Positions 1-64,000 of a stretch of 64,000 nt of DNA are shown here, piece by piece; the first letter of the stretch is position 1; the number at the start of each line of letters is the position of its first letter. Made by a program: the position numbers and the translations under genes. The stretch covers positions 2,480,001 through 2,544,000 of the forward strand of contig NZ_CP107931.1 in assembly GCF_036023875.1 (NCBI RefSeq), given 5' to 3'. Under the pieces are notes generated by a model, which saw only the letters and a list, made by a program, of their open reading frames with translations, made no database searches and had not been told where the DNA came from. The stretch comes from Mycobacterium sp. NBC_00419. Its GTDB lineage: Bacteria > Actinomycetota > Actinomycetes > Mycobacteriales > Mycobacteriaceae.

Positions 1-217
1 CTCCCATTACGAGAAGGTCAGCGGACTGTCCACCGAGAACATCCACTACTACCTGGTGCTGGCGAACTGGAAGCTTGGCATCGTTCTGGAGAAGACCTAC
101 GCCTCAGCAGTCAACGGCGGTAAGGCGGACCCGAAGGTCGTCGAGGCGTTCGCGACGATGGTGCCCGACCTGATCACGACGGCGGCCAGACTGGCCCAGT
201 CCGGAGAGGACATCTGA
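1..217 (+). CDS. APH-type phosphotransferase, C-terminal fragment (5' end outside window)
   Basis: Reading from base 2, the last 71 codons of a protein are visible, ending with TGA at 215-217. The sequence (ENIHYYLVLANWKLGIVLE) aligns by eye with the C-terminal helices of the complete phosphotransferase at 18422-19450 (WYTVLACFKLGIILEG), so this is probably the same APH/ACAD10-like kinase family. The catalytic HGD and DxD-type motifs lie upstream of the window and cannot be checked. One base separates the stop from the ATG of the next gene, an SDR, and an acyl-CoA dehydrogenase follows, which matches the gene content of the module at 18.4-21.4 kb. The family call rests on similarity to one neighbour and on context. 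Confidence 0.7.
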   Translation, partial: SHYEKVSGLSTENIHYYLVLANWKLGIVLEKTYASAVNGGKADPKVVEAFATMVPDLITTAARLAQSGEDI

Positions 218-218
218 A

Positions 219-977
219 ATGGGTTATGCCGAAAATCTTTTCGACCTGACCGACCGCGTCGTGCTGATCACCGGCGGCAGCCGGGGATTGGGCCGGGAGA
301 TGGCGTTCGCCGCGGCACGCTGCGGGGCCGACGTGGTCATCGCGAGCCGCAAGTACGACACCTGTGTTCAGACCGCCGAGGAGATCGAGGCCCAAACCGG
401 CCGCACCGCAATGCCGTACGGCGTTCACGTGGGCCGCTGGGATCAGCTCGACGGTTTGGTCGACGCCGTCTACGACCGGTTCGGCAAGGTCGACGTCCTG
501 GTCAACAACGCCGGCATGTCGCCGACCTACGACAAGCTGTCCGACGTCAGCGAGAAGCTGTTCGACGCGGTGATGAACCTCAACCTGAAGGGGCCCTTCC
601 GGCTCTCGGCGCTCGTCGGTGAGCGGATGGTCGCCGAGGGTGGCGGGGCGATCATCAACGTCAGCACACACGGATCGCTGCGCCCGCATCCGTCGTTCAT
701 TCCCTACGCGGCGTCCAAGGCCGGGCTGAACGCGATGACCGAAGGGCTGGCCCAGGCTTTCGGGCCCACGGTGCGGGTCAACACGCTCATGCCCGGACCC
801 TTCCTCACCGACATCAGCAAGGCGTGGGATTTCGGCGTGGACAACCCGTTCAGCCGACATGCCCTGCAGCGTGCCGGGAAGCCGGACGAAATCATCGGCG
901 CCGCATTGTTTTTGATGTCCGACGCATCCAGCTTCACCACCGGCTCGATCCTGCGCGCCGACGGCGGCATTCCCTAA
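219..977 (+). CDS. SDR family NAD(P)-dependent oxidoreductase
   Basis: A classical short-chain dehydrogenase/reductase of 252 residues, the usual length. Visible motifs are the dinucleotide-binding TGGSRGLG at residues 18-25, NNAG at 96-99, and the catalytic Ser149, Tyr163 and Lys167 (YAASK). It probably oxidises or reduces a hydroxyacyl or keto intermediate in the cytosol; the substrate cannot be read from sequence. The ATG at 219 is one base after the upstream phosphotransferase stop, so the genes are likely co-transcribed. The next gene, an acyl-CoA dehydrogenase, starts 11 bases after its stop. The context suggests a step in acyl-CoA catabolism. Confidence 0.9.
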   Translation: MGYAENLFDLTDRVVLITGGSRGLGREMAFAAARCGADVVIASRKYDTCVQTAEEIEAQTGRTAMPYGVHVGRWDQLDGLVDAVYDRFGKVDVLVNNAGMSPTYDKLSDVSEKLFDAVMNLNLKGPFRLSALVGERMVAEGGGAIINVSTHGSLRPHPSFIPYAASKAGLNAMTEGLAQAFGPTVRVNTLMPGPFLTDISKAWDFGVDNPFSRHALQRAGKPDEIIGAALFLMSDASSFTTGSILRADGGIP

Positions 978-988
978 AGGAGACTGAC

Positions 989-2296
989 ATGGCCTTCGAC
1001 TTCTCCGTCGAGCCCGAGTTCGAAGAGAAGCTCGCCTGGATTCGCGAGTTCGTCCGCGAGGAGGTCGAGCCGCTCGAGGTGGTCTTCCCCAGCTGCGAGT
1101 TCCTGCCGCTGAACGACGAGCGCCGCAGGATCGTCGATCCGCTCAAGCAGAAGGTTCGCGACCAGGGGCTGTGGGCGCCACACCTGGGCCCCGACCTCGG
1201 CGGCCAGGGGTTCGGTGCGGTCAAACTGACCCTGATCAACGAGATCCTCGGCCGGGCGACGTGGTCGTCGATCGTCTTCGGCACCCAGGCGCCCGACACC
1301 GGAAATGCCGAGATCATCGCCCGCTTCGGCACCCAGGAACAGAAGGACACCTATCTCGCGGGGTTGTTGTCCGGGGAGATCTTCTCCACCTTCTCGATGA
1401 CCGAGCCGCAGGGTGGTTCGGACCCGCGGGTCTTCACCACCCGCGCGGTGCGCGACGGGGACGACTGGGTGATCAACGGTCTCAAGTACTGGTCGTCCAA
1501 CGCGTCCGTGGCGTCCTTCTTCATCGTCGTGGCCATCACCAACCCGGACGTCCCGGTGCACACCGGCGCGTCGACCTTCCTGGTCCCCAAGGACACTCCC
1601 GGTGTCACCATCGAGGCGACTCATCACCTGGTCGGCTCGCACAAGCACGATCCCGGGCACTCGCTGGTGCGATACGACAACGTCCGGGTTCCCGCCTCGG
1701 CGATGCTCGGCGAGGAAGGGCACGGGTTCGGCGTCGCGCAGTCCCGCCTGGCCGGTGGGCGGCTGCACCACGCGATGCGCTCCATCGGGGTGGCGCAGCG
1801 GGCGATCGACATGATGGCCCGGCGGGCGAAAAGCCGCTTCACCCAAGGCAGTCTGCTCGCCGATAAGCAGCTGATCCAGGAGTTCGTCGCCGACTCCTAC
1901 GTCGAGTTGACCCAGTTCCGGCTGCTGGTCCTCTACGCGGCGTGGCTGGTCGACAGCCAGGGCGAGCACGCCGCGCGGGAAGCGATCGCCGCGTGCAAGA
2001 TCCAGACCGCGGCCGTACTCAAATCGATCGGGCTGCGCGCGATCCAGGTCCACGGCGGTCTCGGCCTGACCGACCAGATGCCGCTGACGAGCGTGCTGTT
2101 CGGCGGCCTGGCCCTCGGCCTGGCCGACGGCCCCACCGAGGCCCACAAGGTGAACCTGGCCCGGATGGTGCTCAAGGGATACGAGGCCGAGGATCCCGTG
2201 TGGCCCAGCGAGTTCCTGAGCAACCGCATCGAGCGGGCGCGCGCGAAGTACGGCCATCTGGTCGATCACATTCCGGCGCTGCCTGTTTCGTCGTGA
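989..2296 (+). CDS. Acyl-CoA dehydrogenase family protein
   Basis: A 435-residue acyl-CoA dehydrogenase, a flavoenzyme family that introduces a double bond or performs related chemistry on acyl-CoA. The N-terminal helical domain, the middle strand domain (FSTFSMTEPQGGSDP, residues about 131-145) and the C-terminal helical domain (IQVHGGLGLTDQMPL) are recognisable. The C-terminus carries DGPTEAHK, the DGPxExH form typical of the ACAD10/ACAD11-like branch rather than the GTxEIQ form of common members. The ATG at 989 was chosen because AAAGGAGA at 976-983 gives a good ribosome binding site; an upstream extension of the frame would overlap the SDR gene. Its TGA overlaps the GTG of the TetR gene by four bases. 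Confidence 0.92.
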   Translation: MAFDFSVEPEFEEKLAWIREFVREEVEPLEVVFPSCEFLPLNDERRRIVDPLKQKVRDQGLWAPHLGPDLGGQGFGAVKLTLINEILGRATWSSIVFGTQAPDTGNAEIIARFGTQEQKDTYLAGLLSGEIFSTFSMTEPQGGSDPRVFTTRAVRDGDDWVINGLKYWSSNASVASFFIVVAITNPDVPVHTGASTFLVPKDTPGVTIEATHHLVGSHKHDPGHSLVRYDNVRVPASAMLGEEGHGFGVAQSRLAGGRLHHAMRSIGVAQRAIDMMARRAKSRFTQGSLLADKQLIQEFVADSYVELTQFRLLVLYAAWLVDSQGEHAAREAIAACKIQTAAVLKSIGLRAIQVHGGLGLTDQMPLTSVLFGGLALGLADGPTEAHKVNLARMVLKGYEAEDPVWPSEFLSNRIERARAKYGHLVDHIPALPVSS

Positions 2297-2916
2297 CCAG
2301 TCGCGCCGCAGCCGCTGTCGGGCGCGCCCTCGACGACCGTCAGCGGGAGGCCACCGAAGAGGTGGAACGCATCCTGGCCGCGGCGGTGCGGGTGATGCAG
2401 CGGGTGTCTCCCGAGGCGCCCCGCGTCAGCGACATCGTCACCGAGGCGGGGGTGTCGAACAAGGCGTTCTACCGCTACTTCGCGGGCAAGGACGACCTGA
2501 TGCTGGCGGCCATGGAACGCGGTGTGGCACTGGTGGTCTCCTATCTGGAGCATCAGATGGCCAAGGAGAAACGCCCACAGGACAAGGTGGCGCGCTGGAT
2601 TCGGGGTGCGCTTGCCCAGGTGGTGGACCCCGATCTGACGGCGATGAGCCGCGCGCTGGTCATCCAGTTCCCCGGTTCTGACACGGGCAGGCTCGCCCAG
2701 GAGGAGATCCTGGGCACCCTGCGCGCACTGCTGCTCGAGCCGATCAGCCAACTCGGCCGCCGCGACCCCGGGCGTGATGCCGATGCCGTGTTCAACTGCA
2801 CGATCGGTACGATGCGCCGGTATGTGGAGGCCAGCGGCCAGCCGGGTCGCGCCGATATCGACCACCTCGTACGCTTCTGCCTCACCGGGCTGGGCGTGAC
2901 CGAAGGAGAACGCTGA
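2293..2916 (+). CDS. TetR/AcrR family transcriptional regulator
   Basis: A 207-residue regulator with an N-terminal TetR helix-turn-helix (APRVSDIVTEAGVSNKAFY, about residues 38-56, then RYFAGKDDL) and a helical ligand-binding domain. The GTG start at 2293 overlaps the stop of the acyl-CoA dehydrogenase (GTGA), and its own TGA shares a base with the ATG of the quinone reductase, so it sits inside the operon. By analogy with similar operons it probably represses this cluster in response to an acyl-CoA or related ligand. No operator palindrome was identified because the operon promoter lies upstream of the window. Confidence 0.88.
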   Translation: MTSRAAAAVGRALDDRQREATEEVERILAAAVRVMQRVSPEAPRVSDIVTEAGVSNKAFYRYFAGKDDLMLAAMERGVALVVSYLEHQMAKEKRPQDKVARWIRGALAQVVDPDLTAMSRALVIQFPGSDTGRLAQEEILGTLRALLLEPISQLGRRDPGRDADAVFNCTIGTMRRYVEASGQPGRADIDHLVRFCLTGLGVTEGER

Positions 2917-3890
2917 TGCGCGCCGTCGTCTGCCGGGAGTACGGCACCCCGGAGGATCTGGTCCTCGTCGAACAGCCCGATCCCACACCGGGTCCCGGCC
3001 AGGTGGTGGTGCGGGTTCGCGCCGCGGCGGTGAACTATCCCGACGTGTTGCTGATCGCCGGTAAGTATCAGATCAAGGTTCCGCCCCCGTTCAGCCCGGG
3101 CAGCGAGATGGCCGGTGACGTGCTGGCTGTTGGTGAGGGCGTGGACTTCACACCCGGCGACCGGGTGTCGGCGACCACGTTCGTCGGCGCCTTCGCCGAA
3201 CAGGCGGTGCTCGACGCACGCGGGCTGACGCCCATCCCCGACGGGGTCGACTACGCCGACGCGGCGGCGTTCGGCGTCACCAACCGCACCGCCTACTACA
3301 CCCTTCGCACCGTGGCGCCGGTGAAACCCGGCGACTGGGTCGTCGTCCTGGGCGCAGCCGGCGGGGTGGGGTTGGCGGCCGTCGACATCGCAGTTCTCAT
3401 GGGCGCCAAGGTGATCGCCGTCGCCTCCGGTCCGGAGAAGCTCGACGTGTGCAGGCAGCGCGGTGCGCAGGCGTGCATCGACTACGAACGCGAGGACCTC
3501 AAGACGCGGCTCAAGGAGATCACCGGTGCGGCCGGCGCGCAGGTGGTGCTCGATCCGGTGGGCGGTAAGTACTCCGAGCCCGCCCTGCGCGGCCTTGGCC
3601 GCGGCGGCCGGTTCGTCACGCTCGGCTACGCCGCCGGCGAGATCCCCGCGATCCCGCTGAACCTGGTGATGCTCAAGGGCATCACCGTGCTGGGCATGGA
3701 GATCCGGACCTTCGCGCAGGACTATCCCGACCAGGTCGGGCGCGACGATGCCGAACTCGCGTCGTTGTTCGCCGACGGCAAGCTGCGTCCCTACATCGGG
3801 GCGCGCTTCCCGCTGGACCAGGCCGCGGCGGCGTTGCGCTACGTCGCCGACCGCAAAGCGGTGGGCAAGGTCGTCATCGACGTCGCGTGA
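2916..3890 (+). CDS. Zinc-independent quinone oxidoreductase-like MDR protein (NADPH:quinone oxidoreductase family)
   Basis: A 324-residue medium-chain dehydrogenase/reductase. An N-terminal GroES-like fold is followed by the nucleotide-binding motif GAAGGVG at residues 146-152. No structural or catalytic zinc cysteine cluster is visible, which fits the quinone oxidoreductase/enoyl reductase branch. It probably reduces quinones or activated double bonds with NADPH. The start overlaps the TetR stop by one base, so it is the last gene of the five-gene run. Nine bases separate its stop from the stop of the convergent sulfatase gene. The substrate is unknown; 2-enoyl reduction linked to the upstream acyl-CoA genes is an inference. 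Confidence 0.88.
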   Translation: MRAVVCREYGTPEDLVLVEQPDPTPGPGQVVVRVRAAAVNYPDVLLIAGKYQIKVPPPFSPGSEMAGDVLAVGEGVDFTPGDRVSATTFVGAFAEQAVLDARGLTPIPDGVDYADAAAFGVTNRTAYYTLRTVAPVKPGDWVVVLGAAGGVGLAAVDIAVLMGAKVIAVASGPEKLDVCRQRGAQACIDYEREDLKTRLKEITGAAGAQVVLDPVGGKYSEPALRGLGRGGRFVTLGYAAGEIPAIPLNLVMLKGITVLGMEIRTFAQDYPDQVGRDDAELASLFADGKLRPYIGARFPLDQAAAALRYVADRKAVGKVVIDVA

Positions 3891-3899
3891 TCCGCCGCG

Positions 3900-5777
3900 C
3901 TAGGGCGTGATGATGTTGAACCCCGGGTCGGGCCGGTCGAGAACACCGAGCAGCGCCTGCAGAGCCTGAGGATCACCGCTGATCTCCAGCCCCGGCGAGG
4001 TGAAATCGCCTGCGGCGGCGGCCAGTAGCCGCATCCTGGTGGCCAGCGTGACGGTGGTGTCGGCGGTCGACGGGTCGGCGTCACACTTGCGGTAGACCAG
4101 CACACCGTTTCGCAGTGCTAGGCGGTAGTTGGTCGCGAGGTCGGTGAACGAGATGTCGATGGCGACATCGAGATCCCAGGCGCGGGGCCCGTTCACATTG
4201 ATGGCCAGGGTGTCGAAGATCTGCTCCGGCGTCAGCTGCGCCATCATCGCCTTCGAGTTGGCGCCGACCGGTGTGCCGAAGTTGCCGTCCCGCAGTTCGG
4301 TCGCCCCGGACAGGAAGAAGTTGCGCCACGTCGCGCACTCGGCGCCGTAGCCCAGTTGCTCGAGGGTGTCGGCGTACAGTTCGCGCGCACCGGCGTGGTT
4401 CTCGTCGGTGAAGATCGCGTGATCGAGAAGCGTTGCAGCCCAGCGATAATCGCCGGAATCGAACGCGGATCGGGCGATCTCGACGACACGGTCGATGCCA
4501 CCCATCGCCTCGACGTAGCGCGGGCCGATCGCCTCCGGCGGATGCGCCCACAGTCGGCCCGGGTTGCCGTCGAACCAGCCCATGTAGCGCTGGTAGACCG
4601 CCTTGACGTTATGGCTGACCGAACCGTAGTAGCCGTGCGCGTGCCAGGCCTTGTGCAGCGCGGGCGGCATCTCGAAGGTCTCGGCGATCTCGATGCCGGT
4701 GTAGCCCTGGTTGAGCTGGCGCAGCGTCTGGTCGTGCAGGTAGGCATACAGATCACGTTGCAGGGAAAGGAATTCCACGATGTCGTCGTGGCCCCACGTG
4801 GGCCAGTGGTGGGAGGCGAAGACGACGTCGGTGCGGCCGGCGAAGCTGTCGATGGCCTCGGTGAGATACCCCGACCAGGCGTGCGGATCGCGGACCAGTG
4901 CGCCGCGCAGCGTCAGCAGGTTGTGCAGGTTGTGGGTGGCGTTCTCGGCCATGCACAGCGCACGGAATTGCGGGAAGTAAAAGTGCATCTCGGCAGGCGC
5001 TTCGGTGCCGGGCGCCATCTGGAATTCGATCTCGACACCGTCGATGGTGTGCGTCTCACCGGTAACGCTGACGTCGATGGTGGGCACGATGATGGCGACC
5101 TCACCGGTGGACGTCTGCTGACCGAGCCCGCAGCCGACCTGGCCCTGCGGGCCACGCTGCAGCAGGGTGCCGTACATGTAGGAGGCGCGGCGCGCCATCG
5201 CGGTGCCGGCGTAGACGTTTTCCTGCACGGCGTGCTCGACGAAGCCCTCCGGGGCGATCACCGCGACCTTGCCGGCGTCGACGTCGGCCTGGGTGGTCAC
5301 ACCCAGCACGCCGCCGAAGTGGTCGACGTGGCTGTGGGTATAGATAACGGCCACCACGGGGCGCTCGCCGCGGTGGGCGCGGTACAGCTCCAGCGCGGCC
5401 GCGGCGGTCTCGGTCGAGATCAACGGGTCGATGACGATGACGCCGGTGTCACCCTCGATGAAGCTGATGTTCGACAGGTCCAGACCACGGACCTGATAGA
5501 TGCCCTCGACCACCTCGTAGAGGCCCTGCTTCGCCGCCAGGATCGACTGCCGCCACAAGCTCGGATGCACCGTCGCGGGCGCGTCGCCGCCGAGGAAGTC
5601 GTAGACGTCGTTGTCCCACACCACCCGGCCGTCGGCAGCGGTGACCACGCATGGCTCCAGCGCCCCGAGGAACCCGCGGTCGGCGTTGGCGAAGTCCCTG
5701 GTGTCCTCGAAGGGGAGTGACTGCAGGTGTTCGGCGTGGGCGGTCTCGATGGCGGTGGCCGACGGTTTGTGCTCCAT
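3900..5777 (-). CDS. Metallo-beta-lactamase-fold alkylsulfatase (SdsA1/BDS1-like; Rv3762c-type)
   Basis: A 625-residue protein with the layout of linear alkylsulfatases. It has an N-terminal metallo-beta-lactamase domain with the metal-binding motif THSHVDH at residues 147-153, a helical dimerisation domain in the middle, and a C-terminal SCP2-like domain. Such enzymes hydrolyse alkyl sulfates such as SDS to alcohol and sulfate with two zinc ions. No signal peptide is visible, so it is probably cytosolic. The ATG at 5777 was chosen because GGAAGGAT lies a short distance upstream on the minus strand; the frame is open further but that part overlaps the divergent permease. Length and order fit M. 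tuberculosis Rv3762c, from memory. A SulP transporter lies nearby, so a sulfate link is possible but not shown. Confidence 0.87.
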   Translation of the reverse strand: MEHKPSATAIETAHAEHLQSLPFEDTRDFANADRGFLGALEPCVVTAADGRVVWDNDVYDFLGGDAPATVHPSLWRQSILAAKQGLYEVVEGIYQVRGLDLSNISFIEGDTGVIVIDPLISTETAAAALELYRAHRGERPVVAVIYTHSHVDHFGGVLGVTTQADVDAGKVAVIAPEGFVEHAVQENVYAGTAMARRASYMYGTLLQRGPQGQVGCGLGQQTSTGEVAIIVPTIDVSVTGETHTIDGVEIEFQMAPGTEAPAEMHFYFPQFRALCMAENATHNLHNLLTLRGALVRDPHAWSGYLTEAIDSFAGRTDVVFASHHWPTWGHDDIVEFLSLQRDLYAYLHDQTLRQLNQGYTGIEIAETFEMPPALHKAWHAHGYYGSVSHNVKAVYQRYMGWFDGNPGRLWAHPPEAIGPRYVEAMGGIDRVVEIARSAFDSGDYRWAATLLDHAIFTDENHAGARELYADTLEQLGYGAECATWRNFFLSGATELRDGNFGTPVGANSKAMMAQLTPEQIFDTLAINVNGPRAWDLDVAIDISFTDLATNYRLALRNGVLVYRKCDADPSTADTTVTLATRMRLLAAAAGDFTSPGLEISGDPQALQALLGVLDRPDPGFNIITP

Positions 5778-5844
5778 GTGGCAAATCCTTCCAGAAGACG
5801 GGGGCCGGATGCTCGAATAGACCAGCGGCGAGTAGACATGCACG

Positions 5845-7143
5845 ATGGCCAAAGCATCGATCAGCGTCGCTGGGGCAACGGCGATCGGTGTCGGCGGCAT
5901 GATGGGCGCCGGCCTGTACACACTGCTCGGCCTGGCCTCCACCACGGCGGGAGTCTGGCTGCCGGTCGCCTTCCTGATCGGCGGAGTGGTGTCGGTCTTC
6001 AGCGTCTACTCCTACGCCAAACTCGGCGCGGTCTTCCCCAGCCGCGGTGGCGCCGCACAGTTTTTGATCCGCTGTTTCGGCGACGGCATCGTCGCGGGTG
6101 GGCTCAACGTCTTCCAATTCCTCGGCTGGATCATCGCGATGGCGCTGTACGCATCGGGATTCGCCGGCTACCTGCTGGCGCTGTTGCCCTGGCACACGCC
6201 GGACTGGGCGGGCAAGGCAGTCGGCATCGGGCTCATCGCCGCCGTCGTCGCGGTGAACCTGGTGGGCAACAAGCTCGTCGCTCGTTCCGAAATCGTGGTC
6301 GTCAGCGTCGAACTCGTCATTCTCGTCGTGTTCGCCGCCGTTGCCGCCACGAAGGCCGATCCGGCCCGTTTCACCCACAACACCGACCACTCGTTCATCG
6401 GGGTGCTGTTCGCCGCGGGCCTGCTCTACGTCACCTACGAGGGCTTCGGCGTGGTCACCAACTCCGCGGGCGACATGCGCGACCCGGCTCGTGAACTGCC
6501 GCGTGCGATGTTCACCTCGCTGGCCATCGTGGTTGCGGTCTACGTGGTGGTGAGCTCGCTGGTGGTGATGACGATGACATTGCCCGCGATGGATGCCAGC
6601 CAGGGACACGTCCTGTCCGAGGCGGCGCGCGAGGTGCTCGGCCGAGCCGGTTTCATCGTCATCGGACTTGCCGCACTGTTGGCCACTGCGTCCGGTGTGA
6701 ACGCCACCATGTTCGGTGATGCCAACCTCGCGTTCCTGGTGGCAAAGACCGGTGAGATGCCGAGCAGTTTCGCTCGCGGGGTGTGGCACGGCGGCACCGC
6801 CGGATTGTTCACCGCCGCGGGGTTGACCGCCCTGTTCGTGTTGTTCTTCCCGCTGGCCGCCGTCGGGCAGATGGCCAGCCTGGCGTTCCTGATCGTGTAC
6901 GGCACGGTCAGCCTCGGACATCTGCGGGTGTGGCGGCAGACCGGCGCCAAACCGGCCTTGCTCGTCACCGCCGTGCTACTCAATCTGGCGTTGTTCGTCC
7001 TTCTGCTCGCCTATACGGTGCACACCGGACCGGCCAGCACGTGGATCACGCTTTTGGGGGTGCTGGTGGTCAGCTTCGCCTTCGAATACGTGTACCGACG
7101 GCGCACCGGCCGACGGCTTCGAGTGGAACCGAGCCCCGCTTAG
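5845..7143 (+). CDS. APC superfamily amino acid permease
   Basis: A 432-residue polytopic membrane protein with about 12 predicted hydrophobic segments. The first segment carries the glycine-rich signature of the APC superfamily (AIGVGGMMGAGLYTLLG, residues 12-28), which forms part of the substrate site. It should import amino acids or polyamines by proton or cation coupling; the substrate is not readable. It is divergent from the alkylsulfatase gene with 67 bases between starts. The following SulP gene starts 38 bases after its stop on the same strand. Two other APC permeases occur in the window (32629 and 61789). Confidence 0.87.
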   Translation: MAKASISVAGATAIGVGGMMGAGLYTLLGLASTTAGVWLPVAFLIGGVVSVFSVYSYAKLGAVFPSRGGAAQFLIRCFGDGIVAGGLNVFQFLGWIIAMALYASGFAGYLLALLPWHTPDWAGKAVGIGLIAAVVAVNLVGNKLVARSEIVVVSVELVILVVFAAVAATKADPARFTHNTDHSFIGVLFAAGLLYVTYEGFGVVTNSAGDMRDPARELPRAMFTSLAIVVAVYVVVSSLVVMTMTLPAMDASQGHVLSEAAREVLGRAGFIVIGLAALLATASGVNATMFGDANLAFLVAKTGEMPSSFARGVWHGGTAGLFTAAGLTALFVLFFPLAAVGQMASLAFLIVYGTVSLGHLRVWRQTGAKPALLVTAVLLNLALFVLLLAYTVHTGPASTWITLLGVLVVSFAFEYVYRRRTGRRLRVEPSPA

Positions 7144-7181
7144 GTCGGCCGTTTGCCTCCCGTCGGCTTCCCCGGTAGCTC

Positions 7182-8828
7182 ATGATTGCGCCGATGAACG
7201 TGCTGCCCGGTCTCACCAGAGGCAACGTCGGAACCGAGGTTCTGGCCGGTGTCACGCTGCTGGCCATCGCGTTACCGCTCAACATCGGGTACGCCCAGAT
7301 CGCCGGGTTGCCCCCGACCGCCGGGCTCTACGCGCTGGTGCTGCCGTCGGTGGCCTTCGCCCTGCTGGCATCCTCGCGCCATCTGGTCGCCGCTCCCGAC
7401 GCCGCGGCAGCCGCCCTGGTGGGTTCGGCGCTGACGGGTCTGGCGCCCGCAGGCAGCGGGCAGTACGCGGCCATGGCGGCCGCTCAGGCGATCGTCGGCG
7501 GGCTGCTGTTCGGAGCCTGCGCGGTGTTCCGGCTGGGGTTCCTGGCGGACTTCTTGTCCAAGCCGATCCTCATCGGATTCGTCGGGGGGCTGGCCACTGA
7601 CATCCTGCTCAGCCAGATCGCCAAGATCATGGGGATCAAGGTGCCCAGCGGGGCGGAGTTCTTCGAGCGGCTGGTGCAACTCGTCACCAAAATCGGCACC
7701 GTGCACGGGTGGTCGCTGGCGCTGGGGATCGCCGCCGTCGCGGTGCTCGTGCCGGCTCGGCGGCGGTGGCCCGCGGTGCCCTGGGCGCTGATCGTGCTGG
7801 TGCTCGCCACCGTCGCCTCGACGCTGCTGCATCTGCCCGCCAAGGGCGTGTCGGTGCTGGGCTCGGTGCCGTCGGGCCCACCCGTGCTGGCGGTTCCGCA
7901 CCTGACGTGGTCGCAGTGGGTCTCGGTGATGCTGCCCGCCCTCGCGATCACCACCGTGACCGTCGGTGAAGGACTGCTGCTAGCCCGCTCCTACGCCGAC
8001 AAGTACGGCTACCGCACCTCACCGGATCGGGACCTGCTGGCCTTCGGTGCGGCCAACGTCGCCTCCGGCCTGTCCTCGGGCTTCACCGTCGGATCCTCGA
8101 CGTCGCGGGCTGCGGCGATGGATCAGGCCGGATCCCGCACGCAACTTCCGCTGCTGGTGATGGCCGCCGGCGCGTTGGCACTGTTGCTGTTCGGCGCCGG
8201 ACTGCTCGCCGATATCCCGTCGCCCGCGATCGGCGCCATCGTCGGCGTCTCGGTGGCCAAGCTGATCGGAATCCGCGAGTTCCGCCACCTGTGGGAGCTG
8301 TCGCGGTTCGAATTCCTCATCGGCGCAACATGTTTCCTCGGTGTGCTGCTCATCGGACCGCTGGCCGGCATCGTGCTGGCTTTCGCGCTTTCCCTGATCA
8401 ACCTGCTACGCAAGGCCGCTCGCCCCGCGGTCGACGTGCTCGAGGGGTCCGAGGATCCGCATGTGTCACTGACCGTCGGCCATGGCGACATCCACGAGAC
8501 GGTGCCGGGAGTGGTCGCGATGCGGTTCGCTGCGCCGATCTTCTTCGGTAACGCCCAGACGCTGAGTGCCGAGATCCGTCGCGCAGTCAAGGGCGCACCC
8601 CATCCGGTGAAGGCGTTCATCCTCGACATGGAGGGCGTGACCGACGTCGACGTCACCGGCGCAGAAGCGCTGGCCAAAGAGCTGCAGTGGCTGCAGGGCC
8701 GCTCGATCACCTTCGCCTACTCGCGGGTGCGCCCCGAACTGGCCGCCAATCTGGACCGCATGCACCTGCTGCGGGGGCATCAGGTGTTCGACACCAACCG
8801 GGCCGCGGTCGCCGCCCTGCGGCCCTGA
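7182..8828 (+). CDS. SulP family inorganic anion transporter with C-terminal STAS domain
   Basis: A 548-residue SLC26/SulP protein. The membrane domain (about residues 15-420) begins with the family pattern LLAIALPLNIGYAQIAGLPP, and the C-terminal 100 residues form a STAS domain (AFILDMEGVTDVDVTGAEAL). These transporters move sulfate, bicarbonate or other anions. An alternative ATG lies four codons downstream at 7194. The gene is convergent with the GT39 gene with one base between the two stop codons; the near-palindrome CCTGAATCAGG around 8824-8834 may act as a weak bidirectional terminator, but it has no U-tract. The substrate is not determined. Confidence 0.9.
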   Translation: MIAPMNVLPGLTRGNVGTEVLAGVTLLAIALPLNIGYAQIAGLPPTAGLYALVLPSVAFALLASSRHLVAAPDAAAAALVGSALTGLAPAGSGQYAAMAAAQAIVGGLLFGACAVFRLGFLADFLSKPILIGFVGGLATDILLSQIAKIMGIKVPSGAEFFERLVQLVTKIGTVHGWSLALGIAAVAVLVPARRRWPAVPWALIVLVLATVASTLLHLPAKGVSVLGSVPSGPPVLAVPHLTWSQWVSVMLPALAITTVTVGEGLLLARSYADKYGYRTSPDRDLLAFGAANVASGLSSGFTVGSSTSRAAAMDQAGSRTQLPLLVMAAGALALLLFGAGLLADIPSPAIGAIVGVSVAKLIGIREFRHLWELSRFEFLIGATCFLGVLLIGPLAGIVLAFALSLINLLRKAARPAVDVLEGSEDPHVSLTVGHGDIHETVPGVVAMRFAAPIFFGNAQTLSAEIRRAVKGAPHPVKAFILDMEGVTDVDVTGAEALAKELQWLQGRSITFAYSRVRPELAANLDRMHLLRGHQVFDTNRAAVAALRP

Positions 8829-8829
8829 A

Positions 8830-10731
8830 TCAGGCCGTGAGGTCGTAGACCTCGGTGCCGCCGATGTCTTGGGCGGTGAAGTGCTGTTGCACCCACTGCG
8901 TGATCGCGGCACCGGTGCCCGATCCACTGCCCGGTCCGCCGGGCCCGCCATGGCCGTCCGGCGAATTGCCGACGATGAAGTACTGGACCTGTCCGGTACT
9001 GACGTAGGACTGGAACTGCTCGAGCGTGGGTGAGTTGTCCCCGCCGCTGAACCCACCGATGGACATCACCGAGGCGCCGGTGCTCAGTTCGAGGCTCCCA
9101 GCGGTGTGCGAGCCCACAGTGGCTGCAGCCCAACGCCTTCCCGACTCCTTAAGCAGAGACTTCAGTTCGGTGTTATCCGAGGGTGCAACGCCGTCACGGC
9201 TCGGGCCGCCGGGTCCGCCCGGTCCGAAGGTCGCGCCTGCGCGACTCGGGCCCGAGATAGGGATGCCACCGCCGTGGCTGTTCAGCACGGTCGCCGCGGT
9301 GTAGGCGGAGGTGCCGGCGAGGCCGACGATCAACCCGGCCGCCGCGAGGACGACGGTCCACCGGCCGAGCCGGTGCCCGCCCGCGGCGAGTACCGCCGCC
9401 ACGGCAATGGCGCCCACCAGGATCACCCAGCGCAACCAGGGCAGCCAGTCCGGCGTGCGGTCGAGCAGGATGACGTTCCATATCCCAGTCGCCGCGATCA
9501 TCGCGGCCAGAGTGCAGCGGGGGACGGCGAATTGCCTGCCGCGCCACAACTCTCGGACGCTGATGCCGAGCACTGCGGCCACCGCGGGAGCAAGTGCCAC
9601 CGTGTAGTAGGGATGCATGATCCCCTTCATGAAACTGAACACCAGCGCGGTGACCACCAGCCACCCACCCCACAGCAGCAGCGCCGCGCGGGTGTGGTCG
9701 GTGCGCGGTGCGCGTCGGGTGAACCACAGCCCGGCCGCAAGACCGATGAGTGCGGCGGGCAGCAACCAGGAGATCTCGGTCCCCATGGATTCGCCGAACA
9801 TCCGGCCGATCCCGGTGGAGCCGCCGAACATCGCCGAACCACCCATCGGGCCGGGGCCCTCAGCCGGACCGCCACCCGAGCCGCCGGGATTGCCGTCGCC
9901 GCCGAACACCCGGCCCAGACCGTTGTATCCCAGCGCCAGCTGCAGCAGGCTGTTGTCGGTCGACCCGCCGATGTAGGGGCGAGAGTCCGCCGGCCACAGG
10001 CTCACCAGCGCCAGATACCAGCCGGCCGACACGATCATGGCGACCAGACCGACGAGAAGAACCCGCAATCGATGCCACACACTGCCGGGCAGCGCGACGA
10101 GCACCACCAGGGCCAGCGCGGGTGTGATCAGCAGTGCCTGCAGCAGCTTGGCCAGGAATGCGAAGCCGACGGCGGTACCCGCCAGGGCGACCCACCTGAC
10201 CGGGTTGCCGTCGAGGCAGCGGATGATGCAGTACCCGGCGGCCACCAGCAGCAGCACCAGCAGCGCGTCGGGGTTGTTGTACCGAAACATCAACGCGGCC
10301 ACCGGCGTCAGCGCCAGCACCGCACCGGCGAGCAGCCCTGCCCCGTAGCCGCCGACCCGGCGTACCGCGGCATAGACCAGTGCCACTGACCCCACACCCA
10401 TCAGCGCCTGGGGCATCAGCATCGCCCACGTGCCGAACCCGAAGATCCGGCCGGACAGCGCCATCACCCACAGCGCCGCGGGCGGTTTGTCGACGGTGAT
10501 CGCATTGCCCGCGTCGATCGAGCCGAACAGCAGTGCTTTCCAACTCTGCGTGCCGGCCTGAACCGCGGCGGCGTAGTACTCGTTGGCCCAGCCGGCGGCG
10601 CTCAGTCCCCACAGATACAGCACGGCGGTCACACCCAGTAGCGACCACAATGCGGGGCGCACCCACCGTGGCCGCACGGGCGACGTCGGCTCGGCATCCG
10701 GCAACACGGTCACATCCTCGAGGATGGTCAT
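8830..10731 (-). CDS. GT39-type (GT-C fold) glycosyltransferase, YkcA/YkcB-like
   Basis: A 633-residue polytopic protein of the dolichyl-phosphate-mannose-protein mannosyltransferase-like family. The first large loop carries the family pattern ITVDKPPAALW after the first membrane helix. About 11-12 hydrophobic segments follow, then an extracytoplasmic C-terminal domain (about residues 500-633) rich in Gly and Ser. Such enzymes transfer a sugar from a polyprenyl-phosphate donor to a substrate outside the membrane. Its start overlaps the stop of the GT2-GtrA gene by four bases, so it is the last gene of a run led by the two-component system. It is a paralogue of the gene at 12017-13819. The acceptor and sugar are unknown. 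Confidence 0.88.
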   Translation of the reverse strand: MTILEDVTVLPDAEPTSPVRPRWVRPALWSLLGVTAVLYLWGLSAAGWANEYYAAAVQAGTQSWKALLFGSIDAGNAITVDKPPAALWVMALSGRIFGFGTWAMLMPQALMGVGSVALVYAAVRRVGGYGAGLLAGAVLALTPVAALMFRYNNPDALLVLLLVAAGYCIIRCLDGNPVRWVALAGTAVGFAFLAKLLQALLITPALALVVLVALPGSVWHRLRVLLVGLVAMIVSAGWYLALVSLWPADSRPYIGGSTDNSLLQLALGYNGLGRVFGGDGNPGGSGGGPAEGPGPMGGSAMFGGSTGIGRMFGESMGTEISWLLPAALIGLAAGLWFTRRAPRTDHTRAALLLWGGWLVVTALVFSFMKGIMHPYYTVALAPAVAAVLGISVRELWRGRQFAVPRCTLAAMIAATGIWNVILLDRTPDWLPWLRWVILVGAIAVAAVLAAGGHRLGRWTVVLAAAGLIVGLAGTSAYTAATVLNSHGGGIPISGPSRAGATFGPGGPGGPSRDGVAPSDNTELKSLLKESGRRWAAATVGSHTAGSLELSTGASVMSIGGFSGGDNSPTLEQFQSYVSTGQVQYFIVGNSPDGHGGPGGPGSGSGTGAAITQWVQQHFTAQDIGGTEVYDLTA

Positions 10732-11972
10732 CGGATGTCTCCCTTCGCCCCGCCGTTGCGGCGCGGGTGAAACACCCAGCCGCGCAGCAGAACAAATCGA
10801 ACCACAGTGGCGACCAGGTTGGCCGCGACCAGAACCACCAGCTCCAGCGTCCGCGGGGGTTCACTCAGACTCTGCAGCACGGCCAGCGCGCCGCTGGTCA
10901 ACGCCAAGCCGATGCCGAACACCAGGAGACCCTCGAACTGGTGGCGACCGACGCCGCCGCGGCCCCGTACCCCGAAGGTGAAGCGCCGGTTGGCGGCGGT
11001 GTTCGCCACCGCGGTTGCCAGCAGCGCGACGAGGTTGGCTCCCTGCGCACCGATCGGACGCAGTGCGACGAACAATGCCAGATACGCCAGCGTGGACAGG
11101 ATCCCGATCGCCGCGAAGCGCACACTCTGGTTCAGCAGCGAGCGTCGCGCACCCGCGCAGTTGCCGAACTGCGCGGCGATCGCATGCACCGGGATCTCCC
11201 CGGTGCCGAATGCTTTGACCAAGCGAGCGATTCCCCTCAGGTCGGCGACAGCGGTGGCGACGATGTCGACACGGCTATCGGGGTCGTCGATCCAGTCGAC
11301 GGGCACTTCGTGAATGCGGAACCCACTGCGTTCGGCGAGCACCAGCAGTTCGGTGTCGAAGAACCAGCCGGTGTCTTCGACATGTGGCAGAAGTTCGGCC
11401 GCGACGTCGGCGCGGATCGCTTTGAAGCCGCACTGGGCATCGGAGAACTTCGCCGACAGAGTCGAGCGCAGGATGAAGTTGTAGCAGCGCGAGATGATCT
11501 CCCGCTTGGCGCCACGCACGACCCTGGAGCCACGGCTCAGCCGGGTACCGATCGCAAGGTCGGAATGTCCGGATACCAGCGGCGCGACCAACGGTGCCAC
11601 GGCGGCCAGATCGGTGGACAGGTCGACGTCCATATAGGCCAGCACGGGGGCGTCCGACGACGACCACACCGCGTGCAACGCCCGGCCGCGGCCTTTCTGC
11701 TCCAGACGCACACACCGCACCTGCGGCAGTTCGGCGGCCAGCCCGGTGGCGATGCGCCAGGTGTCGTCGGTACTCGCGTTGTCGGCGATGGTGATCCGGA
11801 ACGTGAACGGGAGATCGTCGCCCAGATAGCGGTACAGCCGGTGGATCGAGTCAGCCAAGACAGCCTGCTCGTTGTACACCGGGACGACGACATCAAGCAC
11901 TGGGGCGCCACTGTCCGCGGCGATCAGTGCCGCGTTGCGCCGGCGCATCTCGGGAAGGTCGGTGATGGTCAT
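10728..11972 (-). CDS. Fused GT2 polyprenyl-phosphate glycosyltransferase and GtrA-like membrane protein
   Basis: A 414-residue two-domain protein. The N-terminal part (about residues 15-250) is a family 2 glycosyltransferase (VVPVYNEQAVL, ADNASTDDT, YMDVDLSTDL with the DxD metal motif). The C-terminal part is a four-helix GtrA domain starting near SVRFAAIGILSTLAYLALF. In O-antigen modification systems GtrB makes the polyprenyl-phosphate sugar and GtrA is proposed to flip it; here both are in one chain. ATG 11972 was chosen because a longer reading would run into the upstream gene. It lies between two GT39 genes in the same run, which supports a donor-synthesis role for those enzymes. Confidence 0.88.
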   Translation of the reverse strand: MTITDLPEMRRRNAALIAADSGAPVLDVVVPVYNEQAVLADSIHRLYRYLGDDLPFTFRITIADNASTDDTWRIATGLAAELPQVRCVRLEQKGRGRALHAVWSSSDAPVLAYMDVDLSTDLAAVAPLVAPLVSGHSDLAIGTRLSRGSRVVRGAKREIISRCYNFILRSTLSAKFSDAQCGFKAIRADVAAELLPHVEDTGWFFDTELLVLAERSGFRIHEVPVDWIDDPDSRVDIVATAVADLRGIARLVKAFGTGEIPVHAIAAQFGNCAGARRSLLNQSVRFAAIGILSTLAYLALFVALRPIGAQGANLVALLATAVANTAANRRFTFGVRGRGGVGRHQFEGLLVFGIGLALTSGALAVLQSLSEPPRTLELVVLVAANLVATVVRFVLLRGWVFHPRRNGGAKGDIR

Positions 11973-12016
11973 GACTCGATCATCGAGGAACGGATTGGGC
12001 TGGACGTTGGACCGGG

Positions 12017-13819
12017 CTATGACCCTGCTGTGAGTGATTGCGAGAGGTCGTAAACGTTGACGCCGTCGATATTTCGGGAGGCGTAGCTCTCGCTCACCCA
12101 ATCCCGGATGCGCTCGGCGGCGTCACTGCCCGACCGGGCGCCGAGGAACGGGGCAGGCATGGAACGGTCGATGAACCAGTGGATGCGGTTGGCTCGGACG
12201 TAGTCCTGGAACTGCTGCAGCGTCGGCGCCGGGTCGGTGCCGTTGAATCCACCGACGGCCATCACCGGAACACCGGCCCCGAGCTGGTACCCGGCGGCGT
12301 TACTCGATCCGACAACGGCTGCGGCCCAGGTGTATTGGCCGGCATCGGAACGCAACGCCGCGACAAGATCCGGACCGGGCTCAGGGGCGCCGAACAACCC
12401 CGGCATTCCACCGGCCCGGCCGTCGGAGGGCCCGACAGATGGGATGGCCCCACTGCGCGCAGATGCGGCCGTCGCCACCGACACCGCGGCCGGTCCGGCC
12501 AGGGCCGCGACGAGCGCCAGGATCGCAACGGATCGTTCGACCGCCCGCGGCAGGCGTGCGACGACGACTAGCAGAACCGTCGCCGCGATGCCGCCGGTCA
12601 GGATGCTCATCCGCAGCCAGGGCAGCCAGTTCGAATAGTTCTGCAGCAGAACATAACTGAGGGAAACCGTGATACCCGAAATACCCGCCAGCACAACGGC
12701 CGCCCGGATGTCGGTCCGCTGGTCCCACAAGAGTCTGGTGCCGATCGACACCGCCGCCGCGATGGCCGGAGCAAGCGCGACCGTGTAGTAGGGGTGCAGG
12801 ATGCCGTTGGCGAAGCTGAACACCACCGCCGTGACAACCAGCCAGCCACCCCACATCAGCAGCACGGCGCGGGTGCGATCCGTTCTCGGCCCGCGTCTGG
12901 TAATCCACAGACCGGCAACCAGTGCCACCACGGCGGCCGGCAACAGCCAGGCGATGTGGGGACCCATCTCGGCACCGAAGAGGCGCGCCCAGCCCACGTC
13001 GTGGTTCAGATTTCCCAAGCCACCGGTCTCGTTGCCAGTGAGCCGGCCGAGACCGTTGTACCCCAAGGCCAATTCGATGACCGAGTTGTGCTGGGAACCG
13101 CCGATGTACGGCCGCGCCGCCGCGGGCCACACCGTGACCAGTACCAGGTACCAGCCGCTGGACACCACCACTGCCACTGCGGCGGCCACCAACCGCCATG
13201 CCCTCGTGCGCAGGGGTAGATCGGCCGCGATCACGAAGACCACCGCCAACGCGGGGAGGACCAGGAAGGCCTGCAGCATCTTGGCCAGGAACCCGACACC
13301 GACGGCGACACCGGCAAGCGGTAACCACCACGCCGCGGCGTCACGGTCCAGTGCGCGCTGCGTGGCGTAGGCGGCGATGACCAGGCTCAGTACCAGCAGC
13401 GCATCAGGGTTGTTGAATCGGAACATCAGCGCCGCAGCGGGAGTCGCGGCCAGGATCGCACCGGCCAGCAGGCCCGCCCGCGGTCCTGCGACTCTGCGGA
13501 CCGCGGCGTAGAGCACCGCGACGGCCGCGACGCCACACAGCGCCTGCGGTACCAGGATGGCCCACGAATTGAGACCGAACAGCCGCACAGACAGGCCGGT
13601 CACCCACAGCGCTGCGGGCGTCTTGTCGACGGTGATGGCATTGGCGGGATCGCTCGAACCGAACAGCCAGGCGGTCCAGTTCATCGAACCCGCCTGGGCA
13701 GCAGCAGAATAGAAAGCGTTCGCCCAGCCGCCGGCGCCCAGGTTCCACAGGTACAGCGCTGCGGTCACTGCGAGCAGAGCAGCCAGCGCGACACGGTCGA
13801 ATCGGTTGCGGGTGGTCAC
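12017..13819 (-). CDS. GT39-type (GT-C fold) glycosyltransferase, YkcA/YkcB-like
   Basis: A 600-residue paralogue of the protein at 8830-10731, sharing the first loop (ITVDKTPAALW), a matching series of hydrophobic segments and an extracytoplasmic C-terminal domain with AVGGFNGTDPAPTLQQF, compared with SIGGFSGGDNSPTLEQF in the other copy. In the first loop it has NAFY where the paralogue has NEYY, so an acidic residue differs and acceptor or donor specificity may differ. It starts 44 bases after the histidine kinase stop and ends 44 bases before the GT2-GtrA start, so all are probably one transcript. The sugar and acceptor are unknown. Confidence 0.87.
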   Translation of the reverse strand: MTTRNRFDRVALAALLAVTAALYLWNLGAGGWANAFYSAAAQAGSMNWTAWLFGSSDPANAITVDKTPAALWVTGLSVRLFGLNSWAILVPQALCGVAAVAVLYAAVRRVAGPRAGLLAGAILAATPAAALMFRFNNPDALLVLSLVIAAYATQRALDRDAAAWWLPLAGVAVGVGFLAKMLQAFLVLPALAVVFVIAADLPLRTRAWRLVAAAVAVVVSSGWYLVLVTVWPAAARPYIGGSQHNSVIELALGYNGLGRLTGNETGGLGNLNHDVGWARLFGAEMGPHIAWLLPAAVVALVAGLWITRRGPRTDRTRAVLLMWGGWLVVTAVVFSFANGILHPYYTVALAPAIAAAVSIGTRLLWDQRTDIRAAVVLAGISGITVSLSYVLLQNYSNWLPWLRMSILTGGIAATVLLVVVARLPRAVERSVAILALVAALAGPAAVSVATAASARSGAIPSVGPSDGRAGGMPGLFGAPEPGPDLVAALRSDAGQYTWAAAVVGSSNAAGYQLGAGVPVMAVGGFNGTDPAPTLQQFQDYVRANRIHWFIDRSMPAPFLGARSGSDAAERIRDWVSESYASRNIDGVNVYDLSQSLTAGS

Positions 13820-13863
13820 TGCCCCATGCTGCCGAAAAACCTTGTCCCGGAACTGAGTGCCGG

Positions 13864-15372
13864 CTAAGCCCCTGCTGTGCAGGGCAGCCGCACAGTGAAT
13901 TCCGTGCTGCCCGGCACACTCTGCAGTCCGATACTGCCGCCGTGCGCCCGCACTACCGCCGAGGCGATTGCCAGGCCGAGACCGGTCGAACCGCCCTTGC
14001 GGGAGCGCGAGGTGTCTCCGCGGGCGAACCGCTCGAAGACTTCGGACTGCAGCTCGGCCGGGATACCCGGGCCGTTGTCGACCACCCGCAGCACGGCCGC
14101 ACCCGGTTCGGTGTCCAGCGACAGCGTCACCGATGTTCCCGGCGGCGTGTGGGTACGGGCGTTGGCCAATAGGTTGGCCACCACCTGATGCAGACGGGCG
14201 TCGTCACCGACCACGTACAGCGGATCCGGCGGCAGGTCCAGTTGCCAGCGGTGTTCGGGACCGGCGACATGGGCATCACTGACCACGTCGGCCGAAAGCC
14301 GGGCCAGATCAACGGGTTCGCGTTCCAGTGGGCGACCGGAATCGAGCCGGGCCAGCAGCAGGAGATCCTCGACCAGGTGCGTCATCCGCACCGCCTCGGA
14401 CTCGACCCGTCCCATGGCATGCGCGACGTCTTCCGGCATCTGATCGCGTTTACGTTGCGCCAGTTCGGTATAGCCACGGATGGCGGCCAGCGGCGTTCGC
14501 AGCTCATGGCTGGCGTCGGCGACGAACTGGCGCACCCGGCTCTCGCTGGCCTGCCGCGTGGACAGCGCGGAGGAGATATGGTCGAGCATCCGGTTGATCG
14601 CCAGGCCGAGTCGACCCACCTCGGTGTGCGGGTTGGCGTCTGGGACCGGAACACGAACGGGCAGTTCGACTTCGCCACGATCCAACGGCAGGTTGGCGAC
14701 TTCTCCGGCCGCGGTCGCCACCCGGGTCAGCGGTGTCAGCGCACGCCGGATGATCAGTATGCCGACGGTGGTCGCGATGATCATCGCTGCCGCGGTGACC
14801 ACGCCGAAGATCAACGCCACCCGAAACAGCGTGCCGTCCACATTGCGCATGCTCAGCCCGATAACCAGGGTGTCGCCGGTCATCCTGCTGCGCGCGGCGA
14901 TCACCCGGTAGCGGCCCAGACCGTCGATGTCACGGGTCACCGAGTGCCGTTCACCGATCGCATCGGCAAGCTGCTGTCGAGCTTTGGGCGACAGCGCGGC
15001 ACGCACACCACCGACGGCCAGCACCCCGGCGTCGGTGGTGACGCCGTCGCGCACCACCGCAGCGGTCATTCCGATCGGCTGTCCGGGTGCGTCGAGGAAG
15101 TCCGGCCCGGGGCCCGGCCTGGGATAGACCTCTTCGCGCAGCGGGGATCCCGGCGGTGGCAGCGGCAGCGGCTCGCCGTACATCATGGCCCCCCGGTGGG
15201 CGGTCTCGCGCAACTGCGCGTCGACCTCACCGACGAGGTACTGATACAGCGCCACGATGGTCACCGCGCCGATACCGAGGCAGACCGCTGCCAGCAGCAT
15301 CACCTGACCAATGAGCAGCCGTGCGCTCAGCGACCAGGTGCTAGCACGCAGGTTTGAGGACATAGCCCGCAC
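13864..15372 (-). CDS. Two-component sensor histidine kinase (TcrY-like)
   Basis: A 502-residue membrane sensor. Two membrane segments (about residues 17-45 and 185-208) flank an extracytoplasmic domain of about 140 residues. A HAMP region, a HisKA domain with the phospho-acceptor His289 in ASHELRTPL, and an ATPase domain follow (N box near VVANLLANARTHTPPG, G1 DNGPGIP, G2 GSTGLGLAI). A start at residue 4 (15363) is also possible. The gene overlaps the 3' end of the response regulator gene by 32 bases, so the pair is co-translated. By memory of synteny it corresponds to tcrY (Rv3764c). The signal sensed is unknown. The downstream glycosyltransferases may be part of its output. Confidence 0.92.
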   Translation of the reverse strand: MRAMSSNLRASTWSLSARLLIGQVMLLAAVCLGIGAVTIVALYQYLVGEVDAQLRETAHRGAMMYGEPLPLPPPGSPLREEVYPRPGPGPDFLDAPGQPIGMTAAVVRDGVTTDAGVLAVGGVRAALSPKARQQLADAIGERHSVTRDIDGLGRYRVIAARSRMTGDTLVIGLSMRNVDGTLFRVALIFGVVTAAAMIIATTVGILIIRRALTPLTRVATAAGEVANLPLDRGEVELPVRVPVPDANPHTEVGRLGLAINRMLDHISSALSTRQASESRVRQFVADASHELRTPLAAIRGYTELAQRKRDQMPEDVAHAMGRVESEAVRMTHLVEDLLLLARLDSGRPLEREPVDLARLSADVVSDAHVAGPEHRWQLDLPPDPLYVVGDDARLHQVVANLLANARTHTPPGTSVTLSLDTEPGAAVLRVVDNGPGIPAELQSEVFERFARGDTSRSRKGGSTGLGLAIASAVVRAHGGSIGLQSVPGSTEFTVRLPCTAGA

Positions 15373-16075
15373 CGCGAAGCGTGTGGATCATCGGTTCGCG
15401 GCCGTTGTCGATCTTCTTACGTAGGTAGGAGATGTACAGCTCGACGATGTTGGACCTGCCGCCGAAGTCGTAACTCCACACCCGGTCGAGGATCTGCGCC
15501 TTCGACAGCACACGCTTGGGATTGCGCATGAGGAAACGCAGCAGTTCGAACTCGGTGGACGTCAATGCGATCGGCGAACCAGCACGGGTCACCTCGTGGC
15601 TGTCCTCGTCGAGCACGAGGTCGCCGACCACGATCTGGGCGCCGCTGTCCTCGGTGGTCACGCCGGTACGCCGCAGCAGAGCGCGCAGCCGCAGCACGAC
15701 CTCCTCGATGGAGAACGGCTTGGTGACGTAGTCGTCGCCGCCGGCGGTCAGCCCGGCGATCCGGTCCTCGACGGCGTCCTTGGCGGTGAGCAACAGAACC
15801 GGCAGGTGCGGACTGTGCTCACGCAGCCTGCGGAGCACGTCGAGGCCGCTCATGTCGGGAAGCATGATGTCGAGCACCACGGCGTCGGGACGGGTGCCGC
15901 GCGCCGCGGAGATCGCCGAGGCCCCGTCGGCCGCCGTCGTGATGTTCCAGCCTTCGTAGCGAAGTGCCATCGACACCATCTCGGCGAGCACTGCTTCGTC
16001 ATCGACGACCAGCACATTGATCGGGTTACCGTCGGCCCGTCGCATCACCACGCGTTCGGCCGCAGAGGAGGTCAT
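15341..16075 (-). CDS. OmpR/PhoB-type response regulator (TcrX-like)
   Basis: A 244-residue response regulator. The receiver domain has the acidic pair Asp25-Asp26, the phospho-acceptor Asp69 (VVLDIMLPD), Thr97 and Lys119 (VTKPF). A winged-helix DNA-binding domain of OmpR type ends the protein (VLSKAQILDRVWSYDFGG, ELYISYLRKKID). ATG 16075 was chosen over in-frame upstream starts because the protein then begins just before the receiver domain. It is the first gene of the minus-strand run containing the sensor kinase and three glycosyltransferase genes, and is divergent from the membrane protein at 16207. By memory of synteny it corresponds to tcrX (Rv3765c). Confidence 0.92.
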   Translation of the reverse strand: MTSSAAERVVMRRADGNPINVLVVDDEAVLAEMVSMALRYEGWNITTAADGASAISAARGTRPDAVVLDIMLPDMSGLDVLRRLREHSPHLPVLLLTAKDAVEDRIAGLTAGGDDYVTKPFSIEEVVLRLRALLRRTGVTTEDSGAQIVVGDLVLDEDSHEVTRAGSPIALTSTEFELLRFLMRNPKRVLSKAQILDRVWSYDFGGRSNIVELYISYLRKKIDNGREPMIHTLRGAGYVLKPAC

Positions 16076-16206
16076 AACTCCAGTATCGGACGTGCCATGA
16101 GCTGACCCTATGCCATTCCTATGTGTCGGCTGTGAAAGCTGCACCGCACAGAACCCACCGATTGCGGCCACAGCCGCTTCCCATGTTCACGGCACACCGT
16201 GGTGGC

Positions 16207-16698
16207 ATGACTGTTGAAGAGCGCGAGGTGTGGGGCGCTGCGCCCGCACGGCCGCCGGCCTGGTCGACCCGGACGACGCTGACCGCGGTGGGTATCGCGG
16301 CCGCACTGGCCGTCGGCGGCGGACTCGTCGTGCACGCGGCCGGTGGCGGCTCGACCGACGGCGGACCCGGGCGGATGGGCCCGCCGGCCGGCTGGGAGCC
16401 GGGCGGGCCCGGCGGCCCGGGATTCCCCGGCGGGAACACCCGGACCCTGCACAGCGAGGCCGTCGTCTCCGACGGCAAGGGCGGATACCTCACCGAGCTG
16501 ACCCAGACCGGCGACGTCTCGTCTGCCACCGACACCGCGATCACCGTGCGCAGCCAGGACGGATTCACCCATTCCTACGTCCTCGACGCCGACACCCGCC
16601 GACCCCATCAGCCCGTGCAGAGCGGCGAACAGGTCACGGTGCGGGCGACTGTCACCAACGGAACGGCCAACGCCACGGCGGTGCTACCGGCTCGATAG
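16207..16698 (+). CDS. Hypothetical single-pass membrane-anchored protein with OB-like exported domain
   Basis: A 163-residue protein, family not recognised with certainty. A short cytosolic N-terminus is followed by one hydrophobic segment (TTLTAVGIAAALAVGGGLVV, about residues 23-42), a Gly/Pro-rich linker (GGPGGPGFPGGN) and a C-terminal beta-rich domain (TDTAITVRSQDGFTHSYVLD). That domain resembles the small OB/DUF5666-type domains found on exported proteins. ATG 16207 fits the membrane topology. The gene is divergent from the two-component system by 131 bases, so it may be a target of that regulator; this is inference from position only. Confidence 0.7.
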   Translation: MTVEEREVWGAAPARPPAWSTRTTLTAVGIAAALAVGGGLVVHAAGGGSTDGGPGRMGPPAGWEPGGPGGPGFPGGNTRTLHSEAVVSDGKGGYLTELTQTGDVSSATDTAITVRSQDGFTHSYVLDADTRRPHQPVQSGEQVTVRATVTNGTANATAVLPAR

Positions 16699-16723
16699 GG
16701 GTCGGCGCTCCATAATCCCTTCA

Positions 16724-17095
16724 GTGAGCTTCTTCGAGGTCATCGAGACAGTCGGCAAGACGATCGACGGGGTCGGCGTCGCCGTCATCGCCCTCGGTGC
16801 GCTGATCTCAGCCGCCGGCACGATCCCCCGGCTCAAAACCGGCACCGCATACCGGGTGTTCCGCGAGCAGCTCGGCCGCAGCATCCTGCTCGGCCTGGAG
16901 TTCCTGGTCGCCGCCGACATCATCCGCACGGTGGCGGTCACCCCTGACGCCCGTAGCGTCGCGGTGCTCGGCGGCATCGTCTTGATCCGGACGTTCCTGA
17001 GCTTCTCGTTGCAGCTCGAGGTCACCGGCTATTGGCCGTGGCAGAAATCCCGCCAGGAGCAGGACGACGCCGCAGCAGCGGCATCGAAACGATGA
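16724..17095 (+). CDS. DUF1622 family membrane protein
   Basis: A 123-residue membrane protein with three hydrophobic segments (GVGVAVIALGALISAAGTI; ILLGLEFLVAADIIRTVAV; VAVLGGIVLIRTFLSFSL), matching the DUF1622 family in size and pattern. No function is established for the family. The GTG start at 16724 lies seven bases after CATAAT, close to a -10 hexamer. The stop overlaps the ATG of the ThrE-like exporter by four bases (ATGA), so translation is probably coupled and the two may work together at the membrane. Confidence 0.85.
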   Translation: MSFFEVIETVGKTIDGVGVAVIALGALISAAGTIPRLKTGTAYRVFREQLGRSILLGLEFLVAADIIRTVAVTPDARSVAVLGGIVLIRTFLSFSLQLEVTGYWPWQKSRQEQDDAAAAASKR

Positions 17096-18411
17096 GCAAG
17101 CAGTCGCGCCGGGCCCGCCGGACGCGGATCTTCGACGCAATCCGCAAGACTCCCCCGGAGCCGCTGGGGCCGCCGGATACCCACGACCAGGTCGAAGTCG
17201 CGGCGATGCTGCGGGCGATCGGCATCGCACTGGTGGAGGTCGAGCAGCCGACCCAACTGGTCGAGGGCCGTCTGCTGCAGATCGCCGCGCAGTACACCAG
17301 CGAACCGGTTCGGGTGGTGGTGCTGCCGACCATGCTGATGATTCAGGTGGGCACCGTCGGATACCAGGTCGACGGGTCGACACACTCGTCGCTGCAGCTC
17401 GACATGGCCGGGCGCATCGACGACATCGCCAGCCTGGCCGCCGTCGGCGCCATCACCCCAGCCGATGCGGTCGCGTCGATCGAGGCGGCGCGCACACTCA
17501 AGCCCCGGTACGGGCCGATCGCCACGACAATCGGATACGCCGTCACCACAGTGGGATTCGGCATGGTGATCAATCCGACGTGGGCGTCGCTTCCCGGCTA
17601 TCTGTTCCTCGGTCTGGTGGTGGGCGCCATCGTCCAACTCGGGCGCCCGTTTCCGGGCTTGAACCCGATGCTGCCGACGCTGTCGGCCACCCTCGTCACG
17701 GTCCTGGCAACCTGGTTTGTCGCCGACACCGCCCACGACGGGCTGCTGCGGGTCATCGCCCCGCCGTTGGTGGCGACGCTGCCCGGAATGGCCTTGACCA
17801 TCGGTGCGATGGAACTGGCTGCCTCCCAGATCATTTCGGGGGCCAGTCGGCTGGTCTACGGAATGGCGCAGTTGGCCTTGCTGGTGTTCGGCGTGGCCCT
17901 GGGCATACAGGTCGCCGGCCAGGTCTATCCGCAGAGTCCGTCGGCCCAGATGGGCCCGTGGTCGCTCTACGTGGCGATCGTGGTGGTCGGCATCGGTCTC
18001 TACGTCTACCTGTCCGCGCCGCGGGGATCGCTGTTGTGGCTGATCGCCGCGATCGCTGTGGCCCTGGTGGGGCAGGAATTGGCCGGCAAGGTGATGTCGG
18101 CAGCCCACTCCGGATTCATCGGCGCCATCCTGGTGGTGCCGTTCGCGATGCTGGCCGCGCGGATCAAGACCGCACCACCGGCGGTTGTGATGATGCTCGC
18201 GGCGTTCTGGTCGCTGGTGCCGGGCGCACTGAGCTTCGAATCGGTGAGCCAGGCGGCTTCGGGCGGCAATGTCGGGGTGTCCAGCCTGGGCTCCACCGGG
18301 GCCGCGATCCTGTCGATCGCGCTGGGCACGGTGGTCGGGTGGAGCGTGTTTCACACCATCGACAGCCGGCTGCCATGGCCGAAGGGGCTGGACCAACCAA
18401 CCGTACGGTAG
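17092..18411 (+). CDS. ThrE-type threonine/serine exporter family protein
   Basis: A 439-residue protein with an N-terminal cytosolic ThrE domain (about residues 38-150, MLRAIGIALVEVEQPTQLVE), followed by about ten hydrophobic segments covering the ThrE membrane domain and the smaller ThrE_2/DUF3815-type half. ThrE of Corynebacterium exports threonine and serine; that substrate is inferred here from family only. ATG 17092 overlaps the DUF1622 stop by four bases, which supports the start. The phosphotransferase gene begins 10 bases after its stop, so the run may continue into the acyl-CoA module. Confidence 0.87.
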   Translation: MSKQSRRARRTRIFDAIRKTPPEPLGPPDTHDQVEVAAMLRAIGIALVEVEQPTQLVEGRLLQIAAQYTSEPVRVVVLPTMLMIQVGTVGYQVDGSTHSSLQLDMAGRIDDIASLAAVGAITPADAVASIEAARTLKPRYGPIATTIGYAVTTVGFGMVINPTWASLPGYLFLGLVVGAIVQLGRPFPGLNPMLPTLSATLVTVLATWFVADTAHDGLLRVIAPPLVATLPGMALTIGAMELAASQIISGASRLVYGMAQLALLVFGVALGIQVAGQVYPQSPSAQMGPWSLYVAIVVVGIGLYVYLSAPRGSLLWLIAAIAVALVGQELAGKVMSAAHSGFIGAILVVPFAMLAARIKTAPPAVVMMLAAFWSLVPGALSFESVSQAASGGNVGVSSLGSTGAAILSIALGTVVGWSVFHTIDSRLPWPKGLDQPTVR

Positions 18412-18421
18412 GTTCACCGGA

Positions 18422-19450
18422 GTGGACGACCTGACCGCAGTAGCCGACTGGATGTCGGAACACGGCCTCGGCGACGGGCCGATCGAGAACGTCACCGAGA
18501 TCGTCGGCGGTACCCAGAACGTCATGTTGCGATTCCGCCGATCCGGCCGCGAATACGTCTTCCGGCGCGGGCCCCGCCATCTGCGACCGATCAGCAACAA
18601 GGTGATCCTGCGGGAGACCCGGGTGCTGAGCGCACTGGCCGACAGCGACGTGCCTCACCCGCATCTGATCGCGGTCTGCGAGGACACCTCGGTTCTCGGC
18701 GACGCGGTGTTCTATCTGATGGAGCCGGTTGACGGGTTCAACGCAGGCGCCGGTCTGCCCGCACTGCACGCCGGTGACGCCGACATCCGGCGTGAGATGG
18801 GGTTGTCGATGGCCGAGGCGGTGGCCAGACTCGGTGCGGTGGACCACGTCGCGGTGGGTCTGGCAGACTTCGGCAAGGCCGACGGATTCCTGGATCGCCA
18901 AGTGCCACGGTGGCTTTCAGAGCTCGAGTCCTACAGCGGCTTCGACAACTACAGCGGTCCGGAGATCGGCAACGTCGATTCCGTGGCCACCTGGTTGCAG
19001 CAGAATCAGCCCGCGCAGTGGAAGCCGGGCATCATGCACGGCGACTACCACGCCGCCAATGTGATGTTCTCCCCTACCGGGCCCGACGTGGTCGCGATCG
19101 TCGACTGGGAGATGTGCACCATCGGTGACCCGCTGCTGGACCTGGGTTGGATGCTGGCGACCTGGTACGCCCCCGGCCACGACTCCGTGCTGACCAACGT
19201 CCTCATGGAGACCGGCGATCTGGCGACTCCCGACGAACTGATCGAGCGATACGCTCACAACACCACCCGGGACCTGACCGGCATCGACTGGTACACGGTG
19301 CTGGCCTGCTTCAAACTCGGCATCATTCTCGAAGGGTCGAATGCTCGGGCGGCGGCAGGCTTGGCGCCCAAGGAAATTGGCGATCGCCTACACATCGCGA
19401 CCGTGCGACTGTTCGAGCGGGCACTGGCAATCATGGAGGGACAACGATGA
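18422..19450 (+). CDS. APH family phosphotransferase (ACAD10/11 kinase-domain-like; Rv3761c/FadE36-type)
   Basis: A 342-residue protein with the aminoglycoside-phosphotransferase-like kinase fold. The catalytic loop is HGDYHAANVMF and the metal-binding segment is IVDWEMCTIGDPLLDLGWML. This branch matches the kinase half of eukaryotic ACAD10/ACAD11, in which a phosphotransferase and an acyl-CoA dehydrogenase are fused; here they are separate and overlapping genes. The likely role is phosphorylation of a hydroxyacyl-CoA, by analogy with LvaA of the Pseudomonas levulinate pathway; the substrate here is unknown. The GTG start at 18422 is 10 bases after the exporter stop. From memory it corresponds to Rv3761c, named fadE36 although it is not an acyl-CoA dehydrogenase. 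Confidence 0.85.
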   Translation: MDDLTAVADWMSEHGLGDGPIENVTEIVGGTQNVMLRFRRSGREYVFRRGPRHLRPISNKVILRETRVLSALADSDVPHPHLIAVCEDTSVLGDAVFYLMEPVDGFNAGAGLPALHAGDADIRREMGLSMAEAVARLGAVDHVAVGLADFGKADGFLDRQVPRWLSELESYSGFDNYSGPEIGNVDSVATWLQQNQPAQWKPGIMHGDYHAANVMFSPTGPDVVAIVDWEMCTIGDPLLDLGWMLATWYAPGHDSVLTNVLMETGDLATPDELIERYAHNTTRDLTGIDWYTVLACFKLGIILEGSNARAAAGLAPKEIGDRLHIATVRLFERALAIMEGQR

Positions 19451-20628
19451 TCGACTTCGAGATTCCGGCCGACGTGGCCGCACTGCGTGACGAGGTGCGA
19501 GCCTTCGTCGTCGACAAGATCGTGCCCTTCGAACGTGACCCGCGGCTGACTCGGCACGGGCCCAACGAGGAGTTGCGGACCGAGCTCGTGGAACTGGCCC
19601 GGGCGGCGGGGCTGCTCACCTTCCAGGCACCGCGTCGCTTCGGCGGCCGGGAGCCCTCCCATCGCGACCAGGCGGTGCTCTTCGAGGCGGCCGGCTGGTC
19701 GACTCTGGGACCGGTGGCACTGAACTGCGCGGCACCCGACGAGGGCAACATGTTCGTGCTGTCCAAGATCGCCAATGACGAGCAGGTCGAGACGTTCCTG
19801 CTGCCGGTCATCGACGGGCGCCAGCGGTCGGTGTTCGCGATGACCGAACCAGGCGGTGCCGGTTCGGATCCCGGCCAGCTGGCCACCGAGGCGATCTTCG
19901 ACGGCACCGACTACGTGATCAACGGCCGCAAATGGCTAATCACCGGGGCCAACGGCGCACGGACGTGGATCATCATGGCCCGCGTCGCACCGAATTCGCA
20001 CGGCGCCGACGGGCCCACCCTGTTCCTCTGCGACGGGCAGACCCCCGGCATCGAACTCGAGCGGGTCATGGACACGATGGACCGCAACTACGTCGAAGGC
20101 CACGGCGTGGTGCAGTTCAACGACCTGCGCCTGCCTGCCTCGGCGGTCCTCGGCGAGGTGGGCCAGGCCCTGCGGTACGCCCAGCTGCGATTGACCCCGG
20201 CCCGGTTGACGCACTGCATGCGCTGGCTCGGCGCGGCGACGCGTGCTCATTCCATCGCGGTCGAGCACGCCCGTACCCGCACCGGCTTCGGCAAGCCGCT
20301 CGGCGAGCACCAGGGCGTGGGCTTCATGCTCGCCGACAACGAGATCGCGCTGCAGCAGTGCCGCCTGGCGATCTGGTGGGCGTGCTGGGCGCTGGACACC
20401 GGCGCCAAGGGCCGCCACGAGAGCTCGATGGTGAAAGCCTATGTATCCGAAGAGCTTTTCAAGGTGGCCGACCGCTGCGTGCAGGTTCTCGGCGGGATGG
20501 GAATTTCCGACGAGACGCCCGTCGGGATGATCTTCTCCGACATGCGCGCCTTCCGGCTCTACGACGGTCCGACCGAGGTGCACAAGTACGCGATCGCCCG
20601 CCAGGTGCTGAGGACCCCGTCGTCATGA
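19447..20628 (+). CDS. Acyl-CoA dehydrogenase family protein (ACAD10/11 dehydrogenase-domain-like)
   Basis: A 393-residue acyl-CoA dehydrogenase. The middle domain carries [16 protein letters not shown], and the C-terminal domain carries [14 protein letters not shown] and [16 protein letters not shown]. As in the dehydrogenase at 989-2296, the terminal DGPxEvH pattern points to the ACAD10/ACAD11-like branch. The start overlaps the kinase stop by four bases (ATGA), and its stop overlaps the SDR start. The three genes form a tight cassette. A role in removing phosphate from a phosphorylated 4-hydroxyacyl-CoA to give an enoyl-CoA is an inference from LvaC and ACAD11. Confidence 0.9.
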
Positions 20629-21386
20629 GCGTCCTGGACTTGTTCCGCCTCGACGACAAGGTCGTCATCGTCACCGGCGCGTCCTCCGGTCTCGGGGTGT
20701 CCTTTGCCCAGGCGTTCGCCCAGGCCGGTGCGCACCTGGTGCTCGGCGCACGACGGCTCGAACAGATGGCCCAGACCGCGGCTCTGGTTGAGGACGCCGG
20801 CCGCAAGGCCTACACCCGCAAGACCGACGTCGCCGACCCCGATCAGTGCCAGCAGCTGGTCGATGCGGCCGTCGCAGAGTTCGGCCGCGTCGACGTCCTG
20901 ATCAACAACGCCGGTGTCGGCACGGCCGTGCCCGCCACCCGGGAGGCGCCCGACGACTTCCGCAGGGTCGTCGACGTCAACCTCAACGGTTCCTACTGGA
21001 TGGCGCAGGCGTGCGGACGGGTGATGCAGCCCGGAAGCTCGATCGTCAATATCGCCAGCATTCTGGGCATCACCACCGCCGGCCTGCCGCAGGCGGCCTA
21101 CGCCGCCTCGAAGGCCGGGGTGATCGGCCTGACTCGTGATCTGGCCCAGCAATGGGGACCGCGCAAGGGAATTCGGGTCAACGCGCTGGCTCCCGGATTC
21201 TTCAAGAGCGAGATGACCGACGAGTACAAGCCGGGTTATCTGGACAGCCAGATGCCGCGAATCCTGTTGGGACGCACCGGTGATCCGGTGGAGCTGGCAG
21301 CCACGGCAGTGTGGCTGGCATCCCCGGCGGGCGGTTACGTCGCCGGGCAGACGATCGTGGTCGACGGCGGCTTGACAGTCACGTAA
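20625..21386 (+). CDS. SDR family oxidoreductase
   Basis: A 253-residue classical short-chain dehydrogenase with TGASSGLG at residues 18-25, NNAG at 94-97 and catalytic Ser145, Tyr159 and Lys163 (YAASK). ATG 20625 overlaps the acyl-CoA dehydrogenase stop by four bases, so it is the third gene of the kinase/dehydrogenase/SDR cassette. It likely oxidises a 3-hydroxyacyl intermediate or interconverts a keto and hydroxy group; the substrate is unknown. The gene order differs from the cassette at the start of the window (kinase, SDR, dehydrogenase), but the content is the same. Confidence 0.9.
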
Positions 21387-21525
21387 GTGATTGTCACGCA
21401 ACGGTAAAGACTCGGCACCAATCGGGTACCTCTCAGACTTTTCACGGCGTGTGGTCAGAAAGGCCACAGACAGGTCTGCAACGCTGAACGGGTTAGCTAC
21501 TCGCGAGCCGAGGAGGTGTAGTCCG

Positions 21526-21780
21526 GTGTGGATTGCGCTGTACCTCGTAGCGGCGATTCTCGTAGCGGCCATCGCGTGGCACGTGAGCTATCACTTCCAG
21601 TCCCTCGACGCCCCCAGTGACGCGGTCCGAGCAGCAGCCGCACTGGTGGCGGGCGCGCTGTGGCCTGTCATCGTGGTGGGTGTGGTCCAACTGCAGGCGC
21701 TGCGCTACCTCGTCCGACGATTGCGTGCGACCCGCGTCCGGGTGACCGAACCCCCCGTGCCCGCCGCGAACCGCTCTTAG
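21526..21780 (+). CDS. Small two-helix membrane protein, hypothetical
   Basis: An 84-residue protein with two hydrophobic helices (ALYLVAAILVAAIAWHVSYHF and AAALVAGALWPVIVVGVVQL) and a basic C-terminal tail. No family was recognised. The frame is open further upstream, but the GTG at 21526 is preceded by a near-perfect ribosome binding site AGGAGGTG at 21511-21518 with a seven-base spacer, which decides the start. It stands alone between the SDR gene and a small secreted protein gene. The 139 bases upstream hold no other gene. Confidence 0.72.
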   Translation: MWIALYLVAAILVAAIAWHVSYHFQSLDAPSDAVRAAAALVAGALWPVIVVGVVQLQALRYLVRRLRATRVRVTEPPVPAANRS

Positions 21781-21855
21781 GGCCACGGGGCAGCGTTCAG
21801 ACGCCGTTTACCTGAAAGCAGCCGCAGAGGGGATTTGTCGGCCACCATTGTCCTC

Positions 21856-22146
21856 ATGGTGTGTGCGCGAACTATGGGTCTGGTCCTCGTAGCGGCGGCC
21901 GGGATTCTCCTGGCCCCGGCGGCGACGGCGTCGGCCGACGACTCCGGCAGCGGCCTTTTGTGGCCCGATCCCAATGAGCCGTACTACTGGGACGCCAACG
22001 AGAACGCCCAGGGCACCGGGCCGGCTCCCCTGCCCACCGACGATCTGTACTGGAAAGAGGGCGAGAACGCCGGCGGCACCGGAAATGTGCCGCAGCCGCA
22101 GGTCCCGCAGTACACCGATATGGGCGAGAACGCCGGAGCGTACTAA
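21856..22146 (+). CDS. Small secreted protein with short internal repeats, hypothetical
   Basis: A 96-residue protein with an N-terminal signal peptide (TMGLVLVAAAGILLAPAATASA, predicted cleavage after ASA) and an acidic, aromatic mature chain. The mature part contains three degenerate repeats around YW/YWK/YTD followed by ENAQGTG, ENAGGTG and ENAGAY. No family was recognised. The ATG at 21856 places the basic residues correctly before the hydrophobic core. A TTG seven codons upstream (21835), just after AGAGGGGA, is an alternative start. It contains one cysteine, near the N-terminus, inside the signal peptide. Confidence 0.65.
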   Translation: MVCARTMGLVLVAAAGILLAPAATASADDSGSGLLWPDPNEPYYWDANENAQGTGPAPLPTDDLYWKEGENAGGTGNVPQPQVPQYTDMGENAGAY

Positions 22147-22367
22147 CGCCGACCGGTGGCATCGTCGTGCGGGAACCTCCCCACGTCGAGTAGACAATAC
22201 GACGGTATGGGAATTTCCCAGAAAACATACTTGCGGTCGCAACCTCAGGTCTACGGTTTGCCATCATGAACACGTGCGTTGCCAAACCGATCCCATCGGG
22301 GTGGCGGCGCGGCGCCCAGCACGGTGTGGGATGACGAGATGCGCGCCGCGATGATGGCCGCCGTTGC

Positions 22368-22688
22368 ATGAAACGCTTCTGGCTTTACTTCGGAACCGCG
22401 CTGGCCCTCGTCATGGTGATTGGGTTGGCCATACCAGAACGGTCGTGGGCGGCGTGGGCCGCCAGCGCCATCCTCAGCGTCGCCATCGTGGCCGCTGCTG
22501 GCAGTCGAGTGCGCGCGGCATGGAAGCGGGAGTCCGAGCGCCAAAAAGAAATTGTCGACCGGTTCAACCGCGAGTATCCGCCACCGGAGCGAGTAGAAAC
22601 ACGGAATCGCCAGGAGGGAATGTCAAGCAAGCAGGACGACAGGCCCGATGATGATGTTGAGTGCGCCCGAAGGGATTCGAACCCCTAA
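22368..22688 (+). CDS. Small membrane protein, hypothetical, running into antisense of tRNA-Arg
   Basis: A 106-residue open frame starting at ATG 22368 with two hydrophobic segments (FWLYFGTALALVMVIGLAI and WAAWAASAILSVAIVAAAG) followed by a charged tail. The last residues (CARRDSNP) are read from the opposite strand of the tRNA-Arg gene, so the frame overlaps that tRNA by about 27 bases. The membrane part has normal mycobacterial codon use and looks real; the C-terminal end may be mis-called or the gene may be decaying. No family was recognised and no strong ribosome binding site is visible. Confidence 0.45.
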   Translation: MKRFWLYFGTALALVMVIGLAIPERSWAAWAASAILSVAIVAAAGSRVRAAWKRESERQKEIVDRFNREYPPPERVETRNRQEGMSSKQDDRPDDDVECARRDSNP

Positions 22689-22734
22689 CCTTCTGATCCG
22701 TAGTCAGATGCTCTATCCGTTGAGCTACGGGCGC
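22662..22734 (-). tRNA. tRNA-Arg (anticodon ACG)
   Basis: The minus strand folds as a 73-base tRNA. Acceptor arms GCGCCCG/CGGGCGC with discriminator A, a D-stem GCTC/GAGC, an anticodon stem TCTGA/TCAGA with loop CTACGGA (anticodon ACG at plus positions 22699-22701), and a T-arm containing GGTTCGAAT. The CCA end is not encoded. It lies 40 bases downstream of tRNA-Ser(GCT) on the same strand. Confidence 0.95.
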
Positions 22735-22774
22735 CTTCGTATTCAGTTGTTCTCGGCTGACGAGTCAGCCGCGG

Positions 22775-22863
22775 CGGAGGCGAGAGGATTTGAACCTCCG
22801 GTCCCCTTTAAGGGGGACAACTCATTAGCAGTGAGTCCCATTCGGCCGCTCTGGCACGCCTCC
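22775..22863 (-). tRNA. tRNA-Ser (anticodon GCT)
   Basis: The minus strand folds as an 89-base tRNA with the long variable arm of serine tRNAs. Acceptor arms GGAGGCG/CGCCTCC with discriminator G, an anticodon stem ACTCA/TGAGT with loop CTGCTAA (anticodon GCT), a variable arm built from GTCCCC/GGGGAC, and a T-arm with GGTTCAAAT. No CCA is encoded. It is the upstream member of a tRNA-Ser/tRNA-Arg pair. Confidence 0.95.
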
Positions 22864-22980
22864 TGAACTTCCTCAGCGTACCGGAGCCATACTGCAGCCC
22901 CAGAACCGCCGATGGATGAGAGTACACAGGCCGGATAACCGATGGCAAAGCGGTTCTGCCAGGCCCCTAGACTTGGGCAC

Positions 22981-24051
22981 GTGACCGCTCGCCTGCGCCC
23001 CGAACTGGCTGATATTCCGGCCTACACACCGGGCAAGACCGTGCCGGGTGCGATCAAGCTGGCCAGCAACGAAACCGTGCACGGCCCGCTGCCCAGCGTC
23101 CGGGAGGCCATCGCGGTCGCCGCCGAGACCATCAACCGCTACCCCGACAACGGCTACATCGAACTCAAGGACGAGCTGGCCAAGCACTTGAGCAAGGACG
23201 TCGACGTCGCCCCCGAGAACATCGCGGTGGGCTGCGGCTCGGTGAGCCTGTGCCAGCAGCTCATCCAGATCACCACGAGCGTCGGCGACGAGGTGGTCTT
23301 CGGCTGGCGCAGCTTCGAGATCTACCCGCTGCAAGTGCGGGTGGCCGGCGCCACCCCGGTCCAGATCCCGCTGCGCGACCACACCTTCGACCTGGACGCC
23401 ATGCTGGCCGCGATCACCGACCGCACCCGGCTCATTTTCGTCTGCAACCCGAACAACCCCACGTCGACGGTCGTCGACCCCGACGAGCTGGCCCGGTTCG
23501 TCGACGCGGTGCCGTCGGACATCCTTGTCGTCATCGACGAGGCCTACGTCGAGTACATCCGCGACGGCATGGTCCCCGACAGCCTGAGGCTGGCCCGAAC
23601 GCACCCGAATGTGGTTGTGCTACGCACTTTTTCCAAGGCCTACGGCCTGGCCGGCCTGCGGGTGGGCTACGCGGTCGGCGATCCTGACGTGATCACCGCC
23701 CTGGGCAAGGTCTACGTGCCGTTCACCGCCACCACGGTGTCGCAGGCCGCGGCGATCGCCTCGGTGCACGCGGCCGACGAGTTGATGGCCCGCACCGACG
23801 CCGTCGTCGCCGAACGCCGCCGGGTCACCGCGGCGCTGGCCGATCTGGGCTATTCGTTCCCGCCCACCCAAGCCAACTTCGTGTGGCTGCCACTGGCCGA
23901 GCACACGCTGGACTTCGTCGAGCAGGCCGCCAACGCCCGCGTGCTGGTCCGCCCCTACGGCACCGACGGCGTGCGGGTGACGATCGGCGCGCCCGAAGAG
24001 AACGACACCTTCTTGGCCTTCGCCGCCGACTGGATCAAGACCGTCAGCTGA
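22981..24051 (+). CDS. hisC2: Histidinol-phosphate/aromatic aminotransferase (HisC2/Pat-like, Rv3772-type)
   Basis: A 356-residue fold-type I PLP aminotransferase. The PLP lysine is Lys219 in TFSKAYGLAGLRVGY. The cofactor-binding CNPNNPTS (155-162) and the IDEAYVEY region are present. It converts imidazole-acetol phosphate or aromatic 2-oxo acids to the amino acid with glutamate as donor; the second copy in mycobacteria is usually called hisC2 or pat. The GTG at 22981 was preferred over an upstream ATG at 22942, because TAGACT at 22968-22973 sits seven bases before it, as in leaderless transcripts, and the protein then has the family length. It overlaps the end of the convergent DinB-like gene by eight bases. 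Confidence 0.9.
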   Translation: MTARLRPELADIPAYTPGKTVPGAIKLASNETVHGPLPSVREAIAVAAETINRYPDNGYIELKDELAKHLSKDVDVAPENIAVGCGSVSLCQQLIQITTSVGDEVVFGWRSFEIYPLQVRVAGATPVQIPLRDHTFDLDAMLAAITDRTRLIFVCNPNNPTSTVVDPDELARFVDAVPSDILVVIDEAYVEYIRDGMVPDSLRLARTHPNVVVLRTFSKAYGLAGLRVGYAVGDPDVITALGKVYVPFTATTVSQAAAIASVHAADELMARTDAVVAERRRVTAALADLGYSFPPTQANFVWLPLAEHTLDFVEQAANARVLVRPYGTDGVRVTIGAPEENDTFLAFAADWIKTVS

Positions 24052-24628
24052 CCGGCACCCGGCCGGTGAATGCGATCAGCCGGTCCAGCGCCGACGCGTC
24101 GGCGGATACCTCGACGGGATCGTCGAAGCCGGCCCGCACCCGGCCCTCCGGGGTGATGATGCGATGCACCAGGCCCGAGACGTAGTCGACCAGCGAGTCG
24201 GAGACATGAACCGGCTGACCGGTGGCGGCCGCGTAATCCCAAGCGTGGACCAGGAACTCGAGCGACAGAATGCTCGCCATGAAGCCCGCGGGCGCCTCAC
24301 CCGCACCGAAGGGAACCGTCCCGTCCAGCCCGCGCCGATGCCACGCGTCCAGTGCAGGACGGGCGGCGGCGATGATCTGGCGTTCCACGGAGTCGTTGGT
24401 GTCACGGTCGGGGATCTCGGCCCCGGCGGCCTGGCCGAGCAACGTGATGGAGTTCAGGACGTGGTCGGTGAGACCGGCGACATCGAACGTGCGGCACGGG
24501 GTCTGTTTGGAGAGGTCGTCGGTGGCGATGCGGTGTACCGCCTGCTGGAGCACTTTCAGCGTCGCTTCGGCGCTAGCCAGTTCATCGGTCGGTGCAGCTT
24601 CGGGTCCTGCGGTGAATTCGTCGCCCAT
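24044..24628 (-). CDS. TIGR03086/DinB-like putative metal-binding protein (Rv3773c-type)
   Basis: A 194-residue helical protein of the DinB/mycothiol maleylpyruvate isomerase N-terminal fold. It has TPCRTFDVAGLTDHVLNSI and EFLVHAWDYAAATGQ, giving His residues on separate helices as expected for a metal site. The family includes mycothiol-dependent enzymes, but the specific reaction is unknown. ATG 24628 gives the family length. Its stop lies inside the same 10-base palindrome as the hisC2 stop. From memory it corresponds to Rv3773c, in agreement with the neighbouring hisC2. Confidence 0.8.
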   Translation of the reverse strand: MGDEFTAGPEAAPTDELASAEATLKVLQQAVHRIATDDLSKQTPCRTFDVAGLTDHVLNSITLLGQAAGAEIPDRDTNDSVERQIIAAARPALDAWHRRGLDGTVPFGAGEAPAGFMASILSLEFLVHAWDYAAATGQPVHVSDSLVDYVSGLVHRIITPEGRVRAGFDDPVEVSADASALDRLIAFTGRVPVS

Positions 24629-24659
24629 GAGCCCACCGTACGACGGCCCACCGACAGCG

Positions 24660-25934
24660 CTACAGAGCGGTTGCGACCGCCGCTGCCCACTCGACGTCGA
24701 ACTCGACCACCAACTGGGCAGGGACGGCCAAAGCCAGGGGCGTGTACCCACCGGCCACCTCGTCACGGGCCACGCCCGTGATCACCCGGCCACCGAATCC
24801 GCCCGCCCGGCCGGGAACCTCGATGGTGAGGGTCGCCCCCGACGAACCGGGGAGCACCCTCAGATAGAACTCGGCACCGGGCTCCAGGGGCTGGATTACA
24901 GCAGCGCCGTCGGCGTCGACCACGGTATGACCGTCGGACACCCGGACCGCAGCGGCGTCGGTGGCGGCCAATCGGAACGGGCCCACTACCGCACCATCGA
25001 CGGCGGCGGACGAGGCCAGCAGCGACGGGGTCACCGTCTGCCGGGCTGCCGAGCGGGCCCCGGAGAGCAGGTAGTCATAGAGGTGCACGACGGGCTCGGC
25101 GTTGCGGTAGGTGCGCGAACCGTGAAGTTCGAAGCTCACGTCGCTGACGGTGGCGTCCCCGTCGATGAGCAGCCGGTAATGCCGGAAACCCTGGCCGCCG
25201 CGGTTGGTGCGGTTGTCGGAAATCGTGCTGCCGACACCGAGCGTCTTGCTGATCAGGCCGACACCCTCAGTCACCCTCAGGTGCGAGGTTGGCACATCCT
25301 CCCAGGCCACCGCGTCGGCCGACTTCTGCAGTGTCAGAACCGATTCGGTGCTCGACGAGACCATCGCGCTATAGCCGGCCAGTTGCCGCTCACCGTCGAA
25401 CTCGACGCGCACCGAGTCACTGGTGTGCAGGACGCGAGCCGGGATGTTGAGCGGACGATCGTCGAGTTCGAGTCCGTTGGTCAGCCGCCAGATGGCGGCC
25501 TGGGTGCCGGCGATGGCCTCGTGCTCGGCGATGTTGCGGGTGCCGAGCGGGTAGCCCGCGGCGCGGAGCCGGCGGCTGATCTCAGTGGTCGACAGCGTCG
25601 GGAAGGAGTTACGCAGAATCCAGTCAACCTCGGCCTCGTGGGCGCGGGCTTGCAGGTGCGGCACCGCCGACCAGGTATCGGCGCGGTAGCGCGACGGTCT
25701 GCTCGGTGAGACACCGGCGAAGTCCAGGGAGTAGGCCTCGATGTTCGGGTTGAGCCGGATCAGGTCGGTGCGCGCCGACGTGCCGTCGGTGAACAGAATG
25801 GTGTCGACGGTGTGCGAGTAGGTGCCCGGGCGGTACCGGGTCATCCGCGACAGATCGACGGACGGTGTCGGGCTCACCCGGCGCCGGACGGCGACCGGCG
25901 CGACAGCGGGGGCTGGGACAGCGAAAGTTGTCAT
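24660..25934 (-). CDS. TQXA/thioester-domain-like protein without the thioester cysteine or signal peptide
   Basis: A 424-residue protein. Residues about 35-155 match the thioester (TQXA) domain of Gram-positive surface adhesins, with VDWILRNSFP near 103-112 and GTQAAIWRLTNG at 143-154 carrying the Gln145 that normally forms the thioester. The partner position, usually Cys in an AYC-type motif, is Ser69 (EAYSLDF), and there is no cysteine anywhere in the chain, so no thioester can form. There is also no signal peptide, membrane segment or LPXTG motif, so a cytosolic location is expected. The C-terminal 270 residues look beta-rich and are not recognised. It is divergent from the encapsulin/cysteine desulfurase operon by 288 bases. 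A link to that compartment is an inference from position. Confidence 0.8.
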   Translation of the reverse strand: MTTFAVPAPAVAPVAVRRRVSPTPSVDLSRMTRYRPGTYSHTVDTILFTDGTSARTDLIRLNPNIEAYSLDFAGVSPSRPSRYRADTWSAVPHLQARAHEAEVDWILRNSFPTLSTTEISRRLRAAGYPLGTRNIAEHEAIAGTQAAIWRLTNGLELDDRPLNIPARVLHTSDSVRVEFDGERQLAGYSAMVSSSTESVLTLQKSADAVAWEDVPTSHLRVTEGVGLISKTLGVGSTISDNRTNRGGQGFRHYRLLIDGDATVSDVSFELHGSRTYRNAEPVVHLYDYLLSGARSAARQTVTPSLLASSAAVDGAVVGPFRLAATDAAAVRVSDGHTVVDADGAAVIQPLEPGAEFYLRVLPGSSGATLTIEVPGRAGGFGGRVITGVARDEVAGGYTPLALAVPAQLVVEFDVEWAAAVATAL

Positions 25935-26222
25935 CGGGTTGATCTCTCTGGATACGTCGACAGCGCAGATCAACGCGCCAAAAGGCGGCGGGCTGAGCGC
26001 AGGGATTTACGGCGTCAGAAGAATCAACAACAACAACAGAAGTGCACGTCAAGGCAGCGCGTGGAGACAAAGCGCAGCGGAGCGTGCTGTTGCATGCCCC
26101 ATACCATACGCGATGTGCGGGCCAAACCACATGGGGGTTCGCATCACGCTGATGTTCAAACCTGTGCAACTCCCAGCTGCAGGCACCATCATTGGGGCGT
26201 CCATTAGTCGGGAGGAACCACA
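25935..26222 (+). promoter_or_regulatory. Divergent control region between the thioester-like gene and the encapsulin operon
   Basis: These 288 bases contain no convincing gene. Next to the minus-strand gene is a perfect 8-base inverted repeat, GTTGATCT at 25938-25945 and AGATCAAC at 25967-25974, that covers its likely ribosome binding site. A CAA-repeat stretch lies at 26025-26038. A GGGAGGA ribosome binding site lies about 6 bases before the encapsulin ATG. No -10 hexamer could be assigned with confidence to either direction. Confidence 0.5.
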
Positions 26223-27149
26223 ATGACGTCAGCCCAGAATGAGTCTCAGGCGCTTGGTGCGCTTGCCGCGCGGCAACTCGCGAACGCGACCAAGACGGTC
26301 CCGCAGTTGGAGACCATTACTCCGCGGTTTTTGCTGCATCTGTTGAGCTGGGTGCCGGTCGAGGCCGGTATCTACCGGGTCAACCGGGTGGTCAATCCCG
26401 ACCGGGTAGCGATCCATGCCGAGGTCGGCGGGGAGAACATCGAAGACCCGCTGCCTCAGACCTATGTCGACTACCAGACCAGCCCGCGCGAGATCACGTT
26501 GCGGGCCATCTCCACGCTGCTCGACGTGCACACCCGGGTCTCGGATCTGTATTCCAGCCCGCACGATCAGATCACCCAGCAGCTGCGGCTGACGATCGAG
26601 ACGATCAAGGAACGCCAGGAATCCGAGCTGATCAACAACCCCGAGTACGGGTTGCTGTCCCAGGTCACCCCGGAGCAGACGATCAAGACCATCAAGGGCG
26701 CCCCGACCCCCGATGATCTCGATGCGCTGCTGACCAAGGTGTGGAAGACCCCGGCGTTCATCTTGACCCACCCACTCGGCGTCGCAGCCTTCGGCCGCGA
26801 GGCCACCTGGCGTGGGGTGCCCCCGGTGGTGGTCAACCTGTTCGGTGCGCAGTTCATCACCTGGCGCGGGATCCCGATCATCCCCAGTGACAAGGTGCCG
26901 GTGGAGAAGGGCAAGACCAAGTTCATCCTGGTGCGCACCGGTGAGGAACGCCAAGGCGTGGTCGGGCTGTTCCAGCCGGGTCTGGTCGGTGAGCAGGCCC
27001 CGGGTCTGTCGGTGCGTTTCACCGGCATCGACCGCTCCGGTATCGCCTCCTACCTGGTGACGCTGTACTCCTCGCTGGCCGTGCTCACCGATGACGCGCT
27101 GGCAGTGCTCGAAGGCGCGGCGGTGGACCAATACCATGAGTACAAGTGA
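26223..27149 (+). CDS. Family 2A encapsulin shell protein (HK97 fold; SrpI/MMP-I/35-kDa-antigen type)
   Basis: A 308-residue protein recognised as the Family 2A encapsulin known in mycobacteria as major membrane protein I or the 35-kDa antigen, and as SrpI in cyanobacteria. Family members form 60-subunit icosahedral shells. The N-terminal arm with TPRFLLHLLSW, the DYQTSPREITLR segment with the E-loop region after it, and the core with FGAQFITWRGIPIIPSDKVPV are visible. It has no signal peptide or membrane segment and no cysteine. The ATG at 26223 follows GGGAGGA. Its stop lies 14 bases inside the cysteine desulfurase gene, so shell and cargo are translationally linked. No Family 1 cargo gene (DyP peroxidase, ferritin-like) or cyclic-nucleotide-binding Family 2B insertion is present. 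Confidence 0.93.
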   Translation: MTSAQNESQALGALAARQLANATKTVPQLETITPRFLLHLLSWVPVEAGIYRVNRVVNPDRVAIHAEVGGENIEDPLPQTYVDYQTSPREITLRAISTLLDVHTRVSDLYSSPHDQITQQLRLTIETIKERQESELINNPEYGLLSQVTPEQTIKTIKGAPTPDDLDALLTKVWKTPAFILTHPLGVAAFGREATWRGVPPVVVNLFGAQFITWRGIPIIPSDKVPVEKGKTKFILVRTGEERQGVVGLFQPGLVGEQAPGLSVRFTGIDRSGIASYLVTLYSSLAVLTDDALAVLEGAAVDQYHEYK

Positions 27150-29022
27150 GTATCGATCGGTAGCCGCCGAAGGCGGCCTCCCGATCAGCGAGGCCGAACT
27201 GGCCGCCATGGCAACACAATTGCTCGCGGCCAGCATCCGGCCCGGCAACGATTCACCGCCGCAAACGGTGCCGCCGGCACCCCGCGGGTCGGTTCCCGAC
27301 ACCACAGCCGCGGCGTCCTACGCCTCGGCCGCGGCGGGTGGGGTTCCCTTCTCGCCGCCTGCGGTGTTCCTCGAAGCTCCGAGTGTGACGTTGCCGCCGC
27401 CGAGTTCACCTGGGCCGGAACCGGTTCCGCCGGGAACCGTTCCGGTGGCACCGCGCGGTACTGCACCGGACCTGACCACCGCACCGTCGGCGGGTCACGC
27501 CGCCTCGGGCGTGGCCGATGTCTACGCCCCGCCGCACCTGGAGGAGTTCGCCGTGCCCGACGGCATCGTTCCGACGGTGCCGGGGGTGTTGGCCGGTGCC
27601 ACCCCGACCGCGCCGGTGGCGCCGCGCGGGTCCGTTCCCGGTTTTCTGCATGAAGTCCCCGGGATTCCCGATCTCAGTTTCCTGTCGGCACCCCAATCCG
27701 CTTCGGCCCCAACCGGAGACGAGGCGAACTACTACTTCACCTCGGCGGTTCCCGGGTTGACCCAACCGGTGCCGCAGATCCCCGACAAGCACGAGATCTT
27801 CGACGTCCACGCCATCCGCGCGGACTTCCCGATCCTGCGCGAAACGGTCAACGGCAAACCACTGATCTGGTTCGACAACGCCGCCACCACCCAAAAACCC
27901 CAAGCCGTCATCGACCGCCTGGCCTACTTCTACGCCCACGAAAACTCCAACATCCACCGCGCCGCCCACGAACTGGCCGCCCGCGCCACCGACGCCTACG
28001 AAGAAGCCCGCGACACCGTGCGCCGCTTCATCGGCGCACCGAAATCCGAGCAGATCATCTTCGTGCGCGGCACCACCGAAGCCATCAACCTGGTGGCCAA
28101 AGCCTGGGGCGGCAAGCACCTCAAGCCCGGCGACGAGATCGTCATCACCAACCTCGAGCACCACGCCAATATCGTTCCCTGGCAGATGATCGCCAAACAG
28201 ACCGGCGCGATCCTCAAAGTCGCCCCCGTCGACGACGCCGGAAACCTGCTGCTCAGCGAATTCGAAGACCTGCTCGGCCCCCGCACCAAACTGGTCTCAG
28301 CCACCCAGGTCTCCAACGCCCTGGGCACCGTGACCCCGGTGGAGAAGATCGTCGAACTCGGCCACCGCTACGGCGCCCGGGTGCTCATCGACGCCGCCCA
28401 ATCCGTGCCGCACATCCCGATCGACGTCTCCGAGACCGGTGCGGACTTCCTGGTGTTCTCCGGACATAAGATCTTCGGCCCCACCGGCATCGGGGTGCTC
28501 TACGGCACCGAAGAAGCACTGGCCGAGACACCGCCGTGGCAGGGCGGGGGCAACATGATCGCCGACGTCACCATCGAACGCTCGATCTACCAAGGCCTGC
28601 CCAACAAATTCGAAGCCGGCACCGGCAACATCGCCGACGCCGTCGGATTGGGGGAAGCGCTGCGCTACGTCGAGAAAGTCGGCATCGACCGGATCGCAGC
28701 CTACGAACACGCACTACTGGACTACGCCACCCCGCGGCTGGCCGCCATCCCCGGCGTACGCCTGATCGGCACCGCCGATGAAAAAGCCAGCGTGCTGTCC
28801 TTCGTCCTGGCCGGCCACGACCCGATCGAAATCGGCAAAGCCCTCAACGCCGAAGGCATCGCCGTACGCGCCGGACACCACTGCGCACAACCCATCCTGC
28901 GGCGCATGGGAGTCGAAACCACCGTGCGGCCGTCCTTCGCGTTCTACAACACCTACGACGAAATCGACGTGTTCATCGACGCCGTACGACGCATCGCCGA
29001 AGGCGGGTCGAACACGGGTTAG
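27136..29022 (+). CDS. SufS-like cysteine desulfurase with long disordered N-terminal cargo-loading region (encapsulin cargo)
   Basis: A 628-residue protein. Residues 1 to about 222 are low-complexity and rich in Pro, Ala, Gly and Val. They contain APRG[ST]xP motifs at 48, 105 and 162, exactly 57 residues apart. From about 223 (DVHAIRADFPIL) a complete SufS/CsdA-type class V desulfurase follows, with PLP Lys445 in SGHKIFGPTG and catalytic Cys583 in RAGHHCAQP. It should take sulfur from cysteine and hold it as a persulfide. In Family 2A encapsulins the N-terminal extension targets the enzyme to the shell. ATG 27136 overlaps the shell gene by 14 bases. Cys583 is the only cysteine. Codon choice changes at the domain border (more GAA, AAA and CAA afterwards). 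Its stop overlaps the convergent DUF1684 gene by four bases. Confidence 0.93.
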   Translation: MSTSEYRSVAAEGGLPISEAELAAMATQLLAASIRPGNDSPPQTVPPAPRGSVPDTTAAASYASAAAGGVPFSPPAVFLEAPSVTLPPPSSPGPEPVPPGTVPVAPRGTAPDLTTAPSAGHAASGVADVYAPPHLEEFAVPDGIVPTVPGVLAGATPTAPVAPRGSVPGFLHEVPGIPDLSFLSAPQSASAPTGDEANYYFTSAVPGLTQPVPQIPDKHEIFDVHAIRADFPILRETVNGKPLIWFDNAATTQKPQAVIDRLAYFYAHENSNIHRAAHELAARATDAYEEARDTVRRFIGAPKSEQIIFVRGTTEAINLVAKAWGGKHLKPGDEIVITNLEHHANIVPWQMIAKQTGAILKVAPVDDAGNLLLSEFEDLLGPRTKLVSATQVSNALGTVTPVEKIVELGHRYGARVLIDAAQSVPHIPIDVSETGADFLVFSGHKIFGPTGIGVLYGTEEALAETPPWQGGGNMIADVTIERSIYQGLPNKFEAGTGNIADAVGLGEALRYVEKVGIDRIAAYEHALLDYATPRLAAIPGVRLIGTADEKASVLSFVLAGHDPIEIGKALNAEGIAVRAGHHCAQPILRRMGVETTVRPSFAFYNTYDEIDVFIDAVRRIAEGGSNTG

Positions 29023-29774
29023 CGCCGGGGCGTCTTTTCGCCTGCCTCGACGGCGACGGTGAGCTTGTTCTGCGCGGGTGCCACCGGGCAGGTCGCGTAG
29101 TCGGTGAACGCGCACGGCAGGTTCGATGCTCGGTTGAAGTCGAGTGTCACCGCACCGTCGGGGTCGGGTGCGGCGATCGCCAGCGACCTGGCGGCAGGGT
29201 ATGTCGTCACGCCACTGGTGGCATCGGTGAACAGCACGTGCAGGCCGCCCTGCGCGCCGGCGAAGGCGACGAGTTGCTGCCCGGCGCCCGACAACTCGAA
29301 GTCGACGACGCCGACGGCGCTGTGGTGGTGCTCCAGTCCTTCCACGACAGCACCGGTGGTCACGGTGGTGGGCTGCGTGTACGGGGTGAACCGGCCCGGC
29401 ACCACCCAGCCGCCGCTCGGCGGGTACGCGGGAATACCGTTGTAGGACAGCAGGTATGGCGCCTTGGGGTCGTGCACCCGCAGGGCCACCGAGCCGGTCC
29501 GGCGGATCACCTCGATGCGCCGATCACCGTCCTCGACGATCAACCCCGGCGCGCCCTCCACCGGTTCGAGCCTGTCGAGACCCGCGATTCCCTCGACGTA
29601 GGCCGCCTCGGTGTCGGCCCGCCAGCGGCCGGGAAGGTCATCGATCGTCTCGAATTCGTCGGTGAGCCAGTGCAACCCGGTGATACTCACCCAGCCGAGC
29701 GGATCGCCGAAGTAGCGCTCTCGTTCGGTGTGCCACCCTTTCCAGGACGCGGCGAAATCCTCCGGACTACTCAC
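29019..29774 (-). CDS. DUF1684 domain-containing protein
   Basis: A 251-residue protein matching the DUF1684 family (WHTERERYFGDPLGWVSITGLHWL at the start, then a beta-rich core and the terminal PCAFTDYATCPVAPAQN, a cysteine-containing motif typical of the family). The function is unknown; no signal peptide is visible. Its start overlaps the stop of the LLM flavin enzyme by four bases (ATGA), so the two are probably co-expressed. It is convergent with and overlaps the desulfurase gene by four bases. Confidence 0.88.
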   Translation of the reverse strand: MSSPEDFAASWKGWHTERERYFGDPLGWVSITGLHWLTDEFETIDDLPGRWRADTEAAYVEGIAGLDRLEPVEGAPGLIVEDGDRRIEVIRRTGSVALRVHDPKAPYLLSYNGIPAYPPSGGWVVPGRFTPYTQPTTVTTGAVVEGLEHHHSAVGVVDFELSGAGQQLVAFAGAQGGLHVLFTDATSGVTTYPAARSLAIAAPDPDGAVTLDFNRASNLPCAFTDYATCPVAPAQNKLTVAVEAGEKTPRR

Positions 29775-30841
29775 AGCGGAGCCCCTTTCAGTCTCGACTG
29801 GGCACTCAGTGGCCTGCTCGGGATGAAATCTCGCAGCACCGGCGCCACCTCCGACTGGAACAGCTCCAGGCTACGGCGCCTCTGGGCGGCGGAGCCACCG
29901 TCGGTGTCGGCACTGAGGTGGATGACCTCATGGCCGAGCTGTTCGTGATAGCGGCCCACCTTGTCGATCACCTGCTGCGGGCTGCCGATCAAAGCCGAAC
30001 TGCGCTCGACGAAGTCGTCGATGGACTCGAAGACCACCGGAAGCCCGGCCCGGCGGTGAAACTCCAGCCGGGTCTGGAAGACAGGCCGATACTCCTCTAT
30101 CGCCTGCTGTGACGTAGGCGCGATGTGGAAGCCCGCGGTTCCGGCACCGACGAGCGCGTCCTCGGGACGATGGCCGTAGGACTCCCAGCGCTGCCGGTAG
30201 TGCCGGACCAGCTCGGCGTAGGGCTCGATGGGGAAGGTCACGTTGGCCGAGAACAATGGGTCGCCGTGTCGGGCGGCGAGATCGACGGACTCTGTGCTCG
30301 TGGCGCTTCCGTGCCAGATGCGGAGGTGGGGCTGCAGCGGCCGGGGCAGCGCCTTGGCGTCGACGAGAGGCGGGCGGAACTGGCCGGACCACGTCACCAG
30401 TTCGCGCTCCCAGAGCAGGCGGAAGAGCTCGTAGCCTTCACGATTGCGATCCCACTGGTCGGTGGGGGTCACGTGAAACAGATCGGCCTGCGCGGTGCCG
30501 TTGCCCTTGCCGATGATCAGCTCCAGACGGCCGCCGGACAGGTTGTCGAGCGTGGAGTAGTCCTCGAAGGCGCGGACCGGGTCGAGCAGACTCAGCGTGG
30601 TCACCGCCGTGAACAGACCGATCGTCGATGTCCGGGCGGCGATGTTGCTCAGCACCACGGGCGGCGAGGAGGAGATGAACGGGTCCTCGTGCCGCTCGCC
30701 CACGGCGAAGCCGTCGAACCCGAGTTCCTCGGCGAGCACCGCTGATTCGATGACCTCGTTGAGCCGCTCGGCAGGGCTCTTCTTCTCACCCGACACAGGG
30801 TCCTGTTGATGGGCGATCAGAGTGAGGAGAAGGAACTTCAC
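29771..30841 (-). CDS. LLM class flavin-dependent oxidoreductase (luciferase-like)
   Basis: A 356-residue TIM-barrel protein of the bacterial luciferase-like monooxygenase family (LAEELGFDGFAVGERHEDPF, then GRLELIIGKGNG and WHGSATSTESVDLAARHGDPLF). Members use FMNH2 or F420H2; which cofactor applies here is not readable. The GTG start at 30841 follows a GAGG on the minus strand. It is the first gene of a two-gene unit with the DUF1684 protein and is divergent from the WhiB gene by 160 bases. Confidence 0.88.
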   Translation of the reverse strand: MKFLLLTLIAHQQDPVSGEKKSPAERLNEVIESAVLAEELGFDGFAVGERHEDPFISSSPPVVLSNIAARTSTIGLFTAVTTLSLLDPVRAFEDYSTLDNLSGGRLELIIGKGNGTAQADLFHVTPTDQWDRNREGYELFRLLWERELVTWSGQFRPPLVDAKALPRPLQPHLRIWHGSATSTESVDLAARHGDPLFSANVTFPIEPYAELVRHYRQRWESYGHRPEDALVGAGTAGFHIAPTSQQAIEEYRPVFQTRLEFHRRAGLPVVFESIDDFVERSSALIGSPQQVIDKVGRYHEQLGHEVIHLSADTDGGSAAQRRRSLELFQSEVAPVLRDFIPSRPLSAQSRLKGAPL

Positions 30842-31001
30842 GATGCCTCAATGAAGTGGACCCGACTGGTACGCACCAGGGTTGGAGTCGGGCAGATTGT
30901 ATGGTCCAGATTCACAACGATCCGATACCTCGGGCCAGCGGGCTTCGCCGACCATGATTGCGGTCACAGTGCCAGTTCGACGCCATTGGAGGGGAAACAT
31001 C

Positions 31002-31382
31002 ATGGTGCGGCGGAATAATCCCGTGGCGAAACCTTCGCGCAGTAATCCCCGGCCGCTTGCCCAGCCGTTCGTGCGTGAGTGGGAGTGGCAGTCGGCCGGC
31101 AACTGTGTCGGGCACCCCGTGGAAGTGTTCTTTCCCGAGGACAGTCCACGGCGGGACCGTCGCAGACTCGAACAACAGGCCAAGAACATCTGCTGGGGCT
31201 GCCCCATCAAGGTTCAATGCCTGGAGCACGCGATCAATACCCCCGAGCAGTTCGGGGTGTGGGGCGCAACGACCGCCAGCGAACGCGGACAACGCATTAC
31301 GGCGACCACGCGCAGCGCCGAAGGCTCACCCCGGTCAGCTCGCGGCCTGGGATACGCCGTCGGCGGTCGGCTGGCTCAGTAG
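31002..31382 (+). CDS. WhiB family iron-sulfur transcriptional regulator
   Basis: A 126-residue WhiB protein. The four [4Fe-4S]-ligating cysteines are Cys35, Cys64, Cys67 and Cys73 (spacing C-x28-C-x2-C-x5-C). The turn motif reads GVWGA (85-89) instead of the common G[VI]WGG, and a basic RGQR segment follows. WhiB proteins bind sigma factors and act as redox or NO sensors. ATG 31002 is preceded by GGAGGGG with about seven bases spacing. Its last 48 bases overlap the end of the convergent GCS2 gene. It could not be assigned to a numbered WhiB; by eye the W.WQ..G.C start is most like WhiB3. Confidence 0.9.
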   Translation: MVRRNNPVAKPSRSNPRPLAQPFVREWEWQSAGNCVGHPVEVFFPEDSPRRDRRRLEQQAKNICWGCPIKVQCLEHAINTPEQFGVWGATTASERGQRITATTRSAEGSPRSARGLGYAVGGRLAQ

Positions 31383-32465
31383 CTCGACGACGGCGGCGAG
31401 CCCGCCGTCCGATCTGAGCGCAGCGCGCTGCTGCACAGCACCATTGCCATCGGTGAGAGTCCGTTGCAGCGACTGCCGAACGTTGGCGAGTTCGCTGAGC
31501 TCCTCGAGCGCCGGCGTCACCCACGTCACGAGAGACTCCAGAACGGCGCGCGCCGAGGTGATAGTGCCACCCAGCACGTCGTATCCCTGTCCTGTCACAC
31601 CGTCGTGGGCCGCCTTCCACTTCGCGGCCACCAACGTCTCCGTCCCGATCTCCGCCGCGGTGCGCCCGGCGTCGAGTTCACCGAGCGCCGTGATCACCAG
31701 AGCGCGAATGAGGGTCGCCAACGTCACCGTCTCGTCGACGGTGGCCGGGACGTCACTGACCCGCACTTCGATTGTCGGCAGGTGACTCGATGGCCGGATG
31801 TCCCAGTAGAGCATCCGTTCGTCGAGCACCGCGCCGGTCTCGTGCAGCACGGCGGCGAGTTCGTTGAAGTGCTCTACCGACCGGAAGTAGGGCGGGGGTC
31901 CCGACACCGGCCAGCCGGTCTGTTGCACCGCACGCCAACTCGCGTAGCCGGTGTCGAAGCCGCCGTACACCGCCGAATTGGCGCTGAGCGCCAGCAGCGC
32001 CGGCAACCACAGCCGGACGTAATTGCTTACCTGCAAGGCAGTTTCGCGGTCCGGCATACCGACGTGCACGTGGCAGCCGCAGATCACCTGCCCGTAGGTG
32101 AGGCTGCCGAAGGAGTCGGTGATCCACTCGAAGCGGCTGCTGTCGGTGAGCGTGAAGGGTGGCTTGCCGACCGGCGGAACCCCGGCCGGGAGCAGCCGCG
32201 CCCCCAGGCTCGCCGCGGCCCTGGCGGCCAGGGTTCGCGCGTGAGCGAGTTCGTCACGCAGCTCGGCCGCGGAGGTGTGCACCGAGGTGTCGATCTCGAC
32301 CTGGCAGTTGGCGAACTCGGTGGACAGGCTCAGGCCGAGGGCTTTCGCGGCCTCGACGACGGCCAGGTTCTGCCCGGCCGGAATGCCCGTCCCGGCATCG
32401 ACCAACAGGAACTCTTCTTCGACCCCGAACGTCGTACTCGACGGGGGCTGCGTTGATCGACTCAC
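31335..32465 (-). CDS. Carboxylate-amine ligase / glutamate-cysteine ligase type 2 (GCS2, YbdK-like)
   Basis: A 376-residue member of the GCS2 family, beginning with the family signature FGVEEEFLLVDAGTG (residues 13-27) and containing CGCHVHVGMPDRETALQ. These enzymes are ATP-dependent weak gamma-glutamyl-cysteine or other carboxylate-amine ligases. Mycobacteria rely on mycothiol rather than glutathione, so the true product is uncertain. The start is a GTG at 32465. The 3' end overlaps the WhiB gene by 48 bases on the opposite strand. Several paralogues are usual in mycobacteria, so no gene symbol is given. Confidence 0.87.
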   Translation of the reverse strand: MSRSTQPPSSTTFGVEEEFLLVDAGTGIPAGQNLAVVEAAKALGLSLSTEFANCQVEIDTSVHTSAAELRDELAHARTLAARAAASLGARLLPAGVPPVGKPPFTLTDSSRFEWITDSFGSLTYGQVICGCHVHVGMPDRETALQVSNYVRLWLPALLALSANSAVYGGFDTGYASWRAVQQTGWPVSGPPPYFRSVEHFNELAAVLHETGAVLDERMLYWDIRPSSHLPTIEVRVSDVPATVDETVTLATLIRALVITALGELDAGRTAAEIGTETLVAAKWKAAHDGVTGQGYDVLGGTITSARAVLESLVTWVTPALEELSELANVRQSLQRTLTDGNGAVQQRAALRSDGGLAAVVELLSQPTADGVSQAAS

Positions 32466-32628
32466 CCGACTGTCTTACGCCGCCGCGGCCGCGCGAGCGC
32501 GGCATGCAATCGCGCTGATCAGAAGTATCCAGCCGGGCAGCACACGCGGTTACCGTTCGGCAGGCGCGAAGACGGACCCCTCGTGGACTTCCCTGTCTTC
32601 GAAGGAGATCAACCCTCGAGGGGACACC

Positions 32629-34086
32629 ATGTCGAACCAGATTGACGAATCGGGCGTGGCTTCGGCCACCGCAACCGCGACGGGCGAGCGCCCGCACCGC
32701 AAGCTCCGCGGCACGCTGGGCGTGTGGGGCATCGTGTTCGTGGTGGTGGCAGCCGCCTCACCATTGGGCGTGATGGGCGGCCCGGTGCCGCTGGGCATCG
32801 GCATCGGCAACGGCACCGGCTTTCCCGCCATCTTCGTCGTCAGCACCGTGATCATCCTGCTGTTCGCAGTCGGATTCACCGCCCTCACGCCGTATGTGCC
32901 GGATGCCGGAGCCTTCTACTCCTATATCGGCAAGGGCCTGGGACGAATCCCCGGGTTCGGGTTCGCATTCGTCGCGCTGATCTCGTATCTCACCCTTGAG
33001 ATCGCGGTCTACGGCCTGATCGGCCAGGGCGCCCAGGCGCTGTTCGCCTCCTACGGGCTTCCCCAAATTCACTGGGGTATTTGGGCTTTCATCGCGTTCG
33101 CGATTGTCACGCTGCTGGGCCACTTCAACATCGACCTGTCCCGCAACGTCCTCGGCATCCTTCTGATCGGCGAGGTTGCCATCGTGCTCGCACTCGACGC
33201 CGCCGTCATCTTCACCGGCGGTCACGAGGGACTGTCCACCGGCATCATCACACCGTCTGAAATCGTCTCGGGCGCACCAGGTCTGGCGCTTCTCTTTGCG
33301 ATCCTGAGCTTCATCGGGTTCGAAGCGACCGCCGTGTTCCGCGATGAGGCCCGCGACCCGTTGCACACCATCCCGCGCGCCACGTACCTGGCCGTCATCC
33401 TCATCGGCGTCTTCTACACGGTCTCGACCTGGGCGCTGATCAGCGCCTGGGGCGACAGCCGGGTGGTCGAGGCCGCCGTCAACACTCCGTCGGACGTGCT
33501 GCCCACCGCCACCCAGGAGTACCTCGGTACGGCTGGCTTGCACATCGTGCAGGTGCTCTTCGTCACCAGCCTGTTCGCCTGCATCCTGTCGTTCCACAAC
33601 ATCGTCGCGCGATACGTGTTCACACTGTCCAATCGCAACGTCTTCCCCGGCCAACTCGGAGAGGCGCACGAAAGCCACGGCTCACCGCACCTGGCCTCCG
33701 GGGCCGACGCGGTCATCGTGGCGGTGGCGATCCTGATCGGCATCTTGTTCAAGCTCGACCCGGTGACGCAGTTCTACACCTGGCTGGCGGGCATCTCCAC
33801 GGTCGGTATCACCACGTTGCTGATCGCGACCACTGTTGCCGTGCTGGTGTTCTTCGCACGCCGCAAGAAAGCGGGCCAGCTCGAGGTGTCGACCTGGCGC
33901 GCCTTCATCGCACCCGGTCTTGGCCTGGTCGGCCTGGTGATCGCGTTCGGCCTGATCCTGCAGAACCTGCCCGCCCTCGTCGGCAACTCGACGCCGATCG
34001 CCATCGGTGTCGGCGCCCTCCTGGTGGCGTTCTTCGCCATCGGCGCCGGCATCGCCGCACGGCGGCCCCAGGTGACCCTGGATTAG
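32629..34086 (+). CDS. APC superfamily amino acid permease
   Basis: A 485-residue polytopic protein with about 12 hydrophobic segments and the APC hallmark in the first (IVFVVVAAASPLGVMGG). A 35-residue Thr/Ala-rich cytosolic tail precedes it. The substrate is not known. ATG 32629 is preceded by GAGGGG; a perfect 10-base palindrome, CCCTCGAGGG at 32613-32622, covers this ribosome binding site. The gene stands alone between the divergent GCS2 gene and the crotonase gene. Confidence 0.86.
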   Translation: MSNQIDESGVASATATATGERPHRKLRGTLGVWGIVFVVVAAASPLGVMGGPVPLGIGIGNGTGFPAIFVVSTVIILLFAVGFTALTPYVPDAGAFYSYIGKGLGRIPGFGFAFVALISYLTLEIAVYGLIGQGAQALFASYGLPQIHWGIWAFIAFAIVTLLGHFNIDLSRNVLGILLIGEVAIVLALDAAVIFTGGHEGLSTGIITPSEIVSGAPGLALLFAILSFIGFEATAVFRDEARDPLHTIPRATYLAVILIGVFYTVSTWALISAWGDSRVVEAAVNTPSDVLPTATQEYLGTAGLHIVQVLFVTSLFACILSFHNIVARYVFTLSNRNVFPGQLGEAHESHGSPHLASGADAVIVAVAILIGILFKLDPVTQFYTWLAGISTVGITTLLIATTVAVLVFFARRKKAGQLEVSTWRAFIAPGLGLVGLVIAFGLILQNLPALVGNSTPIAIGVGALLVAFFAIGAGIAARRPQVTLD

Positions 34087-34108
34087 TTCCGCGTCGTAGC
34101 CTCGTGGC

Positions 34109-34930
34109 ATGAGTGAGCCTTACGAATCGCTGGCCATCGAGGTCAAGGACAACGTCGCCCAGGTCACGCTGCTCGGACCGGGCAAGGGCAATGCCATGGG
34201 CCCCGCTTTCTGGGCCGAGATGCCGGCCGTCTTCGCCGACCTGGACGCCGACCCCGAGGTCCGCGCGATCGTACTGACCGGCTCGGGCCGCAACTTCAGC
34301 TACGGCCTGGACCTGATGGCCATGGGCGGCATGCTGCCGTCGGCGGGCGGCGATCCGTCGGCCCGCCCGCGCGCCGAGTTCCACAAGAAGCTCAAGGGCA
34401 TGCAGCAGTCGATCACCGCGGTGGCCGACTGCCGCACCCCCACCATCGCCTCGATCCACGGCTGGTGCATCGGCGGCGGTGTGGACCTCATCAGTGCGGT
34501 CGACATCCGCTATGCCAGCGCCGACGCGAAGTTCTCAATACGCGAGGTCAAGCTGTCGATCGTCGCCGACGTAGGCAGCCTGGCGCGGCTGCCCTTCATC
34601 CTCAACGACGGTCACCTGCGCGAGCTGGCCCTGACCGGCAGGGACATCGACGCCGTCCGCGCCGAGAAGATCGGCTTGGTCAACGACGTCTACCCCGACC
34701 CCGAGGCCAGCCTGGCCGCAGCGCACGCCACCGCCGCGGAGATCGCCGCCAACTCACCGCTGGTGGTGCACGGCATCAAGGACGTGCTCGACGAGCAGCG
34801 CACCGCAGATGTCGCCGCCAGCCTGCGCTATGTCGCGGCGTGGAACTCGGCGTTCCTGCCGTCGAAGGACCTCGGTGAGGGCATCAAGGCGATGTTCGAG
34901 AAGCGCAAGCCGGAGTTCACCGGCGAATAG
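34109..34930 (+). CDS. echA21: Enoyl-CoA hydratase/isomerase family protein (EchA21-like)
   Basis: A 273-residue crotonase-fold protein. The oxyanion-hole region (GRNFSYGLDLMAM, then IHGWCIGGGVDLISAVD) is present. The active-site region reads EVKLSIVADVGSLARLP, with an acidic pair spaced as in delta3,5-delta2,4-dienoyl-CoA isomerase, so an isomerase of unsaturated acyl-CoA is as likely as a hydratase. The ATG at 34109 is six bases after TAGCCT (34097-34102), consistent with a leaderless transcript. From memory it corresponds to echA21 (Rv3774), which neighbours Rv3772/Rv3773c-type genes in M. tuberculosis. Confidence 0.88.
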   Translation: MSEPYESLAIEVKDNVAQVTLLGPGKGNAMGPAFWAEMPAVFADLDADPEVRAIVLTGSGRNFSYGLDLMAMGGMLPSAGGDPSARPRAEFHKKLKGMQQSITAVADCRTPTIASIHGWCIGGGVDLISAVDIRYASADAKFSIREVKLSIVADVGSLARLPFILNDGHLRELALTGRDIDAVRAEKIGLVNDVYPDPEASLAAAHATAAEIAANSPLVVHGIKDVLDEQRTADVAASLRYVAAWNSAFLPSKDLGEGIKAMFEKRKPEFTGE

Positions 34931-34935
34931 CGCGC

Positions 34936-35226
34936 CTAGCCGGCCTTGATCGCAGGCACGGCCTTCGACGTTGCCAGGACAGTGGGCTCATCCGTCGGCT
35001 GGGTCGTGGTCGTGGCGCCCATCTCGATCGGATGCACCGCCGGCGAAGAGTAGGGCGGGAACTTGGTCTCGGCACCCGAGTCCGCGCTGACACCGGTCCC
35101 TCCAGCCGGAAGCGAATGGGCGATGCCGAACAGAGCCATCACCGCTAGGGCGGCACTGCCTACGGTCGCTGCCAGCAACCTCTTACGGGAATCCGAGCCT
35201 TCTTGCAGATTCGCATGTGAGTTCAT
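34936..35226 (-). CDS. Small membrane-anchored or secreted protein, hypothetical
   Basis: A 96-residue protein with one N-terminal hydrophobic segment (LLAATVGSAALAVMALFGIA, about residues 17-36) preceded by basic residues, then a Pro/Thr-rich tail of about 55 residues. No family was recognised. ATG 35226 was chosen because AAAGGTG lies about nine bases upstream on the minus strand. It is convergent with the crotonase gene, five bases away. Confidence 0.6.
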   Translation of the reverse strand: MNSHANLQEGSDSRKRLLAATVGSAALAVMALFGIAHSLPAGGTGVSADSGAETKFPPYSSPAVHPIEMGATTTTQPTDEPTVLATSKAVPAIKAG

Positions 35227-35465
35227 CTGGGACAACACCTTTCGAGCGCGTGGAGGGCGGCGTCAACCGGCCCGACCAGTCCTCATCGACTGGCCGAGCA
35301 ACGAATTTGTCGCCTGTAACTCCGTTGTACGCCCGACTTGGCCGCCAAAGCACGGTCCTCAAGGTGACCCACAGAAACTCGGTCGCCGGTGCACAGTAGC
35401 CACGCACCGAACCGCCAGAAAGGCGCCAACCGACTGCCAGGAAGCAGCCCCCACCCATCACAGAG

Positions 35466-35552
35466 CGGTGGCGGAGGGATTTGAACCCCCGGACGGTGTT
35501 AGCCGTCTCTCGCTTTCAAGGCGAGTGCATTAGGCCGCTCTGCCACGCCACC
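35466..35552 (-). tRNA. tRNA-Ser (anticodon TGA)
   Basis: The minus strand folds as an 87-base serine tRNA with a long variable arm. Acceptor arms GGTGGCG/CGCCACC with discriminator G, an anticodon stem CTCGC/GCGAG with loop CTTGAAA (anticodon TGA), a variable arm built on GACGG/CCGTC, and a T-arm containing GGTTCAAAT. No CCA is encoded. The 239 bases between it and the small membrane protein gene hold no other gene that I can support. Confidence 0.95.
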
Positions 35553-35599
35553 GCGAACAAGCGTAGCGGTGTGCGTTTCCGATGCGGGTATCGGCCGAG

Positions 35600-36112
35600 C
35601 TAGACCCGGCCGATTTTCGCCGAAGAGCCGCCGGTTTTCAGCGATGCGCTGATCCTGCGGCAGTTCTCCCCCATCGCCGACATCTGAGGACGCGACAGCG
35701 GCCCGAGGAAGTTCTCCCGTACGCCACGCGCGTAGGTGAGCATCGCTTCCTCGACCACCTCGCGGCCGCGATCGGTGATGCTCGCCAAGACTCCGCGCCC
35801 GTCATCAGGGCTCGCGTCACGACGCACCAACCCGGCCGTCTCCAGACGCCGAATCTGGCGCGTCACCCGACTCGGCAACGACATGAGTTGCTCGGCGAGA
35901 TCCCCCATCCGCGCCGACCCTGTCTCAGAGTTGTCCAAGATCTCCAACAAACGGACATCCACCAGCGTCAGCTTGTGTTTGTCCACCAAGCCACGATTCA
36001 ACGTTCCGTAGAGTCGCAGCGCCGCGTCTAGAAAATTTTGCCAAGCTCGTTGCTCGGCAATATCTAGTCCCGGCATTTCAGATGCAGTCCGCCCCGCAAT
36101 AATCCCTCCCAT
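35600..36112 (-). CDS. MarR family transcriptional regulator
   Basis: A 170-residue MarR-type regulator. Winged helix elements are visible: MGDLAEQLMSLPSRVTRQIRRLETAGLVRR (recognition helix) and DDGRGVLASITDRG (wing). ATG 36112 was kept as the start because TACGAT lies six bases upstream on the minus strand (36119-36124), fitting a leaderless promoter; a later ATG at 36076 is possible. It is divergent from a quinone oxidoreductase gene, and the 81-base gap carries two palindromes, so it probably represses both genes and is released by a quinone or phenolic ligand. Confidence 0.88.
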   Translation of the reverse strand: MGGIIAGRTASEMPGLDIAEQRAWQNFLDAALRLYGTLNRGLVDKHKLTLVDVRLLEILDNSETGSARMGDLAEQLMSLPSRVTRQIRRLETAGLVRRDASPDDGRGVLASITDRGREVVEEAMLTYARGVRENFLGPLSRPQMSAMGENCRRISASLKTGGSSAKIGRV

Positions 36113-36118
36113 AGCGCA

Positions 36119-36124
36119 ATCGTA
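36119..36124 (-). promoter_or_regulatory. -10 hexamer of the marR-type gene
   Basis: TACGAT on the minus strand, six bases before the ATG at 36112. The spacing predicts transcription starting at or next to the start codon. Inferred from the mycobacterial TANNNT consensus. Confidence 0.5.
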
Positions 36125-36141
36125 AGCGACGCTACCGAGTT

Positions 36142-36158
36142 CGAGGCCAAAAGCCTCG
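36142..36158. promoter_or_regulatory. Palindrome 1 in the marR/qor divergent region (candidate operator)
   Basis: Perfect inverted repeat CGAGGC-CAAAA-GCCTCG. It is centred at 36150, 28 bases from the centre of the second palindrome, in the gap between the MarR gene and its divergent neighbour. Confidence 0.5.
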
Positions 36159-36167
36159 CTTCGGGCG

Positions 36168-36188
36168 AAACGTACCGGTAGTACGTTT
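36168..36188. promoter_or_regulatory. Palindrome 2 overlapping the qor -10 region (candidate MarR operator)
   Basis: Perfect inverted repeat AAACGTAC-CGGTA-GTACGTTT with 8-base arms and a 5-base spacer. It contains TACGTT (36182-36187), a -10-like hexamer six bases before the ATG of the quinone oxidoreductase, so a bound MarR dimer would block transcription directly. Confidence 0.62.
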
Positions 36189-36193
36189 AGGGC

Positions 36194-37177
36194 ATGTACG
36201 CCATCGTCGCCGAGTCCTCCGACAACCTGCTCTGGCGGGAAGTACCCGATGTCTCACCGGAACACGGCGAGGTACTGATCAAGGTCAGCTCTGCGGGAGT
36301 CAACCGGGCCGATCTGCTGCAGGCCGCCGGCAACTATCCGCCGCCGCCGGGCGCGAGCCCGATTCTGGGACTCGAGGTCTCCGGCGTCATCGCCGCTGTG
36401 GCTGATGGTGTCTCGGAATGGAGCGTGGGACAAGAGGTTTGCGCTTTGCTGGCAGGCGGTGGTTACGCAGAATATGTGGCGGTGCCCGCCGGTCAGGTGA
36501 TGCCGTTGCCCGCCGGTGTGAGCCTGCACGACGCCGCCGCGCTACCGGAGGTGGCGTGCACCGTGTGGTCGAACGTGGTGACCGCCGCCGCGCTGCAGCC
36601 CGGTGAAGTGTTGCTCGTGCACGGCGGCGCCAGCGGCATCGGCACGCACGCCATCCAGGTCGCGCATGCACTCGGTGCTGTGGTGGCTGCGACCGCGGGT
36701 TCAGCGGAAAAGCTTGAACTCTGTCGCGAATTCGGTGCCGACACCGTGATTTCTTACGGTGCCGAAGATTTCGTCGATCGCATCCGCGAAGCCACCGGCG
36801 GCGCGGGTGCCGACGTGATTCTCGACATCATGGGCGCGGCCTACCTCGACCGGAATCTCAACGCACTGGCGCCGGACGGCCGGCTGGTCATCATCGGCAT
36901 GCAGGGCGGCGTCAAAGCCGAACTCAACATCGGCAAGTTATTGACGAAGCGGCTGCGCGTGATCGGAACTACGCTGCGCGCCCGACCGGTCGAGGGTGCG
37001 CACGGCAAGAGCGCGATCGTCGCGGCGGTGGTGGAATCGGTATGGCCGATGGTCGGCGACGGCCGGGTGCGTCCCGTCATCGGTGGGCGCTACCCGATCA
37101 CCGACGCCGTCCAGGCGCATCGGGCGCTGGCCAGTGGACAGACCTACGGAAAGGTCCTGCTGACCGTCAGCGAATAG
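36194..37177 (+). CDS. NAD(P)H-quinone oxidoreductase, MDR family (Rv3777-type)
   Basis: A 327-residue zinc-independent medium-chain reductase. The GroES-like N-terminal half (VSSAGVNRADLLQAAGNYPPPPG) and the nucleotide-binding motif GGASGIG at residues 144-150 are visible. It resembles the PIG3/QorA branch, which reduces quinones with NADPH. The ATG at 36194 lies six bases after a -10-like hexamer inside a palindrome, so expression is likely set by the divergent MarR protein. It is convergent with the next gene (four bases apart). From memory it corresponds to Rv3777. Confidence 0.9.
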   Translation: MYAIVAESSDNLLWREVPDVSPEHGEVLIKVSSAGVNRADLLQAAGNYPPPPGASPILGLEVSGVIAAVADGVSEWSVGQEVCALLAGGGYAEYVAVPAGQVMPLPAGVSLHDAAALPEVACTVWSNVVTAAALQPGEVLLVHGGASGIGTHAIQVAHALGAVVAATAGSAEKLELCREFGADTVISYGAEDFVDRIREATGGAGADVILDIMGAAYLDRNLNALAPDGRLVIIGMQGGVKAELNIGKLLTKRLRVIGTTLRARPVEGAHGKSAIVAAVVESVWPMVGDGRVRPVIGGRYPITDAVQAHRALASGQTYGKVLLTVSE

Positions 37178-37181
37178 TGGT

Positions 37182-38378
37182 TCAGCCCAGCGAAGCCAGC
37201 GCGCGGACCAGCTGGTCGACTTCACCCAGGGTCGAATAGTGCGCCAGTCCGATGGTGACCGCGCCGCCGATGTCGTTCACGCCGATCAGGTCGAGTACGC
37301 GTGAACTGGCGTTGCAGATGGCCAGGATTCCGTTGTCGGCCAGCCGCTGGACAACCCGTTCGGCGGGCACGCCATTGACCGCGAAGCTCACCACCGGAAT
37401 GTGTGCCTCGGGGTGGCCGATGACCATCACCAGTGGAAGCGACCGCAGCGAGGTCATCAGGTAGTCGAACAGCTGGCTGAGGTAGCCGTTCGCCGATTGC
37501 ATTGATACGCCGAGTCTTTCGCGTCTGGTACCCCGAGCGGACTCGTCGAGCCCGGCCAGGTATTCCACGCTGGCGACCACACCGGCCAACATCCCGTACT
37601 GGTGGCCACCGAGCTCCAGGCGAGCCGGGCCACTGGCATACGGGTTCATCGACACCGAACCGAAGGAGTCGATCAAGGACGGGTTGCGGAACACCAGCGC
37701 GCCGATCGGCGGGCCGCCCCAGGCCGGCGCGTTGAGCGCGACCACGTCGGCCTCGACCTCGTTGATGTCCAGCAGCTGATAGGGCGCAGCCGCCGAATGG
37801 TCCACCACGACCAGTCCGCCGACGTCGTGCACGAGCTTGGTGACGGCGCCGACGTCGGTCATCGTGCCCAACGTCGAGGACGCCGACGTCAGCGCCACCA
37901 GCCGGGTGGGCGGGGTGATCAGGTTCTCCCACTGCCAGGTGGGCAGCTCGCCGGTCTCGATGTCGACCTCGGCCCACTTGACCTTCGCGCCATATCGGTT
38001 GGCCGCACGCAGCCACGGCGCGATATTCGCCTCGTCGTCGAGTCGGCTCAGGACCACTTCATAGCCGATCCCCGCGCGCGACGACGACGCGTCGGCCAGC
38101 GACGTCAGAAGGATCGATCGGTCCGCACCGAGCACCACCCCGCCGGGGTCACCGTTGACGAGGTCGGCAACGGCCTGGCGGGCCGCCTCGAGAACCGCGA
38201 CGCTGCGCCGCGAGGACGGGTGCGGGCTGGCGAGGTTGGTCGCCGAACCGCGAAACGCCGTCGACACGGTCGTGGCAACGGACTCGGGGATCAGCATCCC
38301 CGCCTGGGCATCGAAGCGCATCCATCCGTCGCCCAGCGCTGGGTGCAGACCTCGCACCCGGGCAACGTCATATGGCAT
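37182..38378 (-). CDS. Class V aminotransferase / cysteine desulfurase-like protein lacking the PLP lysine (Rv3778c-type)
   Basis: A 398-residue protein with the class V aminotransferase fold ([45 protein letters not shown]). In true members the PLP lysine follows the strand after the Asp-His pair, for example SGHKIFGP in the desulfurase at 27136. Here the aligned segment is [11 protein letters not shown] (216-226), with no lysine. The asparagine/threonine-rich phosphate-binding part is also altered. The protein may therefore be a non-catalytic relative or use PLP differently. ATG 38378 is preferred over an upstream start three codons earlier. It precedes the arabinogalactan cluster as Rv3778c does in M. 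tuberculosis, from memory. Confidence 0.83.
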
Positions 38379-38486
38379 GCAGCCCACCTTAAAGCGTCAG
38401 CGATTTCGCTACCGAGACAGCGATGGCGCCTCCGGCCCCGCCAGCGGCGCTGAAGCCAGGATCACCTCGGCAGCCATACTAGTCCA

Positions 38487-40463
38487 GTGAGCTTCGGGTT
38501 CGGAGTCCTGACCGCGGTCCTGTTGCTGACCCTGCCAGGCGCTGTGGTGGCGATGGCGGGGCGGCTGAGCTGGCCCGTCGCCCTCGCCGTCGGCCCTGCG
38601 CTGACCTACGGCGTTGTGAGCGTGGCCATCATCCCGTTCGGTGCGGTCGGGATTCCGTGGAACGCGCTGACCGCGCTCGCCGCCCTGATCGTTGTGGCAG
38701 CAATCGTCCTGGGTTTGCGGGTTCTGCTCACCCGGTTACGCAATCTGGATAGCGCCAGGCCCGCGGTATCGCCGGGCCCGGCCCTGCTGGCGGGAGCCGG
38801 GGTTGTTCTCGGTGCCCTCGTGATCGGTTTCGCAGCCTGGAAGGGCACGCCCCACTGGCAATCGATCCCCAGCAACTGGGACTCGGTGTGGCACGCCAAC
38901 ACCATCCGCTGGATCCTCGACACCGGCCAGGCCTCCCCGACCCACATGGGTGAGCTACGCAACGTCGAGACTCACGCCGCGCTCTACTACCCGTCGGCCT
39001 TCCACGCCCTCGGCGCGGTGCTGGCCCAACTGACCGGTGCCGCGCCGACCACCGCGTACACCCTGAGCGCGCTGGCGGCGGCGTGCTGGCTCTTTCCGCT
39101 CAGCGCGGCGCTGCTGACCTGGCAGGTGCTGCGGCCCCGTATGTCGCAATGGCGCACCGCGGGGGCTGCGGCCACCGCGGCTGCGCTCTCGGCGTCGTTC
39201 ACCTCGGTGCCCTACGTCGAATTCGACACCGCCTCGATGCCGAACATGGCGGCCTACGGCCTCGCGGTGCCGGCGTTTGTCCTGATCACCTCGTCGCTGC
39301 GACACCCGGAGCGCGTCCCGTTGGCGGTGCTGGCCCTGGTCGGGGTGTTCTCGGTGCACATCACCGGCGGCGTGGTGGTGGTCACGTTCGTGGCGGCGTG
39401 GTGGCTGCTCGACGCGCTGTGGCACCCCCTGCTGGGCAGGTTCCGCGACTTCGTGACGCTGGTTACCATCGCGGCGACGACGCTCGCCGTGCTGCTGCCC
39501 CAGTTCCTGGGCGTGCTGCAACAAGCCGAGATCATCACCGGGCACGCCTTCCTCACCCACGAGGGCCGCAAGAAGGCGCTCTTCGACGCGATCGTCCAGC
39601 ACACCCGGCACCTCAACGACTTCCCGATCCAGAACATCCTCATCGGACTGGCCGCCGCGGGATTCGTCCTGCTGCTGGTCAGGCGGGTCTGGTGGCCGGC
39701 GGCGGTGTGGGCGCTGCTGGTGGTGTCGATCGTGCATTCCTCGGCCCCGTTCGGCGGACCCATCGGGGTGATCACCGGTAAGTACAGCGACCTGTTCTAC
39801 AGCGACCCGCGCCGGCTCTCGGCGGTGGTGACATTGCTGCTCGCGCCGATGGCGGGCGTCGCGCTGTGGTCGCTGGCGGTGCTGGTGATGGCGGGGGCGC
39901 GGCGGCTGGCCCGGCGGCGGGGCGCGTCCGACCCGGACCGCGGCGTGTGGATAGGTGCGACGGCGTCCCTGCTGATCGCGGTGGTCGTCGCGTTGAGCTG
40001 GCATTACTTCCCGCGGCACCGGTATCTGATGGGCGAGAAGTACGACCAGGTGATGGTCGACAACAAGGACCTCGCGGCGATGGCGTACCTGGCCAGCCTG
40101 CCCGGTGCGCGGGACACGTTGATCGGCAACGCCAATACGGACGGCACCGCCTGGATGTACGCGGTCGCGGGCCTGCACCCACTGTGGACGCACTACGACT
40201 ACCCGGTGCAGCAGGGTCCCGGGTACCACCGATTCGTCTTTTGGGCGTACGCCGATGACGCCGATCACGATCCCCGCATCGCCGAGGCGGTCAAGGCACT
40301 GAACATCCGCTACGTCCTGACCGGCAGCCGGATAGTTCGCGGGTTCGTGATGCCCGACGGTCTAGTGTCACTAGACAAGTCCGCGTCGTGGGCGAAGATC
40401 TACGACAACGGTGAGGCCCGCATCTACGAGTGGCGCGGGTCGACGCCGGCGGACAGCCGATGA
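38487..40463 (+). CDS. Large GT-C-like conserved membrane protein (Rv3779-type, DUF6541-like)
   Basis: A 658-residue polytopic protein with about 13 hydrophobic segments and a hydrophilic C-terminal extracytoplasmic domain. A loop after the fourth helix contains SNWDSVWHANTIRWILDTG, similar to the acidic first loop of GT-C glycosyltransferases. The position corresponds to Rv3779, reported as a membrane protein involved in polyprenyl-phosphomannose metabolism and mannoside synthesis; this is from memory and I would not assign the reaction from sequence. The start is GTG 38487. It stands 28 bases before the PafE gene, on the same strand as the galactan export genes. Confidence 0.83.
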   Translation: MSFGFGVLTAVLLLTLPGAVVAMAGRLSWPVALAVGPALTYGVVSVAIIPFGAVGIPWNALTALAALIVVAAIVLGLRVLLTRLRNLDSARPAVSPGPALLAGAGVVLGALVIGFAAWKGTPHWQSIPSNWDSVWHANTIRWILDTGQASPTHMGELRNVETHAALYYPSAFHALGAVLAQLTGAAPTTAYTLSALAAACWLFPLSAALLTWQVLRPRMSQWRTAGAAATAAALSASFTSVPYVEFDTASMPNMAAYGLAVPAFVLITSSLRHPERVPLAVLALVGVFSVHITGGVVVVTFVAAWWLLDALWHPLLGRFRDFVTLVTIAATTLAVLLPQFLGVLQQAEIITGHAFLTHEGRKKALFDAIVQHTRHLNDFPIQNILIGLAAAGFVLLLVRRVWWPAAVWALLVVSIVHSSAPFGGPIGVITGKYSDLFYSDPRRLSAVVTLLLAPMAGVALWSLAVLVMAGARRLARRRGASDPDRGVWIGATASLLIAVVVALSWHYFPRHRYLMGEKYDQVMVDNKDLAAMAYLASLPGARDTLIGNANTDGTAWMYAVAGLHPLWTHYDYPVQQGPGYHRFVFWAYADDADHDPRIAEAVKALNIRYVLTGSRIVRGFVMPDGLVSLDKSASWAKIYDNGEARIYEWRGSTPADSR

Positions 40464-40491
40464 AACTACGGGGCAAGGGAATGCTCAGCGC

Positions 40492-41004
40492 ATGACAGCC
40501 AATACCGACGACGACAACATCGAAATCATCAGCGGCCCGGATGCACTGCCGGGCGGCGGCGACGACGAGCGTTCGATCACCGAACTGGTGGAACAGCCGG
40601 CCAAGGTGATGCGGATCGGCACGATGATCAAGCAACTGCTCGAGGAGGTCCGGGCGGCTCCGCTTGACGACGCGAGCCGCACCCGGCTGCGCGAGATCCA
40701 CGCCACCTCCATCCGGGAGCTCGAGGATGGCCTGGCTCCGGAGCTTCGCGAGGAGTTGGAGCGCCTGGCGCTGCCGTTCTCCGAAGAGACCGTGCCCTCA
40801 GATGCCGAACTGCGCATCGCACAGGCACAGCTGGTCGGCTGGCTCGAGGGGCTTTTCCACGGAATTCAGACCGCGCTGTTCGCTCAGCAGATGGCCGCCC
40901 GCGCCCAACTGGAGCACATGCGCCAGGGCGCCTTGCCGCCCGGCATCGGACAGCCGGGAGTACCCGGCGGCCCCGGCGGTCATGGGACCGGGCAGTACCT
41001 GTAG
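40492..41004 (+). CDS. bpa: Bacterial proteasome activator (Bpa/PafE, Rv3780-type)
   Basis: A 170-residue helical protein. After an acidic disordered N-terminus comes the helical bundle (ITELVEQPAKVMRIGTMIKQLLEEV to QLVGWLEGLFHGIQTALFAQQ), then a Gly/Pro-rich linker and the terminal GQYL. That GQYL tail is the motif that docks into the 20S proteasome and opens its gate, independent of ATP. Known Bpa/PafE proteins form dodecameric rings that help degrade unfolded proteins such as HspR. ATG 40492 follows a GGCAAGGGA stretch. It lies between the Rv3779-type gene and wzt, the same order as in M. tuberculosis. Confidence 0.92.
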   Translation: MTANTDDDNIEIISGPDALPGGGDDERSITELVEQPAKVMRIGTMIKQLLEEVRAAPLDDASRTRLREIHATSIRELEDGLAPELREELERLALPFSEETVPSDAELRIAQAQLVGWLEGLFHGIQTALFAQQMAARAQLEHMRQGALPPGIGQPGVPGGPGGHGTGQYL

Positions 41005-41008
41005 CGCA

Positions 41009-41851
41009 GTGTCCGCAGCCGATCCCTACATCGAGACCCGCGAGGCCTGGGTCGAGTTCCCGATCTTCGACGCCAAGACGAGATCGCTGAAGAAGGCGTT
41101 CCTCGGCAAGGCCGGCGGCGCGATCGGGCGTAACAACGAGAACGTCGTCGTCATCGAGGCGTTGCGCGACATCACGCTGTCGCTGAAGATGGGCGACCGG
41201 GTCGGGCTGGTCGGCCACAACGGGGCCGGCAAGTCCACCCTGTTGCGGCTGCTGTCCGGGATCTACGAGCCGACGCGGGGTTCGGCGACCGTACGTGGCC
41301 GTGTCGCACCGGTTTTCGACCTCGGCGTCGGGATGGACCCGGAGATCTCCGGCTACGAGAACATCATCATCCGGGGACTGTTCCTCGGCCAGACCCGCAA
41401 GCAGATGGCCGCCAAGGTCGACGAGATCGCCGAGTTCACCGAACTGGGCGAGTACCTGTCGATGCCGCTGCGGACCTACTCGACGGGTATGCGGGTTCGG
41501 CTGGCGATGGGCGTGGTCACCAGTATCGACCCGGAGATCCTGTTGCTCGACGAAGGCATCGGCGCTGTGGACGCCGACTTCCTGAAGAAGGCCCAGTCGC
41601 GGTTGCAGAGTTTGGTCGAGCGCTCCGGAATCCTGGTCTTCGCAAGCCATTCCAACGAATTCCTGGCGCGGCTGTGCAAGACCGCGATGTGGATCGACCA
41701 TGGCACGATCAGGATGAGCGGTGAGATCGAGGACGTGGTGCGCGCCTACGAGGGCGAGGATGCCGCCCGGCACGTGCGCGAGGTGCTCGAGGAACACCGA
41801 GGCGACTGGTCGCCGACAGAAGAATCGAGCGGCGATTGGGCCACTCAGTGA
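41009..41851 (+). CDS. wzt: ABC transporter ATP-binding protein for galactan export (Wzt-like, Rv3781-type)
   Basis: A 280-residue ATPase of the O-antigen exporter (Wzt) class. Walker A GHNGAGKST at residues 69-77, signature-like YSTGMRVRLAMGV, and Walker B ILLLDEGIGAVD are present. With the permease at 42750 it is expected to export lipid-linked galactan across the membrane for arabinogalactan assembly. The GTG at 41009 is four bases after the PafE stop and gives the family length. Its stop overlaps the GTG of glfT1 (GTGA). Confidence 0.92.
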   Translation: MSAADPYIETREAWVEFPIFDAKTRSLKKAFLGKAGGAIGRNNENVVVIEALRDITLSLKMGDRVGLVGHNGAGKSTLLRLLSGIYEPTRGSATVRGRVAPVFDLGVGMDPEISGYENIIIRGLFLGQTRKQMAAKVDEIAEFTELGEYLSMPLRTYSTGMRVRLAMGVVTSIDPEILLLDEGIGAVDADFLKKAQSRLQSLVERSGILVFASHSNEFLARLCKTAMWIDHGTIRMSGEIEDVVRAYEGEDAARHVREVLEEHRGDWSPTEESSGDWATQ

Positions 41852-42753
41852 CCGATCTGGTGTGCGCGGTCGTCGTCACCCACCGCCGCCCCGACGATCT
41901 CGCCAAGTCGCTCGATGTGCTGTCCACCCAGAGCCGGATGGTGGACCACCTCATCGTGGTCGACAACGATGACGACGAACAGGTCCGGGACCTGGTGGTG
42001 GGCCAGCCGGTGCCCACGACCTACCTCGGTTCACGCCGAAACCTCGGCGGTGCAGGCGGATTCGCGCTGGGTATGTTGCACGCGCTGACTCTGGGCGCGG
42101 ACTGGGTCTGGCTGGCTGACGACGACGGCCGCCCCAAGGACAGCGACGTACTGGCCACGCTGCTGGCCTGCGCGGCGAAGCACGGCCTGGCCGAGGTATC
42201 ACCCATGGTGTGCGACCTCGACCACCCCGACCGACTGGCGTTCCCGCTGCGGCGCGGCCTGGTGTGGCGACGGCGCGTCGAGGAACTGCGAACCGACGGC
42301 GAAGGCCAGGACCTGCTGCCGGGAATCGCGTCGCTGTTCAACGGTGCACTATTCCGCGCGGAAACCCTTACCGCCGTTGGCGTTCCGGACTTGCGTCTGT
42401 TCGTCCGGGGCGACGAGGTCGAGCTGCACCGCCGGCTGGTACGCAGCGGGCTCCCGTTCGGCACCTGCCTGGACGCGGTGTACCTGCACCCGTACGGCAC
42501 CGACGAGTTCAAGCCGATCCTCGGCGGGCGGATGCACACGCAGTACCCCGACGATCCGACCAAACGCTTCTTCACCTACCGGAACCGCGGTTATCTGCTG
42601 GCGCAGCCGGGTCTGCGCAAGCTGCTACCCCAGGAGTGGCTGCGCTTCGGCTGGTACTTCCTGGTGACCCGCCGCGATCCGGCCGGACTACGCGAGTGGA
42701 TTCGATTGCGGCGCATGGGCCGCAAGGAGAGGTTCGGGAGGCCTTCAGCGTGA
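41848..42753 (+). CDS. glfT1: Galactofuranosyltransferase GlfT1 (Rv3782-type)
   Basis: A 301-residue GT2 glycosyltransferase (AVVVTHRRPDDLAKSLDVL, then SRRNLGGAGGFALGM and the metal-binding Asp91-Asp93 in WLADDDGRP). GlfT1 adds the first galactofuranose residues to the rhamnose linker of lipid-linked arabinogalactan precursors in the cytosol. GTG 41848 is preferred to an ATG four codons upstream because it overlaps the wzt stop by four bases. Its stop overlaps the GTG of wzm in the same way. Confidence 0.92.
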   Translation: MTDLVCAVVVTHRRPDDLAKSLDVLSTQSRMVDHLIVVDNDDDEQVRDLVVGQPVPTTYLGSRRNLGGAGGFALGMLHALTLGADWVWLADDDGRPKDSDVLATLLACAAKHGLAEVSPMVCDLDHPDRLAFPLRRGLVWRRRVEELRTDGEGQDLLPGIASLFNGALFRAETLTAVGVPDLRLFVRGDEVELHRRLVRSGLPFGTCLDAVYLHPYGTDEFKPILGGRMHTQYPDDPTKRFFTYRNRGYLLAQPGLRKLLPQEWLRFGWYFLVTRRDPAGLREWIRLRRMGRKERFGRPSA

Positions 42754-43580
42754 CCTTCACCGACGCCGCCGCACAGTCGAAGACCTTCACCCGGGCCTGG
42801 GGTGACCTGATCGACGGCTTCCGCAAGCGCGAGCTCTGGCTGCACCTGGGCTGGCAGGACATCAAGCAGAAGTACCGTCGCTCGGTACTGGGCCCGTGGT
42901 GGATCACCATCGCCACCGGCGCCACCGCCGTGGCGATGGGTGCGCTCTACTCGCAGCTGTTCCACCTCAAGCTCTCCGAGCATCTGCCCTACGTGACGCT
43001 CGGGCTGATCATCTGGAACATGATCAACGCCTCCATCCTGGAAGGCGCCGACGTGTTCATCGCCAACGAGGGGCTGATCAAGCAGCTGCCCACTCCGCTG
43101 AGCGTGCATGTGTACCGGTTGGTGTGGCGGCAGATGATCCTGTTCGGGCACAACATCGTCATCTACGTCGTGATCGCGATGATCTTCCCCAAACCGTGGT
43201 CATGGGCCGACTTGACGGTGATCCCGGCGCTGCTGTTGATCATGCTGAACTGCGTATGGGTCTCGTTCTGCTTCGGCATCCTGGCCACCCGCTACCGCGA
43301 TATCGGCCCGCTGCTGTTCTCGATCGTGCAGCTGCTGTTCTTCATGACACCGATCATCTGGAACGCCGAGACACTCGAGCAGCAGGGCGCGGGCCGGTGG
43401 GCCAAGATCATCGAGCTGAACCCGCTGTTGCACTACCTGGACATCCTGCGTGCCCCACTGCTGGGCGCCCATCAGGAGCTGCGGCACTGGATCGTGGTGC
43501 TCGCCCTGACGGTGATCGGCTGGCTGCTGGCGGCGTTGGCGCTACGGCAATACCGGGCGCGGGTTCCGTACTGGGTGTAG
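42750..43580 (+). CDS. wzm: ABC transporter permease for galactan export (Wzm-like, Rv3783-type)
   Basis: A 276-residue ABC-2 type permease with six hydrophobic segments and the N-terminal amphipathic region typical of polysaccharide exporters (ELWLHLGWQDIKQKYRRSVLGPWW). It pairs with the Wzt-like ATPase two genes upstream. The GTG start at 42750 overlaps the glfT1 stop by four bases. The operon ends here; the next gene has its own promoter and is not part of the cluster. Confidence 0.92.
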   Translation: MTFTDAAAQSKTFTRAWGDLIDGFRKRELWLHLGWQDIKQKYRRSVLGPWWITIATGATAVAMGALYSQLFHLKLSEHLPYVTLGLIIWNMINASILEGADVFIANEGLIKQLPTPLSVHVYRLVWRQMILFGHNIVIYVVIAMIFPKPWSWADLTVIPALLLIMLNCVWVSFCFGILATRYRDIGPLLFSIVQLLFFMTPIIWNAETLEQQGAGRWAKIIELNPLLHYLDILRAPLLGAHQELRHWIVVLALTVIGWLLAALALRQYRARVPYWV

Positions 43581-43714
43581 CACCGGGCGGTTCTCGTCGG
43601 ACCGTTGGCCTAACGTCAAGATGCGCGCGCACCACCCGTACGGGCGCATTTCAGATGAGTCGCGTGGTCAGACCTGTGTTGTCTCAGGAGAAGGCAACTT
43701 GTCGCCGGGTTGAG

Positions 43715-43735
43715 TATACTCGAACGTATGTTCGA
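43715..43735 (+). promoter_or_regulatory. -10 hexamer and LexA/SOS box over the start of the HNH gene
   Basis: TATACT at 43715-43720 lies within the perfect palindrome GAGTATACTC (43712-43721). It is followed by TCGAAC-GTAT-GTTCGA at 43720-43735, a perfect match to the mycobacterial SOS box TCGAAC(N4)GTTCGA. The ATG at 43728 lies inside the box, so the transcript is probably leaderless and controlled by LexA. Confidence 0.78.
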
Positions 43736-45233
43736 TAGTGGTCTTGTCTCCGCTGATGACGGCGCTGTAGTCGCCGCTATCGAGGAGTGGGCCGTCAGTG
43801 AGGCGAAGGCCGCCGCGCGCCGGATCGCGGCCGTCGGTGAGCTGGTGCGGCGACGCTGCGGGGACGACGCGCGGGATCGCTGGGCGTGTGATTCCTGGGA
43901 CGCCGCAGCCGCGGAGGTCTCAGCGGCGTTGGGCATCCCGCATGGCCGTGCCTCGGGCGAGATGCACCTGAGTCAGGCCATGCGGCATCGCCTTCCCCGG
44001 GTCGGCGCACTGTTCATGGCAGGCCGGCTGAGCTATCAGGTGTGCAGCGCCATCGGCTGGCGCACCATGCTCGTCGAAGACGAGGAGGCGCTGGCTCTCA
44101 TCGACAGCGCCCTCGCCGAAGCCGCGGTGCTCTGGGGTCCGATGTCGGAGTACAAACTGGGGCAAGCCATCGACGTGTGGATCGACCGGTACGACCCGGC
44201 AGCGCTGCGACGGACACGCGCAAAGGCGCGCAGTCGCGACGTGGAACTGGGATCCCGCGACGACGCGGCGGGCACAACAGCGTTGCGGGGTCGGCTGTTT
44301 TCGACGGATGCGGCGATGCTGGATCGCCGGCTCACCCAGATGGCGCATGGTGTCTGCGACGACGACCCGCGCACCATCGCCCAGCGCCGGGCCGATGCCC
44401 TCGGCGCGCTGGCGGCCGGTTCCGACCGGCTGGCCTGCACCTGCGGCTCACCCGAATGCCCCGCGGGTTCCGACGATGGCCGCGGGTCGAGCATCGTGAT
44501 CCACGTCCTGACAGAGGCTGAAGTGCTTGCCGGTGAACCGGATCCGGCCATGTCGGGTGAGACCGAGAAGCTGCGGTTCACGCGGGACACGCCATTGGCC
44601 GAGCTGTTGACACCCAGCCCGGAACCCGAGCCGACCGCCAAGCCGTCGACCGCGGTACTCACCGGGCGTGGCGGAATCGTGCCGCCTGCTCTGCTCGCGC
44701 AGATGATCCGCTCGGGAGCCAAGGTGCGCTTCCTGCGACGGCCGGGCGACGAGCCGGAACCGGGCTATCGACCCTCGACCGCCTTGGCTGAGTTCGTTCG
44801 CCTGCGCGACCTGACCTGCCGATTCCCGAATTGCGATGTGCCAGCGGAGTTCTGCGATATCGACCATACGGTGCCGTGGCCGCTCGGCCCGACACACGCG
44901 TCGAACCTGTCGTGCAAGTGCCGAAAACACCACCTGCTCAAGACATTTTGGGAGGGCTGGTCCGATCGACAGTTGCCGGACGGAACGCTCATCTGGACAT
45001 CGCCGGCGGGCAAGCGCTACGTCACCCATCCCGGCAGCCGATTACTCATCCCGCAGTGGAACACCACGACCGCTGAACTACCCGAGCCATCGGGTGACCC
45101 GCCGCGAGCAACGGGCCTGATGATGCCGGCCCGGCGACGAACCCGGGCTGCCCAGCGCGCCTTGAACATCCGGCGTGAGCGTGCGCTCAATGACGTTCTG
45201 GTCGCCGACCGCAACGCACCGGCGCCGTTCTGA
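43728..45233 (+). CDS. DUF222/13E12-repeat family HNH endonuclease-like protein
   Basis: A 501-residue protein with the N-terminal DUF222 region of the 13E12 repeat family ([27 protein letters not shown]) and a C-terminal HNH nuclease domain ([33 protein letters not shown], then CRKHH, with paired cysteines for zinc). Members are common in mycobacteria and often multicopy; their DNA role is not established. ATG 43728 was chosen over one six codons upstream because of the -10 hexamer and SOS box placed over it. This suggests induction by DNA damage. It stands apart from the galactan genes, with its own promoter, and may be an insertion in the cluster. Confidence 0.88.
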
Positions 45234-45314
45234 CCCGGTTGCGCAAAATCCCCCGCTCCGTACTGACGCCCGCGTAAATTACTCCCCGGGGTGCTCCTTA
45301 TATGAGGAGATGAC

Positions 45315-46109
45315 ATGCGTCTACGCAGCGCAGGTAAGGCTAGGTATTCCGGGACACTTCTGGCCTGCGCGGCTGCCGCAGGCACGCTCGCGACAGCGGG
45401 GCTGGGCTCAGCTCCCGCAGCCAACGCGAGCTGCGCGTCGTTCTTCGGCATCGGCAACAGCGCCGATTGCAGCAGCACCATCACCACCATCGCGATCGCA
45501 CTCGGCAACAATGCAACCGCCCACGCCGGCGGCCTGTTCGGTGCCGCATTCGCGATCGGCACGGATGCGCAGGCCTACATCGCCAATGGACCCTTCCTGG
45601 GCGGCGGCGGGTACTTCAACACCGCGATCGCCGTGGGCACCAAGAGTTACGCGCAGACGGGTGGCCTGTTCTCCATCGCGGTGGCCAGCGGCGACAACAC
45701 CGGCGCCAATGCCGGCCTGGGCACCAGCCCGTTCACCGGCACAACCCAGATCGGCAACATCACACTGGCATTGCGGGGCCCTGGCCGTCCGCTCGCGGTG
45801 AGCGAGTCAGAGGGCATTGGCAACCTTGCCGTGGTGCTCGGGCAAGACCAGACCGCTCAGGCAAGGGGCGTGGGCAATACCGCATTCAGCTTCTTCGGAA
45901 CCGGCAGTGACGCCGAGGCATTCGGGGCGCTGAGCAACGCCACCAACCTGTTCACCGACCACACCTCGACGGCGAGTTACGACATCTTCCCGCCCAATGC
46001 CGCCTTCGCCAGCGTGGCATTCACGATCTTGGGCAAGAGCAACACGGTCGCGGCGGGTCCGGGTCCGTTCGCGGTAGCGGGCCGGGCTTCCACATCAACG
46101 ACGTCGTAG
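45315..46109 (+). CDS. Secreted protein with YadA-head-like repeats; C-terminal frameshift
   Basis: The open frame encodes 264 residues with a signal peptide (LLACAAAAGTLATAGLGSAPAANA). A series of repeats of the type AIALGNNATAHAGG, AFAIGTDAQAYIANG and AIAVGTKSYAQTGG follows, which resemble the left-handed roll repeats of trimeric adhesin heads. At about 46079 the reading shifts by one base. In the other frame a mycobacterial-looking C-terminus (GPGFHINDVVVGGAAAQHK, ending KN) is open to TAG at 46220-46222. A single missing G in the run around 46079 would join the two. GAGGAGA lies upstream of the ATG. Function unknown. Confidence 0.72.
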   Translation: MRLRSAGKARYSGTLLACAAAAGTLATAGLGSAPAANASCASFFGIGNSADCSSTITTIAIALGNNATAHAGGLFGAAFAIGTDAQAYIANGPFLGGGGYFNTAIAVGTKSYAQTGGLFSIAVASGDNTGANAGLGTSPFTGTTQIGNITLALRGPGRPLAVSESEGIGNLAVVLGQDQTAQARGVGNTAFSFFGTGSDAEAFGALSNATNLFTDHTSTASYDIFPPNAAFASVAFTILGKSNTVAAGPGPFAVAGRASTSTTS

Positions 46110-46222
46110 TGGGCGGGGCCGCGGCTCAACACAAGGCCACCACGTCGGCATCGGCCTCCGTGGCTAAGGCGCCCACCGGACACAAGGCAGCCGCCGCATC
46201 AGCGCGGCACGCGAAGAACTAG
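46079..46222 (+). pseudogene. Out-of-frame C-terminal remainder of the secreted protein gene
   Basis: This is read one base back from the main frame. It gives a 47-residue continuation beginning GPGFHINDVVVGG and rich in Ala, Lys and Thr at the end. It has no start of its own, so it is best taken as the true 3' end of the gene at 45315 separated by a frameshift or a sequencing error. Confidence 0.65.
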
Positions 46223-46228
46223 CCGGGC

Positions 46229-46663
46229 TCAGCCCGGGTAGGACCCATGGTCGGGTTCGGGCCCGAACCGGAAGCGTCGGCCGGAAACCTCCGACGGCGT
46301 CACGCGCACGAAGCGAAGCTTCTCAGTCGCCACCCACGGCAGGAGTTGCGCCCGTTCGGCTTCGTGGACGTCGTCGGCGGCGGTCAACACCTGAGCCGTG
46401 CCGCGGACAATCACGCTCCAGCCCTCACTGGTCGTGTGATCGTCGACCTCGAAGAGCACCTTGTCGTTCATCACAGTGCTGAACAACTTGGTGCCCTCCG
46501 CGGTCCGGAACAGCAGCGTGCGGTTCTGGGTGACGAAGTTGACCGGGAAGATCTCGAGCTGATCGCCGATATGGGTGACCAGCCGACCCAGCGCGACGCT
46601 GTTCAGCAGATCCCAACTCTCGTCAGCGCTGAGTACCGTAATCGGACCCTGTTCGACTGTCAT
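46229..46663 (-). CDS. Pyridoxamine 5'-phosphate oxidase-like flavin-binding protein
   Basis: A 144-residue protein with the split beta-barrel fold of the PPOX-like family (LLNSVALGRLVTHIGDQLEIFPVNFV, LFRTAEGTKLFSTV, SGWSVIV-type strand EGWSVIVRGTAQVL). Members bind FMN, F420 or heme; the cofactor here is not readable. ATG 46663 gives the family length; the longer open frame upstream is not needed. It is convergent with the frameshifted secreted protein gene, seven bases from its extended end. Confidence 0.82.
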   Translation of the reverse strand: MTVEQGPITVLSADESWDLLNSVALGRLVTHIGDQLEIFPVNFVTQNRTLLFRTAEGTKLFSTVMNDKVLFEVDDHTTSEGWSVIVRGTAQVLTAADDVHEAERAQLLPWVATEKLRFVRVTPSEVSGRRFRFGPEPDHGSYPG

Positions 46664-46804
46664 GGCCAGATTTTGCCCCGGCAATGAGTGGCTCGCATAG
46701 GGTCCAACGACCCTTCGCCAGCGCGACGATCGACCCCGCGCAACCTGCCGCGACGGCGCCACCCCCGATACCTGGTGAAGCCATTGGGGGGCAACGGAAT
46801 CCGG

Positions 46805-47428
46805 TCAGCCGGTCAGCGTCGCCAACTCGGCCCGCAGGTTCTCCTGCGCCAGCGGCTCCCAATGCCGGCGAGCATGCTCGGTGCGGAAGACACCCGGACC
46901 GCCCAGCAGACTGGCCAACACCTGCAGACGCCCCTTGCGGAACACGTCGTCGGGGACGTGCCGGTACTCCGCACGGATGGCAGCGGTGTTGGCCACATAC
47001 CGCTCACGGGGTACGGCCAGTGACGCCAGATCCGCATCGGAGAGCACCTCCCCGTTGTGGTCGCCGGGCGCCGGATCGTGGGTGACGGTCATCCGGATCA
47101 ACCGGGCCACTTCGTCGACCAACTGCGGTGGCACCCCCAACCCGGACAGGTCGTCCTCAGCCCGGCGGGCGCTGAGCTCCTCGTCGTCGGGGCGTCCCGC
47201 GTACACCGAGTCGTGGTACCAGGCAGCCAGTCGGACGGCATCGGCATCCTCGGCGAGAACGGCCAGCTCCTCGACATGACCGAGGATGTCGCGCAGGTGT
47301 TCAAGGGAGTGGTAGCGGCGGTGCGGCTCCGACCAGGCAGCCAGCAGCTCGCGGCCGACGTTCTGAGCGCCGGGGTCCGCGGTATGCCGGGCGAGTAACT
47401 CCGCCCATCTCTCGAGCAGGTCCTGCAC
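46805..47428 (-). CDS. HD-domain protein (predicted metal-dependent phosphohydrolase)
   Basis: About 207 residues with the HD superfamily pattern: [14 protein letters not shown] early, then AAWYHDSVY (His-Asp) and later DADLASL. The reaction and substrate are not known. The start is uncertain: GTG 47428 is given, but GTG 47443 five codons upstream is in frame too. About 140 bases between this gene and the PPOX-like gene hold no coding feature that I can support. It is divergent from the GtrA gene by about 64 bases. Confidence 0.8.
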
Positions 47429-47479
47429 ACCTCTATGGTGCACAGGTCACGGCGCTGACGCGAAGCGGCCCGGGGAAAC

Positions 47480-47485
47480 TAAGCT
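47480..47485 (+). promoter_or_regulatory. -10 hexamer of the GtrA-type gene
   Basis: TAAGCT, seven bases before the GTG at 47493. The spacing fits a leaderless transcript. Inferred from the TANNNT consensus. Confidence 0.5.
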
Positions 47486-47492
47486 TCAGCGC

Positions 47493-47906
47493 GTGTCCGA
47501 GACAACCCCGGCGGCCCCGCTGAGCCTCAGAACGCAGGTCGTGCGGTTCGTCGTCACCGGTGGCTTGTCCGCGATCGTCGACTTCGGCCTCTATGTCCTG
47601 CTGTACAAGGCCGGGGGCGTCCAGGTGGACCTCGCCAAGGCGCTGAGCTTCATCGTCGGGACGATCACGGCCTACCTGATCAATCGGCGCTGGACGTTCC
47701 AGGCTCCGCCCAGCCGGTCCCGGTTCCTGGCGGTCATGGCGCTCTACGCGCTGACCTTCGCCGTCCAGGTGGGGCTTAACCACTTCACCCTGCATCTTCT
47801 CGACTACCGCACCTGGGCGCTACCCGTCGCGTTCGTGATCGCACAGGGCACCGCGACCGTGATCAACTTCATCGTTCAACGGGTCTGGATCTTCCGGCTG
47901 CGGTGA
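47493..47906 (+). CDS. GtrA family membrane protein (Rv3789-type)
   Basis: A 137-residue protein with four hydrophobic helices and the GtrA pattern [22 protein letters not shown], then LINRRWTF and FIVQRVWIF. In M. tuberculosis the homologue Rv3789 was proposed as a flippase for decaprenylphosphoryl-arabinose and later as an anchor for other cell-wall enzymes; the exact role is disputed. It precedes dprE1 by 31 bases. The GTG start at 47493 is supported by the upstream -10 hexamer. Confidence 0.9.
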
Positions 47907-47924
47907 CCGTAGGGCCCCGCACGG

Positions 47925-47930
47925 TACCCT
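47925..47930 (+). promoter_or_regulatory. -10 hexamer before dprE1
   Basis: TACCCT, seven bases before the ATG of dprE1, suggesting a leaderless transcript in addition to read-through from the GtrA gene. Confidence 0.5.
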
Positions 47931-47937
47931 CGTCACG

Positions 47938-49311
47938 ATGTCCACAACCACGACAACCCGGCGCCTGAGCGGCTGGGGACGCACCGCGCCCACCGTCGCC
48001 GAGGTGTTGTCGACGCCGGACCCCGAGGTGATCGTCAAGGCCGTGGCGCGCGCCGCCGACGACAATCAGCGCGGTGTGATCGCCCGCGGGCTGGGCCGTT
48101 CCTACGGCGACAACGCCCAGAACGGCGGCGGTCTGGTCATCGATATGAGCGCGCTGGACCGCATCCACTCCATCGACTCCGACACCCGCCTGGTCGACGT
48201 CGACGCGGGCGTGAACCTCGACCAGCTGATGAAGGCCGCCCTGCCGTTCGGGCTGTGGGTGCCGGTGCTGCCGGGCACCCGCCAGGTCACCGTCGGCGGT
48301 GCGATCGGATGCGACATCCACGGCAAGAACCACCACAGCGCCGGCAGCTTCGGCAACCACGTGCGATCGATGGAGCTGCTGACCGCTGACGGGCAGGTCC
48401 GCACCGTCACGCCCGACGGCGAAGGCGCCGACGTGTTCTGGGCAACCGTCGGCGGCAACGGACTTACCGGCATCATCCTGCGGGCCACCATCGAGATGAC
48501 CCCCACCGAGACCGCCTACTTCATCGCCGACGGTGACGTCACCCACACTCTGGACGAGACCATCGCCTTCCACAGTGACGGAAGCGAATCCAACTACACC
48601 TACTCCAGCGCATGGTTCGACGCGATCAGCGCTCCGCCGAAGCTGGGCCGCGCCGCCATCTCCCGCGGCTCACTGGCCCGGCTGGACCAGCTTCCCAAGA
48701 AGCTGCAGAAGAACCCCCTGAAGTTCGATGCGCCACAACTACTTACGCTGCCCGACGTCTTTCCCAACGGGCTGGCCAACAAGTACACCTTCGGCCCGAT
48801 CGGCGAACTGTGGTACCGCAAGTCGGGTACCTACCGCGGCAAGGTCCAGAACCTGACGCAGTTCTACCACCCGCTGGACATGTTCGGCGAGTGGAACCGG
48901 GCCTACGGGCCGGCCGGCTTCCTGCAGTACCAGTTCGTGGTGCCGACCGAGGCGGTCGACGAGTTCAAGGCCATCATCGTCGACATCCAGCGCTCCGGGC
49001 ACTACTCGTTCCTCAACGTGTTCAAGCTCTTCGGGCCGGGAAACCAAGCCCCGCTGAGCTTTCCGATCCCCGGCTGGAACGTGTGCGTGGATTTCCCCAT
49101 CAAGGCCGGGCTCAGCGAGTTCGTCGACGAGCTGGACAGCCGCGTGCTGCAGTTCGGTGGGCGGCTCTACACAGCCAAGGATTCTCGCACCACGGCGGAC
49201 ACCTTCCACGCCATGTATCCACGTATCGACGAGTGGATTGCAGTGCGCCGCAAGGTGGATCCAGACGGGGTATTCATGTCCGATATGGCCCGACGCTTGG
49301 AGCTTTACTAA
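47938..49311 (+). CDS. dprE1: Decaprenylphosphoryl-beta-D-ribose 2'-oxidase DprE1
   Basis: A 457-residue FAD-dependent oxidase that performs the first step of epimerising decaprenylphosphoryl ribose to arabinose, the donor for all arabinan synthesis. The FAD domain ([37 protein letters not shown]) and the substrate domain are intact. The cysteine attacked by benzothiazinones is present as Cys383 in GWNVCVDFP; counting from the C-terminus it matches Cys387 of M. tuberculosis. The stop is directly followed by the ATG of dprE2, so the two subunits are co-translated. The start at 47938 has a -10 hexamer seven bases upstream. Confidence 0.96.
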
Positions 49312-50094
49312 ATGGTCTTCGACGCCACCGGCAACCCGCAGACGATCCTGCTGCTGGGCGGAACCTCCGAGATCGGCCTGGCCATCGTCGCGCGTTATCT
49401 GCGCAACGCCAAGGCGCGGGTCACCCTGGCGGACCTGCCGAATGCCCCTAAGCGCGATGCCGCCATCGCACAACTGGAGGCCGCCGGCGCGAAGTCGGTG
49501 GAATACGTCGACTTCGATGCCCTGGACACCGCCAGCCACCCCGATGTCGTCGAAAAGGCTTGGGCACACGGTGATGTCGACGTCGCAATCGTGGCGTTCG
49601 GCATCCTTGGCGATGCCGAGGAACTCTGGCAGAACCAGGCCAAGGCGGTACTGAGCGCCCAGATCAACTACACCGCAGCGGTTTCGGTGGGTGTGCTGAT
49701 CGGCGAGAAGATGCGCGCCCAGGGCTCCGGCCAGATCATCGCCATGAGCTCGGTGGCCGGTGAGCGAGTGCGTCGCAACAACTTCGTCTACGGTTCCACC
49801 AAAGCCGGCCTCGACGGCTTTTACCTCGGCCTCGGAGAGGCCTTGCGCGAGTTCGGTGTTCACGTACTGGTGATCCGGCCCGGCCAGGTGCGCACCACCA
49901 CCACACTGGAACACTGGAAGGCCACCGGCGCCAAGGAAGCACCCTTCACCGTCAACGCCGACGACGTCGCCGAACTGGCCGTGACGTCGGCCGCCAAGGG
50001 CAAGACCCTGGTGTGGGCGCCGGGCCAGGTGCGGGTCCTGATGTCGGTGCTGCGGCACATTCCGCGCCCGATCTTCCGCAAGCTGCCGATCTAG
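49312..50094 (+). CDS. dprE2: Decaprenylphospho-beta-D-erythro-pentofuranosid-2-ulose 2-reductase DprE2
   Basis: A 260-residue SDR enzyme that reduces the keto intermediate made by DprE1 to decaprenylphosphoryl-arabinose with NADH. The nucleotide motif GGTSEIG (residues about 16-22) and the catalytic YGSTK (Tyr and Lys) are visible. The ATG follows the dprE1 stop without a gap. aftA starts six bases after its stop. The order matches Rv3791. Confidence 0.95.
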
Positions 50095-50100
50095 CCCCGC

Positions 50101-51942
50101 ATGCGCAGCGTCTTGGCCACGACCGGCCAGATGGTCGCGGGAGCCTGTGTCGCCGTTGTCGTTTCGGCCATCTCGCTGTTCGCGATCGCCACGGTCGAAT
50201 GGCCCGCGTTCCCGTCGTCGAACCAGCTGCACGCCCTGACCACCGTCGGCCAGGTCGGCTGCCTGGTCCTGCTGGTCGGCACGGGTTTCCTCTGGCGCCG
50301 CGGACGTGCCTGGCTGGCCCGCATCGCCGCGGCGGTCGTCCTCTCGGCGTTTACGGTGGTGACCCTCGGCATGCCGCTGGGCGCCACCAAGCTCTACCTC
50401 TTCGGCATCTCGGTGGACCAGCAGTTCCGCACCGAATACCTCGCCAGGCTCACCGAGAGCCCGGCTCTGCGCGACATGACCTACTCCGGTCTGCCGCCCT
50501 TCTACCCGCCGGGCTGGTTCTGGCTGGGCGGACGCGCTGCCGCACTCACCGGAACACCGGCCTGGGAGATGTTCAAACCCTGGGCCATCACCTCGATCGC
50601 CATCGCGGTGGTGCTGGCAATGGTGTTGTGGTCGGCGCTGATTCGATTCGAGTACGCGTTGGTGGTCACGATCGCCACCGCGGCCGTCATGCTCGCCTAC
50701 GGCTCGCCGGAGCCGTACGCGGCGATGATCACCGTGCTGATCCCGCCGGTGCTCGTACTGGCCTGGTCGGGCCTGCGCGGAGGGGCCCGCAGCGGCGGCT
50801 GGGCCGCCGTCGTCGGCGTCGGGATCTTCCTCGGCGTCGCCGCCACCTTCTACACCCTGCTGCTGGGCTATACGGCGTTCACCGTCGTCGTGATGGCCGT
50901 GCTGGTCGCGGTCGGCCGCCGCAGTTTCGGCCCGCTGCTGCGGCTGCTGGTAGCGGGCGTCATCGCCGGGGCCATCGCACTGATCACCTGGCTGCCGTTC
51001 CTGCTGCGGGCCGCCAAGGGCCCGATGAGCGACACCGGCAGCGCCCAGCACTACCTGCCCGCCGACGGCGCCGTCCTGACCTTCCCGATGCTGCAGTTCT
51101 CCCTGCTGGGCGCGCTGTGCATGCTCGGGACGCTGTGGCTGGTCTGGCGGGCCAGCACCTCGGTACGCGCAGCCGCCCTGGGCATTGGGGTGCTGTCGCT
51201 CTACGCCTGGTCGCTGCTGTCGATGCTGACCACCCTGGTCGGCACCACACTGCTGTCCTTCCGGCTGCAGCCCACCCTCACCGTCCTGCTGTCCGCCGCA
51301 GGCGCCTTCGGCTTCATCGAGATCGCCGTGGTGATCGCCGCCAGGACCACCCGCAAGGTCATCCCGGTGGCCGCCGCGATCGGGCTGATCGGGGCCATCG
51401 GCTTCAGCCAGGACATCCCCGACGTGCTGCGCCCCGACCTGACCGTTGCCTACACCGACACCGACGGCAACGGCCAGCGTGGTGACCGCAGACCGCCCGG
51501 CGCCGAGAAGTACTACGACCAGATCGACGGGGCCATCCAGCAGATCACCGGCAGACCCCGCGAGGACACCGTGGTGATGACTGCCGACTACAGCTTCCTG
51601 TCCTACTACCCGTACTACGGATTCCAGGGGCTGACCTCGCACTACGCCAATCCGCTTGCCGAGTTCGACAAGCGTGCAGCGGCCATCGAATCGTGGGGTG
51701 AGCTCAAGAACACCGACCAGTTCGTCAAAGCCCTCGACACGCTGCCGTGGAAGGCGCCGACGGTGTTCCTGATGCGCCGCGGAGCCAACGACACCTACAC
51801 CCTGCGACTGGCCCAGGACGTCTACCCCAACCAGCCCAACGTGCGGCGCTACGCCGTCGAACTCAACGCCGAGTTGTTCAAGGGTCCGCAGTTCACCGTC
51901 AAGGACATCGGACCGTTCATCCTGGCCATCAGGAATCCGTAG
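50101..51942 (+). CDS. aftA: Arabinofuranosyltransferase AftA
   Basis: A 613-residue GT-C membrane protein with about 11 hydrophobic helices and a C-terminal extracytoplasmic domain. AftA transfers the first arabinofuranose from decaprenylphosphoryl-arabinose to the galactan chain. The first helix ([21 protein letters not shown]) is followed by a large loop and [19 protein letters not shown]. The ATG at 50101 is six bases after dprE2. Its TAG shares a base with the GTG start of embC. It is slightly shorter than the M. tuberculosis protein (643, from memory). Confidence 0.93.
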
Positions 51943-54900
51943 TGACTGGCTCGCGCACCCGGCAATTACCATCTAGCTCCGTGGAGCAGACGCGGGCGAA
52001 CTATCGGACCGCGCGTCTCGTCGCCGTGATCGCCGGTCTGCTGGGTGCCGCACTGGCGATCCTCACGCCGTTGCTGCCCGTCAAGCAGACCACTGCCGAA
52101 CTCAACTGGCCACAGAACGGTGTCCTGGACAGCGTCACGGCACCGCTCATCAGCTACGTGGCCACCGACCTGAACATCGAGGTGCCCTGCCAGGCGGCCG
52201 CCGGGCTCGCGCCCACCGGCCGGACCGTGCTGCTGTCCACCGTCCCCAAGCAGGCTCCCAAAGCGGTCGACCGCGGCCTTCTGATCCAGCGCGCCAACGA
52301 CAGCCTGGTCATCGTCGTCCGCAACACCCCCGTCGTCGTGGCACCGCTGTCCCAGGTGCTCAGCCCGGCCTGCCAGAAGGTGACGTTCACCGCCCACGCC
52401 GACAAGGTCACCGCCGAGTTCGTCGGCCTGACCAAGGGACCCGACAGTGACGATCCCGGGGCGCCGCTCAAAGGTGAGCGCGGCGGTTACGACTTCCGGC
52501 CTCAGATCGTCGGGGTCTTCACCGACCTGACCGGACCGGCGCCGCCCGGCCTGAGCCTGTCGGCCACCATCGACACCCGCTACAGCAGCGCGCCGTCCGC
52601 GCTGAAGATGGCCGCGATGGTCCTCGGCGTCGTGCTGACGATCGTCGCGTTGATCGCGCTGCACGTCATGGACACCGCCGACGGAATGCGGCACCGCCGC
52701 TTCCTGCCGCCGCGGTGGTGGTCACTGGGCGCACTGGACGGGGTCGTCATCGCGGTCCTGGTGTGGTGGCACTTCGTCGGCGCCAACACCTCCGACGACG
52801 GCTACATCCTCACGATGGCCCGGGTCTCCGAGCACGCCGGCTACATGGCCAACTACTACCGCTGGTTCGGCACCCCGGAAGCCCCGTTCGGCTGGTACTA
52901 CGACCTGCTGGCGCTGTGGGCACACGTGTCGACGGCCAGCGTCTGGATGCGGCTGCCCACGCTGGTGATGGCGCTGGCCTGCTGGTGGATCATCAGCCGC
53001 GAGGTGATCCCCCGGCTGGGCCATGCCGTCAAGACGACGCGGGCGGCGGCGTGGACGGCGGCGGGCATGTTCCTGGCGTTCTGGCTGCCGCTGAACAACG
53101 GCCTGCGCCCCGAACCGATCATCGCTATCGGCATCCTGCTGACCTGGATCTGCGTGGAGCGCGGCGTCGCCACCAGCCGCCTGCTGCCGGTGGCCTTCGC
53201 CTGCATCGTCGGCGCGCTGACCCTGTTCTCCGGCCCGACCGGTATCGCCTCGATCGGTGCGCTGCTGGTGGCCATCGGGCCGCTGCGCACGATCCTGCAC
53301 CGCCGCTCCCGGCAGTTCGGGCTGCTGCCGCTGCTGGCGCCCATCCTGGCCGCCGCGACGGTGACGATCATCCTGATCTTCCGGGACCAGACCCTGGTCG
53401 GGGAGATCCAGGCCAACACGCTCAAGTCTGCCGTCGGGCCGAGCCTGAGCTGGTTCGACGAGCACATCCGCTACGAGCGGCTGTTCATGGCCAGCCCCGA
53501 CGGCTCGGTCGCGCGGCGGTTCGCCGTCCTGGCCCTGCTGATCGCCGTGGCGGTGTCGGTGGCGATGATCCTGCGCCGCGGCCACATCCCGGGCACCGCC
53601 GCGGGGCCGAGCCGGCGCATCATCGGCATCACGATCATCTCGTTCCTGGCGATGATGTTCACCCCGACCAAGTGGACGCACCACTTCGGGGTGTTCGCCG
53701 GTCTGGCCGGATCACTCGGTGCGCTGGCGGCCGTCGCGGTCACCGCGCACGTGCTCCGATCCCGGCGCAACCGAACTATGTTCGCCGCGCTGGTGCTGTT
53801 CGTGACCGCGCTGTCGTTCGCCAGCGTCAACGGCTGGTGGTACGTCTCCAACTTCGGTGTGCCGTGGTCCAATCAGTTCCCCGAATGGCACTTCGGGTTC
53901 ACCACGTTCCTGCTCGGGCTGACCGTGCTGACACTGCTGCTGGCCGCGTGGTTCCACTTCTCCGGCCGCGACAACGGCAGCACCGGCCGGCGGCGGTGGT
54001 GGTCGGGGATCGTCGGCTCACCGCTGGCGGTGGTGGCCTGGCTGCTGGTGATCTTCGAGGTGCTGTCGCTGACGCTCGGGATGACCGAGCAGTGGCCGGC
54101 GTGGTCGGTGGGCCGCTCGAATCTGCAGGCGCTGACCGGCAAGACGTGCGGTCTGGCCGACGACGTCATGGTCGAACTCGACCCCAACGCCGGGACACTC
54201 ATCCCGATCGGCGTCCCCCTCGGCGCGGGACTGGGCTCGACCGCCGAAGGCTTCACCCCCGGCGGCGTTCCCGCTGACGTCTCCGCCGACCCGGTGCTGG
54301 AACCGCCCGGCGGCGGCAGCCTCGCCGAGGACGACGGCGTGGCTACCAGCAGTGAGGCCGGCACCGAGGGCGGTACCACCGCGGCCGCCGGCGTCAACGG
54401 CTCCCGCGCCCGGCTGCCCTACGGGCTCGACCCGTCCCGCACCCCGGTGCTGGGAAGCTGGCGCTCGGGCATTCAGCAGCCCGCCAGGCTGCGGTCGGCC
54501 TGGTACCGGTTGCCCGACGACTGGCGCTCGTCTCCGCTGCTGGTGGTGTCGGCCGCCGGCCGGTTCGACCAGGACGAGGTCCAGGTGCAATGGGCCACCG
54601 ACGAGGGCGCTGCCGCCAACAAGCCCGGCGGCGGGCTGGGCTTCGCCGATATCGGCGCCGCACCGGCCTGGCGCAACCTGCGGGCCCCGTTGGCCGCGAT
54701 CCCGCGCGATGCCACCCAGATCCGCGTCGTCGCCTCAGACGACGACCTTGCCCCGCAACACTGGATCGCGCTGACCCCGCCCCGCATCCCCAAGCTCCGC
54801 ACGCTGCAGGAGGTCGTCGGCTCCGCCGACCCGGTGCTGCTGGACTGGCTGGTCGGCTTGGCATTCCCCTGCCAGCGGCCGTTCGGCCACCAGAACGGCG

Positions 54901-55178
54901 TCATCGAGCCGCCGAAGTGGCGGATCCTGCCGGACCGGTTCGGCGCCGAGGCCAACTCGCCGGTGATGGACAACATCGGCGGCGGCCCGCTGGGCATCAG
55001 CGAACTGCTGTACCGCGCGGTCACCGTGCCGACCTACCTCAAGGACGACTGGTTCCGGGACTGGGGCGCGCTGCAGCGGCTCAACGCGTTCTACCCCAAC
55101 GCCCAGCCGGCTCGCCTGGACCTCGGCACCGCCACCCGCAGCGGCTTCTGGAGCCCGGCTCCGCTGCGGCCGACGTAG
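51942..55178 (+). CDS. embC: Arabinosyltransferase EmbC
   Basis: A 1078-residue arabinosyltransferase that extends the arabinan of lipoarabinomannan. About 13 membrane helices with the GT-C loop containing GANTSDDGYILTMARV are followed by a large C-terminal extracytoplasmic carbohydrate-binding region (NGVIEPPKWRILPDRFG). The N-terminus (RTRQLPSSSVEQTRANYRTA) matches the known EmbC start region, so GTG 51942 was preferred to GTG 51981. It is the first of three emb paralogues in one strand. Ethambutol acts on this family. Confidence 0.95.
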   Translation: MTGSRTRQLPSSSVEQTRANYRTARLVAVIAGLLGAALAILTPLLPVKQTTAELNWPQNGVLDSVTAPLISYVATDLNIEVPCQAAAGLAPTGRTVLLSTVPKQAPKAVDRGLLIQRANDSLVIVVRNTPVVVAPLSQVLSPACQKVTFTAHADKVTAEFVGLTKGPDSDDPGAPLKGERGGYDFRPQIVGVFTDLTGPAPPGLSLSATIDTRYSSAPSALKMAAMVLGVVLTIVALIALHVMDTADGMRHRRFLPPRWWSLGALDGVVIAVLVWWHFVGANTSDDGYILTMARVSEHAGYMANYYRWFGTPEAPFGWYYDLLALWAHVSTASVWMRLPTLVMALACWWIISREVIPRLGHAVKTTRAAAWTAAGMFLAFWLPLNNGLRPEPIIAIGILLTWICVERGVATSRLLPVAFACIVGALTLFSGPTGIASIGALLVAIGPLRTILHRRSRQFGLLPLLAPILAAATVTIILIFRDQTLVGEIQANTLKSAVGPSLSWFDEHIRYERLFMASPDGSVARRFAVLALLIAVAVSVAMILRRGHIPGTAAGPSRRIIGITIISFLAMMFTPTKWTHHFGVFAGLAGSLGALAAVAVTAHVLRSRRNRTMFAALVLFVTALSFASVNGWWYVSNFGVPWSNQFPEWHFGFTTFLLGLTVLTLLLAAWFHFSGRDNGSTGRRRWWSGIVGSPLAVVAWLLVIFEVLSLTLGMTEQWPAWSVGRSNLQALTGKTCGLADDVMVELDPNAGTLIPIGVPLGAGLGSTAEGFTPGGVPADVSADPVLEPPGGGSLAEDDGVATSSEAGTEGGTTAAAGVNGSRARLPYGLDPSRTPVLGSWRSGIQQPARLRSAWYRLPDDWRSSPLLVVSAAGRFDQDEVQVQWATDEGAAANKPGGGLGFADIGAAPAWRNLRAPLAAIPRDATQIRVVASDDDLAPQHWIALTPPRIPKLRTLQEVVGSADPVLLDWLVGLAFPCQRPFGHQNGVIEPPKWRILPDRFGAEANSPVMDNIGGGPLGISELLYRAVTVPTYLKDDWFRDWGALQRLNAFYPNAQPARLDLGTATRSGFWSPAPLRPT

Positions 55179-55251
55179 TCCTTAGGGCTGCAATCCAGTC
55201 TCAAATCGGTGCGCCCCCGCAGGCCTTCCAAGTCCACTAAGCCGCGTCGCC

Positions 55252-55257
55252 TACCAT
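55252..55257 (+). promoter_or_regulatory. -10 hexamer of the embA promoter
   Basis: TACCAT, eight bases before the GTG of embA, in the 87-base embC-embA gap. In M. tuberculosis this gap holds a promoter whose mutations raise embAB expression; that this position is equivalent is inferred. Confidence 0.5.
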
Positions 55258-55265
55258 CGAGCCTC

Positions 55266-58200
55266 GTGCCTAGCGACAGCGACGCTTCTCTCCGGATCGC
55301 GAAGCTCGTCGCCGTCGTCGCCGGCCTCCTGGGCATCGTGCTGTGCGGGCTGACGCCGCTGCTGCCGGTCACCCAGACCACCGCGGCCATCCAGTGGCCG
55401 CAGGGGGACCGGGTCGGTGACATCACCGCGCCCCTGGTGTCCGGGGCCCCGCAGTCGATGGATGTGTCGATCCCCTGCCAGGCCATCGCGACCCTGCCCG
55501 CCGAGGGCGGCCTGGTGTTCTCGACGATCCCGCCGGCCGGTATCGACGCCAGCCGCAACGGCCTGTTCGTCCGGGCCAACGCCGAGACCGTCGTCGTCGC
55601 ATTCCGCGACACGGTGGCCGCCGTGGCGCCGCGCTCCGCGGTGGCGACACCGGCCTGCAGCACGCTGCACCTGTGGGCGGGCCCGGGCGGCACGGGAGCC
55701 GACTTCGTCGGGATCCCCGGTGCCACCGGCACCCTGTCGCCGGAGAAGAAGCCCCAGATCGCCGGGATCTTCACCGACCTGAAAGTGCCACCGCAAGCCG
55801 GACTGTCGGCACGGGTCGACATCGACACCCGGTTCATCACCGACCCCACCTCGCTGAAGCTCGTCGTGATGGCCCTGGGCATCGCCTGCGTGGTTGCCTC
55901 GCTGGTTGCGCTCGCGGTGCTCGACGCGCGATCGGGCCGGCGGGTCGCCGGGGCATGGCGGCGGTTCTGGCGGGTCGGATGGGCCACCTGGCTGGCTGAT
56001 GTCGCGGTACTCGGCACCTTGGCGCTCTGGCACGTCATCGGCGCCATCTCCTCCGACGACGGCTACAACCTGACCATCGCGCGGGTGTCCGGCGAGGCCG
56101 GCTACACCGCCAACTACTTCCGGTTCTTCGGCGCCACCGAAGCCCCGTTCGACTGGTACCAGTCGGTGCTGGCCCACCTCGCCTCGGTGAGCACCGCCGG
56201 GGTGTGGATGCGGCTTCCCGCAACGCTGGCTGGCATCGCCACCTGGCTGATCCTGAGCCGCTGCGTACTGCCCCGGCTGGGCAGGCGGCTCTCGCTCGAC
56301 CGGGCCGCGGTATGGACGGCAGGCGCGGTGTTCCTGGCGGCCTGGCTGCCCTTCAACAACGGCCTTCGGCCCGAGCCGCTGATCGCCTTCGGCGCGCTGG
56401 CCGCGTGGATTCTGGTCGAGAACACCATCGCCACCCGCAGACTGCTGCCTGCGGCCGTCGCCATCGTGATCGTGGTGTTCAGCGTGACGCTCGCGCCCCA
56501 GGGCCTGATCGCCACCGCACCGCTGCTGGTGGGGTCCCGGGCAATCTGGCAGGTCATCAGCAGCCGCCGCGCCGCCGCAGGACTGCTGGCGCCGTTGGCC
56601 GCGCTGGCCGCTGCGCTCTCGACGATCTTCGTGGTGGTGTTCCGCGACCAGACGCTGGCCACCGTCGCCGAATCCGCCCGCATCAAATACGTCGTCGGTC
56701 CCACGATCGCCTGGTACCAGGACTTCCTGCGCTACTACTTCCTGACCGTCGAAGACAACGTCGAAAGCTCGCTGACGCGGCGCTTCGCCGTCCTGCTGAT
56801 GCTGCTGTGCCTGTTCGGCCTGCTGGCCGTGCTGCTGCGGCGCGGCCGGGTACCCGGGGTGGCCAACGGGCCGGTGTGGCGCCTGGTCGGCAGCACCGCG
56901 ATCGGTCTGCTGCTGCTGACGTTCACCCCCACCAAGTGGGCGGTGCAGTTCGGTGCGTTCGCCGGACTGGCCGGCGCGCTGGGCGGGGTCGCCGCGTTCG
57001 CCTTCGCCAGGGTGGGCCTGCACAACCGACGCAACCTCGCGCTGTGGGTCACCGCTCTGCTGTTCGTGCTGGCCTGGGCGACCTCGGGGATCAACGGCTG
57101 GTTCTACGTCGGCAACTACGGGGTGCCGTGGTTCGACCGCCAGCCCGTCATCGCCCACCAGCCGGTGACGAGCATGTTCCTCGGCCTGGCCGTCGTCACC
57201 GGCCTGCTGGCGGGGTGGCTGCACTTCCGGATGGACTACGCCGGGCACACCGAGGTCAAGAACACCCGCCGCAATCGGGTGCTGGCCTCGACCCCGCTGC
57301 TGGTGTTCGCGATCATCATGGTGCTGCTCGAGGTCGGCTCGATGACCAAGGCGTTCGTGCAGCGCTACCCGGTGTACACCACCGCCAAGGCCAACGTGTC
57401 GGCGCTGAGCTCAGGTCTGTCGAACAACAGCTGCGCCATGGCCGACGACGTCCTCGTCGAGCCGGATCCGAATGCCGGTATGTTGCAACCGGTTCCGGGC
57501 CAGAAGTGGGGCCAGTACGGTCCGCTGGGCGGGGAGAACCCGATCGGCTTCACCCCCAACGGAATCAGCGACACCCTCGAGCCTGCCGAGCCGTTCGTCG
57601 CCAACCCGGGCACGGTCAACTCCGACGGCTCGCCCAACAAGCCCAACGCGGGCATCGCTTTCGCGGCGGGCACCGGCGGCGGCTACGGACCTGAGGGCGT
57701 GAACGGATCCCGGGTGTTCCTGCCGTTCGGCCTGGACCCCAAGACCACCCCGGTAATGGGCTCCTACAAGGAGAACACCGTCGCCGCCAAGGCCACCTCG
57801 GCGTGGTACCAGTTGCCGCCGCGCACCCCCGACCGGCCGCTGGTCACCGTCGCCGCCGCGGGCGCGATCTGGTTCTACGACGAAGAGGGCCAGTTCAATT
57901 ACGGCCAGTCGTTGAAACTGCAGTGGGGTGTGGCGCGGCCCGACGGCAGCTTCCAGGCGCTGAACTCGGTGCAGCCCATCGATGTCATCGCCCAAAAGGC
58001 TTGGCGCAACCTGCGTTTCCCGCTGGCGTGGGCGCCGCCGGAGGCCAATGTGGCACGCATTGTGGCCGACGACCCGAACCTGAGCGACGACCAGTGGTTC
58101 GGATTCACCCCGCCGCGGGTGCCGGTGCTACAGACCGCAAGTGAGTTCCTGGGCGCCAAGACGCCGATCCTGATGGACATCGCCACCGCGGCGAACTTCC

Positions 58201-58523
58201 CGTGCCAGCGGCCGTTCGCCGAACACCTCGGCGTCGCCGAACTGCCCGAGTACCGGATTCTGCCCAACCTCAAACAGGTTGTGGTGTCGTCGAATATGTG
58301 GCAGTCGGCCCGCGCCGGCGGCCCGTTCCTGTTCATCCAGGCGCTGCTGACCACCGCGACCATCCCGACCTACCTGCGCAACGACTGGTACCGGGACTGG
58401 GGCGCCCTGGAGCGCTACATCCGCCTGGTGCCCGCCGACCAGGCGCCGACCGCCGTCATCGACCAGGGTTCGGTGAAGGTGTTCGGCTGGAGCCGCAACG
58501 GACCGATCAGGGCTTTGCCGTGA
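55266..58523 (+). CDS. embA: Arabinosyltransferase EmbA
   Basis: A 1085-residue paralogue of EmbC and EmbB, a GT-C arabinosyltransferase that works with EmbB on the terminal branches of arabinogalactan. The loop has [16 protein letters not shown], and the N-terminus [19 protein letters not shown] matches the known EmbA start, so GTG 55266 was chosen over an upstream ATG. The C-terminal extracytoplasmic domain is complete. A -10-like hexamer lies in the gap before it. embB follows 10 bases after its stop. Confidence 0.95.
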
Positions 58524-58533
58524 CAGGGGCGCC

Positions 58534-61500
58534 ATGACACAGACTCTCGCCGCCAACGCCCGCGACGCGGCCCACGATGTGAAGGTCACCCGCTGGGTGG
58601 CGACGATCTCCGGCTTGGTGGGCTTCGTGCTGGCGGTGCTGACGCCGCTGCTGCCGGTGGTGCAGACCACCGCCACGCTGAATTGGCCGCAAGGCGGACA
58701 GTTCGGCAATGTCACCTCGCCGCTGATCTCTCAGGCGCCGGTGTCGCTGACCGCCACGATTCCGTGCGACGTCATCGGATCCATGCCTGCCCAGGGCGGT
58801 TTGGTGCTGGGTCTCGCACCGAAGAAAGGCAAAGAGGCAGCGCTGAATTCGCTGTTCGTCAACGTCACCGCGCAGCGGGTCGACATCACCGACCGCAACG
58901 TGGTGATCGCCAGCGTGCCGCGGTCGAAGATCGCTGGCTGCTCCCGGATCGAGATCAGCTCGGACGAAGCTGGCACGTTCGCGACCTTTGTCGGGCTGAC
59001 CGATCCGACCACGGGCAAGGAGATGCGCAGCGGGTTCCCCGACCCGAACCTGCGGCCCGCGATCGTCGGGGTGTTCACCGACCTGACCGGGCCCGCTCCC
59101 CCGGGCCTGACGTTCTCGGCCACCATCGACACCCGGTTCTCCACCAAGCCGACAGCGCTGAAGCTGGCCGCGATGCTGCTGGCGATCGCCGCCACGGCGG
59201 TCGCGCTGAGCGCACTGTGGCGGCTGGACCGGCTCGACGGCCACCGCATGCACTCGTGGATTCCCCAGCGCTGGCGCACATTCACCGCCGTCGACGCCAC
59301 CGTGGTGACCGGGTTCCTGGTGTGGCACGTCATCGGTGCGAACTCCTCGGACGACGGCTACATCCTCGGTATGGCCCGGGTGGCCGACCACGCCGGCTAC
59401 ATGTCGAACTACTTCCGCTGGTTCGGCAGTCCCGAGGACCCGTTCGGCTGGTTCTACAACGTGCTGGCCCTGATGACGCACGTGTCCGACGCCAGCATCT
59501 GGATGCGCCTGCCGGACCTGTTCTGCGCGCTGCTGTGCTGGCTGCTGCTGTCGCGGGAAGTGTTGCCCCGCTTGGGTCCCGCCGTCGAAGGCAGCAGACC
59601 CGCACTGTGGGCCGCGGGCCTGGTGTTGATGGCGGCGTGGATGCCGTTCAACAACGGTCTTCGCCCCGAAGGTCAGATCGCCACCGGCGCCCTGATCACC
59701 TACGTGCTCATCGAACGCGCGATCATCTCCGGCCGGCTGACCCCGTTCGCGCTGGCAATCATCAGCGCCGCCTTCACCCTCGGCATCCAGCCCACCGGGC
59801 TGATCGCCGTGGCAGCGCTCATCGCCGGTGGCCGCCCGATTCTGCGAATCCTGGTGCGCCGCCGCGCCATCGTGGGCACCTGGCCGCTCATCGCGCCACT
59901 GCTGGCGGCGGGCACGATCGTGCTGGTCGTCGTCTTCGCCGACCAGACCCTGGCAACGGTGCTGGAGGCGACCAGGATTCGCACCGACATCGGGCCCAGC
60001 CAGGCCTGGTACACCGAGAACCTGCGCTACTACTACCTGATCCTGCCGACCGTCGACGGCTCGCTGTCGCGCCGGTTCGGTTTCCTGATCACCGCGCTGT
60101 CGCTGTTCATCTCGATGTTCGTGATGTTGCGCCGCAAGCGAGTTCCCGGCGTGGCCCGCGGACCGGCCTGGCGGCTGATGGGTGTCATCTTCGCGACGAT
60201 GTTCTTCCTGATGTTCACCCCGACCAAGTGGGTGCATCACTTCGGCTTGTTCGCCGCCGTGGGTGCGGCGATGGCCGCGCTGGCCACCGTGCTGGTCTCG
60301 CCGAAGGTGCTGCGCTGGTCGCGCAACCGGATGACCGTCGTCACCGCGGTGCTCTTCGTGCTGGCACTGTGCTTCGCGACCACCAACGGCTGGTGGTACG
60401 TGTCGAGTTACGGTGTGCCGTTCAACAACGCGATGCCGCGGATCGCCGGAATCACCGTCAGCACAATCTTTTTCTTCCTCTTCGTGGTCTCCGCGCTCTA
60501 CACCGTCTGGCTGCACTTCAACTCCCGCGACCACGGCGAGGGCCGGCTGGCGCGGGCCGCCACCGCGGCGCCGATCCCATTGGCGGCCGGACTGATGGTG
60601 CTGGTGTTCGTGGGCTCGATGACGGCGGGAATCGTGCGCCAGTACCCGACCTACTCCAACGCGTGGGCGAACCTGCGGTCGTTCTCCGGCGGCTGCGGTC
60701 TGGCCGACGACGTTCTCGTGGAGCCCGACCCCAATGCGGGCTTCCTCAGTCCGCTGCCCGGTGATTACGGTCCGCTGGGGCCGCTGGGCGGCACCAAGCC
60801 CGTCGGATTCACCCCCAGCGGGGTGCCGGAACACATTGTCGCCGAGTCGATTCGGATGACCAACCCGCAGCCCGGCACCGACTACGACTGGGACCAGTCG
60901 ATCAAGCTGGCCACCCCGGGAGTCAACGGCTCGACCGTGCCGCTACCGTACGGCCTCGATCCGGCCCGCGTGGCACTGGCAGGCAGCTATGCCGCCGGCC
61001 CGCAGCAGGAAGCGACGCTGAACTCGGCCTGGTACACGTTGCCGCCCAACGACAGCGGTCATCCGCTGGTGGTCGTCACCGCCGCGGGCACCATCGCCGG
61101 GCGCAGCGTCCTCAACGGTCTGACCGACGGACAGCTCGTGGAGCTGGAGTACGGCAGGCTCGGCCCCGACGGCGCGCCGGTGCCGGCCGGCCGGGTGGCC
61201 CCCTACGACCTCGGGCCCGCACCGTCATGGCGCAACCTGAGATTCGCCCGCTCGGAGATGCCGTCGGACGCCACCGCGGTGCGGATCGTGGCCCAGGACC
61301 GCTCGCTCTCGCAGGGCGATTGGATCGCCGTGACGCCGCCGCGGGTTCCGGAGTTACGCTCGGTGCAGGAGTACGTCGGCTCCACACAGCCAGTGTTGAT
61401 GGACTGGGCGGTAGGCCTGGCCTTCCCCTGCCAGCAGCCGATGCTGCACGCCAACGGTGTCACCGAGGTGCCGAAGTTCCGCATCACACCGGACTACACC

Positions 61501-61740
61501 GCCAAGAAGCAGGACACCGACACCTGGGAGGACGGCCGCAACGGCGGTCTGCTCGGCATCAGCGACCTGTTACTGCGCCAGAACGTGATGGCCACCTACC
61601 TGTCCCACGACTGGGGCCGCGACTGGGGCTCGCTGCGTAAGTTCGCGACGATCGTCGACGCCGAGCCGGCCCAGATCGATCTGGGCACCGCTACCCGCAG
61701 CGGGCTGTGGAAGCCGGGACGCATCCGAATCAAGGCGTAA
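58534..61740 (+). CDS. embB: Arabinosyltransferase EmbB
   Basis: A 1068-residue GT-C arabinosyltransferase that makes the branched ends of arabinogalactan, and the main ethambutol target. The catalytic acidic pair is Asp273-Asp274 in SDDGYILGMARV. Met280 in that segment corresponds to Met306 of M. tuberculosis and Gly380 in RPEG to Gly406, both in the drug-susceptible form. About 13 membrane helices and a C-terminal carbohydrate-binding region are present. The ATG follows GGGGCGCC by a short distance. Confidence 0.95.
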   Translation: MTQTLAANARDAAHDVKVTRWVATISGLVGFVLAVLTPLLPVVQTTATLNWPQGGQFGNVTSPLISQAPVSLTATIPCDVIGSMPAQGGLVLGLAPKKGKEAALNSLFVNVTAQRVDITDRNVVIASVPRSKIAGCSRIEISSDEAGTFATFVGLTDPTTGKEMRSGFPDPNLRPAIVGVFTDLTGPAPPGLTFSATIDTRFSTKPTALKLAAMLLAIAATAVALSALWRLDRLDGHRMHSWIPQRWRTFTAVDATVVTGFLVWHVIGANSSDDGYILGMARVADHAGYMSNYFRWFGSPEDPFGWFYNVLALMTHVSDASIWMRLPDLFCALLCWLLLSREVLPRLGPAVEGSRPALWAAGLVLMAAWMPFNNGLRPEGQIATGALITYVLIERAIISGRLTPFALAIISAAFTLGIQPTGLIAVAALIAGGRPILRILVRRRAIVGTWPLIAPLLAAGTIVLVVVFADQTLATVLEATRIRTDIGPSQAWYTENLRYYYLILPTVDGSLSRRFGFLITALSLFISMFVMLRRKRVPGVARGPAWRLMGVIFATMFFLMFTPTKWVHHFGLFAAVGAAMAALATVLVSPKVLRWSRNRMTVVTAVLFVLALCFATTNGWWYVSSYGVPFNNAMPRIAGITVSTIFFFLFVVSALYTVWLHFNSRDHGEGRLARAATAAPIPLAAGLMVLVFVGSMTAGIVRQYPTYSNAWANLRSFSGGCGLADDVLVEPDPNAGFLSPLPGDYGPLGPLGGTKPVGFTPSGVPEHIVAESIRMTNPQPGTDYDWDQSIKLATPGVNGSTVPLPYGLDPARVALAGSYAAGPQQEATLNSAWYTLPPNDSGHPLVVVTAAGTIAGRSVLNGLTDGQLVELEYGRLGPDGAPVPAGRVAPYDLGPAPSWRNLRFARSEMPSDATAVRIVAQDRSLSQGDWIAVTPPRVPELRSVQEYVGSTQPVLMDWAVGLAFPCQQPMLHANGVTEVPKFRITPDYTAKKQDTDTWEDGRNGGLLGISDLLLRQNVMATYLSHDWGRDWGSLRKFATIVDAEPAQIDLGTATRSGLWKPGRIRIKA

Positions 61741-61788
61741 TCAAGGCGTAGCCACGCCCACGGCCCGCCGCGGTGACAGAATCCCAGG

Positions 61789-63288
61789 ATGGCTGACGAC
61801 GCGGCGATCATCGACCCCTTGATGCACGGCCTGCGCTCCAAAGGCCTCAAGAAGGGCTCGGTGTCCTTGGTCGGCGCGGTGGCGATCGGCCTGGCTGCCA
61901 CCGCACCGGCCTACTCGCTGACCGGGGCGCTGGGTCACGGGGCGGCGGAGTCGGGCTACCAGCTGCCGATCGTGTTCATCATCGCGGTCATCCCGATGTA
62001 CTTCGTCGCCGTGGCCTACAAGCACCTCACCGACGCTGCCCCGGACGCGGGCACCGTGTTCACCTGGGGATCCAAGGCGATCGCGCCACACATCGGCTGG
62101 ATCGGCGGCTATGCGCTGGTGCTCTCCAGCATTCTCGCCGGCGTCGGTGCGGCGGGAATTCTGGTCAATGCCACCGCAGTCGTGCTCGGCCTCGACGATC
62201 CGCCGTCCTGGTTCAACGTGCTGGTGGCCGCGGTGTTCATTCTGACGACTACCTGGCTGGTGGCGCGCGGCGCCGAGGAGTCGTCGCGGACCACGCTGAT
62301 CCTGACCATCGTGCAGTACGGCGGGCTGGCCGTGTTCGCGGGCATCATGGTGATCGCCGCGTTCCGTGGCCACCAGAGCCCGACCGCCGAGGCGTTCTCC
62401 CTCGAGTGGTTCAACCCCTTCGCCATCGAGAGCCCCGGGGCGCTGCTGGGCGGATTCCTGGTCGCCATTTTCATCTTCTGGGGCTTCGACGCCTCACTGG
62501 CGATGTCCGAGGAGACCACCGGCACCCCCGAGCAGGCCGGCCGCAGCGGCGTGACGGCCATCATCATCACCGTCGTCACCTACGTCGTATTCAGCGTCGC
62601 CGCACTGGCTTTCGCAGGTATCGACGAAACCAGCCCGACCAGCCTGACCAATCCCACCAACATCGACGACGTCTTCACCACGCTGGCCGGTCAGGCCATC
62701 GGCACCCGGGGCGCGGTGATCGCCGCGCTGATCGTCGGCATCTCGGCGTTCTCGGCCACGATGTCCACGGTGATGCCGACCGCCCGCGGGGTGCTGTCGA
62801 TGGCCACGTACAAAGCGCTGCCGAACCGGTTCGCCTCGGTCGACGAGGTGAGCCAGACGCCGAAGTTCGCCACCTGGGTGATCGGCCTGACCAGTCTGGC
62901 GATCTACGGGGGCCTCACCCTGGTCAGCGAATCCATCGTGGAGGATTCGGTCTACAGCGTCGGCATCGCCATCATGACCTACTACTCGGTGGTCGCGGTG
63001 TCCTCGGTGGTGTACTTCTGGCGCACCGCATTTCGGTCGGTGAAGACCGCGCTGGAGCAGGTCATCCTGCCGGGTATCGGGGCCCTGATCCTCATCCCGG
63101 TGGGCATCACCGAGGCCTATCACATGGTCGACCCCGAGTACGGCTCCGGCGGCTCGGTCGCCGGTATCGGCACGGTGTTCGTCGTCGGCGTACTCAGCCT
63201 GGCATTCGGGGTGGTGCTGATGATCCTGTGGAACATCAAGGCGCCGGCCTTCTTCCGCGGCGAGACACTGCCCACCGAGCGAACCTGA
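61789..63288 (+). CDS. APC superfamily amino acid permease
   Basis: A 499-residue polytopic protein with 12 hydrophobic segments and the APC pattern in the first (GAVAIGLAATAPAYSLTGALG). The substrate is unknown. It begins 48 bases after embB on the same strand, so some read-through is likely, but there is no functional link to arabinan synthesis visible. Confidence 0.86.
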   Translation: MADDAAIIDPLMHGLRSKGLKKGSVSLVGAVAIGLAATAPAYSLTGALGHGAAESGYQLPIVFIIAVIPMYFVAVAYKHLTDAAPDAGTVFTWGSKAIAPHIGWIGGYALVLSSILAGVGAAGILVNATAVVLGLDDPPSWFNVLVAAVFILTTTWLVARGAEESSRTTLILTIVQYGGLAVFAGIMVIAAFRGHQSPTAEAFSLEWFNPFAIESPGALLGGFLVAIFIFWGFDASLAMSEETTGTPEQAGRSGVTAIIITVVTYVVFSVAALAFAGIDETSPTSLTNPTNIDDVFTTLAGQAIGTRGAVIAALIVGISAFSATMSTVMPTARGVLSMATYKALPNRFASVDEVSQTPKFATWVIGLTSLAIYGGLTLVSESIVEDSVYSVGIAIMTYYSVVAVSSVVYFWRTAFRSVKTALEQVILPGIGALILIPVGITEAYHMVDPEYGSGGSVAGIGTVFVVGVLSLAFGVVLMILWNIKAPAFFRGETLPTERT

Positions 63289-63432
63289 CGCAGGCGTCAG
63301 ATACGTTGTCTGCGGACCGTTTTCGACCTGTTACCCAATGCCCAGTGTGGGCCTAACCTCGACACAGCTCGCGCCAATCGGTCATCCATACCGTTGAGAT
63401 CGCAAACACAACCGACTTAATCGGAGTAAGCG

Positions 63433-63741
63433 ATGAATCTCAAGCGCATGGTGTCCACCGCGACCGCGGCGACCGCTATCGGTGCAGCCGGCCTGTTCGG
63501 GCTGGGCGTCGGCACCGCCAGTGCAGACCCCGGCCAGCCCTGTGGCGGGCCGAATCCGGCTGCCTGCCAACAGGGTCCGGGCGGACCGGGCGGACCTGGC
63601 GGGCCGGGCGGACCGGGCATCAATCAGGCTCGCCAGGATCATCAGCCGTTCAACTACAACGGGCAGTGGGTACAGCCGATGCCCGCAGGCAATGGCCACG
63701 GCTGGGGCTTCTGGTTCCTCGGCCAGTGGATCGGCCTGTAA
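63433..63741 (+). CDS. Small secreted Gly/Pro-rich protein, hypothetical
   Basis: A 102-residue protein with a signal peptide (STATAATAIGAAGLFGLGVGTASA, cleavage after ASA). The mature part has two cysteines close together (PCGGPNPAAC), a collagen-like run of GPG triplets, and a C-terminus rich in Trp and Gly (WGFWFLGQWIGL). Similar small secreted proteins occur in mycobacteria; no function is known. GGAG lies ten bases before the ATG. The 144 bases upstream hold no other gene. Confidence 0.75.
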   Translation: MNLKRMVSTATAATAIGAAGLFGLGVGTASADPGQPCGGPNPAACQQGPGGPGGPGGPGGPGINQARQDHQPFNYNGQWVQPMPAGNGHGWGFWFLGQWIGL

Positions 63742-64000
63742 TCACCCGGCCGGTGACTGCCGATCGCGGAGCAGCTGCTCAGGTTGCAGCGACCACACCG
63801 TGTTCGGCGCACCCGGTTCGGCGTGCGCGCAGTAGGCAGCCGCACCCGTCTCACTGACGGCCGCCGCCCCCATCACCGCGCAATTGGCGCCGATCACCAC
63901 GATCGGCAGATCCATTCGGCTCGAGACGGCCGGTGGCGGGGGCGGTGCCGCCGCGGGTGACTGAGTGGTCGCCGTGGTGTGCACGCCGCGGTGACCGAAC
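63742..64000 (-). CDS. C-terminal part of an unidentified gene extending past the window
   Basis: The minus-strand frame is open to the window edge. The visible 85 residues have a Pro/Ala-rich linker (TTATTQSPAAAPPPPPAVSS) followed by a small domain with two cysteines (VVIGANCAVMGAAAVSETGAAAYCAH) and TVWSLQPEQLL. This looks like the exported C-terminal part of a larger protein, possibly a Ser/Thr kinase or lipoprotein, but too little is seen for a call. A GTG at 63984 could also start a short protein. Confidence 0.5.
   Translation of the reverse strand, partial: FGHRGVHTTATTQSPAAAPPPPPAVSSRMDLPIVVIGANCAVMGAAAVSETGAAAYCAHAEPGAPNTVWSLQPEQLLRDRQSPAG

Follow-up and report, generated by a model that had tools for sequence, protein, structure and literature searches.

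A divergent thioester-domain-like partner gene with a predicted poly-cysteine attenuator at a mycobacterial Family 2A encapsulin locus

Background

Family 2A encapsulins that enclose a cysteine desulfurase are best described from two systems. In Synechococcus elongatus, the shell protein SrpI (PDB 6x8m) is accompanied by the desulfurase CyD, for which a long N-terminal loading domain of 225 aa and two cargo motifs are given in the passages of Nichols et al. 2021 that treat the cargo (PMC8049743). In mycobacteria the corresponding protein is MMP-I, the 35-kDa antigen, with deposited structures of the shell (9ksl, 8wol, 8won) and of the desulfurase (8kg1), and the molecule names in these PDB entries name no third component. 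For the orthologues of M. avium subsp. paratuberculosis, something equivalent to co-purification of shell and cargo is on record: Nichols et al. 2021 (PMC8049743) cite Leite et al. as having enriched a single complex of MAP2121c and MAP2120c. The M. leprae orthologues ML0841 and ML0840 have each been studied as a leprosy antigen.

Two further lines of work bear on this locus. Leaderless poly-cysteine short open reading frames (ORFs), reported for mycobacteria by Canestrari et al. 2020 according to citing papers, have an ATG right behind a -10 element and cysteine codons up to the stop, and lie upstream of a gene. A comparative study of 2005 placed MAP2122 and ML0840, as hypothetical genes, in 'cysteine operons' headed by leaders of this kind, and the section on these operons draws no connection to an encapsulin (PMC1262725). 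Thioester-domain (TED/TQXA) surface proteins (PF08341; 6fwy, 6fwv, 2xi9), on the other hand, are known as covalent surface adhesins.

Here we analyse a window of 64,000 nucleotides from Mycobacterium sp. NBC_00419, in which a gene of the ML0840/MAP2122 family stands next to a shell and a desulfurase gene. We consider it likely that the three genes form one Family 2A sulfur nanocompartment module, whose third member, the partner, is tied to cysteine shortage.

Results and discussion

Shell and cargo

The shell gene (26223..27149, plus strand) encodes 308 aa, none of them cysteine. PF19307 (E 2.9e-93) is the sole Pfam family found in this protein, which has no cNMP-binding domain; the score against the NCBI Family 2A model NF041162 passes the cut-off (487.9 bits; cut-off 380), and that against the Family 2B model NF041163 stays just under it (390.9; cut-off 400). 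The best PDB matches are MMP-I (9ksl/8wol, E ~1e-178) and SrpI (6x8m, E 1.3e-129), none of the eight matches being to a phage capsid. By its sequence the protein is a Family 2A encapsulin, and its assembly is predicted from the close relative 8wol, which was deposited with 60 chains. The alignment to MMP-I runs over the full length, and differs from 9ksl by a one-residue insertion in which nothing functional was seen.

The SufS-like cysteine desulfurase is encoded at 27136..29022 (plus strand; 628 aa), if the ATG at 27136 is taken as its start; the program-made ORF list uses an earlier ATG at 27091. It thus begins 14 bases inside the shell gene (27136-27149), and this overlap is kept in 73 of 76 related loci, the nearest start in the other three giving an overlap of 4 bases. 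The M. leprae locus (L069) shows the same gene order and the same 14-base overlap. The protein matches PF00266 (E 1e-148), the Family 2A cargo model NF041166 (847.3; cut-off 800) and, above its cut-off, TIGR01979, and its core (residues 210-624) matches 8kg1 (E 1.2e-252). The preliminary description of this DNA had named both ORFs, their overlap and the pairing of a Family 2A encapsulin with a SufS-like cargo, with SrpI rather than a phage capsid as the expected structural match, and all of this is borne out. Since solved relatives exist for both proteins, the shell and cargo part of the locus is already known.

SGHK, holding Lys445 (codon 28468..28470, plus strand), which we take to be the PLP lysine as in the SufS family, occurs in all 77 desulfurase cores including that of our own locus. 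The only cysteine of the cargo, Cys583 (codon 28882..28884, plus strand), lies in RAGHHC and is presumably the catalytic one. All 76 related cores have this motif; the lone miss is the cut copy of our own locus (L001), which is counted within the 77 cargo domains and cores; the number 76 refers to the relatives alone.

Ahead of the core lies a predicted cargo-loading domain of 215 aa (27136..27780, plus strand), supported by conserved columns and by motif counts over 77 domains. It is free of cysteine and, as judged from composition, probably disordered. It contains ELAAMATQLL (21-30), three copies of APRG (48-51, 105-108, 162-165) and GDEANYYF (194-201). The published motif strings of the SrpI cargo are not exactly present, and the resemblance to both of them was judged by eye; looser forms occur in 69 of 77 domains (ELxxLA type) and in 76 of 77 (YxF near the end), stricter patterns in 11 and 45 of 78. 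Unlike in the SrpI/CyD system, the APRG repeats are a feature of the domains here, 54 of 77 of which also have a PTxPGVLA-type element.

A constant third gene

On the other side of the shell gene, and divergent from it, lies the partner gene (24660..25934, minus strand), which encodes a thioester-domain-like protein of 424 aa without cysteine and, with its poly-cysteine leader, sets this locus apart from the SrpI/CyD system. It adjoins the shell gene in every one of the 78 related loci whose upstream sequence is long enough, although the other neighbours vary: among 80 related loci (tblastn, E 1e-15, up to 8 kb on either side), hisC and a permease gene are kept in 4 each, WhiB in 3, MDMPI in 1, and DUF1684, LLM and GCS2 in none. 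Two loci (L046, L051) were left out of the partner and intergenic sets by the start-finding rule, and two (L054, L066) have no upstream sequence. Across 396 sampled genomes of the genus, the partner is present in 134 of 134 genomes with the shell and in 11 of 262 without it (Fisher p 2e-93, uncorrected for relatedness); these genomes and the named loci overlap (6 of 16 intact loci coincide) and are not independent. Fourteen partner rows carried a flag for one stop inside; in each of them a single open frame begins at profile position 1-9 and runs to 419-420 (of 428), which identifies the flagged stop as the natural end.

Nine of the 11 shell-less genomes have partial or split partner copies only. 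In one of the 11 (G184) the shell is interrupted by a contig end, and in another (G089) the partner is broken into four ORFs with a shell remnant alongside; a further genome (G105) has a gap in the partner together with remnants of shell and cargo. G241 has an intact partner, a shell that breaks off at about residue 36 and, in the 15 kb covered, no desulfurase, and G098 has a second shell-cargo copy to which the partner is not adjacent. Linkage of shell and partner was also found in three other genera, in one of which (G437) the partner lies upstream and is co-directional. On a shell tree of 32 sequences (including 15 of the 80 named loci, and 13 partner-less loci chosen by score and frame length), partner linkage is a single switch with 100/100 support, and marks the one shell clade that holds Mycobacterium. 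The 13 partner-less loci are encapsulin-desulfurase operons from other genera of the family, and the partner is therefore not required for the core function.

These operons allow for a simpler reading, in which the two-gene Family 2A encapsulin is complete and the partner is an unrelated neighbour, retained through the shared intergenic region. The preliminary description, which treated shell and desulfurase as one unit, requires no more than this, and the intact partner of G241 persists without a whole shell gene. We nevertheless regard it as unlikely in view of the linkage in 78 of 78 loci amid varying neighbours, the co-occurrence in 134 of 134 genomes, the partial or split state of the partner in 9 of the 11 genomes without a shell match, and the linkage in G437, where the partner is upstream and co-directional. 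The shared intergenic region could still account for part of the linkage. Of the original 'one unit', the overlap stands and the completeness does not: a divergent partner with a poly-cysteine leader is its constant third member.

The poly-cysteine short ORF

The partner gene is preceded on its own strand by a leaderless short ORF (26024..26095, minus strand; MQQHAPLRFVSTRCLDVHFCCCC-stop) that ends in a run of cysteine codons and is predicted to act as its cysteine-responsive attenuator. A -10 element, TATGGT (26103..26108, minus strand), lies 13 bases before the ATG, start to start, and an element at -12 or -13 is present in 77 of 77 intergenic regions. A short ORF that closes with a Cys run occurs on the partner strand in all 77 regions, on the shell strand in none, and in 1 of 3850 shuffled sequences; the first listing of such ORFs was preselected for a Cys run, and these counts come from a separate criterion with a shuffle control. 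Of the three other genera, two (G437, G727) yielded no poly-cysteine short ORF by that criterion. The -10 element, the ATG, the terminal Cys run and the downstream gene together have the organisation of the leaderless poly-cysteine short ORFs of Canestrari et al. 2020, from whose examples this one differs in having an encapsulin partner gene downstream, and a response to cysteine is predicted from this organisation. As the short ORF precedes the partner gene only, with no counterpart on the shell strand, the two sides of the locus need not be co-induced.

Two other candidate elements of this region were discarded. A plus-strand short ORF (ATG 26113, with a stop that overlaps the shell start) was considered as a second leader, and was rejected because nothing comparable recurs at that place in the other 76 regions. 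Two overlapping, opposed -10-like hexamers had raised the idea of a shared divergent promoter, which was not upheld; only the minus-strand promoter agrees with the conserved block, and we therefore make no claim on the shell promoter.

The partner protein

The partner matches PF08341 (32.9 bits, E 9.4e-8; cut-off 22) and TIGR03934 (54.3; cut-off 30.4). Foldseek TM-scores are low (TMq 0.33 to 6fwy), and the assignment to the thioester domains is thus based on the profile matches and on VIA-align rows. In an alignment of 54 sequences (our own protein, those of 40 of 77 loci and 13 taken from a further 119 database proteins), Ser69 and Gln145, the Gln of the TQxA motif, are invariant (54/54), and a cysteine occupies the column of Ser69 in all seven canonical thioester domains that cover it. 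The cysteine of the internal thioester has been lost in the partner, with Ser69 in its place, and the glutamine has been retained. From the TED/TQXA surface proteins the partner further differs in a discoidin/CBM32-like insert at about residues 160-274, in its tie to an encapsulin and in the want of a clear signal sequence. The latter was judged by hydropathy only, with N-terminal peaks that reach at most 1.64 (n = 77; median 0.75; own protein 1.49), against 2.41 in the canonical proteins L116/L117; the partner is probably cytosolic.

The N-terminus of the partner is rich in Pro and Arg and of low confidence in the model (pLDDT 43 to 73 in the first four blocks of ten), which, together with the locus shared with the shell, is what one might expect if the partner were a second cargo. 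Its tail of about 30 residues compares with about 210 in the cargo, however, and the conserved cargo motifs were not seen, by eye, in the partner N-terminus; we consider this explanation rather improbable. Its surface-family fold and TQxA motif would likewise suit a secreted adhesin of the usual thioester-domain type whose only connection with sulfur status is shared regulation, but the low N-terminal hydropathy, the replacement of the reactive cysteine in every aligned sequence and the strict association with a compartment built of cytosolic proteins make this very improbable. That the shell gene itself is a phage capsid remnant, a reading to which the fold common to encapsulins and HK97 capsids could lend itself, has practically no probability left and is already refuted by the Family 2A equivalog score above cut-off, the matches to MMP-I and SrpI and the conservation of the cargo gene in relatives.

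A possible role in cysteine shortage

For the three-gene module we propose the following sequence of events. Shell and desulfurase would be translated jointly, and the N-terminal domain would, to judge from studied relatives, pull the desulfurase into the shell, where, as in the solved and biochemically studied relatives, the enzyme would turn cysteine into alanine and sulfane sulfur. In the clade that holds Mycobacterium, the partner would be made from the opposite strand behind the poly-cysteine leader ORF, and its synthesis should for this reason rise when charged Cys-tRNA runs short. It may then dock on the shell or the cargo and alter the behaviour of the compartment under cysteine shortage, with either of two effects: stored sulfur would be freed, or the desulfurase would be kept from consuming the last cysteine. 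Only tentatively, then, do we suggest that the partner is a dedicated third protein with a former surface thioester fold, which is made at cysteine exhaustion, docks, and switches the compartment from storage to release (or shuts the desulfurase off).

A partner behind a predicted cysteine-shortage switch would hint at when the compartment matters, would offer a single-gene handle on it, and bears on the reason for enclosing the desulfurase and on the exit of sulfur. If the proposal is true, the partner would put a fold otherwise familiar from covalent surface adhesins to new use in the cytosol. A functional link between ML0841 and ML0840, if real, would be relevant to leprosy antigens.

Sulfur-transfer genes and surroundings

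The preliminary description had also raised, fairly, the question of how persulfide is released from the shell, and it is sharpened by the related shells, 74 of 80 of which wholly lack cysteine; it is therefore unlikely that mycobacterial shells carry a persulfide chain of the SufE kind. Its statement that no SufE/SufU, iron-sulfur assembly or thioredoxin gene lies next to the pair holds for the genes scanned: a profile search found no SufE, SufU, SUF assembly protein or thioredoxin among ten genes at 22942-34083, nor were any found among eight ORFs at 34109-45230, two of which had no family. An ergothioneine cluster, suggested by GCS2 (31338-32465) and a class-V aminotransferase (37185-38387), was considered and dropped because the scanned genes between them encode a permease, an enoyl-CoA hydratase and a zinc dehydrogenase. 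Genes for SufS, SufU, SufE and rhodanese-domain proteins are present elsewhere in the same genome, far from the locus.

The encapsulin and its cargo

The preliminary description had read this locus as a two-gene sulfur compartment, composed of a Family 2A encapsulin shell (26223-27149, plus strand) and a SufS-like cysteine desulfurase (27136-29022, plus strand). Its gene coordinates are exact, and the 14-base overlap of the two genes was borne out and recurs in 73 of 76 related loci. The 308-residue shell protein has a Pfam SrpI-like match and passes the NCBI model for Family 2A encapsulins, its Family 2B score lying under the cut-off; the nearest solved relatives are MMP-I (9ksl, 8wol, 8won), further MMP-I (8t6r) and SrpI (6x8m), and the pairing with a desulfurase cargo is indeed of an established kind. 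The desulfurase (628 residues) passes the NCBI Family 2A cargo model, matches the solved desulfurase 8kg1 over residues 210-624 and carries the expected motifs, with Lys445 within SGHK and Cys583 within RAGHHC. The genome comprises 5.6 Mb in one contig, and the named related loci belong to Mycobacterium, Mycolicibacterium and kin.

Residues 1-215 of the desulfurase, the predicted loading domain, form a Pro-, Ala- and Gly-rich segment with no cysteine at all; cysteine is missing from 75 of 77 such domains. Two or three APRG-type repeats and an ELxxLA-type stretch each occur in 69/77, a YxF close to the domain end in 76/77, and a PTxPGVLA-type element in 54/77. Judged by eye, two of these, ELxxLA and YxF, look like both cargo motifs published for SrpI, LARLANEFFS and AASPYYFLDG, in position and character (accessible text of PMC8049743); stricter patterns for the two matched only 11/78 and 45/78.

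A strictly linked third gene

The locus has a strictly linked third component, which the preliminary description missed. This divergent gene (24660-25934, minus strand), of the thioester-domain-like ML0840/MAP2122 family and hereafter called the partner, is the one recurrent neighbour around the best 80 of 107 related shells, where the other neighbours from the window are rare (hisC 4/80, MDMPI 1/80) or missing (DUF1684, LLM and GCS2, each 0/80). It adjoins the shell in 78 of 78 loci with enough upstream sequence, two loci with too little (L054, L066) being excluded. Among 396 genomes of the genus, a sample overlapping the named loci, 134 have the shell family and 145 the partner, the latter comprising all 134 shell genomes, including one (G105) counted through a weak shell match under the family cut-off, and 11 of the 262 others. 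In the first of these 11 (G184), the contig end cuts inside the shell gene. The second (G241; locus L167, about 4850-6445) retains an intact partner and its poly-cysteine short ORF beside a shell truncated past ~36 residues, whose frame runs on into unrelated sequence, and no desulfurase was found within the 15 kb fetched. In the third (G089), the partner is broken into four ORFs, and what persists of the shell is a remnant of 41 residues. The remaining eight yielded short or weak matches only, G297 being absent from the place table. G105 holds remnants of shell and desulfurase, and its partner has an internal gap.

In the family sample (381 genomes, the own genome and other genus members included), shell-partner adjacency extends to three other genera (G437, G587, G727), the G437 partner being upstream and co-directional, and one further genus (G726, G729) has two matches resembling canonical thioester-domain proteins. 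A further 13 Family 2A shell-desulfurase loci from this family showed no partner in the 10-16 kb fetched, even when the profile was run at full sensitivity. When 32 shells were placed on a tree, one branch, supported at 100/100, separated those with a partner from the rest. Beyond the family, matches in the class sample (216 genomes) cover thioester-domain parts only (about 44-167 and 274-424 of the profile), and none of those listed adjoins a 2A-type shell when rows are compared by eye.

One genome (G098) holds two shell-desulfurase copies (L168, L169) at distant sites on one contig, 98.2% identical over 2758 bases, and the partner adjoins just one of them. At another locus (L205, genome G206), the shell-partner match gap is ~2 kb versus the usual ~0.5 kb, which may reflect an insertion.

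The poly-cysteine leader

Upstream of the partner lies a leaderless short ORF (26024-26095, minus strand), MQQHAPLRFVSTRCLDVHFCCCC, whose ATG is 13 bases past the start of the -10 element TATGGT. Comparable ORFs, with the -10 at -12 or -13, occur in all 77 regions (window and 76 loci); under a fixed criterion the partner strand gave 77/77, against 0/77 for the shell strand, and among 3850 dinucleotide-preserving shuffles one passed. The short ORF is also carried by 16 of 16 loci of a second, overlapping set in which the partner frame is complete, no fewer than six of which also belong to the 77; it is retained in G241 and G105 and absent from G089. Outside the genus, that of G587 has three cysteines, and G437 and G727 have none meeting the fixed criterion.

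In M. smegmatis, such ORFs are cysteine-responsive attenuators according to passages in PMC9094748 and PMC9031893 citing Canestrari et al. 2020. The available portions of a 2005 comparative study predict Cys leader peptides ahead of 'cys operons' and place further hypothetical genes, MAP2122 and ML0840, within them (PMC1262725), and those of PMC4974804 report an upstream ORF for the M. abscessus TQXA-domain gene MAB_0219. Given these earlier predictions and reports (PMC1262725, PMC4974804), the Cys leader itself is already known. A tie of leader or partner to the encapsulin was not found in the literature searched, outside which most subscription papers fall, and the accessible parts of PMC8049743 and PMC8346489 make no mention of one between partner and encapsulin.

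On the plus strand (26102-26113), a TACCAT hexamer overlaps the minus-strand -10; the stop of a short ORF following it overlaps the shell start, and this ORF is unconserved among relatives.

Sulfur exit and the role of the partner

The shell contains no cysteine, as do 74/80 related shells, and 71 of 76 desulfurase cores (own copy excluded) have a single one. Six neighbouring genes are likewise cysteine-poor (11 of 2030 residues), and the window copy alone is therefore weak evidence; the absence across relatives weighs more. Nichols et al. considered a shell accepting persulfide as SufE does (PMC8049743, in the text available), which is unlikely in mycobacteria because shell and loading domain lack a conserved thiol. 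Sulfur release, left open by the preliminary description, must then proceed from the catalytic cysteine to a small molecule, as a polysulfide growing there, or through collection by another protein. SufS (C1:5391415), SufU (C1:5392590) and a SufE adjoining a two-rhodanese-domain frame (C1:4104422-4105650) are encoded in the same genome, far from the locus.

With no conserved cysteine and two binding-type domains, the partner is ill suited to sulfur carriage and is more likely a binder of shell or cargo. When cysteine is plentiful, ribosomes would traverse the short ORF, keeping the partner low, while shell and loaded desulfurase could convert cysteine to alanine and enclosed sulfur; sulfur storage by a desulfurase encapsulin is mentioned in the accessible text of PMC12407261. 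When charged Cys-tRNA is scarce, ribosomes would stall at the cysteine run and the partner would be made; its binding to shell or cargo would then either release the sulfur in store or spare what cysteine is left. In the part available of a leprosy transcript table, which does not include the column headings, ML0840 has values near -1 (p 0.0028 and 0.0004) and the shell orthologue ML0841 0.57 and 0.42 (p 0.08 and 0.31; PMC10083373), suggesting at most that the two need not move together. Strictly linked to the sulfur compartment and preceded by a predicted cysteine switch, the third component makes this locus a variant that merits testing.

Other features of the surroundings

A YbdK-type glutamate-cysteine/carboxylate-amine ligase gene (31338-32465, minus strand) lies near the sulfur locus; across the best 80 of 107 related loci, a search reaching 8 kb to either side of the shell detected none. 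tRNA-Arg(acg) and tRNA-Ser(gct) (22661-22863, minus strand) adjoin a hisC-like gene, and tRNA-Ser(tga) (35465-35552) is situated on the opposite side of the locus.
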